Positions 1 through 64,000 of a stretch of 64,000 bases of DNA are shown here, piece after piece. The stretch is from Deltaproteobacteria bacterium. GTDB lineage: Bacteria; Desulfobacterota; Desulfuromonadia; Geobacterales; Pseudopelobacteraceae. The DNA is taken from assembly GCA_016182975.1 (NCBI GenBank), contig JACPFJ010000026.1, positions 91,132 through 155,131 on the forward strand, in the 5' to 3' direction. Position numbers and translations under genes: made by a program. The stretch's first letter is position 1. Each line of letters starts with the position of its first letter. Below the pieces are notes generated by a model. It was given only the letters and a program-made list of their open reading frames with translations. It had not been told where the DNA came from and did no database searches.

Positions 1-1105
1 CACGGCGAAGCGTGTTTTCCAGTTCCCGTACGTTGCCGGGCCAGGTGTGGGCGAGGATCAGATCCATGGTCTCCTGGGGGACAACATCCATGCTTTTGCC
101 GATTTCATGGCGCATCTTTTCCAGCAGGAACTTGACCAGGATGATGATGTCGTCTTTACGTTCGCGAAGCGGGGGAAGATCGATGCTGACCACCTTCAGA
201 CGGTAGTAGAGGTCTTTTCGAAACCCGCCATTGGCCACCATGGTCGAGAGATTTCTGTTGGTGGCGGCAATGATGCGCACATCGGCCTTGAGCGTCTCAA
301 TTCCACCAACCCGTTCAAATTCCCTCTCTTGCAGAAAACGGAGCAGTTTTACCTGGATCTCCGGACTGATCTCGGAGATTTCGTCAAGAAACAGGGTTCC
401 TCCCTGGGCCAACTCGAATTTCCCCGGTTTGGTTCTATAGGCCCCGGTGAAGGCCCCCTTTTCATGCCCGAAGAGCTCGCTTTCGAGAATGGTGGGGGCG
501 AGGGCCGAGCAGGCCACGGCAATGAAGGGGCGATTTCGAAACTGGCTGTTGTAGTGCAGGGCCCGGGCGACCATCTCCTTGCCGGTGCCGCTCTCACCCT
601 GGATCAGTACGGTAGCCCCGGAGTCGGCAACGGCGCCGATGGTTTTATAGATGTCCTTCATGGCGCGTGAGCGGCCGACCATCACGTTCTGCTCGAAGGG
701 GGGATCGGATGAGTCGCAGAACACAACACCCCTTTGGGAAAGGGTGCCCATTTCGATGATCTTTTCTATGACCTCGTCGAGCTGGTCGAGATCGGCGGGT
801 TTGCCGAGGTGGTCGATCGCGCCGAGACGGATGGCCTCGATGGCCGTATGCATGTCGTCGTAGGCGGTAACCATGATAACCGGCAGGCCGGGACGCCTCT
901 CCTTGATGATCCTGAGCACTTCGAAGCCGTCGATTCCGGGCATGCGCAGGTCGAGGAGCATCAGGTCTACGTCTTGCCCAACGGCCTTTGCGACCGCTTC
1001 GTGACCGTCGGCAGCCGTGAGGACGGTATAGCCCGACTCGCTGAGGTGCAGCTCAAGCGTGCGGCGGATGGCATGGTCGTCATCTGCTATCAGGATGGTT
1101 TTCAT
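1..1105 (-). CDS. sigma54-dependent NtrC-family response regulator (receiver + AAA+), runs off left edge
   Basis: Minus-strand reading gives MKTILIADDDHAIRRTLELHLSESGYTVLTAADG...LLDLRMPGIDGFEVL...GESGTGKEMVARALHYNS...[13 protein letters not shown]...GGTLFLDEISE; ATGA overlap with the kinase stop. Confidence 0.93.
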   Translation of the reverse strand, partial: MKTILIADDDHAIRRTLELHLSESGYTVLTAADGHEAVAKAVGQDVDLMLLDLRMPGIDGFEVLRIIKERRPGLPVIMVTAYDDMHTAIEAIRLGAIDHLGKPADLDQLDEVIEKIIEMGTLSQRGVVFCDSSDPPFEQNVMVGRSRAMKDIYKTIGAVADSGATVLIQGESGTGKEMVARALHYNSQFRNRPFIAVACSALAPTILESELFGHEKGAFTGAYRTKPGKFELAQGGTLFLDEISEISPEIQVKLLRFLQEREFERVGGIETLKADVRIIAATNRNLSTMVANGGFRKDLYYRLKVVSIDLPPLRERKDDIIILVKFLLEKMRHEIGKSMDVVPQETMDLILAHTWPGNVRELENTLRR

Positions 1106-2910
1106 TGTGGCATGACTCCTGTCTCGGAAGGCCCCTTGAGGGGAAGCGATACGGTGAATGTAGCGCCATGGCCCGGTTCGCTGTCGACGCTTACGGTTCC
1201 GCCGTGGCGCAGAACGATGGTTTGAAGGATCGAGAGCCCCAGCCCGCCGCCCGCGGCCTTGGTTGTGAAGAACGGGTCGAAGAGCTGTTCGAGCTTCTCA
1301 TGCGGGATGCCGTTGCCGGTGTCGCCGACCTGGATCACTGCCATGTCGTCCCTGACATCTGCCGAGACGGTAAGCCGACGCTCACCTGTTACCTCTTCCA
1401 TGGCCTCGGTGGCATTCAGGAGAAGATTCAGCAATACCTGGTGGATCTGCTCGGGGTCGCAAACAATTTCCAGAGGTGTCTCGATACGGATTTCGGCCCT
1501 GATCCGCTGGGCCTCGAAACGCTCGGACAGCAGCTTTGTCAGGCGCTGCGTCATTTCTCCCAGTTCGGCTCTACGCAGGCGCAGGGGCTGTGAACGGGCG
1601 AAATCCAGGACGTTCTTGAGAAGGCGGTTGAGGCGCTGGATCTCCCCCTCGACGATGGCGAAGTTTTCGCGCAGTATTCCGGCCGGTTCGATCTTTTTGC
1701 GGATCATCTGCATGTTCATCTGGATCGCCGAGAGAGGGTTGCGGATCTCGTGGGCCAGGCCCAGGGCCAGGTGCCCCACGGCGGCAACCTTCTTGGTCAC
1801 CAGCAGCTCCTCGAAGGTCGATTCAAGCCTGGTGCGGGCTTCACTCAGGTCGCGGGTATGGCGGCCGACCTGGGCCGAAAGCACCCGGTTCCAGTTGAAG
1901 AGGAGCCCGAGCAGAAGTGTTGCCACACCGAGCACCGCCACCAGGAGTGTGGTGGCAACAGCCTCCTGCCGCTGCAGAAAAGCGGACAGGAGCGCCTCAG
2001 CCTCCCGTTCGGGCGTGGTGACACCCAGTGTCCAGAGCCGGTCCTCGATGCGGATCGGGTGGTAGCTGACCAGTTTGCGCACCTGGCGGGCCGGATCGTC
2101 CGGGTCCTTGTAATCATACCAGCCGCTGCCCGCTTTTCCGTTTTCGAGGGAGATCATGAGTTTGAAGAGGTTGGGCCAGCGGGGCAGAAACGCCTCTTCA
2201 AAGCTCTGCCCTGCCAGCTGTCCGTTGGGATCGACCAGGACGGTCCGGTTGCTGGTGTCCACGAGCCATGCCCGGCCGTGCTTGCCGATGCGGATGGAGA
2301 GGATGTGCTTGCGCGCCATTTCGTCGAAGTTCAGCGTGCACATCACGACGCCGTGAAACTCTCCGCGTGGTCCATAGATCCCCTCGGCGACGATCAGGGC
2401 CTTGTCGCCGCGATGCTGCCCCCCCTCCATGCGCATGAACGGGGAGAGGTACATCTGTCCCGGCCGCCCCTTTTTCCGCGCCCACTGGAAGTAATCGCGC
2501 CAGGCGTAGTTGCGCCCGAGGGTGTAGGGATCGGCAGGCTCTATTGCCACGGCGGTGCCGCGGCTGTCAAAGACCACAAGCTCGATGACTGGTGTGTCGG
2601 CAAGGGAGCCGTAGATCTTTCTCAAGGTTCCGCGCACCTCCTCCGCCCGCAACTGGTTGACCTTCTTTCCTTCAAAGAGGCTTACGACCAGGTCGAGGTT
2701 GCGGTGAAAGGTGGCGAATGTCTCCGTGATGGTGTGTGAGGCCAACTCGGAGATGAAGTATTGCTGCCGGTTATATTGTTCGAAGAAGCGTTCCCTTGCT
2801 TCGGCGCGAACCGCGTTGGTCGTGTGCTTGAGCCAGAGGAGCGTACCAATGGTGACGCCGACAACGAGCAGCAGGGTGATTATGAACTTGAACTTGCGGA
2901 GAAGGGTCAT
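1102..2910 (-). CDS. membrane sensor histidine kinase with periplasmic Cache-like sensor
   Basis: N-terminal TM, long extracytoplasmic domain, second TM, HEIRNPLSAIQMNM H-box, DTGNGIPHEKLEQLFDPFFTTKAAGGGLGL ATPase motifs; overlaps the response regulator. Confidence 0.92.
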   Translation of the reverse strand: MTLLRKFKFIITLLLVVGVTIGTLLWLKHTTNAVRAEARERFFEQYNRQQYFISELASHTITETFATFHRNLDLVVSLFEGKKVNQLRAEEVRGTLRKIYGSLADTPVIELVVFDSRGTAVAIEPADPYTLGRNYAWRDYFQWARKKGRPGQMYLSPFMRMEGGQHRGDKALIVAEGIYGPRGEFHGVVMCTLNFDEMARKHILSIRIGKHGRAWLVDTSNRTVLVDPNGQLAGQSFEEAFLPRWPNLFKLMISLENGKAGSGWYDYKDPDDPARQVRKLVSYHPIRIEDRLWTLGVTTPEREAEALLSAFLQRQEAVATTLLVAVLGVATLLLGLLFNWNRVLSAQVGRHTRDLSEARTRLESTFEELLVTKKVAAVGHLALGLAHEIRNPLSAIQMNMQMIRKKIEPAGILRENFAIVEGEIQRLNRLLKNVLDFARSQPLRLRRAELGEMTQRLTKLLSERFEAQRIRAEIRIETPLEIVCDPEQIHQVLLNLLLNATEAMEEVTGERRLTVSADVRDDMAVIQVGDTGNGIPHEKLEQLFDPFFTTKAAGGGLGLSILQTIVLRHGGTVSVDSEPGHGATFTVSLPLKGPSETGVMPQ

Positions 2911-2935
2911 TCACTCACCCTAATGTTTATCGAAG

Positions 2936-3133
2936 ATTTAACCTATATTCTGCAAACCTCACCACAGAGTCACTGAGGGCACAGAGAAAATCATTTTAGT
3001 TACAATACATTAGACATGTATCTTAAGTATTATGCCGTTCACCCTTTTGGTGATTAATCTATTTAAAAAAATCTCTGTGATTTCTCTGTGTTCTCTGTGA
3101 CTCTGTGGTTGAAGTGCCGTTTTCAGGTTTAAT
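2936..3133. repeat. intergenic inverted-repeat element, CACAGAG type, copy 1
   Basis: ATTTAACCT...cctcaccacagagtcactgagggcacagag ... ctctgtgatttctctgtgttctctgtgactctgtgg...AGGTTTAAT; two further copies in the window. Confidence 0.85.
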
Positions 3134-3151
3134 TATGCATGAGGTGGCCGA

Positions 3152-4036
3152 ATGACGATCCCCCAGACAGAGCGGAGCATATACCGGCAAATTGCGGCGC
3201 CGGGACTATTTGTCCTTTTGTGGAGCACCGGCTTCATTGGCGCCAAATTCGGCCTTCCCTACGCCGAGCCCCTCACGTTTCTGCTTTGGAGGTATGGCTT
3301 CGTCACGCTGTTGATGCTGGCGGTGGCCCTGCAGCAGCGTGCCCCCTGGCCTGCGACTCCGACTCGTGCGATCCACATAGCCGTGTCCGGCCTGTTGGTC
3401 AACGCCGTCTATATCGGCGGTGTGTTTTGTGCCATTTACCAGGGGTTGCCGGCCGGCATCGTATCGCTGATCGTCGGGTTGCAGCCGCTGTTTACGGCGG
3501 TAGTAGCTGGGCGGATCCTGGGCGAAAAGGTTTACGGCAGACAGTGGCTCGGGTTTGTGCTCGGCCTGGTGGGCGTGTTACTGGTTCTGGGCGACAAGAT
3601 CTCGTTTGCCGGCGGAAACCGGCATGGGGTGCTGCTTGCCCTGCTGGCCCTGGCAGGCATCACCGCCGGCACCCTGTATCAAAAACGATACTGTGCCTGG
3701 ATGGACCTGCGCAGCGGTGCGGTCATCCAGTTCGGCGCTTCGGCGTTGGCCATGGCGCTCCTGGCTCCCATGTTTGAAAGCATGCAGGTGCGCTGGAGCG
3801 GACAGTTTGTGTTCGCGATGGCCTGGCTGGTCCTTGTGCTGTCGCTCGGCGCCATCAGTCTGCTCAACGTTCTCATCCGTCGCGGAGAGGCGTCGCGGGT
3901 GGTGAGTCTGTTTTACCTGGTTCCGCCGGTTACGTCCCTCCTGGCCTTTCTCTTCTTTGGGGAACGTCTGGGAATAACCGCTCTGGCAGGGATGTTCGTG
4001 ACAGTCACCGGGGTGGCGCTGGCCATCAGGAGATAG
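3152..4036 (+). CDS. EamA/DMT-family transporter
   Basis: About 10 TM helices, duplicated EamA architecture (LGEKVYGRQWLGFVLGLVGVLLV; FFGERLGITALAGMFVTVTGVAL). Confidence 0.85.
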   Translation: MTIPQTERSIYRQIAAPGLFVLLWSTGFIGAKFGLPYAEPLTFLLWRYGFVTLLMLAVALQQRAPWPATPTRAIHIAVSGLLVNAVYIGGVFCAIYQGLPAGIVSLIVGLQPLFTAVVAGRILGEKVYGRQWLGFVLGLVGVLLVLGDKISFAGGNRHGVLLALLALAGITAGTLYQKRYCAWMDLRSGAVIQFGASALAMALLAPMFESMQVRWSGQFVFAMAWLVLVLSLGAISLLNVLIRRGEASRVVSLFYLVPPVTSLLAFLFFGERLGITALAGMFVTVTGVALAIRR

Positions 4037-4892
4037 GGGTGGTCAGTTGCAGCAACCTGGCTGCATTGCCGCCAAGTATCTTCTCCACTCCATCCGCGGA
4101 TATCGGCAGTCGGCCGACAGCATCCATATTTTCTCTGATCGCAGGCATCCCCGGCCAGTCGCTGCCGAAGATCACCTTGTCCGTATTGCGCGCCAGTTCC
4201 GGAAAATACGTCATCAACTTGGCGGGCGGCAGGCCGGAGATCTCCATATAGACATTGGCGTGCAGCTTGGAGAGAAAAAAGGCCCGGTCATACCAGAACC
4301 CCCGCCCGGAATGGGCCATGACCAGATTCAACCGCGGAAAATCATTTGCCACATCGTCCAGATGCAGCGGATCGCCGTATTTGAGCCGGGCACCCTTGAA
4401 AACCGAGGAGCCGGTATGGATCAGGACGGGAATGCCCAGATCCTGGGCAGCCTGGTAAAGCGGGTAGATCCTCGGGTCATTCAGGTAGTAATGCTGGTAG
4501 GTGGGATAGAGCTTGACCCCTCGGAAACCCTCGTCTTCCACTTTTCGGCGCAGTTCGTCCCCCAGGCTCGTGAACAAGTGGGGATTCATGTCGCAGAAGG
4601 GGATCAGGCGCGGCCTGTTCCGGCAGAAATCGCGCACCTGCTCATTGGTGCAGATTCCGGTGGTAATATGGCTCAACTCCGCCAGGATGCAGGCGTAATC
4701 GACCCCTTCGGCCGTCAGGAGCTCCTCGAAGGCACCCGGGTCGTTATAGAACCTTACGTACTCATCATATCCGACCGGGTGCAATTGCCTTATCCACTCC
4801 GTCACCCATGGCTGATGATACGTGTAGAGCCCCAGGTGAACGTGAAAATCGATCCGCAACCCTCGGGATCTTTTATCTGCTGTTTGAGACAT
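4026..4892 (-). CDS. amidohydrolase_2 family protein (ACMSD-like metal-dependent hydrolase/decarboxylase fold)
   Basis: IDFHVHLG start, GVKLYPTYQHYYLND, VLIHTGSS, HSGRGFWYDRAF, VIFGSDWPG. Confidence 0.82.
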   Translation of the reverse strand: MSQTADKRSRGLRIDFHVHLGLYTYHQPWVTEWIRQLHPVGYDEYVRFYNDPGAFEELLTAEGVDYACILAELSHITTGICTNEQVRDFCRNRPRLIPFCDMNPHLFTSLGDELRRKVEDEGFRGVKLYPTYQHYYLNDPRIYPLYQAAQDLGIPVLIHTGSSVFKGARLKYGDPLHLDDVANDFPRLNLVMAHSGRGFWYDRAFFLSKLHANVYMEISGLPPAKLMTYFPELARNTDKVIFGSDWPGMPAIRENMDAVGRLPISADGVEKILGGNAARLLQLTTPIS

Positions 4893-5033
4893 CGTTTCCC
4901 CTATCCTACGGCATGTTGAAGCCTTGCGACAGCAGGCGGGCATCAGAGTAATAAAGTACCGTTTTACCTCATTGACTGTCAAGGAGTTATTGGTGCCCCT
5001 TTCTTCGCCGGAATTTCAACGGCCTAACGCCAA

Positions 5034-5065
5034 AAACCTCCGAGGTTTGGAAACCTCGGAGGTTT
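5034..5065. repeat. perfect 15-bp inverted repeat hairpin
   Basis: AAACCTCCGAGGTTT gg AAACCTCGGAGGTTT. Confidence 0.8.
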
Positions 5066-5092
5066 GTCATATCAGCTTGAATGCAATTTGGG

Positions 5093-5267
5093 TTTAACCT
5101 TGAAAAAGCAGTTCATTAACGCAAAGACGCAAAGTTCGCAAAGAAACCAATCGGTTAATAGAAATCTGGTTGTCACCCCGCAGGTGAATGTGATTTCAGA
5201 ATTATCTTAGTGTTTTTCCTAGCGTTCTTTGCGTCTTTGCGTTTCAAATGCCGTTTTTGGGTTTAAT
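5093..5267. repeat. intergenic inverted-repeat element, GCAAAG type, copy 1
   Basis: TTTAACCTtgaaaaagcagttcattaacgcaaagacgcaaagttcgcaaag ... ctttgcgtctttgcgtttcaaatgccgtttttGGGTTTAAT; right end overlaps the dctP stop codon. Confidence 0.82.
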
Positions 5268-6303
5268 CGTTGTATTTTTTCAAAAAGGCCTTGGCATCAT
5301 TCAAGAGCGCCTTGCCGTTGCCCCCCTTGGCGGCGACCTCCTTGATCCATTCGTCATCGACACCCTCGGTCGCCTTTACCCAACGCTTGTATTCGGCATC
5401 GCTCAGGACATTGATGTTGTTGCGACGATCAACGGCTATCTTGCGTGATACCAGCGCACCGTCGTCCCATATCTTCCCCACCCACCTGGATGTCTCGATG
5501 CCGCTGTTCTGGTCGATGACCTTCTTCAACTCGGGCGGCAGGCCGTTGTATTTGGCCTGATTCATGGCAAACGCGAAGATCGCGTTGGAATGCTTGGCAT
5601 GGTGCGGAGCAACCTCGTTGTGGCTCTTGCAGATTTCCTGCAGCTTGAAAGACGTTGTTACCTCCCAGGGGAGGCTGGCGCCGTCCACCACCCCTTTGGC
5701 AATCGATTCGGGCACCGCCGGAGCCGGCATCTGCACCGGCACCGCACCGAGCGCAGCCAGGGTCTTGGAGCCGATACGGGTCGGGGCGCGAACCTTCAGG
5801 CCCTTGAGGTCCTCCAGGGTCTTGACCGGCTTGCTGCCGAAGTGCATCTGTGAACCGTCATGCACATGGGTAAAGATCAATTTGGTGCCTTTGAACTCGT
5901 CCATGGCATTCTTGTGGATGTAGTCCCATATGGCCATGCTCCCTTTTTCCGCACTCCTGACTATGAACGGCAGTTCGAAGACCTCGGACTTGGTGAAACG
6001 TCCCGCCTGATAGGTCGGTACCGTCCAGACGATATCGGCCACCCCGTCACGCACCTGGTCGAAGAGTTGCGCCGGGGAACCGCCCAGTTGCATGGAGGGG
6101 TAGAGTTGGCACTTGAGTCTGCCACCCGACTCCTTGTTGATCTTGTCACACCATGGTATGAGGTTTTTCTGATGAAAAGTCGAACTGGCCGGCAGGAAAT
6201 GGGCGACCTTGAGGGTCACAACGTCCGGTGCGGCACAGGCAATCCCGGTTCCGAACGCGATGGCGGCTACGGCAGACATCAGGCATGCTTTCAACAGCTT
6301 CAT
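5263..6303 (-). CDS. TRAP transporter solute-binding protein (DctP family), paralogue 1
   Basis: Signal peptide then VVTLKVAHFLPASSTFHQKNLIPWCDKINKESGGRLKCQLYPSMQLGGSPAQLFDQVRDGVADIVW; three close paralogues in window. Confidence 0.92.
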   Translation of the reverse strand: MKLLKACLMSAVAAIAFGTGIACAAPDVVTLKVAHFLPASSTFHQKNLIPWCDKINKESGGRLKCQLYPSMQLGGSPAQLFDQVRDGVADIVWTVPTYQAGRFTKSEVFELPFIVRSAEKGSMAIWDYIHKNAMDEFKGTKLIFTHVHDGSQMHFGSKPVKTLEDLKGLKVRAPTRIGSKTLAALGAVPVQMPAPAVPESIAKGVVDGASLPWEVTTSFKLQEICKSHNEVAPHHAKHSNAIFAFAMNQAKYNGLPPELKKVIDQNSGIETSRWVGKIWDDGALVSRKIAVDRRNNINVLSDAEYKRWVKATEGVDDEWIKEVAAKGGNGKALLNDAKAFLKKYND

Positions 6304-6357
6304 GTTACTCCTCCTCTTTCTGTGTGGTTGGGGTTGGATAAATTGTTGCCACTTGGA

Positions 6358-7302
6358 TCATTTGGGCTCCAGGGCCTTGACCAGTCCCCGGATCATGGTG
6401 TTGTAGGGCGTGGGCACGCCGGCCTGCAGGCCGTATTCAACGACCTTGCCGTTGATGTAATCGATTTCGGTGCGCCGCCCGGCCTCGATGTCCTGCAACA
6501 TGGAGGGCTTGTGGTTGCCGGCGCCCTTTATGTAGTTGATGCAGTAGGGGTAAAAATCGGAACCGAGGGCAAATTCATTGGCCCTGGCCACGGCGACCCC
6601 CTCTTTGATGAGGGCATCCACCAGGTTGAAGAGGATCGGGTCGAGGATGAGCTCGACCATGGTCCTGCCCGTTACGGCGCAGAGCGGATTCATGCTTGAA
6701 TTCATGAGGGTCTTGCGCCAGACCATGTTGGTGATCTGATCGGTATGACTGGTGTCCAGCCCGCACGCGGTCAAGACGTTGCATATGCCGATTGAGGCGT
6801 CCCGTGACTGCGGATCAAGCTCCTGGAGATAGTGGGGACGATGGTGGAAGGCGATCCGGAAGTGAGCCGGGCCCAGCGGGACGCAGCCAAAATTGACGAC
6901 GGCCCGCATGACGGACTTGGCGCCTAAGTGTTCCGCCAGGACTTGTTCGGTATCTATGCCGTTCTGCCAGCTGATGACATAGCGCCCCTCGGCAACAAAA
7001 CCCTCCAGCGCGGAGGCGATCAACGGCAGTGCCGTGGCCTTGACCGTGACAAAAATCACATCCGGCGGATCGTCGAGCAGTTCGTCGACATGGGTGGTGA
7101 TCCTGGCCACCCTGGCCTGGAGGGTATCGGTACCCTCGATGATTATGCCCGGGTCGAGCGCCGGCTCGATGAGCGACGGGATAACGTCGCAAAGGGTAAC
7201 TTCATAGCCGCCCCTGGAGAGGAAGGCGGCGACTATCCCCCCCACGGGCCCGGCGCCGATGACCGCGAATCTCTTTGGCTTGTAGTTACTTTCTTCCTTC
7301 AT
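6358..7302 (-). CDS. ketopantoate reductase (PanE/ApbA) family oxidoreductase
   Basis: RFAVIGAGPVGGIVAAFLSRGGYEVTLCDV Rossmann motif; SWQNGIDTEQVLAEHLG; C-terminal NHKPSMLQDIEAGRRTEIDYINGKVVEYG. Confidence 0.85.
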   Translation of the reverse strand: MKEESNYKPKRFAVIGAGPVGGIVAAFLSRGGYEVTLCDVIPSLIEPALDPGIIIEGTDTLQARVARITTHVDELLDDPPDVIFVTVKATALPLIASALEGFVAEGRYVISWQNGIDTEQVLAEHLGAKSVMRAVVNFGCVPLGPAHFRIAFHHRPHYLQELDPQSRDASIGICNVLTACGLDTSHTDQITNMVWRKTLMNSSMNPLCAVTGRTMVELILDPILFNLVDALIKEGVAVARANEFALGSDFYPYCINYIKGAGNHKPSMLQDIEAGRRTEIDYINGKVVEYGLQAGVPTPYNTMIRGLVKALEPK

Positions 7303-7342
7303 ATCGTGGGCTCCTTGAAATACGAAAGCAACGTGCCGACCC

Positions 7343-7792
7343 TTACGGATTTTCGAGAATTCCGAAGGATTCGGCATCGAGGATCTTTACGTTGTTGCCT
7401 TGCAGAATCTCGATTGCCAGGTCGTTGTCGCTGAAGCGGAAGACCATTACCGCCTTCCCGGTCGATGTTCCGGTTCCGGCCAGGGCATACATGTATTCGA
7501 CGTTCACCTTGGTTTCCAGAAACAGCTTGAGTACCCCGTCGGCCAGGCTGCCGGGGGTATCTTCGATCTCAACGGCAACTACATCGTCAACGCGCGCCGG
7601 AAGCTGCTTTTCCATAAACACCCTGCGTGCCTTGACGACGTCTGACACGAGAATGCGCAGGACGCCGAAACCGAATGTGTCGCAAATGCAGAGCGACCTC
7701 ATGTTCAGACCGGCCTCGCCGAGGGCGTGCGTGGCCTCGTAGAGGCGGCCGGGTGCGTTTTCCAGAAAAACGGACAACTGTTTTAATTTCAT
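7343..7792 (-). CDS. ACT-domain protein (tandem ACT)
   Basis: KQLSVFLENAPGRLYEATHALGEAGLNMRSLCICDT...VVAVEIEDTPGSLADGVLKLFLETKVNVEYMYA. Confidence 0.85.
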   Translation of the reverse strand: MKLKQLSVFLENAPGRLYEATHALGEAGLNMRSLCICDTFGFGVLRILVSDVVKARRVFMEKQLPARVDDVVAVEIEDTPGSLADGVLKLFLETKVNVEYMYALAGTGTSTGKAVMVFRFSDNDLAIEILQGNNVKILDAESFGILENP

Positions 7793-7814
7793 GCGAGCCT
7801 CCCTTGAGAATTTT

Positions 7815-7858
7815 CTGAATCCGTGACGCCTCCGCGCGTTCCGGCGTCACGGATTCAG
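7815..7858. repeat. perfect 16-bp stem hairpin between PaaK-like and ACT genes
   Basis: CTGAATCCGTGACGCC-N12-GGCGTCACGGATTCAG; same arm sequence recurs at 28394-28570. Confidence 0.88.
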
Positions 7859-7862
7859 GAAT

Positions 7863-9206
7863 TTATTTGGGGCGTCGATCATCGACCCGCTTGGCCTTCC
7901 CTTCACTGCGCGGGATCGTACCGGGCGGAACCAGGGTCACCCCGGCGGTGATACCTACTATTTCCTTGATGTCGTGCCTGATATTTTCAACCTTCTTCCG
8001 TGCCACTTCCACGTCGCTCAGGATGTTTCGCGCGCTCCCGGCGAGGACATCGGCCGCGGCCTTGACCATGAAATCCTCGGTGACCTCGATTTGGACGTTG
8101 ACCTCGTCCATGCTCCCGTCGCGCTCCACCACGATCATGTAGTGGGGCGATATGCCCTGACGCTTGATGACGATTGATTCGATCTGTGAGGGAAAGAAGT
8201 TGACCCCGCGGATGATCAACATATCGTCGGTGCGGCCGGAGAGCCTGGCCATCTTGACCAGGGTGCGGCCACAGGCGCACGGCTCAAGACTGAGCCTGGT
8301 GATGTCACGCGTGCGGAAGCGCAACAGCGGCTGCCCCTCGTTGCCGATGGTGGTTATGACCAACTCCCCTGTCTCGCCGTAGGGAAGCACTTCTCCGGTT
8401 TCGGGGTTGATGATTTCGGGATAGAAGAAATCCTCGTTGACGTGCAGTCCGTTGCGGACCTCGTGGCACTCGAAGGAGACACCCGGTCCGATGATCTCCG
8501 AAAGGCCGTAGATGTCGCAGGCCATGATCCCGAACCTCTCCTGAATCGTCTGGCGCATCGTCTCGCTCCACGGCTCGGCGCCAAAGAGACCGGTCCGAAG
8601 CTTGAGCTTCTTGAAATCCACCCCCATCTGCTCGCCGACCTCGCAGACGTGCATCAGGAAGGAGGGGGTCGCGGTGATGGCGGTGGTGCCGAAATCCTGC
8701 ATCACCATGATCTGCTTCTGGGTGCCGCCGCCGGAGATCGGAATCACCGCCGCCCCTACGCGGATGCCGCCATAATGGGCCCCGAGGCCGCCGGTAAAGA
8801 AACCGTAGCCGAACATGTTCTGAACAACATCCTTGCTGGTGATGTCGGCGCCGGTGCAGGCCCGCGCCATGACCTCTTTCCAGAGCTCGATGTCATTGCG
8901 GGTATAGCCCACAACGACCGGCTTGCCTGTGGTTCCCGAGGTGGCGTGATACTCGACGATATCCTCCTGGGCCGCGGTAAAGAGGTTGAAGGGATAGTTG
9001 TCGCGTATCTCCATCTTGGTGGTGAAGGGGAGTCTGCGGACATCGTCCAGTGACTTGATGTCGCCCGGTTTCACCCCGATTTCATCGAGCCTCTTTTTGT
9101 AATAGGGGTTCTTCCCGTAGACGTAATCGACCGTTTTCCGCATCTTGGCCAACTGGGTCTCCCGCATCTCGCTGCGACTGATTGTCTCCTCTCTGCTCCA
9201 TGCCAT
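7863..9206 (-). CDS. phenylacetate-CoA ligase family AMP-forming ligase
   Basis: YHATSGTTGKPVVVGYTRND, DIYGLSEIIGPGVSFEC, GRTDDMLIIRGVNFFPSQIE; ATG at 9206. Confidence 0.9.
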   Translation of the reverse strand: MAWSREETISRSEMRETQLAKMRKTVDYVYGKNPYYKKRLDEIGVKPGDIKSLDDVRRLPFTTKMEIRDNYPFNLFTAAQEDIVEYHATSGTTGKPVVVGYTRNDIELWKEVMARACTGADITSKDVVQNMFGYGFFTGGLGAHYGGIRVGAAVIPISGGGTQKQIMVMQDFGTTAITATPSFLMHVCEVGEQMGVDFKKLKLRTGLFGAEPWSETMRQTIQERFGIMACDIYGLSEIIGPGVSFECHEVRNGLHVNEDFFYPEIINPETGEVLPYGETGELVITTIGNEGQPLLRFRTRDITRLSLEPCACGRTLVKMARLSGRTDDMLIIRGVNFFPSQIESIVIKRQGISPHYMIVVERDGSMDEVNVQIEVTEDFMVKAAADVLAGSARNILSDVEVARKKVENIRHDIKEIVGITAGVTLVPPGTIPRSEGKAKRVDDRRPK

Positions 9207-9253
9207 GGTCTCACCTCTCTTTCGCCTGATTTTGATATTATGAAATATTGTTT

Positions 9254-9269
9254 TGCATGTGGCATGCCA
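9254..9269 (-). promoter_or_regulatory. candidate sigma54 -24/-12 promoter for the ligase operon
   Basis: Minus strand TGGCATG-CCAC-ATGCA (consensus TGGCACG-N4-TTGCA). Confidence 0.8.
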
Positions 9270-9365
9270 CATGGGTTTTATCCGTATAAAAGAGTATAAC
9301 ACAATGTTTATATTGTGAAATATTTCAAAATATAGTTTATCTGCAATTGGATGGAAAACAGAGCA

Positions 9366-9520
9366 ACGATATTTCGTCGGCTTCCCGGGTTACGTAACGG
9401 ATCGACCAGGTATGTCAAACGATATGGTACTGTTTATTAAAGAGAATGTGGGGGGATTGCCTGCTGGAAACGTCTTTGGCCGGAAAACGATATTTCGTCA
9501 TTAAGACGACATTTCGTCGG
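9366..9520. promoter_or_regulatory. three candidate enhancer sites (UAS) for the adjacent sigma54 activator
   Basis: ACGATATTTCGTCGG (9366), ACGATATTTCGTCA (9487), ACGACATTTCGTCGG (9506); arms ACGA/TCGT. Confidence 0.7.
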
Positions 9521-9592
9521 TTATGGGGCAGTTCGTCTGCGGATATGGGGTATTTACTCAGGGTGCGGCGGAAACATGGATTCAGGGACGTT

Positions 9593-11587
9593 CTACGCGT
9601 CCTCGGAGAGAATGTTTCTCCTCTTTATCCCCAACTTTTTCATCCTCGAGTTAAGGGTCGTCGGCTTCAGGCCCAATACCTCGGCAGCCCCGTTCCTCCC
9701 CCGTATGCGCCATCCGGTTCTTTCCAGAACCGAGGCGATGTGCATCCGTTCCATGCCTTCAATCGTCATTGGCTGAACGGCAATTGTGGCGGGTCCGTCC
9801 GGCACCCCCACGACCAGTGTCGAACCGCTGCTGAGAATCATGGCCCTCTCGACCATGTTTCGCAGCTCCCTGATGTTACCCGGCCAAGGGTAGCGCTCCA
9901 GGGCGTCCATGCACTTTTTCGGGATGCGCTCTATCGTCTTTCCGAAGGACTTGGCAAATTCCTTGACCATGGCCCAGACGAGGAGCGGAATGTCCTCCCG
10001 GCGCTCCCGCAGCGGCGGAAGCGCAATGGGAAACACGTTCAGGCGGTAGTAGAGGTCTTCCCTGAATTTGCCGTCCTTTACCGCCCGGGCCAGATCGCGG
10101 TTGGTCGCGGCAATGATGCGAACATCCACATCAATGGGCCTGGTGCTGCCAAGCCGCTCGAATTGGCCCTCCTGAAGCACGCGGAGGAGTTTTGCCTGGA
10201 GGTCGAGGGGGAGTTCACCTATCTCATCGAGAAAGATCGTCGAGCCGTTGGCGGCTTCAAATCGACCGATCTGCCTGGTCATGGCGCCGGTGTAGGCACC
10301 CTTTTCGTGGCCGAAAAGCTCGGTTTCGATCAGTGTCGACGGCAAGGCCGCACAATTCACCTTGATCATGGCGCGATCCTTTCGCGCGCTCAGGCTGTGA
10401 ATGGCGCGGGCCAGCAACTCCTTACCGGTGCCGGTCTCCCCGAGCAGAAGCACGGTCGAGTCTTTAGTGGCCACCTGCTCCACCTGCGACAGGACCCTCC
10501 GGATGGCATCCGATTGGCCGATGATCTCCTCGTGCTTGTATTCGATATCGATCTGGTCGCGGAGGTAAAAGTTCTCAGCCTCCAGGTGGTCTTTCAGGCG
10601 CTTGATTTCGGCAAGGGCCTTTTGAATCTTCTGATCGGCCCGCTTCCGTTCCAGGGCATTTGCAAAAATTTCCCACAGGAGGCGGAGTCTTTGGATTAGT
10701 TCGTCGGGCCATTCCCTTTTGACCTGGTAAGAAACAAAGGTAATGACACCCACAACGGTGCCGCCTACACTCGCCGGGATAAACAGGATGGATTTGATGC
10801 CACCTTGCGCCTTACAATATTTCTTTTCCTGCCAAAAGCTGTCAGGCAACTCGTCGATGTCGGAAATCCTGAAGATCTCCCCCTTGCGAAGCAGGCTGTT
10901 CCAAACGGGTATCAGGTCCTCGATGACGGGAGGCGGCTGTTTGATCCCCGGCAAGGCGAAGGAATGGGCGAGCTGCAACCGTCCATTATCGGGTAGTACG
11001 TGCCAGATGCTGCAGCGGTCGAATCCCAGGAACTCGACGACCTTTTGCAGACCCTGCTCGATCTTGCTGTCCACCTCGGCTACGGGCACATTGATGAAGG
11101 CGGTCGAGAGATCGGAGAGAAGGGCCTCTACCATCAGGCGTTCCGTTTGTACGTCCTCTTTGATTTTCTGCTCGGTTACATCCCGGACGATCAGACCGCA
11201 ACCCAGCACCGATCCGTCATCCGACTTGAGGGGATAACTGCAAATCAACCAGAATCTGTATTGAGACGACTGGTCCGGAAGCGGCTTGTGCACAACAACC
11301 TCATGTTCCACAAAAGTGCGTTCCTCCGTGACCGTACTGGAAAGCAGCGGTTCGACGGTCAGCGCAACCTGCTGATCAAGCTCCCTGACGGTTTTACCGA
11401 TATGCTGCCCGACCGGCATGCCGTCGATCGTCGCCATTCGATCGTTCACATGGATATAACGCAGGTCCAGATCGAGTATCGCGAGCCCAAACTGGACCTG
11501 CTCGAGCAACTGATCAAGCCTGTTGAATCTCCTGAGTAAAAAACCTGGATCGTTTAGTGGCTGTCTGCTTTCCATTTCCATATCCAA
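9593..11587 (-). CDS. sigma54-dependent activator, PAS + GAF + AAA+ + Fis HTH (EBP1)
   Basis: [61 protein letters not shown]-terminal AAEVLGLKPTTLNSRMKKLGIKRR. Confidence 0.93.
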   Translation of the reverse strand: MDMEMESRQPLNDPGFLLRRFNRLDQLLEQVQFGLAILDLDLRYIHVNDRMATIDGMPVGQHIGKTVRELDQQVALTVEPLLSSTVTEERTFVEHEVVVHKPLPDQSSQYRFWLICSYPLKSDDGSVLGCGLIVRDVTEQKIKEDVQTERLMVEALLSDLSTAFINVPVAEVDSKIEQGLQKVVEFLGFDRCSIWHVLPDNGRLQLAHSFALPGIKQPPPVIEDLIPVWNSLLRKGEIFRISDIDELPDSFWQEKKYCKAQGGIKSILFIPASVGGTVVGVITFVSYQVKREWPDELIQRLRLLWEIFANALERKRADQKIQKALAEIKRLKDHLEAENFYLRDQIDIEYKHEEIIGQSDAIRRVLSQVEQVATKDSTVLLLGETGTGKELLARAIHSLSARKDRAMIKVNCAALPSTLIETELFGHEKGAYTGAMTRQIGRFEAANGSTIFLDEIGELPLDLQAKLLRVLQEGQFERLGSTRPIDVDVRIIAATNRDLARAVKDGKFREDLYYRLNVFPIALPPLRERREDIPLLVWAMVKEFAKSFGKTIERIPKKCMDALERYPWPGNIRELRNMVERAMILSSGSTLVVGVPDGPATIAVQPMTIEGMERMHIASVLERTGWRIRGRNGAAEVLGLKPTTLNSRMKKLGIKRRNILSEDA

Positions 11588-11596
11588 TGATAAAAA

Positions 11597-11732
11597 AGGG
11601 TCAAGTCTCCAATTTCACAAATTGCATCCGAAAAGGCAAAATATGAACAATGGAGACTTGACCCTGTTACGGAACATTGAAAAAAGGTTATGAGTTTTGG
11701 GTTTTGAGATTAATGCTTTTAACCCAAAACTC
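11597..11732. repeat. two adjacent inverted repeats
   Basis: AGGGTCAAGTCTCCA (11597-11611) / TGGAGACTTGACCCT (11651-11665); GAGTTTTGGGTT (11692) / AACCCAAAACTC (11721). Confidence 0.8.
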
Positions 11733-11783
11733 AAAACTAACAACTCAAAACATAAAAAGGGTCAACATGCCATATATCCCTCG

Positions 11784-12983
11784 TCACTCCACACGTTCAA
11801 CGATCGTGGCAATACCCTGTCCCACACCGATGCACAGAGACACGATGCCATAACGCGCACCGCGCCGCTTCATCTCATGCACCAGAGTCGCCGTAATACG
11901 CGCACCGGTCGAGCCGAGCGGATGGCCAATGGCGATCGAGCCGCCGTTGACGTTCACCTTCGCCGGGTTGATCCCCAGTTCGCGGATGCAGGGAATGGAT
12001 TGCGCGGCGAACGCCTCGTTCAGCTCGAAGAGATCGATGTCGTTGATATTCAGCCCGGCCCGGGCCAGCACCTTCTGGACCGCGGGAATGGGACCAAGTC
12101 CCATGTAGGATGGATCGCAGCCGGCGACCGCGCTGGCTACAACGCGTACGAGCGGCTTGTACCCCAGACGCTTGGCGGTCCCCGCCTCCATCAGCAGCAG
12201 CGCGGCCGCGCCGTCGTTGATGCCACTGGAGTTGCCTGCGGTTACGGTGCCGTCCTTTTTGAAGGCGGGCGGCAGCTTGGCCAGTTGCTCCATGGTGATA
12301 TCGCCACGGGGAAATTCGTCCCGGTCAACAATGATCGGGTCGCCCTTTTTCTGGGGCAGCACTACCGGCACGATCTCGTCCTTGAATTTGCCGGCGGCAT
12401 CCGCCGCGGCCCACTTGTGCTGCGTCGCCAGGGCGAATTCGTCCTGCTCCAGGCGGGTGAGGCCATACCTTACCGCGACGTTCTCGGCGGTATCTCCCAT
12501 GCCTTCCTTGGCGTACGCTTCCGTCATCCGCGGGTTGGTGAAACGCCAGCCAATTACCGTGTCGAACACCTTTATGTCACGGGAGAAAGCCGACTCGGCC
12601 TTTGCCATGACAAAGGGGGCGCGGGTCATGGACTCGGTGCCGCCGGCAATGATCACGTCCCCCTCGCCTACCTTGATGGCCTGGGCCGCGCTGTTGACGG
12701 CGTTGAGACCAGAGGCGCAGAGGCGGTTGATGGTCTGACCGGCAACCGAGTACGGCAGGCCCGCCAGCAAGGCCGCCATGCGGCCGACGTTGCGGTTGTC
12801 TTCGCCCGCCCCGTTCGTGCAACCCAGTATCACATCCTCGATCAGGTTCGGATCGAGATTGTTGCGCTTGACCAGCTCGGAAATGCAATGGGCCGCCAGG
12901 TCGTCAGATCGGACATTTTTTAACGCGCCGCCGAATTTTCCGACCGGCGTTCGGACTGCATCGATGATTACTGCTTCACGCAT
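11784..12983 (-). CDS. acetyl-CoA acetyltransferase (thiolase)
   Basis: MREAVIIDAVRTPVGKFGG; INRLCASGLNAVNSAAQAI; NVNGGSIAIGHPLGSTGARI; CIGVGQGIATIVE. Confidence 0.93.
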   Translation of the reverse strand: MREAVIIDAVRTPVGKFGGALKNVRSDDLAAHCISELVKRNNLDPNLIEDVILGCTNGAGEDNRNVGRMAALLAGLPYSVAGQTINRLCASGLNAVNSAAQAIKVGEGDVIIAGGTESMTRAPFVMAKAESAFSRDIKVFDTVIGWRFTNPRMTEAYAKEGMGDTAENVAVRYGLTRLEQDEFALATQHKWAAADAAGKFKDEIVPVVLPQKKGDPIIVDRDEFPRGDITMEQLAKLPPAFKKDGTVTAGNSSGINDGAAALLLMEAGTAKRLGYKPLVRVVASAVAGCDPSYMGLGPIPAVQKVLARAGLNINDIDLFELNEAFAAQSIPCIRELGINPAKVNVNGGSIAIGHPLGSTGARITATLVHEMKRRGARYGIVSLCIGVGQGIATIVERVE

Positions 12984-13019
12984 TTGATCCTCCATGGCTG
13001 TGCAAATATTGGTTAACTG

Positions 13020-13763
13020 TTAAATGTATTGGCCGCCGTCTACCTTGATGCACTCGCCGGTAATGTGGCGCGCCTTTTCGGAGCAGAGGAACGTGACCAG
13101 CCAGGCCACCTCTTCCGGCTGCCCCATGCGGCCTAGTACGATATCGGCCAGCGATTTCTGTTTCACGTCTTCCGGCAGGGCCTTCATCATCTCGGTCTCG
13201 ATCAGGCCGGGTGCGACGGCGTTGCAGTTTACGTTGGACTTCGCCAGTTCGCGCGCGATCGTTTTGGTCAGGCCGATGATGCCGGCTTTGGCTGCGGCGT
13301 AGTTGGCCTGGCCGAACTTGCCGCGCAGACCGTTGATGGAGGTGATGTTGACGATCTTGCCGCTCCCCTGCTCCTTGAGCAGCGGCGCAACCGCACGAAT
13401 GTAGTTGAAGTAACCCTTCAGGTTGATGGCAAGCGCCTCGTCCCACTGCTCCTCGGTCATCTTCCAGATCACCGCATCGCGGTTCACGCCGGCATTGTTC
13501 ACCAGGATGTCGACGCTGCCGAATTCCGCGACCACCTTGTCCACCATCGCCTGGGCATCCTTGAAACTCGCCACGTCAGCCTGAACAGCTATGGCGCGCT
13601 GCCCCATCTTGTGGATTTCGGCGCAGATGGCATTGGCTTCTTCGCTGTGCTTGCGATAGTTGATCGCCACGTTCGCACCGTTCTTCGCCAGATCGAGTGC
13701 AATTGCGCTCCCGATTCCCAGGCTCGCACCGGTTACAATTGCATTTTTCCCCTTGAGCTCCAT
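13020..13763 (-). CDS. SDR 3-oxoacyl-ACP/acetoacetyl-CoA reductase (FabG/PhbB-like)
   Basis: IVTGASLGIGSAIALDLAKNGANVAINYR; NNAG; YAAAKAGIIGLTK; HITGECIKVDGGQYI. Confidence 0.92.
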   Translation of the reverse strand: MELKGKNAIVTGASLGIGSAIALDLAKNGANVAINYRKHSEEANAICAEIHKMGQRAIAVQADVASFKDAQAMVDKVVAEFGSVDILVNNAGVNRDAVIWKMTEEQWDEALAINLKGYFNYIRAVAPLLKEQGSGKIVNITSINGLRGKFGQANYAAAKAGIIGLTKTIARELAKSNVNCNAVAPGLIETEMMKALPEDVKQKSLADIVLGRMGQPEEVAWLVTFLCSEKARHITGECIKVDGGQYI

Positions 13764-13876
13764 TTGTCCCCTCCTTTTTATCCGTCCCTTGGTTTGGTTG
13801 ATACTGCCGCAAACGATCTTTTCGACCAACTGGGTACTTGTCCACAGTCAAGGCGACTGAACAGATACCGTACCGG

Positions 13877-13912
13877 GTAAATTAGTACCATTATACCAAT
13901 TTAGCTGTCAAG
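13877..13912 (-). promoter_or_regulatory. candidate promoter/operator, conserved 36-bp block (site B)
   Basis: gTAAATTAGTACCATTATACCAATTTAGCTGTCAAG; minus strand TTGACA -35 with TTGGTA-N6-TACTAA. Confidence 0.7.
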
Positions 13913-13925
13913 AGGAAAATTACGG

Positions 13926-15680
13926 TCAAAAAAAGTATTTTCCCGACTCTTTTGCCGCCTCGGCGAGCAGCCTTTTGGCCTCCAGCAGTCCATCCACCGG
14001 ACAGGCCGAGAGCCCGGCTACAACCCGCTGCTGGGCGATCAACTTCTCCCCGCTCAGGGCGTAGGCGCTGCAGCGGGATGCGGCCAGGTAACACTGGGAG
14101 GCCCTTTCGAATGCCGCGACCTTGACAACCGCCTTCAGGAGTTCCTTCCTGTTGTCGCTGGCCGCGGCCAGCGCCTTGTCGCCCCGTATGACCACGCTCT
14201 CCAGGGCGAAGATGCTGATGATCATGTTTGCTATGGCCAAGAGGACCTCCTGAGATTCCCTGGCCTGTTCGGCAGACCCCAGAACCAGCAGGAAGAGCCT
14301 TTTCAGGTTGGCAACCACGGAGTATTCCAGGGCGAAGGCGCCCGTGCCGCTGTTCCCTCCCCCCTCGCCATTGGCCTGTGCCTCTTTGACCCTGTCCCAC
14401 AGGTCGAATGTCCCGCTTTCGGCCTTTTTAAACAGAATGGTCGAGATGAGTATCCGATTGATCTCGTTGGTCCCCTCGAAGATCCGCTGGATACGTTCGT
14501 CGCGGTAATAGCGCTCGGCGGCGTAGTCACTGATATAGCCATAACCGCCATGGACCTGGACGACCTCGTCGACCACGAAGGCTAACGCATCCGTGCAAAA
14601 CACCTTGGCAATGGCGCACTCGAGGGCGTATTCCTCGATTGCCTTCTGGTAACGTTCGTAATAATCCGTTGCGGAGCGATCCAGGGTCGCGATGCGGTCG
14701 TCCAGCAGTCCGGCGACCCTGTACACGACCGAATCGGAGGAGAATATGCCCGTTGCCATGTCCGCCAGTTTCTCCTGGATGGCGCCGAAATCACCGATTA
14801 TTCGACCGAACTGTTTTCTCTCCGTTGCATAGCCGGCGGCCTCGGCAAAGGCCCCCTTGGCCATCCCGCCCGCGGTTGCCGCCACCTTCAGACGCCCGAT
14901 ATTGAGGACATTGAAGGCGATCTTGTGCCCCTTGCCCGGCTCGCCGAGCAGGTTCTCCACCGGAACCCGGGCATTGTCCAGAATAATCTGGGCGGTGGAG
15001 GAGCCCTTCAGCCCCATCTTCTTTTCCTCGGCGCCAACGGAAAACCCTTCAAAACCCCTTTCCACGAGAAAGGCCGAGAAGTGCTTGCCGTCGATCTTGG
15101 CAAAAACGGTGAAGAGGTCGGCAAAGCCGGCATTGGTGATGAACTGCTTGACCCCGTTAAGCAGATAGTAGCGCCCGTCCGCCGTCAAGGTCGCCGTTGT
15201 CCGGGCGTTCAACGGATCGCTGCCGCAGTCCGGCTCGGTCAGGGCATACGCCCCGACCCACTCGCCGGTGGTGAGTTTATCCAGATAGCGCTCCTTTTGC
15301 CCGCCGGTTCCGTAGTAGACGAGGGGGAGCAGGCCTATGCCGGTCTGGCCGCCGTAGGTAATGGAAAAGGAGCCGGTTGGAGCCATTTTTTCGGCCAGCA
15401 GCATGCTGGTGACCTTGTCCAGTTCCAGTCCGCCGTAATCCTCGGGAACGTCAACCAGAAAGAGCCCCAACTCTGCGCAGCGCCGCAGTTTCTCGACTAC
15501 CAGTGCGAAGTCCTGACTCTCGATGCGGTCAAGGTCCGGAAGGATCTCCTTCTTCACCAACTCTTCGGTAGTCTCGGCAAACTGCCGTTGTTCAGCGGAG
15601 AAGTCTTCCGGGGAGAACACAACCCTCCCGGCCGCATCGGTCAACAAAAAATCTCCACCTCTTGCCAGGTGATCCGCCAT
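13926..15680 (-). CDS. acyl-CoA dehydrogenase with C-terminal extension
   Basis: YALTEPDCGSDPLNARTTATL; KQFGRIIGDFGAIQEKLADMA; VQVHGGYGYISDYAAERYYRDERIQRIFEGTNEINR. Confidence 0.92.
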   Translation of the reverse strand: MADHLARGGDFLLTDAAGRVVFSPEDFSAEQRQFAETTEELVKKEILPDLDRIESQDFALVVEKLRRCAELGLFLVDVPEDYGGLELDKVTSMLLAEKMAPTGSFSITYGGQTGIGLLPLVYYGTGGQKERYLDKLTTGEWVGAYALTEPDCGSDPLNARTTATLTADGRYYLLNGVKQFITNAGFADLFTVFAKIDGKHFSAFLVERGFEGFSVGAEEKKMGLKGSSTAQIILDNARVPVENLLGEPGKGHKIAFNVLNIGRLKVAATAGGMAKGAFAEAAGYATERKQFGRIIGDFGAIQEKLADMATGIFSSDSVVYRVAGLLDDRIATLDRSATDYYERYQKAIEEYALECAIAKVFCTDALAFVVDEVVQVHGGYGYISDYAAERYYRDERIQRIFEGTNEINRILISTILFKKAESGTFDLWDRVKEAQANGEGGGNSGTGAFALEYSVVANLKRLFLLVLGSAEQARESQEVLLAIANMIISIFALESVVIRGDKALAAASDNRKELLKAVVKVAAFERASQCYLAASRCSAYALSGEKLIAQQRVVAGLSACPVDGLLEAKRLLAEAAKESGKYFF

Positions 15681-15691
15681 GATGAAGCCTC

Positions 15692-16558
15692 CTATTTCTC
15701 GGAGTAGTCGTAGAAGCCCTTGCCGCTCTTGCGGCCGAGGTAGCCCGCCTTGATCATCTTGCGCAGCAGGCCGGGAGGCGCAAAACGGGCCTCCTTCATG
15801 TACTCGTAGAAGATGTTGCCGACATGGTAGCCGATGTCCACCCCGGCAAAATCCTGGAACTCCAACGGACCCATCGGCATGTTGCAGCCAAGCTTCATGG
15901 CGGTGTCGATGTCCTCGGCAGAGGCCACACCCTCCTCAAGCAGACGGACCGCGTCGAGGATGTAGGGGACGAACAGACGGTTTACCACGAAACCGGGGGT
16001 GTCCTTGCAGGTGATGGGGGTCTTGCCGAAACGCCTGGACATCGCCAGGGCCAGCTCGGTGACGGCCGCCTCGGTCTGAAGCGCGGGGATGATCTCCACA
16101 AGCTTCATCATCGGCACCGGATTGAAAAAGTGCATGCCGACAAACCTGGCGGGACGCTTGACCAGCGCGGCCATTTCGGTGATGGCGATGGAGGAGGTGT
16201 TGGTGGCGTAGATCGTGTCGTCGCCGCAAACGGCGTCCAGCTTGGCGAACAGCTCCTTCTTGACGCCCAGGTCCTCGAAGACCGCCTCGATGATGAAGGG
16301 TACACCGGCCAGGCTGGCCACATCGGTGGAAAATGTGATCCGCCCCTGGATCTCCCGCATCTGTACCTCGGTGTAGATCTCCTTCTTGACCATCCGTTGC
16401 AGGCTCGTGGCAATGGTCTTCTCGGCCCGCGCCCAGACCGCCTCGCTCACGTCCACCACCCTGACCTGAAAGCCCGCCTGGGCCGCGACCTGCGCGATAC
16501 CGGCCCCCATGCTGCCGGCGCCGGCAACCCCTACCGTCTTGATGTCGTCGATTGTCAT
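15692..16558 (-). CDS. 3-hydroxybutyryl-CoA dehydrogenase
   Basis: VGVAGAGSMGAGIAQVAAQAGFQVRVVD; FFNPVPMMKLVEI; DTPGFVVNRLFVPY. Confidence 0.93.
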   Translation of the reverse strand: MTIDDIKTVGVAGAGSMGAGIAQVAAQAGFQVRVVDVSEAVWARAEKTIATSLQRMVKKEIYTEVQMREIQGRITFSTDVASLAGVPFIIEAVFEDLGVKKELFAKLDAVCGDDTIYATNTSSIAITEMAALVKRPARFVGMHFFNPVPMMKLVEIIPALQTEAAVTELALAMSRRFGKTPITCKDTPGFVVNRLFVPYILDAVRLLEEGVASAEDIDTAMKLGCNMPMGPLEFQDFAGVDIGYHVGNIFYEYMKEARFAPPGLLRKMIKAGYLGRKSGKGFYDYSEK

Positions 16559-16591
16559 TGAATGCTCTCCTTTGTTGTCTGTGATATGTTT

Positions 16592-17374
16592 CTATTGACT
16601 GAGAAATGTCGGTTTTCTTTTTTCGGCAAAGGCGGTCAGCCCTTCCTTGGCGTCATGTGTCTTCAGGTTCTCCAGGCCGTATCTGCGCTCGACCTCCAGC
16701 CCCTGCTCCAGGGTGAGCTCGACCCCTTCATTGACCGCCACCTTGATGTAGCCCAGGGCCTTGCCCGCTCCGGAGGCGAGCTTGGCGGCGAATTTCATCA
16801 CCTCGTCCATGAAGCCCTCGGCCTCGATCACCCGATCGATCAGACCGATGGCCAACGCCTCCTCAGGACCCATGACCTTCCCCCACAGCAGGATGTCCTT
16901 GGCCTTGGCCAGTCCGACCAGCCTGGGCAGGCGCTGTGTCCCCCCGGCGCCGGGAACGATGCCGAGGGTCGCCTCCGGCAGGCCGATCAGCGCCTTTCCC
17001 GCGGCCATGAAGCGGTAATCGCAGGCCATGGCCAGCTCGCAGCCGCCACCCAGGGCATGGCCGTTAATGGCGGCGATCACGACCTTTTTCATATTGGAAA
17101 GGATGTCGTTGGCGCCCTGCAGCAGTTTGGAGAAGGCCTCGGACTCCCCCTGGTTCATGGCGGCCATCTCCTTGATGTCGGCGCCGGCGATGAAGGCCTT
17201 TTCCAGGGCGCTGGTGATGACGACCACGGTTACATCCTCCATCTTGTCCGCTTCGCTGAAGGCGTTATAGAGCTCGCGGCCGAATTCGCCGTTAAGCGGA
17301 TTCGTGGGCGGCCGGCTGAGACTGACCGTCAGGACCCGCTCTTCCTTCTTCATCGTGATGTACTGGTAATCCAT
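16592..17374 (-). CDS. enoyl-CoA hydratase/isomerase
   Basis: AFIAGADIKEMAAM; AINGHALGGGCELAMACDYR; LPEATLGIVPGAGGTQRLPRLVG. Confidence 0.93.
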   Translation of the reverse strand: MDYQYITMKKEERVLTVSLSRPPTNPLNGEFGRELYNAFSEADKMEDVTVVVITSALEKAFIAGADIKEMAAMNQGESEAFSKLLQGANDILSNMKKVVIAAINGHALGGGCELAMACDYRFMAAGKALIGLPEATLGIVPGAGGTQRLPRLVGLAKAKDILLWGKVMGPEEALAIGLIDRVIEAEGFMDEVMKFAAKLASGAGKALGYIKVAVNEGVELTLEQGLEVERRYGLENLKTHDAKEGLTAFAEKRKPTFLSQ

Positions 17375-17406
17375 TGTTGACTCCATTTCCTATGTTGTTC
17401 GGTAGT

Positions 17407-18597
17407 CTACCCTACCTTTATGACGATAGATGCCGCGGTGTCGCCGGCGGCGCAACCGGAGAAGAGCAGGTAGCCTCCCCCCTTCATGGCCAGCTCCTCG
17501 ATACCCTCGATCATGAGGCGGGCGCCGGTGGGGGCCTGGGGGTGGCCGTAGATCAGGGAGGAACCATAGTTGTTCATGCTGTTCACGTCCAGTCCCATGA
17601 CCTTTGCCATGGCCAGGTCATTGGCGGCAAAGGGGTTGTGGGTCTTCACGGCGCCGAGATCGGACACCTTGATGCCGGCCTTGTCGAGGGCCATCTGGGC
17701 CGAAGGTGCAACCGCAGCGGCCATGTAGGCCTTCTTGGTCCGGGCATAGCCGAAGGAGACGACCCTCACCTCCAGCTTGGGATCGGCGCTGAGCTCTTGG
17801 GCCTTTTCACGGGTGGTCACGGAGATGCCGCTATTGCCGTCCGCCGGGAAGGTCTGGGCCCCGAAGGTGTGCACGCCGTCTGGCAGTACCGGCCTGAGGC
17901 CTGCCAGCCCCTCCTTGGTGGTGGCCGTCACCCCTTCGTCGGCCTCGACGGTGATGGTCTTCTTCTTGGAGATCTGCACCTCGGCCGCGAACATGTAACG
18001 CTTCTGGAACTCCCGGTCGTTGGCCAGCGCGTCCTGGTACTGCTCATAGCGCCTGACGGTGAGGGCATCACACTCTTCGCGGGTGATGCCGTACTCCTTG
18101 CTGACGTTCTCGGCGGTCTGGATCATGGCGCCGCCCGCCCAGGGGTCCTTGTTGACATTGTCCAGGAACCAGTCCTCGGCAACGACCTTGCCGCCCGGGC
18201 CGTTGGGATTCGGCCAGATTGCATGGGGGCCGTTGGAGCAGCGGTCGGCCAGAAGGCACCAACTGTTGTCGAACGTCCCGGTCTCGACGCCCATGCCGGC
18301 CTGGTAGAGAGAAAAGGCGGCGGTGGAGCAGGCCTGGGTGATGAGGACGCCGGGAACCCCTGCGGTGCCCATCATGCCCGCAGCCCAGGGGCCGCTGTAA
18401 AACCACTGCTGCTGATAGACGGTGCTGCCGACCAGGACGTAATCCACCATCTGCGGGTCCCACCCCTTGGACTCGAAGAAACGCTTGGACGTGGCGGCTC
18501 CCAGTACTATCGAGTGCTCGTTGGCCAGGCTTCCCTGCCAGCGGACAAAGGGGGTGCTGTAATAACCTCTGTAAGGGATGTATGCTTTTGTTAACAT
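17407..18597 (-). CDS. thiolase-like acyl-CoA acyltransferase
   Basis: ITQACSTAAFSLYQAGMGV; KTHNPFAANDLAMAKVMGLDVNSMNNYGSSLIYGHPQAPTGARL. Confidence 0.88.
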   Translation of the reverse strand: MLTKAYIPYRGYYSTPFVRWQGSLANEHSIVLGAATSKRFFESKGWDPQMVDYVLVGSTVYQQQWFYSGPWAAGMMGTAGVPGVLITQACSTAAFSLYQAGMGVETGTFDNSWCLLADRCSNGPHAIWPNPNGPGGKVVAEDWFLDNVNKDPWAGGAMIQTAENVSKEYGITREECDALTVRRYEQYQDALANDREFQKRYMFAAEVQISKKKTITVEADEGVTATTKEGLAGLRPVLPDGVHTFGAQTFPADGNSGISVTTREKAQELSADPKLEVRVVSFGYARTKKAYMAAAVAPSAQMALDKAGIKVSDLGAVKTHNPFAANDLAMAKVMGLDVNSMNNYGSSLIYGHPQAPTGARLMIEGIEELAMKGGGYLLFSGCAAGDTAASIVIKVG

Positions 18598-18660
18598 GGG
18601 TCAGTTCTCCTGTCGTTTTATTGTTGAGCTCGTGCTCTGTAAAAGTATGCGGATGCCCGC

Positions 18661-19431
18661 TCAGCGGTCCTGCCACTCGGCGGGTCGTTTGGCGATGAAA
18701 GCCGTCAACCCCTCCAGCGCATCATGGGTCTTCATCAGCTCCTGAAGGTACAGCCGCTCCACTGCGGCGAGCTTCACCCTGACACGCTGCGTCATTTCGC
18801 TCCTGGAGGCCCGCACCGCGTAACGAAGGGTGCTGGCGCTCAGCGGCGCCAGATTCTGGTCGAAATAATCGAGCGCCGCCTGGGCCGGGTCATCGGCCAC
18901 GGCATTGACCAGCCCGATCCGGCACGCCTCCTCGGCGGTGACGCTCCGGCCGGAAAAGAGCAGATCGTCCGCCCGGGCCTGGCCGATACGCTCCGGCAAC
19001 AGGCAGGAGGCCGCCGGGGCAAATACCGCCAGCTTTACCTCGGGCTGCCCGAGCATGGCGCCTGGGGCGGCGAAGAGCAGATGCCCCGCGGCGGCAACCT
19101 CAAGCCCGCCTCCCAGACACTGGCCCTGCACCGCCACCAGCACCGGAACGGGGCTTTCCACGAGCTGCAGTATCAAGGCGTGCAGTTGCTGGAGCATCTG
19201 TGCGCATGACTCGGGAAGGTGTTCATCCACGCTGGCTCCGAAGCTGAAGTGCGGACCTTCCGCTGCCAGAAGCACGCCCCTGAGCCGCGCATTGGACAGG
19301 TGCTCGTTGAGGGCCGCCTGCAAGGCCGCAATCATGGCGGCATCGATGATATTGGCCTTTGGCCGGGCAAGGGTCAGCCGCAGCAACCGGCCGTCACGCT
19401 CCAGGGATACCTTGAGAGGGTTTTCGCTCAT
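18661..19431 (-). CDS. dch: cyclohexa-1,5-diene-1-carbonyl-CoA hydratase-like crotonase (Dch/BamR-like)
   Basis: LKVSLERDGRLLRLTLARPKANIIDAAMIAAL; GQCLGGGLEVAAAGHLLFA; GQPEVKLAVFAPAASCLLPERIG; adjacent to Had-like gene. Confidence 0.75.
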   Translation of the reverse strand: MSENPLKVSLERDGRLLRLTLARPKANIIDAAMIAALQAALNEHLSNARLRGVLLAAEGPHFSFGASVDEHLPESCAQMLQQLHALILQLVESPVPVLVAVQGQCLGGGLEVAAAGHLLFAAPGAMLGQPEVKLAVFAPAASCLLPERIGQARADDLLFSGRSVTAEEACRIGLVNAVADDPAQAALDYFDQNLAPLSASTLRYAVRASRSEMTQRVRVKLAAVERLYLQELMKTHDALEGLTAFIAKRPAEWQDR

Positions 19432-19465
19432 TATGGGATCATCTCCTTTCTAGAAGTTATCTGCT

Positions 19466-20478
19466 TTAGTGGCCGGGGACCAGAATGGCCCGCCTGGTCA
19501 GCTTGTGCTCATGGGCGGCGGCGAAGACCTCGTTGATATCATCCAGCGGATGCTGTTCGACAAAGGGCGCCAGCGCAATCTTCTTGTCCAGGACCAGATC
19601 GAGCGCCTGTGGATAGAGTTCGGTAAGGCAGCCCCAGTTCCCCAGGGCGCTGGCGTGAAAGGCCATCAGGTTCGACAGCCGCAACTCCACCTTGTCCATG
19701 GTGAAGCCGACCACCGACAGGGTTGCCCCGTAGGTGAGCAGACCGTAGGCCGTATCCTGCCCCCTGGCGGTCCCGGAACATTCGAATATCTTCCAGCACG
19801 TCTCCCGCACCCCTTTTTCCTTGACGAAGCCCTGAATCGCCTTCTTCAGGTCCTTACCCTGAACCTCTCTGACGTTAAGGGTCAACCCTGCGCCGTAATT
19901 GGCCATGTTGTCCAGTTTCGCCTGGTCTACGTCGAGGGCGACTACCGTGGCGCCGAAGGCCTTGGCGATCTGGACGCCTGCACGACCGCCTGGTAAGGGG
20001 TGGTCACGGCGTCGGCAACTACCGATATGTCCGCCAGCTTAAGGCCGGACGCGGCGAGCCGCCCTTCATCGACGGGACACAGGCCACGGGCGGGTACGCG
20101 TATGTGTGTGGCAAAGCCGCCCTGGATGTCGTTGCCGGGCATCTGCTGCTTGCGGCATATGGTGCCGTGTCCGGAGACGCAGAGATCGCACACCCCGCAA
20201 GGTATCACCGCCGGAATGATCACGGCCTTGCCTTGCCAGGCCTCGGCCCCCGACCCTGTTGCGACCACGCGACCGCTGATTTCGTGACCGAGCGTAAGGG
20301 GCATCTCATGGTTGAAACGCACCCCGTCATAATAGTAGCCCAGGTCTGTGTGGCACACGCCGCAACCGGCGACCTCCACTACCACTTCACCGTCACCCGG
20401 CGGAAAGGGATCAAACTCGCTTTTCGCCATCGGTTCTCCCATTGCGGTCATTGCCCAGCGATACGGTACCATTGACAT
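19466..20478 (-). pseudogene. 6-hydroxycyclohex-1-ene-1-carbonyl-CoA dehydrogenase-like Zn-dehydrogenase, internally deleted and frameshifted
   Basis: N-part [32 protein letters not shown]...[16 protein letters not shown] then frame change; C-part resumes [40 protein letters not shown]; the expected GxGGVGG Rossmann segment is absent. Confidence 0.8.
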
Positions 20479-20570
20479 ACATCCTCCTTTTTTCTGTGTT
20501 GACCCAACATTTGGATTAATTGAATGACTGCAGGCAATCAGCCTGAACCCGGCCAAATAACAGATTTTGC

Positions 20571-20606
20571 GTAAATTGGTACCACAATACCTTTTTATTT
20601 GTCAAG
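20571..20606 (-). promoter_or_regulatory. candidate promoter/operator, conserved 36-bp block (site A)
   Basis: gTAAATTGGTACCACAATACCTTTTTATTTGTCAAG; aligns with 13877-13912 and 37477-37511. Confidence 0.7.
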
Positions 20607-20706
20607 CGAATTGTCATTTGTCGAATTCATTGTCATGTCCCTTGGGTCACCACTATTTAAGGAGTTGTGCTCTGATAAATACAGGGAGCCGTGCCTCAGC
20701 CTGGCA

Positions 20707-21621
20707 CTACTTATGAAGTCTCGCCGTCAGGGCCTGCGCAAACGGCATTACATCGGCAACGATCAGGACATCAGCCACTTCACCGATGGGGGCATCCTTA
20801 TCCTTGTTTACGGCAACGATAAAATCCGATTTCTTCATCCCCGCCAAATGCTGAATGGCGCCGCTGATGCCGCAAGCCACGTAGAGCTTCGGACTGACCG
20901 TCTGGCCGGTAGTCCCCACCTGGTGGCTATGTTCGACCCAGCCGGCGTCCACCACCGGACGACTCGCCCCCAGCTCGCCGCCAAAGGCCTTTGCGAGCGC
21001 GGCAATAATCGGCACATTATCCTTCTTTCCGATCCCCCTCCCGGCGCTGACGATCACTTCGGCCTTGCCCAGGTCGATATCCTTTTCCTCGGCCGGCTCG
21101 TAGCCGATGAATTCGACCTTGCCCGCAGCGGCGACGTCCAGCATCTCCACCGTCGGAGATCCCTGCGGCTCCCCCTGGGGGGTGAAGGCCCCGGTCTGGA
21201 TGGTTATGACCGCCTTTGCCGTGGACGGCTTGACGGTCCTGCGCATCTTGGCGTTGCAACATCCCACCTCGAAGCCATCCCCTGCAATAGCAACGACCTC
21301 CGATACCTGGGCCAGCCTCAACTTCGCCGCCAGTCGCGGCGCCAGGTCCCAACCATAGGAAGAGTGCTGAAAGATGATGTAATCGGGATTTTCCCTGTCA
21401 ACCGCGGCAAGGATCAGCTCTTTGTGCAGATCCGGGTTATATTCCCCGTAGATGGCGACGTGCGCCAGATGGACCTTGCCGCTGTAGCGGGGGACATTGG
21501 CCGCGTCGCCGACGAGGACTATGGCGGTATCGGCCCCCAGCCTCTCGGCAAAAGCGAGCAGTTCATAGCTGGTGTCGAGCAGTTTTCCTTCCCTGTATTC
21601 GCAGACAAGCAACGCCTTCAT
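20707..21621 (-). CDS. etfA: electron transfer flavoprotein alpha subunit
   Basis: VIVSAGRGIGKKDNVPIIAALAKAFGGELGASRPVVDAGWVEHSHQVGTTGQTVSPKLYVACGISGAIQHLAGMKKSDFIVAVNKDKDAPI. Confidence 0.96.
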   Translation of the reverse strand: MKALLVCEYREGKLLDTSYELLAFAERLGADTAIVLVGDAANVPRYSGKVHLAHVAIYGEYNPDLHKELILAAVDRENPDYIIFQHSSYGWDLAPRLAAKLRLAQVSEVVAIAGDGFEVGCCNAKMRRTVKPSTAKAVITIQTGAFTPQGEPQGSPTVEMLDVAAAGKVEFIGYEPAEEKDIDLGKAEVIVSAGRGIGKKDNVPIIAALAKAFGGELGASRPVVDAGWVEHSHQVGTTGQTVSPKLYVACGISGAIQHLAGMKKSDFIVAVNKDKDAPIGEVADVLIVADVMPFAQALTARLHK

Positions 21622-21630
21622 GACACTCTC

Positions 21631-22407
21631 CTATCTCATTACCGTTGTTTTTTCCTTCAATATGCCGATCAGCCTATCCGCCAGCTCGGCAACATCCCCT
21701 TCCAGGATGATACCTCCGCCACTTTTTGCCGGCGGATAGAAACTGGTGGTTTCGGCCAGGGGCCCTTCCTTGAGGAGCTCTCCCAGGGAAACGGTACTGA
21801 TCTCCTTCTTTTTGGCCTTCATGATGTTGGGCAGGGTCGGGTAGCGCGGCACATTGAGCCCCAACTGGCAGGTAACCAGGGCAGGCAGAGGCATCCTGAC
21901 AACCGCCTTGCCTCCCCCTTCCAGTTCCCGCCTGACAACGACACTCCCCTCAAGATACTCAAAGCCGACCACGGTAGAGGCGCAGGCGTAGCCGAGCAGC
22001 TCCGCCACGGTAATGCCGACTTGCGCCGAACCGCGGTCCTGGGACTGCATCCCGGTAAAGATGAGGTCGAAGCCTTTGCCTTGCGAGAAGGCAGTGATCG
22101 CGGACGCGACCTGCCATGGATCTTTTCCGTGAACAGCCGCGTCAGGGATGTGTACACCCCGGTCGCACCCCATGGCAAGGGCCTTTTTGATGGCTTCGAC
22201 GACCCGGTCGGGGCCGATGGAGAGGACGGTGATGTCTGCCGAGTCACCCAAAAGCTCCTTGAGGCCGACCGCCTGTTCGACGGCGTATTCGTCGTATTCG
22301 TTCATCCTGAAGGCCAGGTCGGCCTCGGAGAACCAGGTCCCCTGGCTGTCGGGCTTGAAGCGCGATTCCATATCGGGTACTTGCTTGATACATACCAGTA
22401 TCTTCAT
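21631..22407 (-). CDS. etfB: electron transfer flavoprotein beta subunit
   Basis: MKILVCIKQVPDMESRFK...FRMNEYDEYAVEQAVGLKE...DLIFTGMQSQDRGSAQVGITVAELLGYA. Confidence 0.96.
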   Translation of the reverse strand: MKILVCIKQVPDMESRFKPDSQGTWFSEADLAFRMNEYDEYAVEQAVGLKELLGDSADITVLSIGPDRVVEAIKKALAMGCDRGVHIPDAAVHGKDPWQVASAITAFSQGKGFDLIFTGMQSQDRGSAQVGITVAELLGYACASTVVGFEYLEGSVVVRRELEGGGKAVVRMPLPALVTCQLGLNVPRYPTLPNIMKAKKKEISTVSLGELLKEGPLAETTSFYPPAKSGGGIILEGDVAELADRLIGILKEKTTVMR

Positions 22408-22545
22408 GTAGGCCTCCGACTTAGAGATGAAGAACATACGGGCGACGGCAGTATCCGCCGCCCGTATGGAGCAGACCTTGCGCCACCTCCCCGATGGCCC
22501 GGTCCCTGAGCCGGGGCAAGGAGGAGGCGGCCGGTCGGCAGACGA

Positions 22546-23586
22546 TCAGTCGTTGTACTTTTTCAGCAGGGCCTTGGCGTCGTTTATCAGGGCCTGGCCG
22601 TTACCCCCCTTGGCAGATACTTCCTTCATCCACTCGTCGTCAACGGATTCGGTCGCCTTGACCCAGCGCTTGTATTCGGCCTCAGTCAGGTAGTTGACGG
22701 CGTTGTTTCGATCCTGCGCTATCTTGCGCGCCGGGGGCTGGAAGCTGTCCCACAGCTTGCCCGCCGTCTTGGACGCCTCGCGGCCGCTGTTGTTGTCGAT
22801 GACCTTCTTCAGTTCGGGAGACAGGCTGTTGTACTTGGCCTGGTTCATTGCAAAGACCAGAAAGGTATTGGAGATCGTGGCGTGCCCCGGCCCGGTCTCG
22901 GTGTGGCTCTTGCAAATCTCCTGCATCTTGAGGCCGGTCATCGCCTCCCAGGGCAGACTGGCGCCATCCACGACATTCTTGGCGATCGACTCCGGCACGG
23001 CCGGGGCGGGCATCTGCACCGGAACCGCGCCGAGCGCGGCCAGTGCCTTGGATGCCAGACGGCCGGGCGCACGGACCTTGGCGCCTTTGAGTTCCTCCAG
23101 GTTCTTGACCGACTTTTTGCCGAAATGGAGCGGCGCGCCGTCGTGCATATGGGTAAAGAGCAGCTTGGTCCCTTTGAACTCATCCAGGGCATTCTTCTGG
23201 ATATAGTCCCACAGGGCCTGGCTCCCGGTTTCCGCCTTTTTCACCATGAACGGCAGTTCAAACACCTCGGTCTTGGTGAAACGTCCCGCCTGATATGACG
23301 GGGCGGTCCAGACTACGTCCGCCACCCCGTCACGCGCCTGATCGAACAGCTGGGCCGGGGTCCCGCCAAGCTGCATGGAAGGATAGATCTGGCACTTGAG
23401 CCTGCCGCCCGATTCCTTGTTGATCTTGTCGCACCAGGGAGTGACCAGTTTTTGATGGGTGTTGGAGCTGCCCGGCATAAAGTGGGCAACCTTGAGGATC
23501 ACCACGTCCGGTGCGGCAACGGCAACGCCGGCTCCGAAAACGCTGGCTGCAACGGCAAAAATCACGCATGTTTTCAACAGACTCAT
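22546..23586 (-). CDS. TRAP transporter solute-binding protein (DctP family), paralogue 2
   Basis: VVILKVAHFMPGSSNTHQKLVTPWCDKINKESGGRLKCQIYPSMQLGGTPAQLFDQARDGVADVVW. Confidence 0.92.
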   Translation of the reverse strand: MSLLKTCVIFAVAASVFGAGVAVAAPDVVILKVAHFMPGSSNTHQKLVTPWCDKINKESGGRLKCQIYPSMQLGGTPAQLFDQARDGVADVVWTAPSYQAGRFTKTEVFELPFMVKKAETGSQALWDYIQKNALDEFKGTKLLFTHMHDGAPLHFGKKSVKNLEELKGAKVRAPGRLASKALAALGAVPVQMPAPAVPESIAKNVVDGASLPWEAMTGLKMQEICKSHTETGPGHATISNTFLVFAMNQAKYNSLSPELKKVIDNNSGREASKTAGKLWDSFQPPARKIAQDRNNAVNYLTEAEYKRWVKATESVDDEWMKEVSAKGGNGQALINDAKALLKKYND

Positions 23587-23720
23587 GTTACGCCTCCTCT
23601 TTCTGTGTGCTTTGGTTGGAATGTGTGAGCAACTTACAGGGATATTCCTCAGACGTTTTGCAGCCCTTCTTTGTGCGCAAGGGACTGATACCCGAGCTCT
23701 CCGGCAAATCCGGAGTCTGC

Positions 23721-25286
23721 TCAGTCCCAGTTTTCAACCTTCATCGTCCCCTTTTCCGCCAGGTTCCTGTGCATGTTGAAGGCCTTGTAGAGCATGTGCG
23801 GCTGGTGGGCGCTGCCGCTTGCCAGGCATTCCTTGAGCGAGCGGTCGAAGTAATCCTTGAGGATCGGCCGGTAGTCTGGGTGCGCGCATTTCTCGATGAT
23901 CCTCTCCGCCCTCTGCCGGGGAGCCAGTCCGCGCAGGTCGGCCAGCCCCTGCTCGGTCACCAGCACGTCCATGTCGTGCTCGGTGTGGTCCACGTGGGTG
24001 ACCATCGGCACGACACAGCTGATGCCGCTGGGGTCCGACTTTGAAGGGCGCGTGGAGGGGGTGTGCATGATGGAGAGATAGGCGTTGCGCATGAAATCCC
24101 CGGAACCGCCGACACCGTTGACTATGCGTGAACCGTTGACGATCGAGGAATTGACATGGCCGTAGATATCGAATTCCACCGGGGTGTTCATGGCAATCAG
24201 GCCGAGACGGCGGATCGGCTCGGCGTGGTTGCTGATGTGCACCGGTCGCAGCATGATCTTTTGGCTGTATTCCTCCCAGTTGGCGAAGAGGCGCTTCAGC
24301 CCGTCTTCGGACAGGGCGAAGGAGGCGGTCGAGACAAAATCGAGCTTGCCGGAATCAAAGAGATCGAGGAGGTTGTCCTGCAATACCTCAGTCCAGACGT
24401 TCAGGTTCGAGAAGGGACTGGTGAGCAGCCCGCCCACGACGGCATTGGCGATAGTCCCGACCCCGGACTGCAGCGGCATGAGGTTCTTGGGCAAGCGGCC
24501 GTTTTTCACCTCGAACTTCAGAAAATCTATAATGTGATCTGCCAGGCGCCCGGATTTCTCGTCGTACGGACCAAAATAGCGCCCCACCGGTTCCTTGCGG
24601 GACTCGATGATGGCAGCGATCTTTTGGGGATCGCAGGCGATGCTGGTTGAACCGATCCGATCACCGACCCGCAGGATGTCGAATGCCTTCTTGTTGGGCG
24701 GGGCATCGACACCAACGCAATCGTGAAGCCCTTCCAGGGAAGGTATCGTCGTATTGATTTCGATGATGACCCTTTCGGCCCGCTGCACGATCTCGGCGAC
24801 AATGCCGACGGCAAGGGTCGGGACAATCCCGCCCTCCTCCGTGATGCAGCTCGCCTCGATAATGCCGATATCGATCTTGCCGTCATTATCAAGGGTATAA
24901 AATCCGTAGCCGAAGTCCTGCGCGTACATGGAAAGATACCTGTCGCCGAAATTGACCTCTCCGGCATTGATTGCCTTCTGGATCGAGTACCCCTGCTGAT
25001 GCGGCCAGCGCCGGTCCAGCATGCCGAGTTCGGACCAGCGGTCATCCACGTCAATGCCGATGGAGGCGCCGGTATAGACACTGAAGCGCATCCGTCCCTG
25101 CAGGGCGTTTTTTTCGACATGGTCCGCCAGCAGGGCCGGCACCGTCTTGGGATGCCCCTCGGCGAAGCCGGAGAAACCGAGATACATGCCGTCCTTGAAG
25201 AAAGGGATGGTATCCTCGGCAGCCATGATCCGCGCATGCAGCTCCTTGCACCGGACTCTTTTCAGCAATTCCGCTTGATTGCTCAT
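23721..25286 (-). CDS. acetyl-CoA hydrolase/transferase family CoA-transferase, copy 1
   Basis: GMYLGFSGFAEGHPKTVPALLADHVE; LQSGVGTIANAVVGGL; NGVGGSGDFMRNAYLSIMHTPST; THVDHTEHDMDVLVTEQGLADLRGLAPRQRAERII. Confidence 0.92.
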   Translation of the reverse strand: MSNQAELLKRVRCKELHARIMAAEDTIPFFKDGMYLGFSGFAEGHPKTVPALLADHVEKNALQGRMRFSVYTGASIGIDVDDRWSELGMLDRRWPHQQGYSIQKAINAGEVNFGDRYLSMYAQDFGYGFYTLDNDGKIDIGIIEASCITEEGGIVPTLAVGIVAEIVQRAERVIIEINTTIPSLEGLHDCVGVDAPPNKKAFDILRVGDRIGSTSIACDPQKIAAIIESRKEPVGRYFGPYDEKSGRLADHIIDFLKFEVKNGRLPKNLMPLQSGVGTIANAVVGGLLTSPFSNLNVWTEVLQDNLLDLFDSGKLDFVSTASFALSEDGLKRLFANWEEYSQKIMLRPVHISNHAEPIRRLGLIAMNTPVEFDIYGHVNSSIVNGSRIVNGVGGSGDFMRNAYLSIMHTPSTRPSKSDPSGISCVVPMVTHVDHTEHDMDVLVTEQGLADLRGLAPRQRAERIIEKCAHPDYRPILKDYFDRSLKECLASGSAHQPHMLYKAFNMHRNLAEKGTMKVENWD

Positions 25287-25368
25287 CAAACTACATCTCC
25301 CTTCTTTCGCGATTCGCACGAGGCCATTTTGAGAGCGTGCGGGCCATACTCATGCTATAAAACCGTTT

Positions 25369-25384
25369 TGCAACGGACATGCCA
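25369..25384 (-). promoter_or_regulatory. candidate sigma54 -24/-12 promoter for the CoA-transferase/dctP/etfBA operon
   Basis: Minus strand TGGCATG-TCCG-TTGCA. Confidence 0.85.
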
Positions 25385-25479
25385 CAGCATCAAATCATTC
25401 AATTTGATATGTAACATATTGAATTTACTTTTTTAATTGTGTCAAATAATATTTGATGCCATAACAGACAACAATACAT

Positions 25480-25718
25480 CTCCAATATTTTGGAGCCGTA
25501 CGAACAGGCACCGGTTCGCGTTTTCAGGGGAGTTGCCTATATTTTTCAGGGTGTTGTCATTAATGCTGAAAGACGAGAGGTGTTTTAAGGCGAGACGCGG
25601 TTGTCCAGTATTTTGGAGGCGAGTATTGACTGCCCCCAGGTCTTTGAAGTCAACTAGCCAATTTTACATGCGGATAATTGCGATTGTCAGGCAGGGGGTG
25701 AGGTACGATATTTTGGAG
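25480..25718. promoter_or_regulatory. three candidate enhancer sites (UAS) for EBP2
   Basis: CTCCAATATTTTGGAG (25480, palindromic arms), GTCCAGTATTTTGGAG (25603), TACGATATTTTGGAG (25704). Confidence 0.7.
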
Positions 25719-25724
25719 GGAGGG

Positions 25725-27710
25725 TTATGCCCCGCGGACGGGGAGCTTGCGTGTAATCCCCAGCTTCTTCATCTTTGCGTCCAACGTCGTGGCTTTCACC
25801 TTCAGAATTTCCGCGGCGCCATTTTTGCCCCGTACGCGCCAGCCGGCGCTTTCCAATACGGCGGTAATGTGCAATCGCTCCATCTCCTCCAGCGACAATG
25901 TCGTGGAGGGCGCCGTGCCGGAATTGTCCGGCACGTCGATAAACAGTACTGGGCCGTGGCTCAAGATCATGGCCCTCTCGACCGCATTGCGCAACTCCCT
26001 GATGTTTCCCGGCCATTGGTAGCGCTCCAATGCCTCCATGCATGTCTTCGGAATGCGCTCGATGCTCTTCTCGAAGGCCTTGCCAAACTCCTTCACCATG
26101 GCCCAGACAAGGAGGGATATATCTTCCCGGCGCTCACGCAGCGAGGGAACTGAAATGGGAAACACATTCAGGCGGTAGTAGAGGTCCTCGCGAAATTTGC
26201 CCTCCTTTACCGCCTGCAGCAGATTGCGGTTGGTAGCCGCGATGACCCTGACATCCACTTCAACGGGGATCGAACTGCCCAATCGCTCAAACTGACCTTC
26301 CTGAAGCACGCGCAGCAGCTTGGCCTGCAACTCCAGCGGGAGCTCACCTATCTCGTCAAGAAAGATCGTCGAACCGTTGGCGGCTTCAAAACGACCTATC
26401 TGTCTTGATGAAGCACCGGTATATGCCCCCTTTTCATGACCGAACAGCTCCGCCTCGATGAGCGTGGATGGCAGGGCGGCACAGTTCAGCTTTACCATGG
26501 TGCGGGACTTTCGACTGCTCAGGCTGTGAATGGCGCCGGCAATCAGCTCCTTTCCGGTGCCGGTCTCCCCTTGGATGAGCACCGTCGAGTCCGTTGGCGC
26601 AACCTGTTCCGCCTGCAACAGGACCTTCTGGATAGCGTCGGATTTACCTATGATCTTCTCGTATTTGTGCTCAATATTGATCCGATCGCGAAGATAGAGG
26701 TTTTCCGCTTCCAAACGGTCCTTCAGGCTCTCTATTTCGGCAAGGGCCTTCTGAATCTTCTGAACCGCCCGTTTGCGCTCCAGGGCATTGGCAAAAACCT
26801 CCCACAAGAGCCGGAGCCGCTGAATAAGAAGGTCAGGCCAGGCCCTTTTGACGGTATACGAAACAAATGTGATGAACCCCTCGACAACCCCGCCGACAGC
26901 CGCCGGGATAAACAGAATCGACTTGATGCCGCCGTACTCCTTGCAATACTGCTTCTCTTTCCAGAAGGTATCCGGCAGTTCGTCCACGTCGGAAACCTTG
27001 AATATCTCCCCCTGATGCACCATGGCGTCCCACTGGGGGACCACGCCCGAATGAGTGACCGGGGGCTTCGTGATGCCCGGCAGGGAATACGAATGGGTAC
27101 AGATCATCTCCCCATTTTCAGGAGAGACGCGCCAGACAGTGCTTCGGTCGAACCCCAGAAAATCTACAATTTTATGCAGCTCTTCTTCGATCTTTGCATC
27201 AACTTCTGCTACCGGCACATTGATGAAAGCGGCCGAGAGATCGGAGAGAATTGCCTCAAACTTCAGAAGCTCATCCTGTGCGGCATCCTTCAATTTCCGC
27301 TCGGTAACATCCCGGAGGAAGAGGCCGACTCCCTGCACCGTGCCGTTCGGGCCCTTGAGAGGGTAACAATTGACAAGCCAGTAGTTGACCCCGGGTTCCG
27401 GGAACCCGGCGGGCCTCAACACCTCGGCATCCAGATCCTCAAGCGGCTCTCCGGCAGCGATTACCTGGCGCAGGCTGCTCTCCAGCGCCGATGCCACTCC
27501 GGGATCGACTTCCCGAATCGATCTACCGGCGTGCCGTTCAACGGGTATGCCGTTGATCGCTGCCATATACTCATTGACAAAGAGATAGCGCAGATTCGGA
27601 TCAAGGATGGCAAGCCCGGTCGGGACCTGCTGACATAAGCGCGACAGCTTGACGAAATCCTCTTGAAAAAGTTCCGCGCTGGGGATAATAGCCTCCGATT
27701 TCAAGTTCAT
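25725..27710 (-). CDS. sigma54-dependent activator, PAS + GAF + AAA+ + Fis HTH (EBP2), paralogue of EBP1
   Basis: [93 protein letters not shown] overlap with mocA stop. Confidence 0.93.
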
Positions 27711-28366
27711 ATATCTCCCCGGCGATCGTTCTGATCGCAAAGCAGGCGGCGATAATCCTCTTCCGTGTCGACGTCAAGGTGGATGGATGGGTCGGACACC
27801 GGCACCGTGAGTATGCGCCCGGCATACTCATCGAAAAGGGACCTGGCGCCGCGGTCTTCATTGAGGGCCTCGATGCGGCTGAAGGTCTCCCGGCTGAAAA
27901 GGACCGGATTGCCGCGTTTTCCCGCGAAAACAGGCTGGACGATGGGGCTGGGGCACGCTTCGTAAGCGGCCAGGATGAGGTTAATGGTCGCCGTGGAGAT
28001 GAGAGGCTGGTCCCCGAGCAGGAAAAGGGCGGCTTCCGTCTCCTCCGTCAGTGCCCGCAGTCCGGCCTTGAGAGAGGTGCTTTGGCCTTTGCCGTAAATG
28101 GGGTTCAGGGCTATCGTCACCTCCCTGTCCTTCAAAAGCGGTTCGATTGCATCGGCCTGGTGACCGAGAACCACGATGACGCGTTGCAGCGAGGAGGCCA
28201 GGGCGCTGTCGACCACGCACTCCAGCATCGTCCGATCCCGGAAGGGGAGGAGCTGCTTTGTCCTGCCCATGCGGCTCCCCTCCCCTGCCGCCAGGACAAT
28301 CCCCGCAACCCCGCGGACGCGGATCTTGTCGCGTTCCTGGCGCGAGACCTCTTTTTCCAGATTCAT
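27707..28366 (-). CDS. mocA: molybdenum cofactor cytidylyltransferase / MobA-like NTP transferase
   Basis: GIVLAAGEGSRMGRTKQLLPFRDRTMLECVVDSAL; LFLLGDQPLISTATINLIL; GNPVLFSRETFSRIEAL. Confidence 0.85.
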   Translation of the reverse strand: MNLEKEVSRQERDKIRVRGVAGIVLAAGEGSRMGRTKQLLPFRDRTMLECVVDSALASSLQRVIVVLGHQADAIEPLLKDREVTIALNPIYGKGQSTSLKAGLRALTEETEAALFLLGDQPLISTATINLILAAYEACPSPIVQPVFAGKRGNPVLFSRETFSRIEALNEDRGARSLFDEYAGRILTVPVSDPSIHLDVDTEEDYRRLLCDQNDRRGDI

Positions 28367-28393
28367 ATAGCCGCCTCGGTTTTATTCTTTGCT

Positions 28394-28570
28394 CCCTGAA
28401 TCCGTGACGTCTGGAGGGCGGAGCGAGCGAAATGCCGGAGTCAATCGCCGCCCGCGGAAAACATGCCGTATGTGTCAGGTGAACGGCGCCAGAGCCGGAA
28501 CTCATGCCTGAAACGCCGGGACTTAGGCATTCTAAGCGAGAGGAGCCCGGAAGACGTCACGGATTCAGGG
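28394..28570. repeat. 177-bp element with perfect 19-bp terminal inverted repeats
   Basis: CCCTGAATCCGTGACGTCT ... AGACGTCACGGATTCAGGG. Confidence 0.85.
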
Positions 28571-28731
28571 TTAAATATAGCAATCGGCCGAACAAATTAC
28601 ATCCGAAAAGATGCCGCCGGAGATCAAACCGCTTGAAGCTTGACCGATGGATCGACATTGCCGTGGACGCGGTTATAATAAGGGTCGGGGGAACAGGCGG
28701 GCAACTGGGAAGCAAAGAGGAACAATCAAGA

Positions 28732-31700
28732 ATGATCCCGATCGAGATCGTCTCCATCATAGCCCTTCTTTACATCGGCCTGCTGTTTACCGTGGCCTAC
28801 TACGCCGACAAAAAACGGGAAACGGGCCGGAGCATTACCTCCAGCTCTTGGGTCTACTCCCTTTCCCTGACGGTTTTCTACACCTCCTGGACCTTTTACG
28901 GCGTCATTGGCCAGGCCGCCACCATGGGCATCGCCTGCATCGCCCCTTTGCTCAGTGTTACCCTGACGGCCTTCATCTGGTGGTTTCTGCTGCGAAAGAT
29001 GGTGCGCATCTGCAAGGAGCAGAACATCCTCAGTATCGCCGACTTCATCTCCAGCCGCTACGGCAAGTCACCCCTCCTCGGCGCAGTCGTCACCATTTTC
29101 TTCATCGTGGCGATTATTCCCTATATTGCCTCGCAGATCAAAGCCATTGCCTATACCTTCGACCTGCTCGCAGCCCCTCCCGAAGCCACCGGCGGGTTCA
29201 GAAACCTGATCCCCGCTCTGCCTCACTACATGGATACCGCCTTTATCGTTGCCCTGTTTCTCAGCCTTTTCGGCATCCTGTTCGGGGCGAGACGACTGGA
29301 TGCATCGGAGCGCCATGAAGGGCTGGTGGCCGCCGTCGCCCTGCAATCCTTGGTCAAGCTCATCGCCTTCGTCATGGTCGGGATATTCATCACCTACGGT
29401 ATGTTCGATGGTTTTGCCGATATCTTCACCCGTTTCGCCGTTCAATTTCCAGACAGGACACACCTCCTGCTCCTGGGGACACCGCAGGCCCCCTACGCCC
29501 TGTGGTTCAGCTGGTTCGTGTTCACGATGACTACGGTCATGTTCCTCCCACGCCAGTTCCATGTCATGGTCATCGAAAATTCCGACGAGACGCATATCCG
29601 GGATGCCATGTGGCGCTTCCCCGCTTACACCTTTCTGATTACCCTGTTCGTCATGCCCATTGCCCTGGGAGGTATCATCCTTAACGGTGGAGATGTCTCC
29701 AAGGCCGATTTTTTTGTCATCAATCTCCCCCTGCAAACGGGCCATCCCTGGCTGGCCATGTTCGTCTTCATCGGCGGGTTCTCCGCCTCGGCGGGAATGG
29801 TCATGGTTGAATCGGTGGTCCTTGCCACCATGATTCTCAACCACCTGGTCATGCCTGTCATCCTGAAACTCAAAATCGCGGCCTCCGACATTTCTGGTGT
29901 TCTCATCAACATCAAACGGACCGGGATCGTTGCGGTCGTCTTTCTCGGCTACCTCTACCATCATTTCATCAGTGAGTCATACCCCCTGATAAACATAGGG
30001 ATCTATTCATTGATCGCCGTGACCCAATTCGCGCCGTGCATGCTCGGCGGACTCTACTGGAAACGCGCCACACGGCGCGGCGCAATGACGGGGCTGGTAT
30101 GGGGCTTTATCCTCTGGTTCTATACCCTGCTGATCCCACTGTTCGTTCGGTCGGGATGGCTGGAGCAGGATATCCTGACAAACGGCCCCTTCGGCATCGG
30201 TCTCCTGCGCCCGTTGGAGCTCTTTGGCCTGAGCGGCCTCGACATGCTGAGCCACGCGCTGTTCTGGACCCTCTTCTTCAACCTGGGGGCGTTCATTGCC
30301 TTTTCCCTCCTTACCGAGCCGGATAAAGGCGAGGCCGAACAGGCGGTAAAGTTTGTTGACGTCTTCGAGGTGCGCGAAGAACCGCTCCTGCGCAAGAGAA
30401 TGAGCAATGCACCCACCATCGAGGAATTCATCGCCCTCATGACCAAGTTTATCGGCGAAAAACAGGCCCACGCCGCCATTGCCCAGTACCGTGGAGATCA
30501 GCATATCGATGAAAGGGACGGCCTGCCGGAATACGAACTCCCCATACTGAAACGCTTTACCGAACGGGCCTTGGCCGGTTCGGTCGGCGCCGCCGCGGCC
30601 GGCGTCATTGTCGACAGTTATCTGACTGCAAGGGGGAGCGAACTGGAGGACGTCTTCGACATCTTCGGCACGGTCACCCTGAGCCGAACCGCCAGCCGCG
30701 AACAACTCAGCGTCCTTTACGAGGCGGCAAGGATTGTGGCCGGCAAAGCCGACCTGCAAGCCATTCTCGACAACATCCTGAAACATCTCCAACAACAGTT
30801 CAAATTCGACATATGCGTTATCCGCATCCTGGATGAGGAAAAGATGTGCCTGACCGTGCGGAGCCAGAAAGGGATGAGCTCAAAACACCTGGATGAGTCG
30901 GATCGGGAACTGAACCATGAAACCTACGCCGGCGCCTGTTTTTTGGCCAATTCGGTGGTGGAGGTCAACGACACGGATGTCATGGACAAACCCGACTCCG
31001 CCCGGGTCATCCGCAGGGACGGCATCAAGTCCTTTGCCCATGCCCCGATTCAGATCGATGGGAAACCGATCGGGGTCCTTTCCGCCTTCTCAAAATCGAT
31101 GAAAGGGATCTTTACCGACGAGTTCCTTGAGCTCTTCAAAAACCTGGCCGGGCAGATCGGAATAGCCCTGCGCAATGCCAGCCAGACTGAAAAGCTCATC
31201 CAGGCAAAGGAAAGCGAGAGGGAAATGCAGATCGCCAGGAACATCCAGATGGGGCTCCTGCCGACCCGCGCCCCGGATATCAAGGGGATATCCCTGGCGG
31301 GAACATGCATCCCGGCCCGCGAGGTGGGAGGCGATTACTATGATTTTCTGCCGCGCGGCGGCCACTCTCTGGACCTGGTCATCGCCGACGTCTCCGGGCA
31401 TAACGTCGGTGCAGCCCTGATCATGGCGGAGGTGCGCACATTCATCCGGGCTGAGGCAAGGAACATTCGAAGCGCCGGCGAGCTCATAGGCGCCCTCAAC
31501 GAGTTCCTCCATGATGATCTCACCCGTGCCGAGCTCTTCATCACCATGTTCTACCTGACCTACGATTCAGACATGCGGAGGATTTCCTTCGCCAACTCCG
31601 GCCATAACCATCCGCTGCTCTGGAGGTCGGATTCGCGGAGCTGCGAGTGGCTGGACGCGGAAGGCCTTGTCCTCGGAGTCAAACGCGACGTCGCCTTTGA

Positions 31701-31941
31701 AGAAAAGCAGGTGCGCCTGCAACCAGGGGACATCCTGCTGCTCTACACGGACGGCATTACGGAGACCGAAAACCCCGCCGGGGCATTTTTCGGCGAGGAG
31801 CGGTTGTGCGCCCTGATCGGCGAGTATCACGCCCTGCCCCCGCCGCAGATCATCGACAATCTGCTCAATCAGGTCCGCCTGTTCGCAGGGACCCGGAATT
31901 TGGTCGACGACATTTCCCTGGTGATCATGCGGATCGAATAG
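28732..31941 (+). CDS. sodium:solute symporter-like membrane protein fused to GAF and SpoIIE/RsbU-type PP2C phosphatase
   Basis: About 12-13 TM helices with SSF motifs (SSSWVYSLSLTVFYTSWTFYG, SIADFISSRYGKSP), GAF region, then MQIARNIQMGLLPTRAPDIKGISLAGTCIPAREVGGDYYDFLP...GDILLLYTDGITETENPAGAFFGEERL. Confidence 0.88.
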   Translation: MIPIEIVSIIALLYIGLLFTVAYYADKKRETGRSITSSSWVYSLSLTVFYTSWTFYGVIGQAATMGIACIAPLLSVTLTAFIWWFLLRKMVRICKEQNILSIADFISSRYGKSPLLGAVVTIFFIVAIIPYIASQIKAIAYTFDLLAAPPEATGGFRNLIPALPHYMDTAFIVALFLSLFGILFGARRLDASERHEGLVAAVALQSLVKLIAFVMVGIFITYGMFDGFADIFTRFAVQFPDRTHLLLLGTPQAPYALWFSWFVFTMTTVMFLPRQFHVMVIENSDETHIRDAMWRFPAYTFLITLFVMPIALGGIILNGGDVSKADFFVINLPLQTGHPWLAMFVFIGGFSASAGMVMVESVVLATMILNHLVMPVILKLKIAASDISGVLINIKRTGIVAVVFLGYLYHHFISESYPLINIGIYSLIAVTQFAPCMLGGLYWKRATRRGAMTGLVWGFILWFYTLLIPLFVRSGWLEQDILTNGPFGIGLLRPLELFGLSGLDMLSHALFWTLFFNLGAFIAFSLLTEPDKGEAEQAVKFVDVFEVREEPLLRKRMSNAPTIEEFIALMTKFIGEKQAHAAIAQYRGDQHIDERDGLPEYELPILKRFTERALAGSVGAAAAGVIVDSYLTARGSELEDVFDIFGTVTLSRTASREQLSVLYEAARIVAGKADLQAILDNILKHLQQQFKFDICVIRILDEEKMCLTVRSQKGMSSKHLDESDRELNHETYAGACFLANSVVEVNDTDVMDKPDSARVIRRDGIKSFAHAPIQIDGKPIGVLSAFSKSMKGIFTDEFLELFKNLAGQIGIALRNASQTEKLIQAKESEREMQIARNIQMGLLPTRAPDIKGISLAGTCIPAREVGGDYYDFLPRGGHSLDLVIADVSGHNVGAALIMAEVRTFIRAEARNIRSAGELIGALNEFLHDDLTRAELFITMFYLTYDSDMRRISFANSGHNHPLLWRSDSRSCEWLDAEGLVLGVKRDVAFEEKQVRLQPGDILLLYTDGITETENPAGAFFGEERLCALIGEYHALPPPQIIDNLLNQVRLFAGTRNLVDDISLVIMRIE

Positions 31942-31980
31942 ACAGCGAATCCCGAACCATGGATTACTCCAAGGTTGCGC

Positions 31981-32778
31981 TCATTGCCGAGCGCCGCGGA
32001 GATCGCCCGCCAGGTGATGAACGGAGTGGACGCGAACCCCGTCCAGGGCCTGGCCGATGATCAGGGCCTCGGCGGTCCTGGAGGGCATTAGGCGCAGAAT
32101 TTCGGCAATTCGGGCGCCCCCCTCGCGCCGTCCGGGGTCGTCGGCCTTGTTGAGAAAGATGAAGCGGCGGGCCCGGGGCGGCGCCCCCTTGAAGGGGCCG
32201 AGCGGATGGGCGAAGAGACGTGCCAGGGCAGATTCGGTGATGGTTTCCCCCGCGGAGAGCAGCATAATCTTCCCGGCGAGCTCGGCGCGGAAGACCAACT
32301 CCTCGGTCAGGGGTTTGCCTAGGACCTCCAGACCCGCCACGGCGACCAGTACGGTCGTGTTGTCGGGAATGACCGGTTCGTGCTCTGCGGGGGCCTTGAG
32401 GGGGCGGCGGGCCGAGCCGTCGGCCTCCACCAGGATCCAGTCGAACAGCCCCGACTCTTCGAAGAGACGGATCGTCTCCGGGGCGAACCCCTTGAGCTTG
32501 CCGGCCCCGGCCAGCTGCGCCGCCGCGGTGACTGGGCCGGAGCAACGACACGCCGAGGCCTGCCGAAGGATCATTGCCGGGTCGGCATCCACGAGCACCG
32601 TTTCTGACTGCTCCGCCGTGGGAACGAATATCCTGGTCGTGGTCGTGGTCAGGACCCGCTGCCCTGACCGGCAGAGCTGCCGGGCCAGGTGGAACATCAG
32701 GCTCGTCTTCCCCCCCCCTCCGGTCAGGCTCAACACGCCCCGCGGTTCATGCATAAGTATTTCTTCAATCGACATCAT
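31981..32778 (-). CDS. yqeC: selenium cofactor biosynthesis protein YqeC-like
   Basis: GVLSLTGGGGKTSLMFHLARQL P-loop; VLTTTTTRIFVP; ILVEADGSARRPLKAPAEHEPVIPDNTTVLVAVAGLEVLGKPL; HPLGPFKGAP. Confidence 0.82.
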   Translation of the reverse strand: MMSIEEILMHEPRGVLSLTGGGGKTSLMFHLARQLCRSGQRVLTTTTTRIFVPTAEQSETVLVDADPAMILRQASACRCSGPVTAAAQLAGAGKLKGFAPETIRLFEESGLFDWILVEADGSARRPLKAPAEHEPVIPDNTTVLVAVAGLEVLGKPLTEELVFRAELAGKIMLLSAGETITESALARLFAHPLGPFKGAPPRARRFIFLNKADDPGRREGGARIAEILRLMPSRTAEALIIGQALDGVRVHSVHHLAGDLRGARQ

Positions 32779-32817
32779 TGAACGTCTCGCTGGCCGTTTG
32801 CCGGTGTTCCGCAATCG

Positions 32818-34068
32818 TCAACGCCTTGGATTTATTATGCTGTCAACCTCTTTCGCTATCCAGAAACGCCTGCGGATCATGTTCTGCAGTTCCTCGATAC
32901 TGCCGATCGCTTTCCGCAATTCTTCCCGCTCCTGGTTTTGAAGCTCATACGGATTGATGTAGCAATCATCGTCGATGATCTTTTTTTGTCTCTTGATCTG
33001 CTGAAGGACTCGATGCCCGGTTATCACGTGATATGCGTCGGCCAGATCAGCCGCCATCCTGTCTGAAAAAAAACCCTCGCGCCGCAGCAGGTTGATCCTC
33101 TTCAGGGTCGAGGTCTCCTCCACCCCGAAGTAAACCGCCAAGAGGCGGATGCACATGACCAACGGCATCCAGGCGAACACCTTGAGATTGAAATCACCCA
33201 TGTGAGGTCCCTCCGCCTCGACGATAAATCGCCGGAGAAACCCTTTTGACAGCCGCATGGCGCTTACGACCTGGGCCATATTCCGCATGGCCATGGTATT
33301 GTCCCGCGTCGTTGAGCGGACAAGCGTCCCGAATCCGAGCCCGAGCTCACGGTCGCCGGATATCAGGCGGGCGTCCATGAGGGCAATGAGATTAAGGATG
33401 CTCTTCTGCCAGTCATTCCTTTCAAATCGAAACATGGAGTTCAACCGCTGGCGCCATTGCTCCATGGTTCCGCGCCACTCGTCGTTGACCGGCATGATCC
33501 CGCCGCTGCATCTGTCGATTCCGGCTTCCTCCAGTTTTTTCATGAAGACCGCGCCGAGCATCCCGAAGTAATCGGCGATCTGCTCCTCGGAGCGCGGGGA
33601 CCCCTTTTCCCCCGAACCATACAGGAAAAGGTAATCCTGGTCCGTAAACAACAACTGTTCCCTCCTGCCGTCGCTCCCGACGGCCAGGAGCGACAGGGGA
33701 AGCTTGCAGTAGGTCCCGGAAAAATACAGCTCCCGGCGTGACAATTCCAGCGCCCGCTCGGCAATCGCGTCCCTGACGGCGGTACAGAGCTCCTGGACCA
33801 TCGGAACGGAGTGGATCGAGACGAAAAGTGCCTGCGCCGCGCTTACCGTACGGTCGTTGACGATGCGTAATTCCGCCGTATCTTTCGCAGCCTTGGTCTG
33901 TGCGATCAGTTCCCCAAGCTCGTCACGGGCGGCATCGAGCCTTTCCTGCAGCGGCTCGACAACACTCGTTACTCCGGTCAGATACTCCTCCCCGGAGGCG
34001 ATATCCAGCCGCCTTAACTGCTCGCGGACGGAACCGCCGATATTTGACAACGATAAACCGCTCTCCAT
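32818..34068 (-). CDS. DUF294-type putative nucleotidyltransferase (GlnD-like NTase + substrate-binding domain), no CBS/cNMP domain seen
   Basis: LSLLAVGSDGRREQLLFTDQDYLFLY; SGGIMPVNDEWRGTMEQWRQRL; LIALMDARLISGDRELG. Confidence 0.78.
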   Translation of the reverse strand: MESGLSLSNIGGSVREQLRRLDIASGEEYLTGVTSVVEPLQERLDAARDELGELIAQTKAAKDTAELRIVNDRTVSAAQALFVSIHSVPMVQELCTAVRDAIAERALELSRRELYFSGTYCKLPLSLLAVGSDGRREQLLFTDQDYLFLYGSGEKGSPRSEEQIADYFGMLGAVFMKKLEEAGIDRCSGGIMPVNDEWRGTMEQWRQRLNSMFRFERNDWQKSILNLIALMDARLISGDRELGLGFGTLVRSTTRDNTMAMRNMAQVVSAMRLSKGFLRRFIVEAEGPHMGDFNLKVFAWMPLVMCIRLLAVYFGVEETSTLKRINLLRREGFFSDRMAADLADAYHVITGHRVLQQIKRQKKIIDDDCYINPYELQNQEREELRKAIGSIEELQNMIRRRFWIAKEVDSIINPRR

Positions 34069-34289
34069 GCAGACCTCCACAACTTGCAACGAATATTATT
34101 ATATATGCCGTTAAAAGTATAACAATAATAACCGGGTCCGGGCAAACGCATGTACATTGAAAGTCGGGAGCAAAGAAGCGGACAGCCATATTTGGGCAGG
34201 CGGGTGTGAAGGCAGGCAGTTGTTTTTTCCAGAAAACGGCGCCCCCTAAGAAACAGGGGGCGCCAGATAACAAGAGCACTCTTCTTACG

Positions 34290-35330
34290 TCAGTCGTTGT
34301 ACTTCTTCAGCAGGGCCTTGGCATCGTTCAGGAGCGCCTTGCCGTTGCCCCCCTTGGCGGCGACTTCCTTCATCCATTCATCATCAACGGCTTCGGTAGC
34401 CTTTACCCAGCGACTGTACTCGGCGTCGGTCAGGACGTTGAAGGTGTTGTGGCGATCAACGGCGATCTTGCGCGCCGTCGTCGTAAAGCTGTCGAAGGTC
34501 TTGCCGACCCACTTGGAAGCCTCAAGGCCGCTGTTATTATCGATGACCTTCTTCAACCCGGCAGGGAGGCTGTTGTACTTGGCCGGATTCATCGCAAACA
34601 CGAAGATCGCGTTGGAATGCTTGGCATGGTGCGGGGCGACCTCGGTGTGGGTCTTGCAGATTTCCTGCAGTTTGAATGCCGTGGTTACCTCCCAGGGGAT
34701 ACTGGCGCCGTCCACCACGCTCTTGGAAATTGACTCCGGCACCGCCGGTGCGGGCATCTGCACCGGGACCGCACCGAGCGCGGCCAGTGTCTTGGAACCG
34801 ATACGGGTCGGGGCGCGCAGTTTCAGGCCCTTGAGGTCCTCCAGGGTCTTGACCGTCTTTTTGCCGAAATGCATCTGCGAACCGTCGTGCATATGGGTAA
34901 AGAGCAGCCTGACCCCTTTGTACTCGTCCATGGCGTTTTTATGGACGTAGTCCCACATGGCCTGGCTCCCCTTCTCCGCGCTCTTGACCATGAACGGCAG
35001 CTCGAAGACCTCGGACTTGGTGAAGCGTCCCGCCTGATAGGTCGGCACGGTCCAGATGATGTCGGCCACCCCGTCCCGCACCTGGTCAAGGAGTTGCGCC
35101 GGGGTGCCACCCAGCTGCATGGAGGGGTAGATCTGGCACTTGAGGCCGCCGCCCGACTCCTTGGCGATCTTATCGCACCACGGCAGGAGCACCAGTTGAT
35201 GAAAGTTCGAACTGGTCGGCAGGAAGTGGGCGACCTTGAGGGTCACCACGTCCGGTGCGGCGACGGCAACGCCGGACCCGAATGCAATGGCGGCTACGGT
35301 CAACAACAGGCTCTTTTTGATCATTCTCAT
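34290..35330 (-). CDS. dctP: TRAP transporter solute-binding protein (DctP family), paralogue 3
   Basis: VVTLKVAHFLPTSSNFHQLVLLPWCDKIAKESGGGLKCQIYPSMQLGGTPAQLLDQVRDGVADIIW; directly downstream of dctQM. Confidence 0.94.
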   Translation of the reverse strand: MRMIKKSLLLTVAAIAFGSGVAVAAPDVVTLKVAHFLPTSSNFHQLVLLPWCDKIAKESGGGLKCQIYPSMQLGGTPAQLLDQVRDGVADIIWTVPTYQAGRFTKSEVFELPFMVKSAEKGSQAMWDYVHKNAMDEYKGVRLLFTHMHDGSQMHFGKKTVKTLEDLKGLKLRAPTRIGSKTLAALGAVPVQMPAPAVPESISKSVVDGASIPWEVTTAFKLQEICKTHTEVAPHHAKHSNAIFVFAMNPAKYNSLPAGLKKVIDNNSGLEASKWVGKTFDSFTTTARKIAVDRHNTFNVLTDAEYSRWVKATEAVDDEWMKEVAAKGGNGKALLNDAKALLKKYND

Positions 35331-35354
35331 GGTATTCCTCCTCTTTCTGGGTGC

Positions 35355-36686
35355 TTAGGGTTGGAATGTGTGGACCAGGTACAGGGATATGATCGGGAAG
35401 AATAGCAGCAAGGCGATGCGCACAAAATCGGACATAAGGAACGGGATGACCCCCTTGAAGGTCTCTTTCAGAGGAACGTCCTTGGCCAGGCGGTTGATGA
35501 TGTAGACGTTCATCCCCACCGGCGGGTGCACCAGGCCGATCTCCACCACCATCAGGGCCAGGATGCCGAACCAGATGGATTTGTCGGCGGCGGCCATGCC
35601 CCAGAAATCCAGCCCCATCACGATCGGGTAGAAGATGGGGATGGTGAGCAGGATCATGGCCAGCGAATCCATCACGCAACCGAGGAAGATGTAGATCAGG
35701 AGGATCATGATCATGACGAGCAGCGGGGAGAGGCCGCAGTTTTGCACCCAGGTGGCCAGCTCGGTCGGCATCTGCGACACGGCCAGGCCGGTGTTCAGCA
35801 TGTCCGCGCCGAGCAGCACCAGGAAGATCATGGCGGTGGCCTGGGCCGTGCCGACAGCGCTTTCGATGATGCCTTTCCAGCGCATGCCGCCGGTCGTAAC
35901 GGCGAGGATGCCGCAGGCCGCCGCGCCGATTGCCGCCGCCTCGGTGGGGTTGGTCCAGCCGCCGTAGATGCCGACGATGACCACCAGGAACACGATCAGC
36001 ACGGGCGTGACCAGCAGCAGGCTGCGAATCCGCTCGGACCAGGGTACGCGGGGCCCGGCGGGTCCGGCGGCGGGATTGATGGTGGTGAGGATTTTTACCA
36101 CGATCATGTAGCCGGACATGGCGATGAGGCCCGGCACGACCGCCGCCATGAAGAGCTTGCCGATCGATTCCTGGGTCAGGATGGCGTAGATAACCAGCGG
36201 CACCGAGGGGGGGATCATGATGCCGAGGGTTCCCCCGGCGGCAAGCGCTCCGGTGGCGAGCGAGCCGGAATATTTGAAGCGGCGCAGCTCAGGAAGGGCG
36301 ACCTGACCCATGGTGGCTGCGGTGGCGAGCGAAGAGCCGCAGATCGCGCCGAAGCCGGCGCAGGCCCCGATGGCCGCCATGGCGATGCCGCCCCTCATAT
36401 GTCCTATGAAGGCGCTGACACAGCGAAACAGCGCGCTGCTCAGGCCGCCATGGGTGGCGAACTGCCCCATCAGCAAAAAGAGCGGGATCACGACCAGGTC
36501 GTAATTCGACAGGCGGGCGTAGGCGAGGTTCTTGAGACTGGCCAAAACCGGCTGCAACTCGCCTCCCGTGAGATAATAGTAGCCGCCGGCGCCGACCGTG
36601 AACATGGCGATGCCTATCGGGATGCGCACCACCAGGAGCACCATCAGGATGCCGAACATGATGAAACCGATTTGTGTGCCGCTCAT
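35355..36686 (-). CDS. dctM: TRAP transporter large permease
   Basis: GSSLATAATMGQVALPELRRFKYSGSLATGALAAGGTLGIMIPPSVPLVIYAILTQESIGKLFMAAVVPGL. Confidence 0.95.
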   Translation of the reverse strand: MSGTQIGFIMFGILMVLLVVRIPIGIAMFTVGAGGYYYLTGGELQPVLASLKNLAYARLSNYDLVVIPLFLLMGQFATHGGLSSALFRCVSAFIGHMRGGIAMAAIGACAGFGAICGSSLATAATMGQVALPELRRFKYSGSLATGALAAGGTLGIMIPPSVPLVIYAILTQESIGKLFMAAVVPGLIAMSGYMIVVKILTTINPAAGPAGPRVPWSERIRSLLLVTPVLIVFLVVIVGIYGGWTNPTEAAAIGAAACGILAVTTGGMRWKGIIESAVGTAQATAMIFLVLLGADMLNTGLAVSQMPTELATWVQNCGLSPLLVMIMILLIYIFLGCVMDSLAMILLTIPIFYPIVMGLDFWGMAAADKSIWFGILALMVVEIGLVHPPVGMNVYIINRLAKDVPLKETFKGVIPFLMSDFVRIALLLFFPIISLYLVHTFQP

Positions 36687-37234
36687 TGTGTCCTCCATAT
36701 AGCCAGGCGCAGCATATGGCCGCACATGTAAAAACCGGCGAGCGCCATCAGGATAAAACCGGGCACCATGAGCGCCTGCGGAATCCATACGGGCCAGGCC
36801 AAAATTGCGGAGGTCTCTCCGGCCTCCTTGAGAGACATTGCCCCTGCTCCGGTACGCCAGGCGATCAATACCGCGAACAGGCCGACCATCAGCGAGCCGA
36901 AGGCATCAAGAAACGCCACCCTGTGCGGGGCCATGTTGTGGGTGAAAAAATCGACCTTGATATCGCCGTGGATCAGATGGCAATAGGCAAAGAAACTCGA
37001 CAACGCGAAGGCCGAGCACATTTGCAGCATCTCCACGTCTCCCGGCACCGCAAAGCTGAACAGCTTGCGGCCGACAACGGAAACGAGCGACATCAAGACC
37101 AGCGCCACAAAAATCAGCCCGCCCGTGAGGGCGAAAAACCTGGACACCTTCAACAGAAAATTACCTAATGGTCCAAACGCATCCGACGTGGTAAACGGAT
37201 CGTAGGACAAGCGTTCTTCGCGTTCTTCGCTCAT
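36683..37234 (-). CDS. dctQ: TRAP transporter small permease
   Basis: Four TM helices, about 180 aa, ATGA overlap with dctM. Confidence 0.9.
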   Translation of the reverse strand: MSEEREERLSYDPFTTSDAFGPLGNFLLKVSRFFALTGGLIFVALVLMSLVSVVGRKLFSFAVPGDVEMLQMCSAFALSSFFAYCHLIHGDIKVDFFTHNMAPHRVAFLDAFGSLMVGLFAVLIAWRTGAGAMSLKEAGETSAILAWPVWIPQALMVPGFILMALAGFYMCGHMLRLAIWRTQ

Positions 37235-37476
37235 GATCTTCCTCCGATGGTGATAAAGCCCTTATCCAGGGCTCGATGATTTATTTACAGCTCTTGGCAG
37301 GCACCCCGCGTGATTATTTCCACCTCCTTCCGAACAAATTGATTACCGCGACACCCTGCATTACTTTGAGGCACCGGAATCGAGCCATTGTCCCAGGCAA
37401 CGGACAGGTCAAAAACAGGATCACCTCCATATCGAGCTGTATTCCTTTTCATCCTGATCGGTTCAAACGGCATTTG

Positions 37477-37511
37477 GTAAATCAGTACTACAATGCTTAG
37501 TTATTGTCAAG
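37477..37511 (-). promoter_or_regulatory. candidate promoter/operator, conserved block (site C)
   Basis: gTAAATCAGTACTACAATGCTTAGTTATTGTCAAG, matches sites A and B. Confidence 0.65.
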
Positions 37512-37898
37512 ATAAATCCGGATACGATGTTTTAATATATTTCGGCATCCGCTCGCTCGGTCGGAGGGGATGTGCGCAGCGGCTGCCGTAATATGTTTTT
37601 CCATGTTGTTTCCAGGTGTTATATGTGATGACGTTGGACAGTTGCATGCTTGAGACCTTGCAATCAGATCAGCAACGAGCCGTCATGACCCTCATTATTA
37701 AAACAGTGTTTACTTAATCGAAAAAGTGCGTGCATACGAATCTGAAAACGGCGTTTACTCGGCAATGGCGCGAAGAGATTCGGTTGAGCGCCATTGATTG
37801 AGAAGAAAGACAGGAAGGGAGATTATTCATGGGGGGAGCATTGTCCGCCAGGTTCATGCGGCCTCTGTTCCTCGCCCTGAAGCGGAGCCAAACAGGAA

Positions 37899-38072
37899 AT
37901 TTAAACCTAAAATCGGCAGTTCCTTAACGCAAAGGTGCAAAGACGCCAAGAAAATCAGAACATTACTAAAGAAAAGCCGTTCACCAAAGAGGTGGTAGCC
38001 TTTTTTCGAACAGCCTGTTTTTACTTTGCATCTTGGCGTCTTTGCGTTTCAAATGATTTTTATAGGTTAAAT
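37899..38072. repeat. intergenic inverted-repeat element, GCAAAG type, copy 2
   Basis: ATTTAAACCTaaaatcggcagttccttaacgcaaaggtgcaaagacgccaag ... cttggcgtctttgcgtttcaaatgatttttatAGGTTAAAT. Confidence 0.82.
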
Positions 38073-38102
38073 GCTGTTCCAGGCGGATAAAATCCGGTTT
38101 TG

Positions 38103-38165
38103 ACGGATTTACACGGATCTAGCCGGAACAGGAGAATCTTGTCCGGTAAATCCGTGTAAATCCGT
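38103..38165. repeat. 16-bp perfect inverted repeat
   Basis: ACGGATTTACACGGAT (38103-38118) / ATCCGTGTAAATCCGT (38150-38165). Confidence 0.85.
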
Positions 38166-38205
38166 ACGATGCGTGCCAAACCGGTCCCATACGGCGCCTG
38201 GTCCC

Positions 38206-38619
38206 TTATTTCTTCGGACTCCAGTCGATAAGCGGACGTGTGGACTCGATATCGAAAAAGACCGCGTACTTTACCATCTGCGCCGCCTTTTCGTTGGCGA
38301 TTTCAGCAACATGGGCCTTTACGCCGTCCAGGTTGGGGCCGTCTTTCTCCATGGAGCGCAGCTTGAGATAGACCCTGCACCCCTGGGTATTCATGGGGTT
38401 CTCATGGGGCAGCACGCTCATGAAGACGGCCCGGCCGGTCTCCAGCAGGTTCTGGGCGGTGCGGGTGTCGCCCATGGCCACGATCAGGGTCAACTCATCG
38501 GGCATGTAGGCCGAACCGAACACCGCCACATTGGGGTATCCCTTCCGGTCGGCGGTTGCGAGGACCCCGACCCGGCCGGGGGCGTTGACAAGCTCCTTGA
38601 CAGCATTGGAATCGATCAT
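38206..38619 (-). CDS. pyridoxamine 5'-phosphate oxidase-like flavin protein
   Basis: ALEADS-like start, GVLATADRKGYPNVAVFGSAYMPDELTLIVAMGDTRTAQNLLETGRAVFMSVLP; overlaps Mo subunit. Confidence 0.78.
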   Translation of the reverse strand: MIDSNAVKELVNAPGRVGVLATADRKGYPNVAVFGSAYMPDELTLIVAMGDTRTAQNLLETGRAVFMSVLPHENPMNTQGCRVYLKLRSMEKDGPNLDGVKAHVAEIANEKAAQMVKYAVFFDIESTRPLIDWSPKK

Positions 38620-40925
38620 CGGCCTTTTCCCTCCTGTTTTTTCTTTGCATCCAGGGCCTGCAGGACCTTCTCGGGCGTAATCGGCATCTCGGTGAAACGT
38701 ACCCCGATGGCGTCGTACACTGCATTGAATATGGCCGGAATTACCGGCTGGATCGGTCCCTCGCCGGCCTCCTTGGCCCCGAACGGGCTGTCGGGATCAT
38801 AGCTGTCGACAAAGGTGGTCCTCAACTCGGGGACGTCGGCCATGGTCGGGATCTTGTAGTCGTGCAGGGATGGATTGAGCAGCCGCCCGTCCTTTCCGAC
38901 CTTGATCTCCTCGAACAGGGCCTGCCCCATCCCCATGACAATGGAGCCTTCGACCTGTCCCTCGACGCTGACCGGGTTGATCGGCTGACCGCAGTCGCCG
39001 GCCTCTGTGACCCGCACGATGCGGACCTCGCCGGTTTCCGTATCGATATCGACCTCGGTGCACTGTGCGGAAAAGCCGTAGGTGGGACTGTGGCCTATGT
39101 TGGCGCCCTTGAAATTCCCGGTGCGCCGCGGCGGTGTGTAGTCGCCGGTGGCGGTGAGGGGACCGTGGGCGTCGATGTACTTCTCGACCACCTTCCAGAA
39201 ATCGATCTCCTTGCCTGGTTCGAAGACGGAGAAAATCTTGCCGTTTCGCGCCTCGAGCTGCCCGGGGCGCACACCGAGCTGGATGGCGGCCACCGGCATG
39301 ATCTTCTCCATGATGTTATCGGCGGCCTTGCAAACGGCGCTTCCGGCCGCCACCGTCACCCGGCTGGCAAAGGTCCCCAGATCGAAGGGGGCCAATGAGG
39401 TGTCGCCGCTGACCACATGGACGGATTCAAAAGGAAGTCCGAACTTCTCGGCGGCCATCATCCCGAGAACCGTGTCCGAGCCCTGCCCGATGTCGGTAGC
39501 GCCGCAATAGACCGTGACGCCGCTTTCGTTGTCCACGCGTATCATGGCCGAGGAGTGCGGTTTGTAGGCCATGTACAGTGTGTATGCGGTGCCGGAGATG
39601 TAATACCCGCCGGCCAGACCGATCCCCTTGCCGAAGGGGAGCTTGCCGTGCTTCTCCTTGTACCCGGAAAGCTCCACGGCCTGGTCGAGGCACTTGCGAA
39701 ATTCGCAGTGGCGTACCACCTGTCCGCTGACCGTTTCGTGGCTCAGGCCGATGGCGTTCCTCTTCTTGAGCTCGTAGGGGTTCATGCCGATGTCTATCGC
39801 AATCTGATCGAGCAGGCTCTCCAGTGCAAAGCGTGGCTGGACCCCGCCAAGACCGCGCATGGCGCCGCAGGTCGGTTTGTTGGTGTAGATCCGGCGGGCA
39901 TTAAAGCGGACGTTTTTGACATCGTAGGGGAGGTGAAGCATGGCCGCGGTATAGAAAAGGATGACAAGCCCCCATCCTCCGTAGCTGCCGCCGTCCATGG
40001 TGCCGTCATAGTCGATGGCCGTGATCATCCCGTCCTTGTCCACCCCCACCTTGACCCTCATCTCGATGGGGTGGCGGCCGCGATGCTGAAGGAACACGTC
40101 CTTGCGGGAGTAGAGGACCTTCACCGGCCTCCCGGCCTTGCGGGCGAGCAGGGCGGAGATCAACTCGTTGTTGGAGACCTCTCCCTTGCCCCCGAAGGCG
40201 CCCCCCACGCCGGTTACCTTGACATGGATGCGGTTCATCTCCATCTGGAGCACCTTTGAAAGGTGCCGGTGCAGATAATGGGGAACCTGGGTGGTGGACC
40301 AGATGAAGAGCTCGCCGTTGGTGTCGAACTTTGAAACCGCGCAGTGCGGCTCCATGAAGGCATGATTGACGTAGCTGGTCTTGAAGGTCTTTTCGAGAAC
40401 GTAATGGGAATTCCTGAAGGCCTCGTCCACATCGCCGAAATTCTGGTCGGCCTCATAGGCGATGTTGCCGGGGAAGCGGTTGTCCGCGTGGATCTTCACG
40501 GCGCCCTCGGCCATGGCCTCCTCGGGCGTGGTGTACACCGGCAGGGCCTCGTATTCGATCTCGATCAGGTCGAGGGCCTGCTCGGCCGTCTCGGCGTCCA
40601 CAGCCGCGACCGCTGCCACCGGTTCGCCGTAAAAACGCACCTTCTCATGGGCCAGGGCGTACTCGGTGGGCATCTGGGGGACGATGCCGTATTTGATCGG
40701 CGTCTCGGCCCCGATCAGAACCGCCTTGACCCCCGTCAGGGCCTCGGCCCTGGATGTGTCGATCCTGACTATCCGGCCATGGCCGATGTCGGAACGCTTG
40801 ATGCGGCCATGCAGCATCATGGGGAACTGAAGGTCGTCGGCGAACTCGTGTTCCCCCTTGACCTTTTTGGGACCGTCTTTCCTGGTGACCCCTTTTCCTA
40901 TAACATCAAAATCACGCTTGCTCAT
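38616..40925 (-). CDS. molybdopterin-binding subunit, xanthine dehydrogenase family (system 1)
   Basis: GVGGAFGGKGEVSNNELISALLARKAGRPVKVLYSRKDVFLQHRGRHP; MRGLGGVQPRFALESLLDQIA; PFGAKEAGEGPIQPVIPAIFNAVYDAIG. Confidence 0.93.
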   Translation of the reverse strand: MSKRDFDVIGKGVTRKDGPKKVKGEHEFADDLQFPMMLHGRIKRSDIGHGRIVRIDTSRAEALTGVKAVLIGAETPIKYGIVPQMPTEYALAHEKVRFYGEPVAAVAAVDAETAEQALDLIEIEYEALPVYTTPEEAMAEGAVKIHADNRFPGNIAYEADQNFGDVDEAFRNSHYVLEKTFKTSYVNHAFMEPHCAVSKFDTNGELFIWSTTQVPHYLHRHLSKVLQMEMNRIHVKVTGVGGAFGGKGEVSNNELISALLARKAGRPVKVLYSRKDVFLQHRGRHPIEMRVKVGVDKDGMITAIDYDGTMDGGSYGGWGLVILFYTAAMLHLPYDVKNVRFNARRIYTNKPTCGAMRGLGGVQPRFALESLLDQIAIDIGMNPYELKKRNAIGLSHETVSGQVVRHCEFRKCLDQAVELSGYKEKHGKLPFGKGIGLAGGYYISGTAYTLYMAYKPHSSAMIRVDNESGVTVYCGATDIGQGSDTVLGMMAAEKFGLPFESVHVVSGDTSLAPFDLGTFASRVTVAAGSAVCKAADNIMEKIMPVAAIQLGVRPGQLEARNGKIFSVFEPGKEIDFWKVVEKYIDAHGPLTATGDYTPPRRTGNFKGANIGHSPTYGFSAQCTEVDIDTETGEVRIVRVTEAGDCGQPINPVSVEGQVEGSIVMGMGQALFEEIKVGKDGRLLNPSLHDYKIPTMADVPELRTTFVDSYDPDSPFGAKEAGEGPIQPVIPAIFNAVYDAIGVRFTEMPITPEKVLQALDAKKKQEGKGR

Positions 40926-41403
40926 CGCACCCCTCCCCGGAAAGAAGCCTGCCGGCATGTTCAACCGCTTCTATGATCTTGGCGTAACCGGTGCACCGGC
41001 ACAGGTTGCCGGCCAGCGCGGTCTTGATCTCGTCCTGGCTGGGATGGGGGTTTTCATCGAGCAGCGCCTTGGATGAAAGCACCATCCCCGGGGTACAGAA
41101 GCCGCACTGAACGGCCCCCTTGTCGATGAACGCCCTCTGTACGGGGTGCAGCTCCGATCCTCTGCTCAGCCCTTCGATGGTGGTGATGGCCTTGCCCGCG
41201 CAGGCCACGGCCAGGGTGATGCACGACAGGGTCGGCCTGCCGTCGATGAGGACGGTGCAGGCCCCGCAATCGCCGACGCCGCACCCCTTTTTCGTTCCCG
41301 ACAGGCCCACCGTCTCGCGGATCACGTCAATCAGATATGCGGCGGGGGATATCGCCACATCGAAATTTTCGCCGTTTATCTCCAGCTTGATCAGTTTTTT
41401 CAC
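40912..41403 (-). CDS. 2Fe-2S subunit of Mo-hydroxylase (system 1)
   Basis: GTKKGCGVGDCGACTVLIDGRPTLSCITLAVAC; QCGFCTPGMVLSSKALLDENPHPSQDEIKTALAGNLCRCTGYAKIIEAV; probable GTG start. Confidence 0.94.
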   Translation of the reverse strand: MKKLIKLEINGENFDVAISPAAYLIDVIRETVGLSGTKKGCGVGDCGACTVLIDGRPTLSCITLAVACAGKAITTIEGLSRGSELHPVQRAFIDKGAVQCGFCTPGMVLSSKALLDENPHPSQDEIKTALAGNLCRCTGYAKIIEAVEHAGRLLSGEGCDEQA

Positions 41404-41405
41404 GC

Positions 41406-42296
41406 CTAGCCCCTCCTTTCGCCGATACGGTGCAGACATTCTTCCAATGCCCTGCGGGTCAATACGCCGATCACCCTGTTGCGATATTGCGCCGAGGCGC
41501 GCACGTCGTCGATGGGAGTCGCCTCCTGAACAACCCCGTCGCAGGCCGCGGCGAAGAACTCCTCGCCGATCCGCATCCCCTTGAGTTTCTGCTCCGTGAC
41601 CACGGCCCGATAGGTGACCGGCCCAACCGAACCCATGGCAAGCCGCACCTCGTTGACCGATGTGCCGTCCTCGCCGAGCTCCAGGTAGGCGCCTATGTTG
41701 AGCATGTCGATCTCCATGGCCTTTCTGAGCCCCTTGAAGCGGTAGGAAACGGCTGCCCGCGCCGGAAGGGGGGGCAGCCGGAATGCCTTGACGTACTCTC
41801 CGGTCTCCAGGGCGGTTTTGCGATAGGAGAGAAAGAAGCGGCTGATGGGGAGCGTTCGTTCTCCTCCCTGCCTTGCGATCAGCAGTTCGCAGTCGTGGGC
41901 CAGCAGGACCGGTGGGGTCTCGGCCGCCGGCGAGGCGTGGCAGATGTTGCCCGCCATGGTCGCCATCCAGCGCACCTGGTTCGAACCGAGGTTTGCAGCG
42001 GCAAAGGCCAGTGCCGGCGCGTGCTCTTTCACGAGCGGGCTCCGTTCTATCTCGGCGATCTTGGTGCCCGCCATGATCGTCACTCCCCGCACCGGATCGT
42101 AGGAGATCCCCCGCAGTTCGGGCAGGTCGGAGATGTCGATCAGGAGCCGGGGTGCCAGCAGCTTTTCCTTGATCAGAACATGCAGATCGGTGCCACCCGA
42201 CAGGATTTTTGCATCCTCCGCCTTTGCCGCATAGATGGATTCGAACTCTCTCAACGATGCAGGTTTTTCGTATTCAATCGGTTCGGAATGCATCAT
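41406..42296 (-). CDS. FAD-binding subunit of Mo-hydroxylase (system 1), no extra Cys loop
   Basis: AKILSGGTDLHVLIKEKLLAPRLLIDIS; GSNQVRWMATMAGNICHASPAAETPPVLLAHDCEL. Confidence 0.92.
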   Translation of the reverse strand: MMHSEPIEYEKPASLREFESIYAAKAEDAKILSGGTDLHVLIKEKLLAPRLLIDISDLPELRGISYDPVRGVTIMAGTKIAEIERSPLVKEHAPALAFAAANLGSNQVRWMATMAGNICHASPAAETPPVLLAHDCELLIARQGGERTLPISRFFLSYRKTALETGEYVKAFRLPPLPARAAVSYRFKGLRKAMEIDMLNIGAYLELGEDGTSVNEVRLAMGSVGPVTYRAVVTEQKLKGMRIGEEFFAAACDGVVQEATPIDDVRASAQYRNRVIGVLTRRALEECLHRIGERRG

Positions 42297-42443
42297 TACG
42301 CTCCTTTCAAAGGAATTACCGCGATAAATACTGAGACTTCTCGTGACAACATCGAAATGTTACTCCTGGTTCGTATTTATACATAGTTTACTTCCCGAAT
42401 TTTTTTTGCTATAAACTACGCCTATGCACCTAATAGTCAAGTA

Positions 42444-42479
42444 GGTACTATTTTTATACTGAGTACCCTTAAAGGTACC
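42444..42479. promoter_or_regulatory. candidate HxlR-type operator in the divergent intergenic region
   Basis: GGTACT-N12-AGTACC plus GGTACC at 42474. Confidence 0.6.
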
Positions 42480-42507
42480 TGCAATTAAATCAAAGGGATC
42501 AAGTGTG

Positions 42508-42858
42508 ATGGAAGACAATTCTCAGTATCGGGAAAAGCTGCTTTTTCAAGGCAAGGAGTACGGTTGCTCGGTCGATGTGACTCTGGCCATTATCGGCGGG
42601 AAATGGAAACCCGCCATTCTCTGGCATCTGAAGAAGAAAACCATGCGTTTTTCGGAACTCCAGCGCAAATTTCCGGACACGACACGCAAGATGCTGACTC
42701 AGCAGTTGCGGGAACTGGAAGACCACGGCATGGTGCACCGCGAGGTCTACACCCAGGTGCCCCCGAAGGTGGAGTATTCGTTCACGGAAAAGGGGCGCAG
42801 CATCATCCCGGTCCTCGACCTGATGTATGACTGGGGAAAGGATTTTCTGAGGGAATAA
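42508..42858 (+). CDS. HxlR-family transcriptional regulator
   Basis: YGCSVDVTLAIIGGKWKPAILWHLKKKTMRFSELQRKFPDTTRKMLTQQLRELEDHGMVHREVYTQVPPKVEYSFTEKG. Confidence 0.95.
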   Translation: MEDNSQYREKLLFQGKEYGCSVDVTLAIIGGKWKPAILWHLKKKTMRFSELQRKFPDTTRKMLTQQLRELEDHGMVHREVYTQVPPKVEYSFTEKGRSIIPVLDLMYDWGKDFLRE

Positions 42859-42911
42859 AGTATTGCCTCAAACGGCCTTCATCACGACGCCGCCGGCAAC
42901 TCCGTAAATTC

Positions 42912-43108
42912 ATTTATCCTAAATCTGCAGACCTCACCACAGAGTCACAGAGAGCACAGAGAAATCGTTTTTAATAACAAGGCATTAGACTTTGATGTCG
43001 ATGATTTTGCCGTTCGCCTTTTTGGTTATGCATTTTTTTTCAAAAAGCTCTGTGATTACTCCGTGTTCTCTGTGACTCTGTGGTGGAAGTGCTTTTTTTA
43101 CGTTTGTT
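42912..43108. repeat. intergenic inverted-repeat element, CACAGAG type, copy 2 (diverged ends)
   Basis: ATTTATCCTaaatctgcagacctcaccacagagtcacagagagcacagag ... ctctgtgattactccgtgttctctgtgactctgtggtggaagtgc. Confidence 0.8.
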
Positions 43109-43135
43109 ACAAAACAAGATACAGGAGAAAGACAG

Positions 43136-44050
43136 ATGACCCCTATCGTTACCCACCGCAGCATGGCCAACATCTGGAATTGTGATGAAATGGGGCATAT
43201 GAACGTCCGGCAGTATATCGGCAAGGCCGATAGCGCCACGGCGCATATGGCCAACGAGTTGGGACTAGGCCCGCGCACCCTGGCACAGGACGGCCTGCTG
43301 CTCTGCACGCAGGGGCATCACGTCCGTTTTATCCGCGAGGTGCACGCCGGAACAGGGCTCTGCATCCGGACGTTGGTGGTGGAGGTTGCGGAAACTGCCA
43401 TCCGCCTCTGTCATGAGATTCGCGGAGGCGGCGATGACAGCCTGCGCGCCACGGTAACCGCTATCTGCGTGCTTATGGACGCGAACAGAGGCAGCCTTGT
43501 CCCTTTTCCGGAAGAGACCCGCAAGCGGGCCGAGCGTTTATTGCAGCCGCTCCCCCTTCATGCGGCCCCTCGCGGCCTGGCCATGACCCCCTCGAAACAC
43601 GAACCCACGCTTGCCCGGGCCACCCAACTGGGCATGACCGAGATGTTCAGGGGGACCGTGGAGCCGTCGCAATGTGACGGGAACGGTTACATGCTGCCGT
43701 CAAACGTGATCGCGTCCATCTCCGACGGGATACCCAATTTTTTCCTGGAACTGCCATCCGACCCGAATGGCCTTAAATTCGGGGGTGCGGCGCTGGAATA
43801 CCGCCTGACATACCATCGCCCCTGCCCCGTCGGGTCGCTGGTCGTCATTATGAGCGCCATGGCCGGCGTTGCCGAAAAGATCCTCCATCACGTCCACTGG
43901 ATGCTCGATGCCGAAACAGGTGAGGCCATTGCTTCGGCTCATGCAGTCAGCGTCTTTTTCGACCTTGTCGAACGCAGGGCCATCACCATGCCGGAGACGG
44001 AACGCCGTCACTACCGGTCAATGGTCATCCCTGAACTCTCCCTGACCTGA
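43136..44050 (+). CDS. double-hotdog acyl-CoA thioesterase-like protein
   Basis: MANIWNCDEMGHMNVRQYIGKADSATAHMAN; second half EPSQCDGNGYMLPSNVIASISDGIPNFF...FGGAALEYRLTYHRPCPVGS. Confidence 0.72.
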   Translation: MTPIVTHRSMANIWNCDEMGHMNVRQYIGKADSATAHMANELGLGPRTLAQDGLLLCTQGHHVRFIREVHAGTGLCIRTLVVEVAETAIRLCHEIRGGGDDSLRATVTAICVLMDANRGSLVPFPEETRKRAERLLQPLPLHAAPRGLAMTPSKHEPTLARATQLGMTEMFRGTVEPSQCDGNGYMLPSNVIASISDGIPNFFLELPSDPNGLKFGGAALEYRLTYHRPCPVGSLVVIMSAMAGVAEKILHHVHWMLDAETGEAIASAHAVSVFFDLVERRAITMPETERRHYRSMVIPELSLT

Positions 44051-44052
44051 AT

Positions 44053-46383
44053 TTATCCCCCCCCGAGCATGGCCAGGAGGGTGACCTCATCCCCGCTGCG
44101 GACAACAGCGTCCTGTTCGTTGTCCAGCACCATGTTGCCGTTGACCACGATATTCAAGGTGTCATCCCCCAACTGCTCTGCCGCATGGGGCAGCCGTTCA
44201 TTAAGCGCTGCCCTCAGCTCGGCTACGTTTGCTACCGGCTGATCGACTATGACCGCCCCTTCCGGCGCCCCGGGGATACCATAGGGGAGCCTGACCATGA
44301 CGCTGAAGCCGGTGGTCGCTTCCGCCAGCCTGCGGTGCCATTCCAGCGCGGGGACAGCGGCCGCATTGAGACCGCTTACCGCATAGAAGCGGGACCTCAT
44401 TTCCACGAACCTGGCCCGGTCGATCCGCTCCCCGGCAAAGCGGCCGACCTTGATCTCCTCGTCGAACCACCTGTCGGGCAGGGTATCGTCCTCTTCCGTC
44501 AGGCCGATCCGCGCATTTATGAGCCGTTCGAGCCCCATGATGTTGCGGCCGATCTCGTCTAGCTGCCCGGCGGTAAACGTCTCACCCGTCAGTTCGGTGA
44601 GTTGCCCGGCAAAGTCTTCGTTGTCGGCGGTGGAGGGAGAATTGAACAATTTGGTCGAAAAGCGGCACATGCCGACCGAGTCACCGACTGCGTACGTATT
44701 TTCGCAACGGCGTACGGCGTATTCCTTGCCTTCGTAGCTGTTCGGCTCCGTCGCAACCGGGCCGCCGTAGAGGGCGTTTTTGACCTTGCTGTCCCCGTTG
44801 ATCTTGGCGTTGATCTCCAGGGTGGGCCGGTTGCGGAGATGGTCCATGCCGCGGGTAGCCACGGCCAGGCCGAGGGCAAACCCCTTGAGAATGCGCGCGT
44901 CATGGGGATCGGACTGGAACAGCCCCTTGATCGTCATGCGGTAGTTGAGGGCCTCCGCCGGATACTTGCCCCGTTCCACAGCACGATTGGAGTCGGCAAT
45001 GACGTCGCCGAAACCTTCCCTTTTGGCGGTCATGAAGAGCAGCTTCTCCACCACGTGATAATTACCCCAACTCAGGTCGAGCCCGCCGGTATCCTCATCC
45101 GTGATGATCCCCCTCTGGTAGAGCTCCATGGCCCAGGAAATGGCGCTGCCGGCGCTGGCCGAGTCCAGGCCGAGCTCATTGAGGATATTGTTCAGGCGCA
45201 GGACCTGCTCCGGTTCCCTGATGCCGATCATGGGGCCCATCTTCTGCAGGGTGGTGTATTCGGGACCGTCACCCTTGTCATACTGGTCGAATTTGCCATC
45301 GCCGTTGATCCCCTGGTAGCTCTTAGCCTTCCTGTGCTCGATCCCCGCCTGGGCCTGGTCGTAGCTGGCGTTGCCGGTCAGCCCGGTGAGGGCCCTGGCC
45401 CCCCACCCCCCCTTCCCTTCGGGGGTGAGGTCGTTCAAAGGACGGCAGCGGACCGGGCACTTGAGGCAGCCGTCCATGCCGGTACGATAGGCGTCGAAGT
45501 TGTCGGCATCGAGAGAATCGCTCCAGCTGGTCTCCTGGTTGTTCCTGGTCCCCATGGCGCCGAGGATGCGGCTCGGCTTGTAGAGGAACGGTGTGCCGAC
45601 GCTCTTCAGGGCGTTTTTGATGACGCTGGCCGAAAGGATCTTCTGGGCAATGGCCCTGTTGTTCTCCTTGAAGGCCTGGGAAACGGCGGGTTGCTCGCCG
45701 CGCCCCTGGATCATTATCGCCTTGAGCTTGAGGGAGCCCATTTTTGCCCCGCCGCCGCCCCGGCCATAGATCGCCTTGACCCCCCCCATGATGCCGGCGA
45801 AGAGGACCTGGTTTTCTCCGGCGCTGGTGATGCGGGCCATGGCCATGTCCTTGCGCTCGCTGCAGGAAAACGCCCTTTCGACGGCGCGCGTGACATCACT
45901 GTTGTCCATGCCCAGGTAGGGGGTGGCGTCATGAAAGGCGACCTCCCGGCCGCTGATCCGGAGCAGGGTCCACTCCGCTGCCCGGCCGTACAGGACCACG
46001 TGGTCGTAGCCGTGAAACTTGAGAAAGGTGGGAAAGGCGTCGCCGCAGTTGCTGTCGAGGATGGCGTAACTCTCCGGCGAGATGCCGCTCACGTTGCCGC
46101 GGGTGGCGGTGGGGACGGTTCCCGTCAGGGCGCCGCTGCCGAAGATCAGCGGGACCTGCGGGTCCAGTGGCTCTCTCCCGTCCGGCAGGAGGTTGTAGAG
46201 GAGATACATGTTCGCCCCGCGATTGGTGAGGACGGTGTGGATCACCTCTTTCGAGAGGTAGCGGGAAAACGATTCTCTCCGTTCCAGGTCGACGAACAGC
46301 ACCGCCCCCTGGGTCCGATATTGCGGACGATCGTGCATCCGCGCCGCCAGTCGCTCAACCTTTGTCCTGATGTCCATGTTCAT
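44053..46383 (-). CDS. aldehyde:ferredoxin oxidoreductase with C-terminal MoaD/ThiS-like domain
   Basis: AOR motifs GGGGAKMGSLKLKAIMIQGRG, GCLKCPVRCRPLND, GLDSASAGSAISWAMELYQRG; C-terminus VAELRAALNERLPHAAEQLGDDTLNIVVNGNMVLDNEQDAVVRSGDEVTLLAMLGGG. Confidence 0.88.
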   Translation of the reverse strand: MNMDIRTKVERLAARMHDRPQYRTQGAVLFVDLERRESFSRYLSKEVIHTVLTNRGANMYLLYNLLPDGREPLDPQVPLIFGSGALTGTVPTATRGNVSGISPESYAILDSNCGDAFPTFLKFHGYDHVVLYGRAAEWTLLRISGREVAFHDATPYLGMDNSDVTRAVERAFSCSERKDMAMARITSAGENQVLFAGIMGGVKAIYGRGGGGAKMGSLKLKAIMIQGRGEQPAVSQAFKENNRAIAQKILSASVIKNALKSVGTPFLYKPSRILGAMGTRNNQETSWSDSLDADNFDAYRTGMDGCLKCPVRCRPLNDLTPEGKGGWGARALTGLTGNASYDQAQAGIEHRKAKSYQGINGDGKFDQYDKGDGPEYTTLQKMGPMIGIREPEQVLRLNNILNELGLDSASAGSAISWAMELYQRGIITDEDTGGLDLSWGNYHVVEKLLFMTAKREGFGDVIADSNRAVERGKYPAEALNYRMTIKGLFQSDPHDARILKGFALGLAVATRGMDHLRNRPTLEINAKINGDSKVKNALYGGPVATEPNSYEGKEYAVRRCENTYAVGDSVGMCRFSTKLFNSPSTADNEDFAGQLTELTGETFTAGQLDEIGRNIMGLERLINARIGLTEEDDTLPDRWFDEEIKVGRFAGERIDRARFVEMRSRFYAVSGLNAAAVPALEWHRRLAEATTGFSVMVRLPYGIPGAPEGAVIVDQPVANVAELRAALNERLPHAAEQLGDDTLNIVVNGNMVLDNEQDAVVRSGDEVTLLAMLGGG

Positions 46384-46475
46384 CACCTCTGCACTGCTCG
46401 TTTTGACTATATTTTTTATTATACTCCTGAAAGATGCCTGGCCGATATACGCTTGAGGCGCCATCCCGGCTATAT

Positions 46476-46671
46476 CTTGCATACAAGTTAGTTTATCAAA
46501 AATAACCCTCTATTCACGCCAACACACCCCAAAACAGCGCCCCTTCCAAGGCATCACAATTCGGCAGCCTTGCCATAATAACTTGATATTTGAGGACCCG
46601 TCAGCTGGATTCGCCCGGCATGTCTGCCGTTTTCCTTATGCAAGATTACCATTATTTATCTTGTATGCAAG
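46476..46671. promoter_or_regulatory. pair of dodecamer operator-like sites in inverted orientation upstream of AOR
   Basis: CTTGCATACAAG (46476-46487) and its exact reverse complement CTTGTATGCAAG (46660-46671). Confidence 0.55.
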
Positions 46672-46848
46672 ATATCATGCCGACATACTTCATGTCAATC
46701 CACAAAACGAATCCATCTCAGAGGGGATACTCAAAAAAGCGATACGGGCGGTGGTCGCATCCACCGCCCGTCTTGTCGATACACCGCTTTCCGATTGCTC
46801 AACCCCTGGCTTGATCGAAGGAATGGGGCGATTCAGGCAGGTACCTGA

Positions 46849-47889
46849 TCAGTTCTGGTATTTTTTCAGCATGGCCTTGGCATCATCGAGGAGCGCCCTG
46901 CCATTGGCGCCTTTCGCCCCGACCTCCTTGACCCACTCATCGTCAACGGATTCGGTCGCCTTCGCCCAACGCCTGTATTCTTCATCGCTTAATATATTGA
47001 TGGTGTTATGGCGATCGACAGCGGCCTTACGTGATTGCGCACTGAAACTATCCCAGGACTTGCCCACCCATCTGGAAGTCTCGCGTCCGCTGTTATTGTC
47101 GATGACCTTCTTCAGTTCGGGAGACAGGCCGTTGTACCTGGCCTGATTCATGGCAAACACCATTAGTGTGTTTGAAATGCCTGCGTGTCCCGGGCCGGGC
47201 TCGGTGTGGGTCTTGCAGATCTCATGCAGCTTGAATGCCGTCGTTACCTCCCACGGCAATGTGGCGCCATCCACCACATTCTTGCCAATTGCCTCCGGAA
47301 TCGCCGGCGACGGCATCTGCACCGGCATTGCCCCGAGCGCAGCCAGTGCTTTGGCGGAAAAACGCGTAGGCACGCGGACCTTTAACCCTTTGAGGTCTTC
47401 CAGGGTCTTTACCGACTTTTTACCAAAGTGAATCGGGGCCATGTCGTGAAAATGGGTCGCAATCAGTTTGACCCCCTTGAACTCGTCCATGGCATTTTTT
47501 TGAATATAGTCCCACAGGGCAGGGCTTCCCTTTTCCGCGGTATTGATCATGAACGGCAATTCGAACACCTCTGTTTTGGTGAAACGTCCCGCCTGAAATG
47601 TTGCGGCTGTCCAGATAACATCGGCAACTCCGTCCCGCGCCTGGTCGAACAGCTGGGCCGGAGTCCCGCCAAGCTGCATGGAAGGATAGATCTGGCACTT
47701 GATTTTGCCGCCCGATTCCTTGCCGATTTTTTCACACCAGGGGATGATCAACTTCTGGTGTGCGTTGGAACTGGCCGGCAGAAAGTGTGCGACCTTCAGG
47801 GTCACCACGTCCGATGCGGCAAATGCAACGCTGGAGCCAAACGCGATTACGACCAGGGTGGATACCAGGCATGCTCTGAACAGTTTCAT
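46849..47889 (-). CDS. TRAP transporter solute-binding protein (DctP family), paralogue 4
   Basis: VVTLKVAHFLPASSNAHQKLIIPWCEKIGKESGGKIKCQIYPSMQLGGTPAQLFDQARDGVADVIW. Confidence 0.92.
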   Translation of the reverse strand: MKLFRACLVSTLVVIAFGSSVAFAASDVVTLKVAHFLPASSNAHQKLIIPWCEKIGKESGGKIKCQIYPSMQLGGTPAQLFDQARDGVADVIWTAATFQAGRFTKTEVFELPFMINTAEKGSPALWDYIQKNAMDEFKGVKLIATHFHDMAPIHFGKKSVKTLEDLKGLKVRVPTRFSAKALAALGAMPVQMPSPAIPEAIGKNVVDGATLPWEVTTAFKLHEICKTHTEPGPGHAGISNTLMVFAMNQARYNGLSPELKKVIDNNSGRETSRWVGKSWDSFSAQSRKAAVDRHNTINILSDEEYRRWAKATESVDDEWVKEVGAKGANGRALLDDAKAMLKKYQN

Positions 47890-47938
47890 ATACGCCTCCT
47901 TTTTTTGGTTACGACCGACAGGTCTCGGATGATAACGA

Positions 47939-49510
47939 TTAATCCCAGCTATCAAGCTTCATGGTCCCTTTTTCCTCCAGGTTTCTGTGCATGTTGAATG
48001 ACTTGTAAAGCATGTGCGGCTCGTGGGCGCTGCCGCTTGCGATGCCCGCTTTCAGGGCGCGATCGTAGTACTCCTGAAGGAGCGGCCGGTAGTCGGGGTG
48101 CGCGCATCTGTCGATGACCCTCCGGGCCCGCTGCCGGGGAGCGAGTCCGCGCAGGTCGGCAAGCCCCTGTTCGGTCACGAGGATATCGAGATCATGCTCG
48201 GTATGATCGACATGGGTAACCATCGGCAGGACGCAACTGATGCCGGTGGGGTCTGTCCTGGAAGGCCTGGTCGAGGGGGTGTGCATGATGGAGAGGTAGG
48301 CGTTGCGCATGAAATCGCCCGAACCGCCGATGCCGTTGATCATCCGGGAGCCGTTGATGTTGGAGGAGTTGGCGTGGCCATAGATATCGAACTCTACCGG
48401 CGTGTTCATGGCGATCACCCCGAGACGGCGAATCAGTTCGGCATGGTTGGTGATCTGGACCGGCCGCAGCAGGGTCTTCCCCTTGTAGTTGTCCCAGTCG
48501 GCCAGGAGGCGCTTAAGTCCCTGCTCGGAGAGCGAAAAGGAGGCGGCGGTCACGAAATCGAGCTTGCCGCTATCCATCAGGTCAAGGAGATTGTCCTGAA
48601 AGACCTCGGTCCAGACGGTCAGATGGCTGAAACTGCTGGTGAGCAGGCCCCCCACCACGGCATTGGCAATGGAGCCGACCCCGGACTGCAGGGGGAGCAG
48701 GTTTTCCGGCAGACGCCCGTTCTTCACCTCCCAGTGCAGGAAATCGATCAGGTGGGCGGCGATGAGCCGGGAGTCCTCGCCGGGAGCCCGCAAGGGCCGG
48801 CCGACCGGGTCCTTGCCCGACTCCACGATCGCAACGATCCGCTCCGGGTCGCAGGGAATGGAGGTGGCTCCGATCCGGTCCCTGACGGTCAGGATATTAA
48901 GGGGGGCCCGGTGCGGTGGGGCGGCAACGGCGACACAGTCGTGCACCCCCTCCAGGAGAGGGAGCCGCGTATTGAGCTCGATGATGATCTTTTCCGCCCG
49001 CGCGACAATTTCGTGGATGATGCCGACCGACAGGGTCGGCACGATTCCCCCCTCCTCGGTGATACAGCTCGCCTCGATAATGGCGAGATCGATCTTGCCG
49101 CCGTTATCGAGGGTGTAGTAACCGTAGCCGAAGTCCTGGGCATACATGGAAAGATGGCGATCACCGAAGTTGACCTCCCCCACGTTGACCGCCCGCTGGA
49201 TATGCAGACCCTGCTGCTGCGGCCAGCGCCGGTCCAGCATGCCCAGTCTCGACCAGCGGTCATCGACGTCAATGCCGATGGAGGCGCCGGTGTACACATT
49301 GAAGCGCATCTTGCCGGCAAGCCCCTTGTCTTCCACGTGATCGGCCAGCACGGCCGGCACCAGTTTGGGGTGCCCCTCGGAAAACCCCGAAAATCCGAGA
49401 TACATGCCGTCCTTAAAAAATGAGACAGTGTCTTCGGCCGTCATGATCCTAGAGCGGAGTTTTTTATGCCTGATCCGTTCCAGCAGTTGTGTCGATTGTT
49501 CGGTTGCCAT
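47939..49510 (-). CDS. acetyl-CoA hydrolase/transferase family CoA-transferase, copy 2
   Basis: Near-identical motif set to 23721-25286 (GMYLGFSGFSEGHPKLVPAVLADHVE; NGIGGSGDFMRNAYLSIMHTPSTRPSRTDPTGISCVLPMVTHVDHTEHDLDILVTEQGLADLRGLAPRQRARRVI). Confidence 0.92.
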   Translation of the reverse strand: MATEQSTQLLERIRHKKLRSRIMTAEDTVSFFKDGMYLGFSGFSEGHPKLVPAVLADHVEDKGLAGKMRFNVYTGASIGIDVDDRWSRLGMLDRRWPQQQGLHIQRAVNVGEVNFGDRHLSMYAQDFGYGYYTLDNGGKIDLAIIEASCITEEGGIVPTLSVGIIHEIVARAEKIIIELNTRLPLLEGVHDCVAVAAPPHRAPLNILTVRDRIGATSIPCDPERIVAIVESGKDPVGRPLRAPGEDSRLIAAHLIDFLHWEVKNGRLPENLLPLQSGVGSIANAVVGGLLTSSFSHLTVWTEVFQDNLLDLMDSGKLDFVTAASFSLSEQGLKRLLADWDNYKGKTLLRPVQITNHAELIRRLGVIAMNTPVEFDIYGHANSSNINGSRMINGIGGSGDFMRNAYLSIMHTPSTRPSRTDPTGISCVLPMVTHVDHTEHDLDILVTEQGLADLRGLAPRQRARRVIDRCAHPDYRPLLQEYYDRALKAGIASGSAHEPHMLYKSFNMHRNLEEKGTMKLDSWD

Positions 49511-49520
49511 GACATACTCC

Positions 49521-49713
49521 CTTTAACCTGAATTCTGCAAACCTCACCACAGAGTCACAGAGGGCACAGAGGAAAGCTTTTTATTTACAAAGCATTAGAA
49601 TACTTCTCACAGATTATGCAATTCACCCTTTTGGTGATGAATCTATTAAAAAACTCAGTGATTCCTCTGTGTTCTCTGTGGCTCTGTGGTTGAAGTGCCG
49701 TTTCAGGTTTAAT
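49521..49713. repeat. intergenic inverted-repeat element, CACAGAG type, copy 3
   Basis: cTTTAACCTGaattctgcaaacctcaccacagagtcacagagggcacagagg ... cctctgtgttctctgtggctctgtggttgaagtgccgtttcAGGTTTAAT. Confidence 0.87.
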
Positions 49714-49721
49714 TATCCGAA

Positions 49722-51521
49722 TCAGAACCAGCTGTCCTGCATCGCGTAGCAGGTCGGTTCGAGGCTGCCGAGTATCTTTGCCTGGTGGTGCACCTTGGGC
49801 AGCTCCCAGTTGAAGAAGAACGAGCAGGCTTGCATCTTGCCACGATAAAAATCCCGGTTGCCCTCACTGGTGGATTCGCACTGCCTTGTCGCCACCTGCG
49901 CCTGACGCAGCCAGATCCAGGCGATGACCACGTGCCCCAGCATCTCCAGATAGAGCGAGGCATTGGCCAGGAAAAGGTCGGCCCCGGTCAGCTCCCTCGC
50001 CTCCAACAGCCTCTCCGTGGTCTCCCGCGCCTGCCGTAATGCCTGACCCAGATCCCTGGACCACGCGGTCAAAGATTCATCGCCGGCCGTCTCGGCAATG
50101 GTTGTGCCTATCTCCTCCATCAGCAGCTTGAAGGCCTCGCCGTTTCCCATGGAGACCTTGCGCCCCAGGAGATCGATACCCTGAATGCCGTTGGTCCCTT
50201 CATGGATCTGACTGAGGCGGTTATCGCGAAACAGCTGCTCCACCGGATACTCGCGCGTGTAGCCGTACCCGCCGAGGATCTGGACGGCCTGGCTGTTCGC
50301 CTCGAAGCAGAACCGCGAGGGCCAGGCCTTGACGATCGGGGTGAGGATGTCGAGCAGGAGTCCCGCCTTGCGCCTCTCCTCCGCCCCCCCTCCCCTTTGC
50401 CGGTCGACGAGCAGCGAGGCGTAGAGTATCAGCGCGAGAGAGCCCTCGACGTAGGCCTTCTGCATGAGCAGCATGCGGCGGATATCGGCGTGCTCGATGA
50501 TCATGACCTGCCTGGAGAGCGGGTCCTTGCCGCTGGGGAGGCGCCCCTGGGGACGATTGCGGGCATAGTCCAGGGAATAGAGATACCCGGCGTAGCCGAT
50601 GCAGGCGGCAAACTGGCCGATATTGATGCGGGCCTCGTTCATCATGTGAAACATGCAGGAGAGCCCCTGGTTCGGTTCGCCGACCAGGTAGCCGAAGCAG
50701 CGGCCGTTTTCACCGAAATTGAGCATGGTCGAGGTCGTCCCCCGCCAACCCATCTTGTGAATGAGCCCCGACAGCGCCACGTCGTTGTCTTCGCCCACGC
50801 TGCCGTCCGGATCGACCCGATAGCGCGGCACGATAAAGAGCGATATCCCCTTTACGCCGGCCGGGGCCCCCTTGATGCGCGCCAGCACCAGGTGGACGAT
50901 GTTCTCCGAGAGTTCATGCTCTCCGCCGGAGATGAAGATCTTGTTCCCCCTGATCAGGTAGTGCCCCTGCGGCGCCGGTTCGGCAGTGGTGATGAGATCG
51001 GAAATAGAGGAGCCGGCCTGCGGCTCGGTCATGGCCATGGTGCCGAAGAAGCGGCCGGTCATCATCGGCTCCAGATAGAGCCTCTGCTGCTCCGGCGAGG
51101 CGTGGGCCGCCAGCAGGTGGCTGTTGGCCATGGTCAATTGGGCATAGCTGGCGGTTGCGATGTTGGCGGCGCTGACAAAGGAAAGGACGGCGTTGTTGAG
51201 CACCGTGGGGAGCTGTATGCCCCCTAGCTCCGCGCTGTGGGAGGCGCTGAAAAAACCGGCCTCGGCAAAGGCCTGCAGCGCCTCCTTCACCTCGGGGATG
51301 AGCCGCACCCTCCCGTCCACCACCACCGGTTCATTCCGGTCCCCCTCCGCGTTGTGGGTATGGAACTTCTCCCTGGCGATCTGCTCGGCCACGTCGAGAA
51401 TGGCCTTGAAGGTCTCCCGGCTGTGCTCTTCGTAGCAGGGATACGTGGTCAACTGTTCAACATCGAGCAGTTCATGGAGCAGGAAGTCGATGTCGCGGCG
51501 ACTGATGAATGGTATTGACAT
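49722..51521 (-). CDS. acyl-CoA dehydrogenase, large DmdC-like type
   Basis: GTMAMTEPQAGSSISDLITTAEP; FISGGEHELSENIVHLVLARIKGAPAGVKGISLFIVPRY; QAVQILGGYGYTREYPVEQLFRDNRLSQIHEGTNGIQGIDLLGRK. Confidence 0.9.
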   Translation of the reverse strand: MSIPFISRRDIDFLLHELLDVEQLTTYPCYEEHSRETFKAILDVAEQIAREKFHTHNAEGDRNEPVVVDGRVRLIPEVKEALQAFAEAGFFSASHSAELGGIQLPTVLNNAVLSFVSAANIATASYAQLTMANSHLLAAHASPEQQRLYLEPMMTGRFFGTMAMTEPQAGSSISDLITTAEPAPQGHYLIRGNKIFISGGEHELSENIVHLVLARIKGAPAGVKGISLFIVPRYRVDPDGSVGEDNDVALSGLIHKMGWRGTTSTMLNFGENGRCFGYLVGEPNQGLSCMFHMMNEARINIGQFAACIGYAGYLYSLDYARNRPQGRLPSGKDPLSRQVMIIEHADIRRMLLMQKAYVEGSLALILYASLLVDRQRGGGAEERRKAGLLLDILTPIVKAWPSRFCFEANSQAVQILGGYGYTREYPVEQLFRDNRLSQIHEGTNGIQGIDLLGRKVSMGNGEAFKLLMEEIGTTIAETAGDESLTAWSRDLGQALRQARETTERLLEARELTGADLFLANASLYLEMLGHVVIAWIWLRQAQVATRQCESTSEGNRDFYRGKMQACSFFFNWELPKVHHQAKILGSLEPTCYAMQDSWF

Positions 51522-51571
51522 GGCTCTCGTTCTCCTTTGGCGGTTATTCGCATTTGCAATCAAGATGATCC

Positions 51572-51624
51572 TGTAGAGACGGGCCGATGGCCCGTCTCAG
51601 ACGTCCCACCGGGACGTCTCTACA
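51572..51624. repeat. 53-bp cloverleaf-like nested inverted repeat
   Basis: TGTAGAGACGGGCCgatGGCCCGTCTCAGACGTCCCaccGGGACGTCTCTACA; outer arms TGTAGAGACG/CGTCTCTACA plus two inner hairpins. Confidence 0.88.
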
Positions 51625-51671
51625 ATGGGTACATCTCATCTTGAATACGACTTGGAATTTGGTGGCCAATC

Positions 51672-52652
51672 TCATGCCCCGCCCAGCTTTTCCAGGGCAT
51701 CCCTGACCAGCACGCCGACCAGCTCTTTGCGGTAGCTCGCCGACACCTCCATATGAGAGACTGTTCTGGTCTGTTTCCGTGCCATCTCAACCAGCAGGTC
51801 GATCAACGCGGGTGTTAAGCCCGCTTCTGACGGGTAGTCCGGTGGGGGGGCGACAACCAGTGGTGAGGAGCCCACACCGGTGATGGCGATGCGCAACCGC
51901 GCAATCGCGGCCGTCGTCCCGCTCATGACCGCCGCCACCCCTGCAATGGGGAAGTCCAGGGCGCCGCGCTTGCGGTACTTGAGGTAGGTGCCGCGCTGTC
52001 CCGGCAGCGGAGCGGGAAGGATCACCTCTGCCAGCAGCTCGCCGGGTTGCAGATCGGTGTGACGCATGCCGTCGTCAACAAAGAATTCCTCGATCGGCAC
52101 GATGCGCTCCCCGCCTGGGTTCACCAGCCGTACCTTTGCACCCAACGCGAGGAGCGCGGCTGCGGTATCGCCGCAGTAAAGCGCATGGCAGCGCCTGCTC
52201 CCCTTGGCCATGTAACAGACTGAACCTCCGTTCTTGAAGCAGTCGGGCCGGGCCTGCCGCCACGAGCGCCCCTGCTGGAAGTACCAGCAGCGCGGCTCCA
52301 GGCAGATGTTGCCGCCGATGGTCCCCATGTTCTGCAACTGGGCCGCCCCCACCGCGAGGGCCGCTTCCGCGAGCATGGGGCAGCGCTCCAGCACCAGGTC
52401 GGAGCAGCGCACCTGGGTGAGGGTGGCCAGCGCACCCACGTGCAGGTTTTCGCCGACCAGGGCGATACTGCCGAGGCCTTCCACTTTCTTCAGGTTGATG
52501 AGGCATTGCGGCTGCGTCACGCCGTACTTCATGCGCACCACCAGGTCGGTGCCGCCGGCGATCAGCGCCGCCTTGTCCCCCTGCTCCTTCAGGAGCCTAC
52601 AGGCCTCGGAGAGGGTTCTCGGCTCGAAATGCTCGAACTTTTTCAATCTCAT
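51672..52652 (-). CDS. hcrB: FAD subunit of Mo enzyme with extra [4Fe-4S]-type Cys loop (4-hydroxybenzoyl-CoA reductase beta-like)
   Basis: Cys at 122, 138, 146, 155: RCWYFQQGRSWRQARPDCFKNGGSVCYMAKGSRRCHALYCGD. Confidence 0.85.
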   Translation of the reverse strand: MRLKKFEHFEPRTLSEACRLLKEQGDKAALIAGGTDLVVRMKYGVTQPQCLINLKKVEGLGSIALVGENLHVGALATLTQVRCSDLVLERCPMLAEAALAVGAAQLQNMGTIGGNICLEPRCWYFQQGRSWRQARPDCFKNGGSVCYMAKGSRRCHALYCGDTAAALLALGAKVRLVNPGGERIVPIEEFFVDDGMRHTDLQPGELLAEVILPAPLPGQRGTYLKYRKRGALDFPIAGVAAVMSGTTAAIARLRIAITGVGSSPLVVAPPPDYPSEAGLTPALIDLLVEMARKQTRTVSHMEVSASYRKELVGVLVRDALEKLGGA

Positions 52653-54982
52653 GACTGTCCCTCCGCGGTTGCCTTGGCCTGCGCCTTCTTATCCCTCAGG
52701 GCCTTGAGCACCTTTTCGGGGGTGACGGGGAGATCGGTAATCCAGACCCCGATGGCATTGTGAATGGCGTTGACGATCGCCGGAATGGTGGAGACCTGGG
52801 TCCCCTCCCCCGACTCCTTGGCGCCGAAAGCCCCCACCGGATCGATGGTCTCGATGGAAAGGGAGACCATCTCCCGGGGGAGGTCGTAGACGGTGGGGAG
52901 ACCGTAGGCGGTCAGGTTCGGGGTCAGGTTCTGGCCATTTTCCTCGACACAATGTTCGTAAATGGTATGGCCGACCCCTCCGGCGATGGAACCTTCGTGC
53001 TGCCCCTCGACGGCAAGCGGATTCAAGGCGAATCCGAGGTCGTGCGCCACCACCATGCGCGGTACCGTCACCCTGCCGGTCCGGGTATCCACCTCGACCC
53101 AGGCGGCCTGGGTGCCGAAGCTGTAGGCCCCGCTTGCGTCCCCCTCCCCGGTCTCGAAGTTCATGGGGGGGACGGTCTGCCCCCAGCTCCCCTGGCCGAT
53201 GATCGAGGTGCCCGAACCCCAGGCAACGGTCTGACGGGTGAGGTCGCGAAAGCGGAGCGCCTTGTCCGGCGCCCCCCTGACGAACACCTTGCAGTCTCGG
53301 AACTCGATTGCCTCGGGCGCCGCCTTCAGCAGTTCCGCCGCCACCGGCAGGAGCTGTTGCCGCGCGTCCCGCGCCGCGATCAGCACCGCGTTCCCCGCGG
53401 TGGAGCTCACCCGGCTCCCGAAGCTCCCCGGATCGACCGGGGTGACGGTGCTGTCGGTCTGGGGGACAAAGACATCCTCCAGCCGTATGCCGAGGACCTC
53501 GGCCACGATCATGGCGAGTACGGTTTCGGAACCCTGGCCGGAATCGGTCGATCCTGTCAGGAGCGACGCCGTGCCGTCCTCGTGGACCTTGATCACCGCC
53601 GTGCAGCAGTTGTGGCCGGTCAGACGGGCGCCGGACTGGAACGAATTGCAGGCGATCCCCACCCCCGTTGCGATGCGGCCGAGCGGCTCATTCTCCTTCT
53701 CCCGCCAGGGGCGGTAGTGGGTATCCCACTCCGCGGCCCGTACCGCCCCGGTGATCGTCTCCTGCAGGCCGCAACTGTGTATGTTCATCCCGCTGGCGGT
53801 CCTGTAGCCCGTATAGACCGCGTTTTTCTGCCTGATCCGTACCGGGTCGAGGCCTAGGTCATGGGCGATCATCTCCAGTTGCACGTCCGCCGCGTAGCGG
53901 ATCTGCTGGATGCCGTTACCCCGCTGGGCAACCGAGATGGGGCGGTTGGTGTAGGCGCGAAATGCCTCGTATCGCACATTGGGCACGACGTAGGGGAGAT
54001 TCAGGAAATAAAAGGCATTGGCGATGGTGCTCGGCCCCACCCCGGTGCCGGCCCCGCCGTCGGCGATGATGCGGCAGTCGTGGGCCAGGATGGTGCCGTC
54101 CTTCCTGACCCCGGTCTTCAGCCGGACGATCATCGGGTGCCTACGCCGGTGAGAGGAGAGCACCTCTTCCATGGTGAGCACGATCTTCACCGGGCGGCCC
54201 GACTTCTTGGAGAGCATCACCGCGCAGAAGTCGACCGGATACCCCCCGTTCTTGCCGCCAAAGCCGCCGCCGATGTACGGCTGGATGAGCCTGACGTTGC
54301 TGAGCGGCACGTTGAAGCAGTTGGAGAGGTTGCGGTAGAGGAAGTAGGGGCTCTGCTTGGAGGCCCAGATGGTGATCCGGTTGGGGGCCTCCCAGTGGGC
54401 CAGCGCGGCGTTCGGCTCCAGAAAGCCGTGCAGGACCGACTGGCTGTAGAACCTGTCCTCACGGACGTAGTCCGCCTGCCGGAAGGCCTCGTCCACGTCG
54501 CCGAAGCCGGTTTTCATATGGACGCTGATATTGCCCGGCTTGTCATCGTGGAGTTGCGGCGCCCCCTCCAGCAGGGCCTCCTCGGGATCGGTAACGGCAG
54601 GCAGGACCTCGTAATCGACCCGGATCAGCTCCAGGGCCTCCAGGGCGGTATCCTCGTCCACGGCCGCCACTGCCGCCACCTCTTCCCCGAGGTAGCGCAC
54701 CTTGCCCCGGGCCAGGGGATACTCGTCGCGCGTGTCGGCCCGCAGGCCGTAGCGGTAGTCGCCGAAATCCTCTCCCACGATGACCGCGCGAACCCCCGGA
54801 AGCTGCTCCGCCCGCGTGGTATCGATGCGCAGAATCCGCGCGTGGGGATGGGGGCTGCGCAATATTTTGCCGTGAAGCATCCCGGGGAGCGACAGGTCGT
54901 CGGTAAAACGGGCGCTCCCCGCCGCCTTGACAGGTCCGTCTACTCTGGGCAATCGCTTGCCGAGCACTGCATAATCTGACAT
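52649..54982 (-). CDS. hcrA: molybdopterin-binding subunit, xanthine dehydrogenase family (system 2, HcrA-like)
   Basis: IGGGFGGKNGGYPVDFCAVMLSKKSGRPVKIVLTMEEVLSSHRRRHP; AVEGQHEGSIAGGVGHTIYEHC; AFGAKESGEGTQVSTIPAIVNAIHNAIG. Confidence 0.85.
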   Translation of the reverse strand: MSDYAVLGKRLPRVDGPVKAAGSARFTDDLSLPGMLHGKILRSPHPHARILRIDTTRAEQLPGVRAVIVGEDFGDYRYGLRADTRDEYPLARGKVRYLGEEVAAVAAVDEDTALEALELIRVDYEVLPAVTDPEEALLEGAPQLHDDKPGNISVHMKTGFGDVDEAFRQADYVREDRFYSQSVLHGFLEPNAALAHWEAPNRITIWASKQSPYFLYRNLSNCFNVPLSNVRLIQPYIGGGFGGKNGGYPVDFCAVMLSKKSGRPVKIVLTMEEVLSSHRRRHPMIVRLKTGVRKDGTILAHDCRIIADGGAGTGVGPSTIANAFYFLNLPYVVPNVRYEAFRAYTNRPISVAQRGNGIQQIRYAADVQLEMIAHDLGLDPVRIRQKNAVYTGYRTASGMNIHSCGLQETITGAVRAAEWDTHYRPWREKENEPLGRIATGVGIACNSFQSGARLTGHNCCTAVIKVHEDGTASLLTGSTDSGQGSETVLAMIVAEVLGIRLEDVFVPQTDSTVTPVDPGSFGSRVSSTAGNAVLIAARDARQQLLPVAAELLKAAPEAIEFRDCKVFVRGAPDKALRFRDLTRQTVAWGSGTSIIGQGSWGQTVPPMNFETGEGDASGAYSFGTQAAWVEVDTRTGRVTVPRMVVAHDLGFALNPLAVEGQHEGSIAGGVGHTIYEHCVEENGQNLTPNLTAYGLPTVYDLPREMVSLSIETIDPVGAFGAKESGEGTQVSTIPAIVNAIHNAIGVWITDLPVTPEKVLKALRDKKAQAKATAEGQS

Positions 54983-55016
54983 ACCTACTCCTTTTGTATG
55001 GAAATTGGCGTTGTTC

Positions 55017-55487
55017 TCAGGCCAGCCTTGTCGCGGCGTCCTCGATCGCCTCCACGATCTTGGCGTAGCCGGTGCAGCGGCAGAGGTTCCCGGCGATGGC
55101 CCGGCGCACCTCATCCGGGTCGGGATGCGGGTTCTCGTCAAGGAGCGCCTTGGCCGACATAACCATCCCGGGGGTGCAGAAGCCGCACTGCACCGCGCCG
55201 CAATCGACGAAGCTCCGCTGGAGGGGATCGGGACGATCGCCGTCCCCCAGCGCCTCGATGGTGATGATCTCCCGCCCCTGTACCTCCACCGCCAGTGTCA
55301 GGCAGGACAGGACCGCCTTGCCATCGATGATGACCGTGCAGGCGCCGCAGTCTCCGACGCGGCAGGCCCTTTTCGTGCCGGTGAAACCCAGCTCCTCCCT
55401 CAGCACCTCCAACAGGGTCCGGTGCGGCTGCTCCATCACGGTGTGGAGCGTACCGTTTACCTTCAACTGCATCTGTTGCATCGCCAT
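55017..55487 (-). CDS. hcrC: 2Fe-2S subunit of Mo enzyme (system 2, HcrC-like)
   Basis: GTKRACRVGDCGACTVIIDGKAVLSCLTLAVE; QCGFCTPGMVMSAKALLDENPHPDPDEVRRAIAGNLCRCTGYAKIVEAI. Confidence 0.88.
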   Translation of the reverse strand: MAMQQMQLKVNGTLHTVMEQPHRTLLEVLREELGFTGTKRACRVGDCGACTVIIDGKAVLSCLTLAVEVQGREIITIEALGDGDRPDPLQRSFVDCGAVQCGFCTPGMVMSAKALLDENPHPDPDEVRRAIAGNLCRCTGYAKIVEAIEDAATRLA

Positions 55488-55526
55488 TTAGCTCTCCTTT
55501 GCCCTTCGATATCTGATCGTGCTGTT

Positions 55527-55542
55527 TGCGGGAACCATGCCA
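55527..55542 (-). promoter_or_regulatory. candidate sigma54 -24/-12 promoter for Mo enzyme system 2
   Basis: Minus strand TGGCATG-GTTC-CCGCA. Confidence 0.72.
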
Positions 55543-55592
55543 AATATATTATCTTGATATTCTAACGCATTAGCGAGACATTATAAAAATAA

Positions 55593-55654
55593 CCGTCAAA
55601 TACGACGTTATGGATTGTCACATTTGGCGGTATCGGTTATTATCGCTAAATACG
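55593..55654. promoter_or_regulatory. three candidate enhancer sites for EBP3
   Basis: CCGTCAAATACG(ACG) (55593), CACATTTGGCGG (55619), TCGCTAAATACG (55643); consensus about CGTATTTGRCGG. Confidence 0.55.
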
Positions 55655-55707
55655 GTGATTTTTTGCAGGCGCTGTAGCGAGAATTCAGGCTCCGGGTGAG
55701 GTGGGCA

Positions 55708-57240
<1,533 letters not shown>

Positions 57241-57612
57241 ATTACAAATGGAACACCGATCAAATCTGATTGAGCGGATTAAACGGATATGCAGCGCCTG
57301 TTTGGCCAGTTCCAGAGGCAATAAGGCAGAGCCTGAGACCCCGCTGAAAGCTGCTTGGACCAGCTTTCGAGCGTGCGGGTGAGATACATGGAAGGCCGTT
57401 ATCGTCTAAATTGCATAGCAATTGCGATTGGACGACAGGCGGTTGTTGTGTCAAAGGTTTTATAGGGATAGATGAGACGAGGGGGAGTCACTGAAACAGG
57501 TATGGCCTTCAATAAATACATAGATAAGAACGACGCTACCCTTTAGGGGTTGCGCGAGAATGTGATTGAGGCGGCGGAGAGGATAAAGAAGAATTTGAAG
57601 TAGATTTAGAAA

Positions 57613-57640
57613 GGGCGCTGATTGCAGCGCCCTTTTTTTT
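57613..57640 (+). terminator. Rho-independent terminator
   Basis: GGGCGCTG-ATTG-CAGCGCCC followed by T8. Confidence 0.9.
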
Positions 57641-57669
57641 ATGGTATGACGATTACAGGAGATTATTGT

Positions 57670-57996
57670 ATGGGTGTCGTAGCGTTAACGGATATACAAA
57701 ATTTTGTGGCTGATATGGCTCGTGAATTTTTGCCTGAAAAGGTGATCCTGTTCGGGTCATATGCTCGTGGCTGCGCTGGGACTGAGTCGGATGTTGACCT
57801 GCTGGTGGTTATGCCCGAGGATGTTTCGGGTGCAAGAGTGGCTGCCGACATCATCACGCGCCTGAAACCGACCCTGCCGGTTGAGCTTGTTGTCCGCTCA
57901 TCCCGCCAGATCGAGGAACGGCTGGCTCTGAATGATTTCTTTTTGCGCGAAATCATGATCACGGGAAAAGAACTGTATGCAGCCCCTCACCACTGA
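57670..57996 (+). CDS. MNT-type minimal nucleotidyltransferase (antitoxin of HEPN/MNT pair)
   Basis: VILFGSYARGCAGTESDVDLLVVMPEDV (GSx10DxD). Confidence 0.9.
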   Translation: MGVVALTDIQNFVADMAREFLPEKVILFGSYARGCAGTESDVDLLVVMPEDVSGARVAADIITRLKPTLPVELVVRSSRQIEERLALNDFFLREIMITGKELYAAPHH

Positions 57997-58036
57997 GTGG
58001 ATCAATAAGGCAGAAGGTGATTTGGTAACAGCCGCC
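57977..58036 (+). pseudogene. 5' remnant of HEPN-domain toxin gene
   Basis: MQPLTTEWINKAEGDLVTA overlapping the MNT stop, then loss of similarity. Confidence 0.6.
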
Positions 58037-58064
58037 TTTCCTGTCTACCACCAAGCTATAACGC

Positions 58065-58700
58065 TTATTTCTCCAACAACTTCCTCGCAAGACCATGCAG
58101 TTCCGCGTTTGCCAGCGCAACCACCTTTTTCTTTACCGAACGGGAATAATACTCCTGTTCCGTCTTTGTCAGGGGCAACCCTTCCAGCCTCTTCTTAGGG
58201 ATTCGGAACCTACCAATGCACCGTTTTACATCTCATCCTCAGGCCATCTTTGCCGTCCCTTCAATCTCAAAATCCTCAGCGTAGCCCTGCTACGCCTGCG
58301 GTTCTGCTCAATCAGGGGCGACAAATCTGACCTAAGCCTGAGCGTAAAATTTGGTACATCGGTAAATTCCGAGTCCCTTAAACAACTCCTTCTGCTTCGG
58401 CGAAAACATCTGCGACATGGCAAAGGCAAGGGAGTACTCCTCGTACTTTTCCTTGCGCTGCCTGCTCTTGTCGGCATTTTGTTCAAAATAGAGTTCAAAT
58501 AACCCCTTCAGCCGTTCCGGATCGAGATCCACATCACCCCACGCGAGAGTCCGGTTGTGGGCAAGGTCATTGCGCCACAGCTTTACCCTGGCGGCGTCTT
58601 CATCGGTGAGCTGCTTCTTGTACCTGCTCGACCAGGAAAAACTCAGGTGATAGAAGGCGTACAGGGACAACGACAACAGCAGGAGCCGATGGAAACGATT
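58065..58700 (-). pseudogene. truncated gene fragment interrupted by a 180-bp insertion
   Basis: SSRYKKQLTDEDAARVKLWRNDLAHNRTLAWGDVDLDPERLKGLFELYFEQ...FSPKQKELFK | KRLEGLPLTKTEQEYYSRSVKKKVVALANAELHGLARKLLEK* rejoined in frame when 58198-58380 is removed. Confidence 0.75.
58198..58377. mobile_element. MITE-like non-autonomous insertion, 180 bp
   Basis: Imperfect TIRs GGGATTCGGAACCTACCAATGCACC / GGTACATCGGTAAATTCCGAGTCCC; flanking TTA/TTA duplication; clean excision restores the host frame. Confidence 0.75.
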
Positions 58701-58956
58701 CTAGTCATCCTGGGCGGACAGATGCTACTCCTGCACATCGAGCACTTCCCCCACCACATCGTCAATTACACATATGCCTTGACCATGAGGTGATGGGAAA
58801 CAACACTTGTTTCGCAATGAACCACGGAGTACATTATCGCTTCGTTAATAAAAATGAAAATTGAAGCTGAAGGTCCAAAATAAATAATGGTATTTGATTT
58901 AACAGTTGTATTAAATACATCATTTGTATTGAAATTATCCTTGAAAGGGATATAGT

Positions 58957-59244
58957 ATGGTAGAAAACGAACCGCTGAAACCAAGTGAAGCAAAGAAGTT
59001 AATCCGTCACATCAAACACAACGGATTGATTCTGTTTTCTGATCCTCATGCAAGAGAACGCTTGCAGAAGCATAAAATGTCCACTGTGGATTGCATGAAC
59101 ATCCTTCGCGGCAGCATCGTAGATAACCCGGAATTCGAGAATGGGGAATGGAGATACCAGGTTCATACCGGAAAAATGGTAGTTATCGTTAGATTCGAGA
59201 ACGAAAATGAACTAATGATCGTAACAGCGTGGAGACTAAAATGA
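58957..59244 (+). CDS. DUF4258-family protein (candidate toxin)
   Basis: LILFSDPHARERLQKHKMSTVDCMNILRGSIVDNPEFENGEWRYQVHTGKMVVIVRFENENELMIVTAWR. Confidence 0.82.
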   Translation: MVENEPLKPSEAKKLIRHIKHNGLILFSDPHARERLQKHKMSTVDCMNILRGSIVDNPEFENGEWRYQVHTGKMVVIVRFENENELMIVTAWRLK

Positions 59245-59735
59245 AATGTCCAATATGTGGGAGAGCGGAAGTAACCTGGAATGTTCGGAATTATCACTAT
59301 GACGCATGTGGTCTTGATAACGTCATCCTGGTCGGAATTACCGTAGGCACTTGTCCTGAGTGTAATTGCTTGGTGCCCAAAATACCTCAAATGGAAGCTC
59401 TGCACGACTGTATTGCTCATGCACTCGTAAAGAAAGAAGAGCGACTCACGCCAGCCGAAATTGTATTCTTGAGGAAGTCGTTAGGTTGGTCAGGGACCGA
59501 CTTCGCGGCGAATATGCAGTGTGACAAGTCCCAAATTTCAAAATGGGAAAATGGTAAAGCGAATATGGGTAAGCAAACTGAGTTGCTGTTCCGCGAGATT
59601 GTGGCCGGAAGAAAGAAAATAACCGACTACAAGAGGGTAGACGCCGCACGCAAAGAGGCAAATAAGGTTGTTACGCTGTTCGTAAGGATGGCAGATAATT
59701 ACTGGGCGGAGCCTGAGTGGAGAGAAGCGGCGTAA
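59241..59735 (+). CDS. MqsA-like antitoxin (CxxC zinc domain + HTH)
   Basis: MKCPICGRAEV...GTCPECNCLVPKI...RLTPAEIVFLRKSLGWSGTDFAANMQCDKSQISKWENGKANM; ATGA overlap with upstream gene. Confidence 0.85.
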   Translation: MKCPICGRAEVTWNVRNYHYDACGLDNVILVGITVGTCPECNCLVPKIPQMEALHDCIAHALVKKEERLTPAEIVFLRKSLGWSGTDFAANMQCDKSQISKWENGKANMGKQTELLFREIVAGRKKITDYKRVDAARKEANKVVTLFVRMADNYWAEPEWREAA

Positions 59736-59953
59736 TGCCAGAAAAAGGAAGTTCCGCAGAAGTGCCGGGGACCCTAAATAATGAAAAAGATTTTCGTAGC
59801 GTCGTCGCTTAAGGCGCCTACTTTTGGTGCGTCGTCGCGTGATCCGGATTTCAGGTTTTGTTTCTGCTCTGTCAGGCTCTATCCGCGATCATCCTATTCA
59901 TCTGTGGTTACTACTAGATCGGACGCCTTTGTTCTTCCTTGATACCACGAGTT

Positions 59954-60493
59954 TCATGTCGCCCGCTTCAACAATGTCTTAATCCGTTCGAATTCCTCCG
60001 CCATGCCTTCGTGGCGTGACCACCTCTCAACCTCCCCCATATCAACCTCGGCATCCGTTGCCACCATAATCGCCTGATCCAAACTCTGCCGATCTTTCCA
60101 GTGATAATAGTTGGCCAACCGATCCTTGACGCAATCAGTCGCGGAGAGCAGGCGCAGTGAGCCGGTGGCAAACTCCAGTTGTGCAATGTTGCCGACCGGT
60201 TCGTCGCCGATGGCCAACGGTCCGGACGGGAATTCCACGAAAAAGCGGGTGTCGGTATGGGTGAAGTAGCGATCCTTTTCCTGAAAGCCGATTTTCCGCA
60301 AACAGGCGGCAATCTTCTTCCGTGTTGATCGTCCCTCTTCGATAAAATCCAGGTCATAGGAGAGGTAGCGATTGTCGGTGTAGATCGAGACACAGCTGCC
60401 GCCGGTCAGCACAACGTTAATGCCGTTTTGCCGCAAATGTTCAGCCACATAGGCGGCGATTTCACCGACAGACATTTCACCGAGTGGTTTCAT
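59954..60493 (-). CDS. nucleotidyltransferase-fold protein (AbiEii/DUF6036-like)
   Basis: INVVLTGGSCVSIYTDNRYLSYDLDFIEEG; SATDCVKDRLANYYHWKDRQSLDQAIMVA. Confidence 0.72.
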   Translation of the reverse strand: MKPLGEMSVGEIAAYVAEHLRQNGINVVLTGGSCVSIYTDNRYLSYDLDFIEEGRSTRKKIAACLRKIGFQEKDRYFTHTDTRFFVEFPSGPLAIGDEPVGNIAQLEFATGSLRLLSATDCVKDRLANYYHWKDRQSLDQAIMVATDAEVDMGEVERWSRHEGMAEEFERIKTLLKRAT

Positions 60494-60828
60494 AACGGTT
60501 TCCTTTTACGTCGCGGCCTGCGCCTGCTTTCCAGCAGCCTGGCCCGGATATCCTCGGGGTAAAAGGTCATGGTCTTGTCGAGCAGGGACTTAAGCTCGTT
60601 CACGAACGGATAGCGGGGATTGAAGCCGTAGAGACGGGTGCGACCGGCGAGACGACTGAACAGGACCCCGCCGTTTTCCAGTTTTTCCAGCTGTTTCAGG
60701 ATCGGGGCTGGCGACGTCTCGAAAAAATCCGAAATTTCCCGCAAGTAGCCCTCTTCGCGAGCCGCGAGAAAAATCAACACCCGTTCGCAATTGGTTGATC
60801 CCAGCAAAGGTTCAAGCATGACAGGCAC
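60490..60828 (-). CDS. small winged-HTH regulator coupled to the nucleotidyltransferase
   Basis: NCERVLIFLAAREEGYLREISDFFETSPAPILKQLEKLENGGVLFSRLAGRTRLYGFNPRYPFVNELKSLL; 4-bp overlap. Confidence 0.8.
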   Translation of the reverse strand: MPVMLEPLLGSTNCERVLIFLAAREEGYLREISDFFETSPAPILKQLEKLENGGVLFSRLAGRTRLYGFNPRYPFVNELKSLLDKTMTFYPEDIRARLLESRRRPRRKRKPL

Positions 60829-60846
60829 CTTGTTGATCTTAAATAT

Positions 60847-60860
60847 AGATCATATGATCT
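60847..60860. promoter_or_regulatory. 14-bp perfect palindrome, candidate autoregulatory operator
   Basis: AGATCATATGATCT 19 bp upstream of the wHTH start. Confidence 0.6.
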
Positions 60861-61052
60861 TTTTATGAGATCAAAATATCTTAAATCTATTTTCATTGCA
60901 AGCGGTTTCACGCTGTCACCGATTTCCTCTACTGTTAGATACCTGCATGGCATATACTATTTATAAACAAGCATCTGGTATTAGATGCATCGAGCTGACC
61001 GCTCAATAACGACATTATGTCGCTGGGCGGCTCATCACGAAGGAGAATTGAC

Positions 61053-61538
61053 ATGATGAAGCAAGCAAAGAACACGATATGTCTTTGGTACGACCGCGAC
61101 GCCGAGGATGCGGCGCGATTTTACGCCAAGACCTTTCCTGATTCATACGTCGGCGCGGTGCACCTCGCACCGGGGGACTATCCGTCCGGAAAGAAAGGGG
61201 ATGTGTTGACGGTAGAGTTTACCGTGATGGGAATTCCCTGTCTCGGACTCAATGGCGGACCCGAGGTCAAGCATAACTGGGCATTCTCGTTTCAGGTCGC
61301 AACCGTTGACCAGGCCGAAACGGATCGTTACTGGAACGCCATCGTCGGCAACGGCGGCGAAGAGAATGCCTGCGGCTGGTGCCAGGACAAATGGGGCCTG
61401 TCCTGGCAGATTACGCCGATCGCTCTGACCAAAGCGATAACCGATCCCGATCCCGCTGCCGCCAAGCGCGCGTTCGATGCGATGATGCAGATGAAAAAGA
61501 TCGACATCGCTGCAATCGAAGCGGCGCGCCGCGGTTGA
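61053..61538 (+). CDS. VOC/PhnB-like protein
   Basis: ICLWYDRDAEDAARFYAKTFPDSYVGAVHLAPGDYPSGKKGDVLTVEFTVMGIPCLGLNGGPEVKHNWAFSFQV. Confidence 0.9.
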   Translation: MMKQAKNTICLWYDRDAEDAARFYAKTFPDSYVGAVHLAPGDYPSGKKGDVLTVEFTVMGIPCLGLNGGPEVKHNWAFSFQVATVDQAETDRYWNAIVGNGGEENACGWCQDKWGLSWQITPIALTKAITDPDPAAAKRAFDAMMQMKKIDIAAIEAARRG

Positions 61539-61599
61539 AGGTGCAATCTTCGAAGCGTGTATGACCAAGACGCCTCTTAAGAACTACAGGAGTGTTCCC

Positions 61600-62268
61600 A
61601 TGAGAAGACTCATCGCATCCACGTTTGTGTCGCTCGACGGCATCATGCAAGCACCCGGCGGACCGGAAGAAGACCCGACCGGCGGTTTTACCCTTGGCGG
61701 CTGGATGTTCGGCTACGGGGACGAAGGCATGGACATCTCAGCAGCAGGTTTCGACGGCAAGGATCGAGAGCTGGTGCTTGGTCGCAGGACCTATGAGATA
61801 TTCGAAGCGTACTGGCCATACCAGCACGAAGATAATCCGATTGTGAAGACGCTCAATGCAGCGAAAAAGTATGTTGCTACGCGCACATTGACGACGCTCC
61901 AATGGAACAACTCGACCCTGCTCCAGGGCGATGTAGTCTCGGCAATCTCCGTTCTCAAGACCCAACCGGGCCCTGACCTGCAGATCATCGGCAGCGGCAA
62001 TTTGATTCAAACGCTGCAGGCCGCATCACTGATAGACGAGTACAACGTGTGGACTTTTCCAGTGGTGCTTGGGCGGGGCAAGCGTCTCTTTGGCGAGACT
62101 GTCAAGCCATCCGCGCTGCGGCTCGTTCGCTCTCAGGTTTCGACCACTGGCGTTGTGATGAGTACGTATGTACCAGGTGGCGATATCCGGCCCGGTTCGT
62201 TCGCGAGCGCCGAGCCGAGCGAGAAGGAGTTGGCTCGACGCAAAAGGATGGCGAATGAGATGTGGTGA
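61600..62268 (+). CDS. dihydrofolate reductase/RibD C-terminal family protein
   Basis: MRRLIASTFVSLDGIMQAPGGPEEDPTGGFTLGGWMF...LVLGRRTYEIFEAYWPYQ...LQIIGSGNLIQTLQAASLIDEYNVWTFPVVLGRGKRLF. Confidence 0.9.
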   Translation: MRRLIASTFVSLDGIMQAPGGPEEDPTGGFTLGGWMFGYGDEGMDISAAGFDGKDRELVLGRRTYEIFEAYWPYQHEDNPIVKTLNAAKKYVATRTLTTLQWNNSTLLQGDVVSAISVLKTQPGPDLQIIGSGNLIQTLQAASLIDEYNVWTFPVVLGRGKRLFGETVKPSALRLVRSQVSTTGVVMSTYVPGGDIRPGSFASAEPSEKELARRKRMANEMW

Positions 62269-62289
62269 TGTGAAGAAGACATCAGTGTG

Positions 62290-62349
62290 CGCTAACAATT
62301 CATTCAAACCGACGCCACTTCGTGGCGCGGCTTAAATCAGGCGTTAGAA
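62290..62349 (+). other. attC: integron-type attC site (59-base element)
   Basis: CGCTAACAATTCATTCAAACCGACGCCACTTCGTGGCGCGGCTTAAATCAGGCGTTAGAA: R'' (CTAAC), central CGCCAC-TTC-GTGGCG stem, imperfect inner arms, R' GTTAGAA. Confidence 0.85.
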
Positions 62350-62656
62350 TAATGCTGAACTTCAGAAAACCGAAAAGCCATTTACACAATCTGGCTGACA
62401 GGCCCACCCGGCCGCTTCTTTAGCTTCCTTGTCGAACCATAAATGTGGTGTGATTTTTTTGCATATTTGTTTCTCCGTTAGCATTTCCCTCCCTGGAATT
62501 CCAAGGACACCACCCATAAATATACCCGTAAATACCCAAAAAAATCTGAATTACTAAATACGGCATCAAATATTGTCAAGTTTAGTAATATTTTGTAATA
62601 TTTTGTAAATTGTTGAATATGACAACAGGGCAGCTGCCGTCAGAGGAGTAATCATC

Positions 62657-63128
62657 ATGTCCGTCAACAGAGATGAATTTTTCAGGGAAGTGACACACAG
62701 AATATGCAGCAGCCTGGACATCGGGGTTGCAGTGAAACGCGCCTTCGACTACCTGCGGGAGCATTTTCCCCTGGACGAGGTATACCTGGACATCGTTGAC
62801 GTTCAACTCGGGGCGATCCGGCGCATAGTACACTTTGCAAAAGGCGACGGTGAGGGTGCTGAAGAGATTGTGACGTTGCCGAAACAGGTGTGGGAGTGGG
62901 GCAGAGGTCTTTCCGGACCGTAGATAATGGACGCACGGAGTCTAAGCGGACCCGCCAAGGCGATTGCCGCACTTGTCAAACTGGAGGGGAATTCGGACCT
63001 GCCCCCCCCTCTGGGTAGAGAACGATCCAAGAGGAGCGGCGGAATTGCTCGGCATCAACCCCAATACCCTGCGGGGGCGCATGGGTAAACTGGGGATAGC
63101 GTACAAGCGAAATAAGCGGCAGTCTTAG
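62657..63128 (+). pseudogene. gutted paralogue of EBP3: N-terminal GAF segment and C-terminal HTH segment, AAA+ domain absent
   Basis: MSVNRDEFFREVTHRICSSLDIGVAVKRAFDYLREHFPLDEVYLDIVDVQLGAIRRIVHFAKGDGEGAEEIVTLP... then AAELLGINPNTLRGRMGKLGIAYKRNKRQS*. Confidence 0.85.
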
Positions 63129-63261
63129 ATCCCGCTGCCCGATACTCACATGTCATTAAGCCTCAAGCACGTACCAGCAGAGCTACCAAGCCCCATCCGG
63201 GACGGTTTTGCCGAAACAGCCACTGCGGTGGCATTCACCGCAGTGGCTGTTGTCTGACCGA

Positions 63262-64000
63262 CTAGAACTCGGCGTGGTCTTCCAGCTTCCATTTGCCGTT
63301 TTCAACCCTGAGCAGACACATGCCTAGCTGGTTGATCCCGGTATGATCGGCCTTGGACATGGTGATCACCGCCCCGGCCGCGTTGAACCCCTTGGTGCTC
63401 TCGATAGCGTCGCGCAGGGCAGCCCGGAACTTTTCCGTTCCCGGCTTGGCAACCTTCAGGGCCTTGGGCACGGCGGCCTCGATGACCTTCATCGCGTTCC
63501 AGGCAAGGGAGGCAAAGAAGTTGCGGGCGCCGAACTTGGCCTCGTATGCCTTCACAAACTCCAGGGCCTCCTTCTTGCCCGGATAGCCATCGGGAAACTG
63601 CTCCGCCGCGAGGAGGGGAGAGGCGAGCATGAACGAACCCTCCAGGGCCTTGCCGCCGACGCGGAGGAATTCAGCATTGGCGGAACCGCCCGACTGGTAG
63701 ATCTTGCCCTTGTAGCCGCGCTCGATCAGGGCCACGTGGGGCAGCGCGCCCGGTGTCCCGGCCGCGGCGATGTAGACCGCATCCGGATTGCCCTGCATCG
63801 CCTTCAGCACCTGCGCGGTGGCGCTGGTGTCGGCCCGCTTGTACTTTTCGATCGTCAGCGTCTTGATCCCCTTCGGCTCGGCCAGCTTCTTGTATGCCGC
63901 GACGCAGTTCTCCCCGTAGGCGTCATCCACCGCAATAACGGAAACCGTCTTGACCCCCTTCTTGACCATGTGTCTGAACATGGCGGCGGCGTAGACATCA
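63262..64000 (-). CDS. ABC transporter substrate-binding protein, branched-chain amino acid type (LivK-like), runs off right edge
   Basis: VSVIAVDDAYGENCVAAYKKLAEPKGIKTLTIEKYKRADTSATAQVLKAMQGNPDAVYIAAAGTPGALPHVALIERGYKGKIYQSGG. Confidence 0.9.
   Translation of the reverse strand, partial: DVYAAAMFRHMVKKGVKTVSVIAVDDAYGENCVAAYKKLAEPKGIKTLTIEKYKRADTSATAQVLKAMQGNPDAVYIAAAGTPGALPHVALIERGYKGKIYQSGGSANAEFLRVGGKALEGSFMLASPLLAAEQFPDGYPGKKEALEFVKAYEAKFGARNFFASLAWNAMKVIEAAVPKALKVAKPGTEKFRAALRDAIESTKGFNAAGAVITMSKADHTGINQLGMCLLRVENGKWKLEDHAEF

Follow-up and report, generated by a model that had tools for sequence, protein, structure and literature searches.

The four-cysteine loop in the FAD subunit of a molybdenum hydroxylase that we call system 2 almost certainly binds a [4Fe-4S] cluster, but the enzyme that carries it is probably not a 4-hydroxybenzoyl-CoA reductase (4-HBCR). 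Its catalytic subunit appears to belong to a paralogous line whose active site differs, and the loop is, in the trees and alignments compared here, the mark of an FAD-subunit lineage, not of a reaction. Our best overall explanation, to which we give a probability of roughly 0.4, is that system 2 is a non-4-HBCR paralogue that would act on a probably aromatic acyl-CoA in a ferredoxin-linked reductive dehydroxylation.

The window, that is, the whole stretch of DNA that was analysed, is 64 kb long, has 58% GC and lies within a 170 kb contig of a genome that is 66% complete. It contains two gene sets for molybdenum hydroxylases, each encoded on the minus strand, and the FAD subunit of the second is the subject of this finding. 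The features considered are the following:

38616-42296, minus strand: system 1, molybdenum hydroxylase gene set
41406-42296, minus strand: FAD subunit of system 1, 296 aa, loop insertion absent
51672-55487, minus strand: system 2, molybdenum hydroxylase gene set
51672..52652, minus strand: FAD subunit of system 2, 326 aa, FAD_binding_5 and CO_deh_flav_C (Pfam), best PDB match 1rm6_B
52188..52289, minus strand: four-Cys loop (Cys122-Cys155) of the system 2 FAD subunit, C-x15-C-x7-C-x8-C, predicted [4Fe-4S] site
52649..54985, minus strand: Mo catalytic (alpha) subunit of system 2, MoCoBD_1/2 and Ald_Xan_dh_C (Pfam)
55017..55487, minus strand: small (gamma) subunit gene of system 2, Fer2 and Fer2_2 (Pfam)
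49722..51521, minus strand: next operon gene, acyl-CoA dehydrogenase of the FadE/DmdC type, 599 aa from MSIPFIS (Pfam; PDB matches 8r1e, 6ijc, 6kpt)
47939..49510, minus strand: CoA-transferase, succinyl-CoA:acetate type (NF053853, 578.7 bits, cut-off 500)
46849..47955, minus strand: TRAP transporter solute-binding protein DctP (Pfam DctP), the last conserved operon gene in G000 and G224
55696..57240, plus strand: divergent GAF/sigma-54 activator (Pfam), probable operon regulator, 76% identical and in the same divergent position in G046, G053 and G224

The start of the system 2 alpha subunit (MSDYAVLGK) was set by comparison with orthologues, the open reading frame extending to 55141. Judged by the Pfam domains in its three neighbouring genes, system 2 has a heterotrimer layout of alpha (Mo), FAD and gamma (2x[2Fe-2S]) subunits, and MoCoBD domains, a Fer2/Fer2_2 small subunit, a FAD_binding_5 medium subunit and the catalytic Glu place it in the xanthine oxidase family. 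The window also encodes an MqsA-like antitoxin with an HTH domain (59229-59735) and, 1.2 kb off, a small nucleotidyltransferase (57622-57996).

The codons of Cys122, Cys138, Cys146 and Cys155 lie at 52287-52289, 52239-52241, 52215-52217 and 52188-52190, at differences of 16/8/9 residues. When the system 2 FAD subunit was searched against the PDB (phmmer), the top match was 1rm6_B, the 4-HBCR beta subunit HcrB of Thauera (E=6.9e-54). Residues 107-191 of the two proteins align without a gap, the four cysteines falling on same-numbered HcrB residues. The FAD subunit of system 1 lacks the whole insertion, and its top matches are CO-dehydrogenase medium chains. A sequence-only reading of this DNA had named these four cysteines, their spacing and the interval 52188-52289, all of which agree exactly with the open reading frame and the codon positions; the alignments likewise bear out its statements that the insertion is missing from the system 1 subunit and that the cysteines occupy the Thauera HcrB positions.

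The FAD-subunit alignment comprises 45 sequences, 28 of them with the exact 15/7/8 spacing, and the loop is present in it at L076, L112, L116, L124 and L127. Cys 122, 138, 146 and 155 are conserved in 28/28 of the homologues with exact spacing; among the other cysteines, Cys117 is kept in 26/28, and Cys 18, 50, 83, 91 and 160 in 2-11/28. For a protein with 10 Cys among 326 residues, the chance of cysteine at all four given positions is P=4.5e-7, and that of finding this spacing anywhere in the protein is about 1.3e-4. Taken together, the exact register with HcrB, the complete conservation and the low chance make it very likely that the system 2 loop holds a [4Fe-4S] cluster.

The catalytic subunit points elsewhere than to HcrA. 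As criteria for 4-HBCR we used the NCBIfam equivalogs TIGR03194, TIGR03195 and TIGR03193, whose curated cut-offs are inferences, not assays. The system 2 alpha subunit scored 717.9 bits on TIGR03194 (cut-off 994.55), the FAD subunit 271.8 bits on TIGR03195 (cut-off 404.55) and the gamma subunit 170.4 bits on TIGR03193 (cut-off 257.8), whereas the Thauera controls cleared their cut-offs (HcrA 1389 bits, HcrB 551.6 bits). On the HcrA model, the alpha subunit of the loopless system 1 reached 843 bits, above that of system 2. On the PaoC model, system 2 scored 261 bits against a cut-off of 1180, which leaves it outside PaoABC as well. In the alpha tree (45 rows), HcrA joins the alpha subunit of system 1 and six further rows in a clade with support of 100/100, and system 2 and its orthologues form a separate clade, also at 100/100; a forced clade of HcrA and system 2 was rejected by the AU test (p=7.53e-05). 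HcrA itself sits on a long branch, and support for pairing it with system 1 within the clade is poor (94/80). On scores and tree taken together, system 1 is the closer 4-HBCR candidate of the two in this window.

At the HcrA motifs, the system 2 alpha subunit has Asn at position 326 and NRPISVA for NTPPCGA, and the EPHA segment is absent, although Glu726, the catalytic residue, is conserved and the top PDB match is 1rm6, as for the FAD subunit. The Tyr326 segment, NTPPCGA and the EPHA insertion are common to HcrA, system 1 and the rest of the clade, with small variations. All of these HcrA residues lie near the Mo site, where Tyr326 presumably has a role. System 1 (38616-42296) keeps Tyr326 and the PTCGA motif despite its loopless FAD subunit. 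The proposal that system 2 is an enzyme of the 4-HBCR type thus survives in one half: the HcrB loop and the extra [4Fe-4S] cluster were a sound prediction, and the enzyme type is not supported, all three subunits being under their cut-offs and alpha outside the HcrA clade. The substrate is in all likelihood something other than 4-hydroxybenzoyl-CoA.

The question arises as to which complexes could reduce 4-hydroxybenzoyl-CoA in these bacteria. In the class-wide search, 15 genomes yielded alpha subunits that exceed the 4-HBCR cut-off, at 1194-1280 bits (loci L145-L159, in G221, G045, G049, G023, G215, G054, G208, G057, G214, G053, G046, G266, G224, G071 and G219). In 13 of the FAD subunits beside these alphas, the sequence runs across the loop site with no insertion; the remaining two are covered in part and share about 70% identity with a loopless subunit. 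Since the FAD subunit next to every one of the 15 is of the loopless type, the strongest candidates for 4-HBCR in these bacteria carry no four-Cys loop, and the loop does not serve as the 4-HBCR marker it had been taken for. BamA/Oah, a marker of benzoyl-CoA degradation, is above cut-off in all 15 genomes vs 44/277 in the class (naive P about 1e-13, ignoring descent). It is possible that L145-L159 represent a loopless form of 4-HBCR. In G046, the loopless complex adjoins system 2, past the regulator, YqeB and XdhC genes. In the phenol cluster of Desulfatiglans anilini, a 4-HBCR alpha gene is reported to stand beside genes annotated as the medium and small subunits of CO dehydrogenase (PMC6114531); judged by annotation alone, that arrangement would agree with a complex lacking the loop. 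Should the loopless complexes be true 4-HBCRs, a difficult low-potential reduction would not require the extra cluster, and what the cluster is for could be tested directly by a comparison of the two forms. To us, the loopless 4-HBCR-like lineage is a more surprising result than system 2 itself.

Two further observations concern HcrA or HcrA-like proteins. The loopless HcrA complexes L174 (G045) and L144 (G046) lie near aldehyde ferredoxin oxidoreductase-like, short-chain dehydrogenase and butyrate-kinase-like proteins, named from sequence beginnings only and in two families. At L168 (G266:C676:65-2131), an HcrA-like alpha with a 760-bit match contains two in-frame TGA codons, for which a pseudogene, an assembly error or recoding are candidates.

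The loop has its own distribution. FAD-subunit profile matches at E<=1e-30 occur in 19/277 genomes of the window's class; the 4-HBCR beta model is matched at E<=1e-50 in 92/396 genomes of the phylum, and none passes its curated cut-off. In a plasmid collection, only distant homologues were found (best 32% identity, none above 60%). The loop sequences recovered by the class-wide search and alignment form several spacing classes, and in the window's class loop-bearing FAD subunits accompany several catalytic subunits other than the above-cut-off HcrA. The corresponding site in E. coli PaoB, whose annotation is FAD-binding Fe-S subunit of an aldehyde dehydrogenase, also holds a loop with four cysteines, differently spaced. 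In an FAD-subunit tree built without the loop columns, the HcrB-type loop lineage stands apart from PaoB and from the loopless types (95/88); its sole characterised member among the sequences used is a reductase. By these patterns, inheritance of the loop is separate from that of the 4-HBCR catalytic subunit, and the decoupling runs in both directions. The HcrB loop is easily misread as a signature of reductive dehydroxylation, but it does not tell the direction of the reaction, contrary to the earlier expectation of reductive rather than oxidative chemistry: a four-Cys loop is also present in PaoB, the subunit of an aldehyde-oxidising enzyme.

Three relatives from the same taxonomic order (G046, G053 and G224) keep the gene order gamma-alpha-FAD-acyl-CoA dehydrogenase-CoA-transferase together with the divergent sigma-54 activator. 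Operon identity to them is 76-95%, with 81-95% for the three enzyme subunits and 90-92% for the acyl-CoA dehydrogenase, whose position is conserved in all three; the CoA-transferase is likewise kept in the corresponding operons. The next gene encodes a transporter protein, DctP in the window and in G224 (84% identical); in G053 it is a monocarboxylate symporter of the ActP/MctC-like kind. The nearest solved relatives of DctP are 5im2 and 5i5p, some of which we take to bind benzoate-type ligands. Orthologues of the system 2 alpha subunit are present in four genomes at 87-95% identity; the fourth, in G219, is more distant and has different neighbours, including 2-oxoacid:ferredoxin oxidoreductase genes. 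The system 2 operon itself contains neither a 4-hydroxybenzoate-CoA ligase nor a ferredoxin gene. A phenylacetate-CoA ligase-like (PaaK-like) protein is encoded at window positions 7863-9302 (534 bits, cut-off 646), near TRAP binding protein and amidohydrolase genes. The window's aldehyde ferredoxin oxidoreductase (44053-46482) was weighed as a possible member of the operon and dropped, as it is absent from the relatives' operons; unusually, it is fused at its C-terminus to a ThiS/MoaD-like domain.

BamA/Oah is above cut-off in all four genomes with system 2 orthologues, vs 44/277 in the class (naive P=5.7e-4, ignoring shared descent); no BamA or BcrB/C-type genes were found in the window's own genome, which is 66% complete. 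Each of the four also carries a separate loopless HcrA above the cut-off, and system 2 is therefore unneeded as their 4-HBCR; G046, G053 and G219 additionally carry an HcrA-clade enzyme with a loop. Maturation genes for YqeB (365 bits, cut-off 220) and XdhC adjoin system 2 in G046 and G053. In the window, a gene for YqeC, of selenium cofactor biosynthesis (31981-32814; 193.6 bits, cut-off 73), lies a few kb from system 1. Together with the YqeB and XdhC genes in the relatives, it suggests that these bacteria may have a molybdenum hydroxylase that depends on selenium.

In the scheme that we favour, a carboxylic acid, probably aromatic, would be imported by the TRAP or symporter protein and turned into its CoA thioester by the CoA-transferase, and the acyl-CoA dehydrogenase and the molybdoenzyme would then process the thioester. 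The latter would remove, in a ferredoxin-linked reduction, a ring hydroxyl activated by the thioester, with electrons passing from the [4Fe-4S] cluster to FAD, then to the two [2Fe-2S] clusters and on to Mo. The conserved operon, BamA and the separate loopless HcrA of the relatives all point to the breakdown of an imported acid, probably aromatic and not 4-hydroxybenzoate, in which system 2 would catalyse a step on the CoA thioester. A CoA thioester is a likely substrate, as read from the neighbouring genes only. On the direction of the reaction, we lean only mildly to reduction, because the sole characterised member of the HcrB-type lineage that we used is a reductase; conversely, the acyl-CoA dehydrogenase could indicate an oxidative, beta-oxidation-like route. 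A more daring version, which we consider doubtful, is that system 2 would add a third kind to the reductive molybdo-dehydroxylases of the xanthine oxidase family, driven by ferredoxin via its HcrB-type [4Fe-4S] subunit. Its substrate would be the thioester of CoA with an aromatic acid, either a hydroxylated aryl-alkanoic one or one with other substituents, while a loopless complex would reduce 4-hydroxybenzoyl-CoA.

Four other readings were weighed against ferredoxin-linked dehydroxylation. It is possible, though less likely than not, that system 2 is an oxidative hydroxylase or dehydrogenase, in which Mo would oxidise an acyl-CoA (for example, by ring or side-chain hydroxylation) and the electrons would travel by way of FAD and the [4Fe-4S] cluster to an acceptor resembling ferredoxin. 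Members of the xanthine oxidase family are mostly oxidative (PMC12771579), the Fe-S subunit PaoB of an aldehyde oxidoreductase has four cysteines at the loop site, and an acyl-CoA dehydrogenase and a CoA-transferase share the operon, as in oxidative acid degradation. However, PaoB differs in spacing (10/8/18) and groups away from the HcrB-type FAD lineage, whose one characterised protein here belongs to a reductase.

A second alternative, that system 2 is after all a 4-HBCR of the HcrABC type driven by low-potential ferredoxin, has in its favour the identical positions of the HcrB loop, the top PDB match of both large subunits to 1rm6, the conserved Glu726 and the benzoyl-CoA pathway of related genomes. 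We consider it unlikely, given three subunits well under cut-offs that the Thauera control clears, an alpha subunit excluded from the HcrA clade (AU p=7.5e-5), the missing Tyr326 and neighbouring motifs, another above-cut-off HcrA in the relatives with system 2, and an operon that lacks the ligase for 4-hydroxybenzoate. A reductive enzyme of the Ucdh kind, with NADH feeding FAD and the loop structural or secondary, is slightly less credible again: Ucdh, the second known reductive member, takes NADH (PMC12771579), but the exact HcrB loop favours a low-potential route. Finally, chance cysteines or a vestigial loop without a cluster are highly improbable, for although a structure prediction of the FAD subunit alone, without relatives, was uninformative on geometry (pLDDT 38), the 28/28 conservation, the exact register with a crystallised cluster site and a chance below 1e-6 speak against them.

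Among known systems, Thauera aromatica HcrABC (1rm6, 1sb3) resembles system 2 in its three-subunit layout, loop residue numbers, catalytic Glu and position as top PDB match of alpha and FAD subunits. System 2 departs from it in its sub-cut-off scores, an alpha outside the clade, the missing Tyr326, NTPPCGA and EPHA, and a ligase-free operon. E. coli periplasmic PaoABC (5g5g) is likewise of the xanthine oxidase family and has four cysteines in the corresponding loop of its FAD subunit, which we take to hold the [4Fe-4S] cluster seen in the 5g5g crystal. Its spacing is 10/8/18, in contrast to 15/7/8 in system 2; it is distant in both the alpha and FAD trees, and it oxidises aldehydes. The urolithin C dehydroxylase Ucdh of Enterocloster bolteae, the second known reductive dehydroxylase of the family, uses NADH as donor (PMC12771579). 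Compared by description only, it indicates that reductive dehydroxylases of this family need not be 4-HBCRs, and it is set apart from our proposal for system 2 by that donor and by its substrate, a free phenolic lactone. The loopless complexes at L145-L159 share with system 2 the alpha-gamma-FAD gene set and a setting in genomes with BamA, but their alpha subunit exceeds the 4-HBCR cut-off and their FAD subunit has no four-Cys loop.
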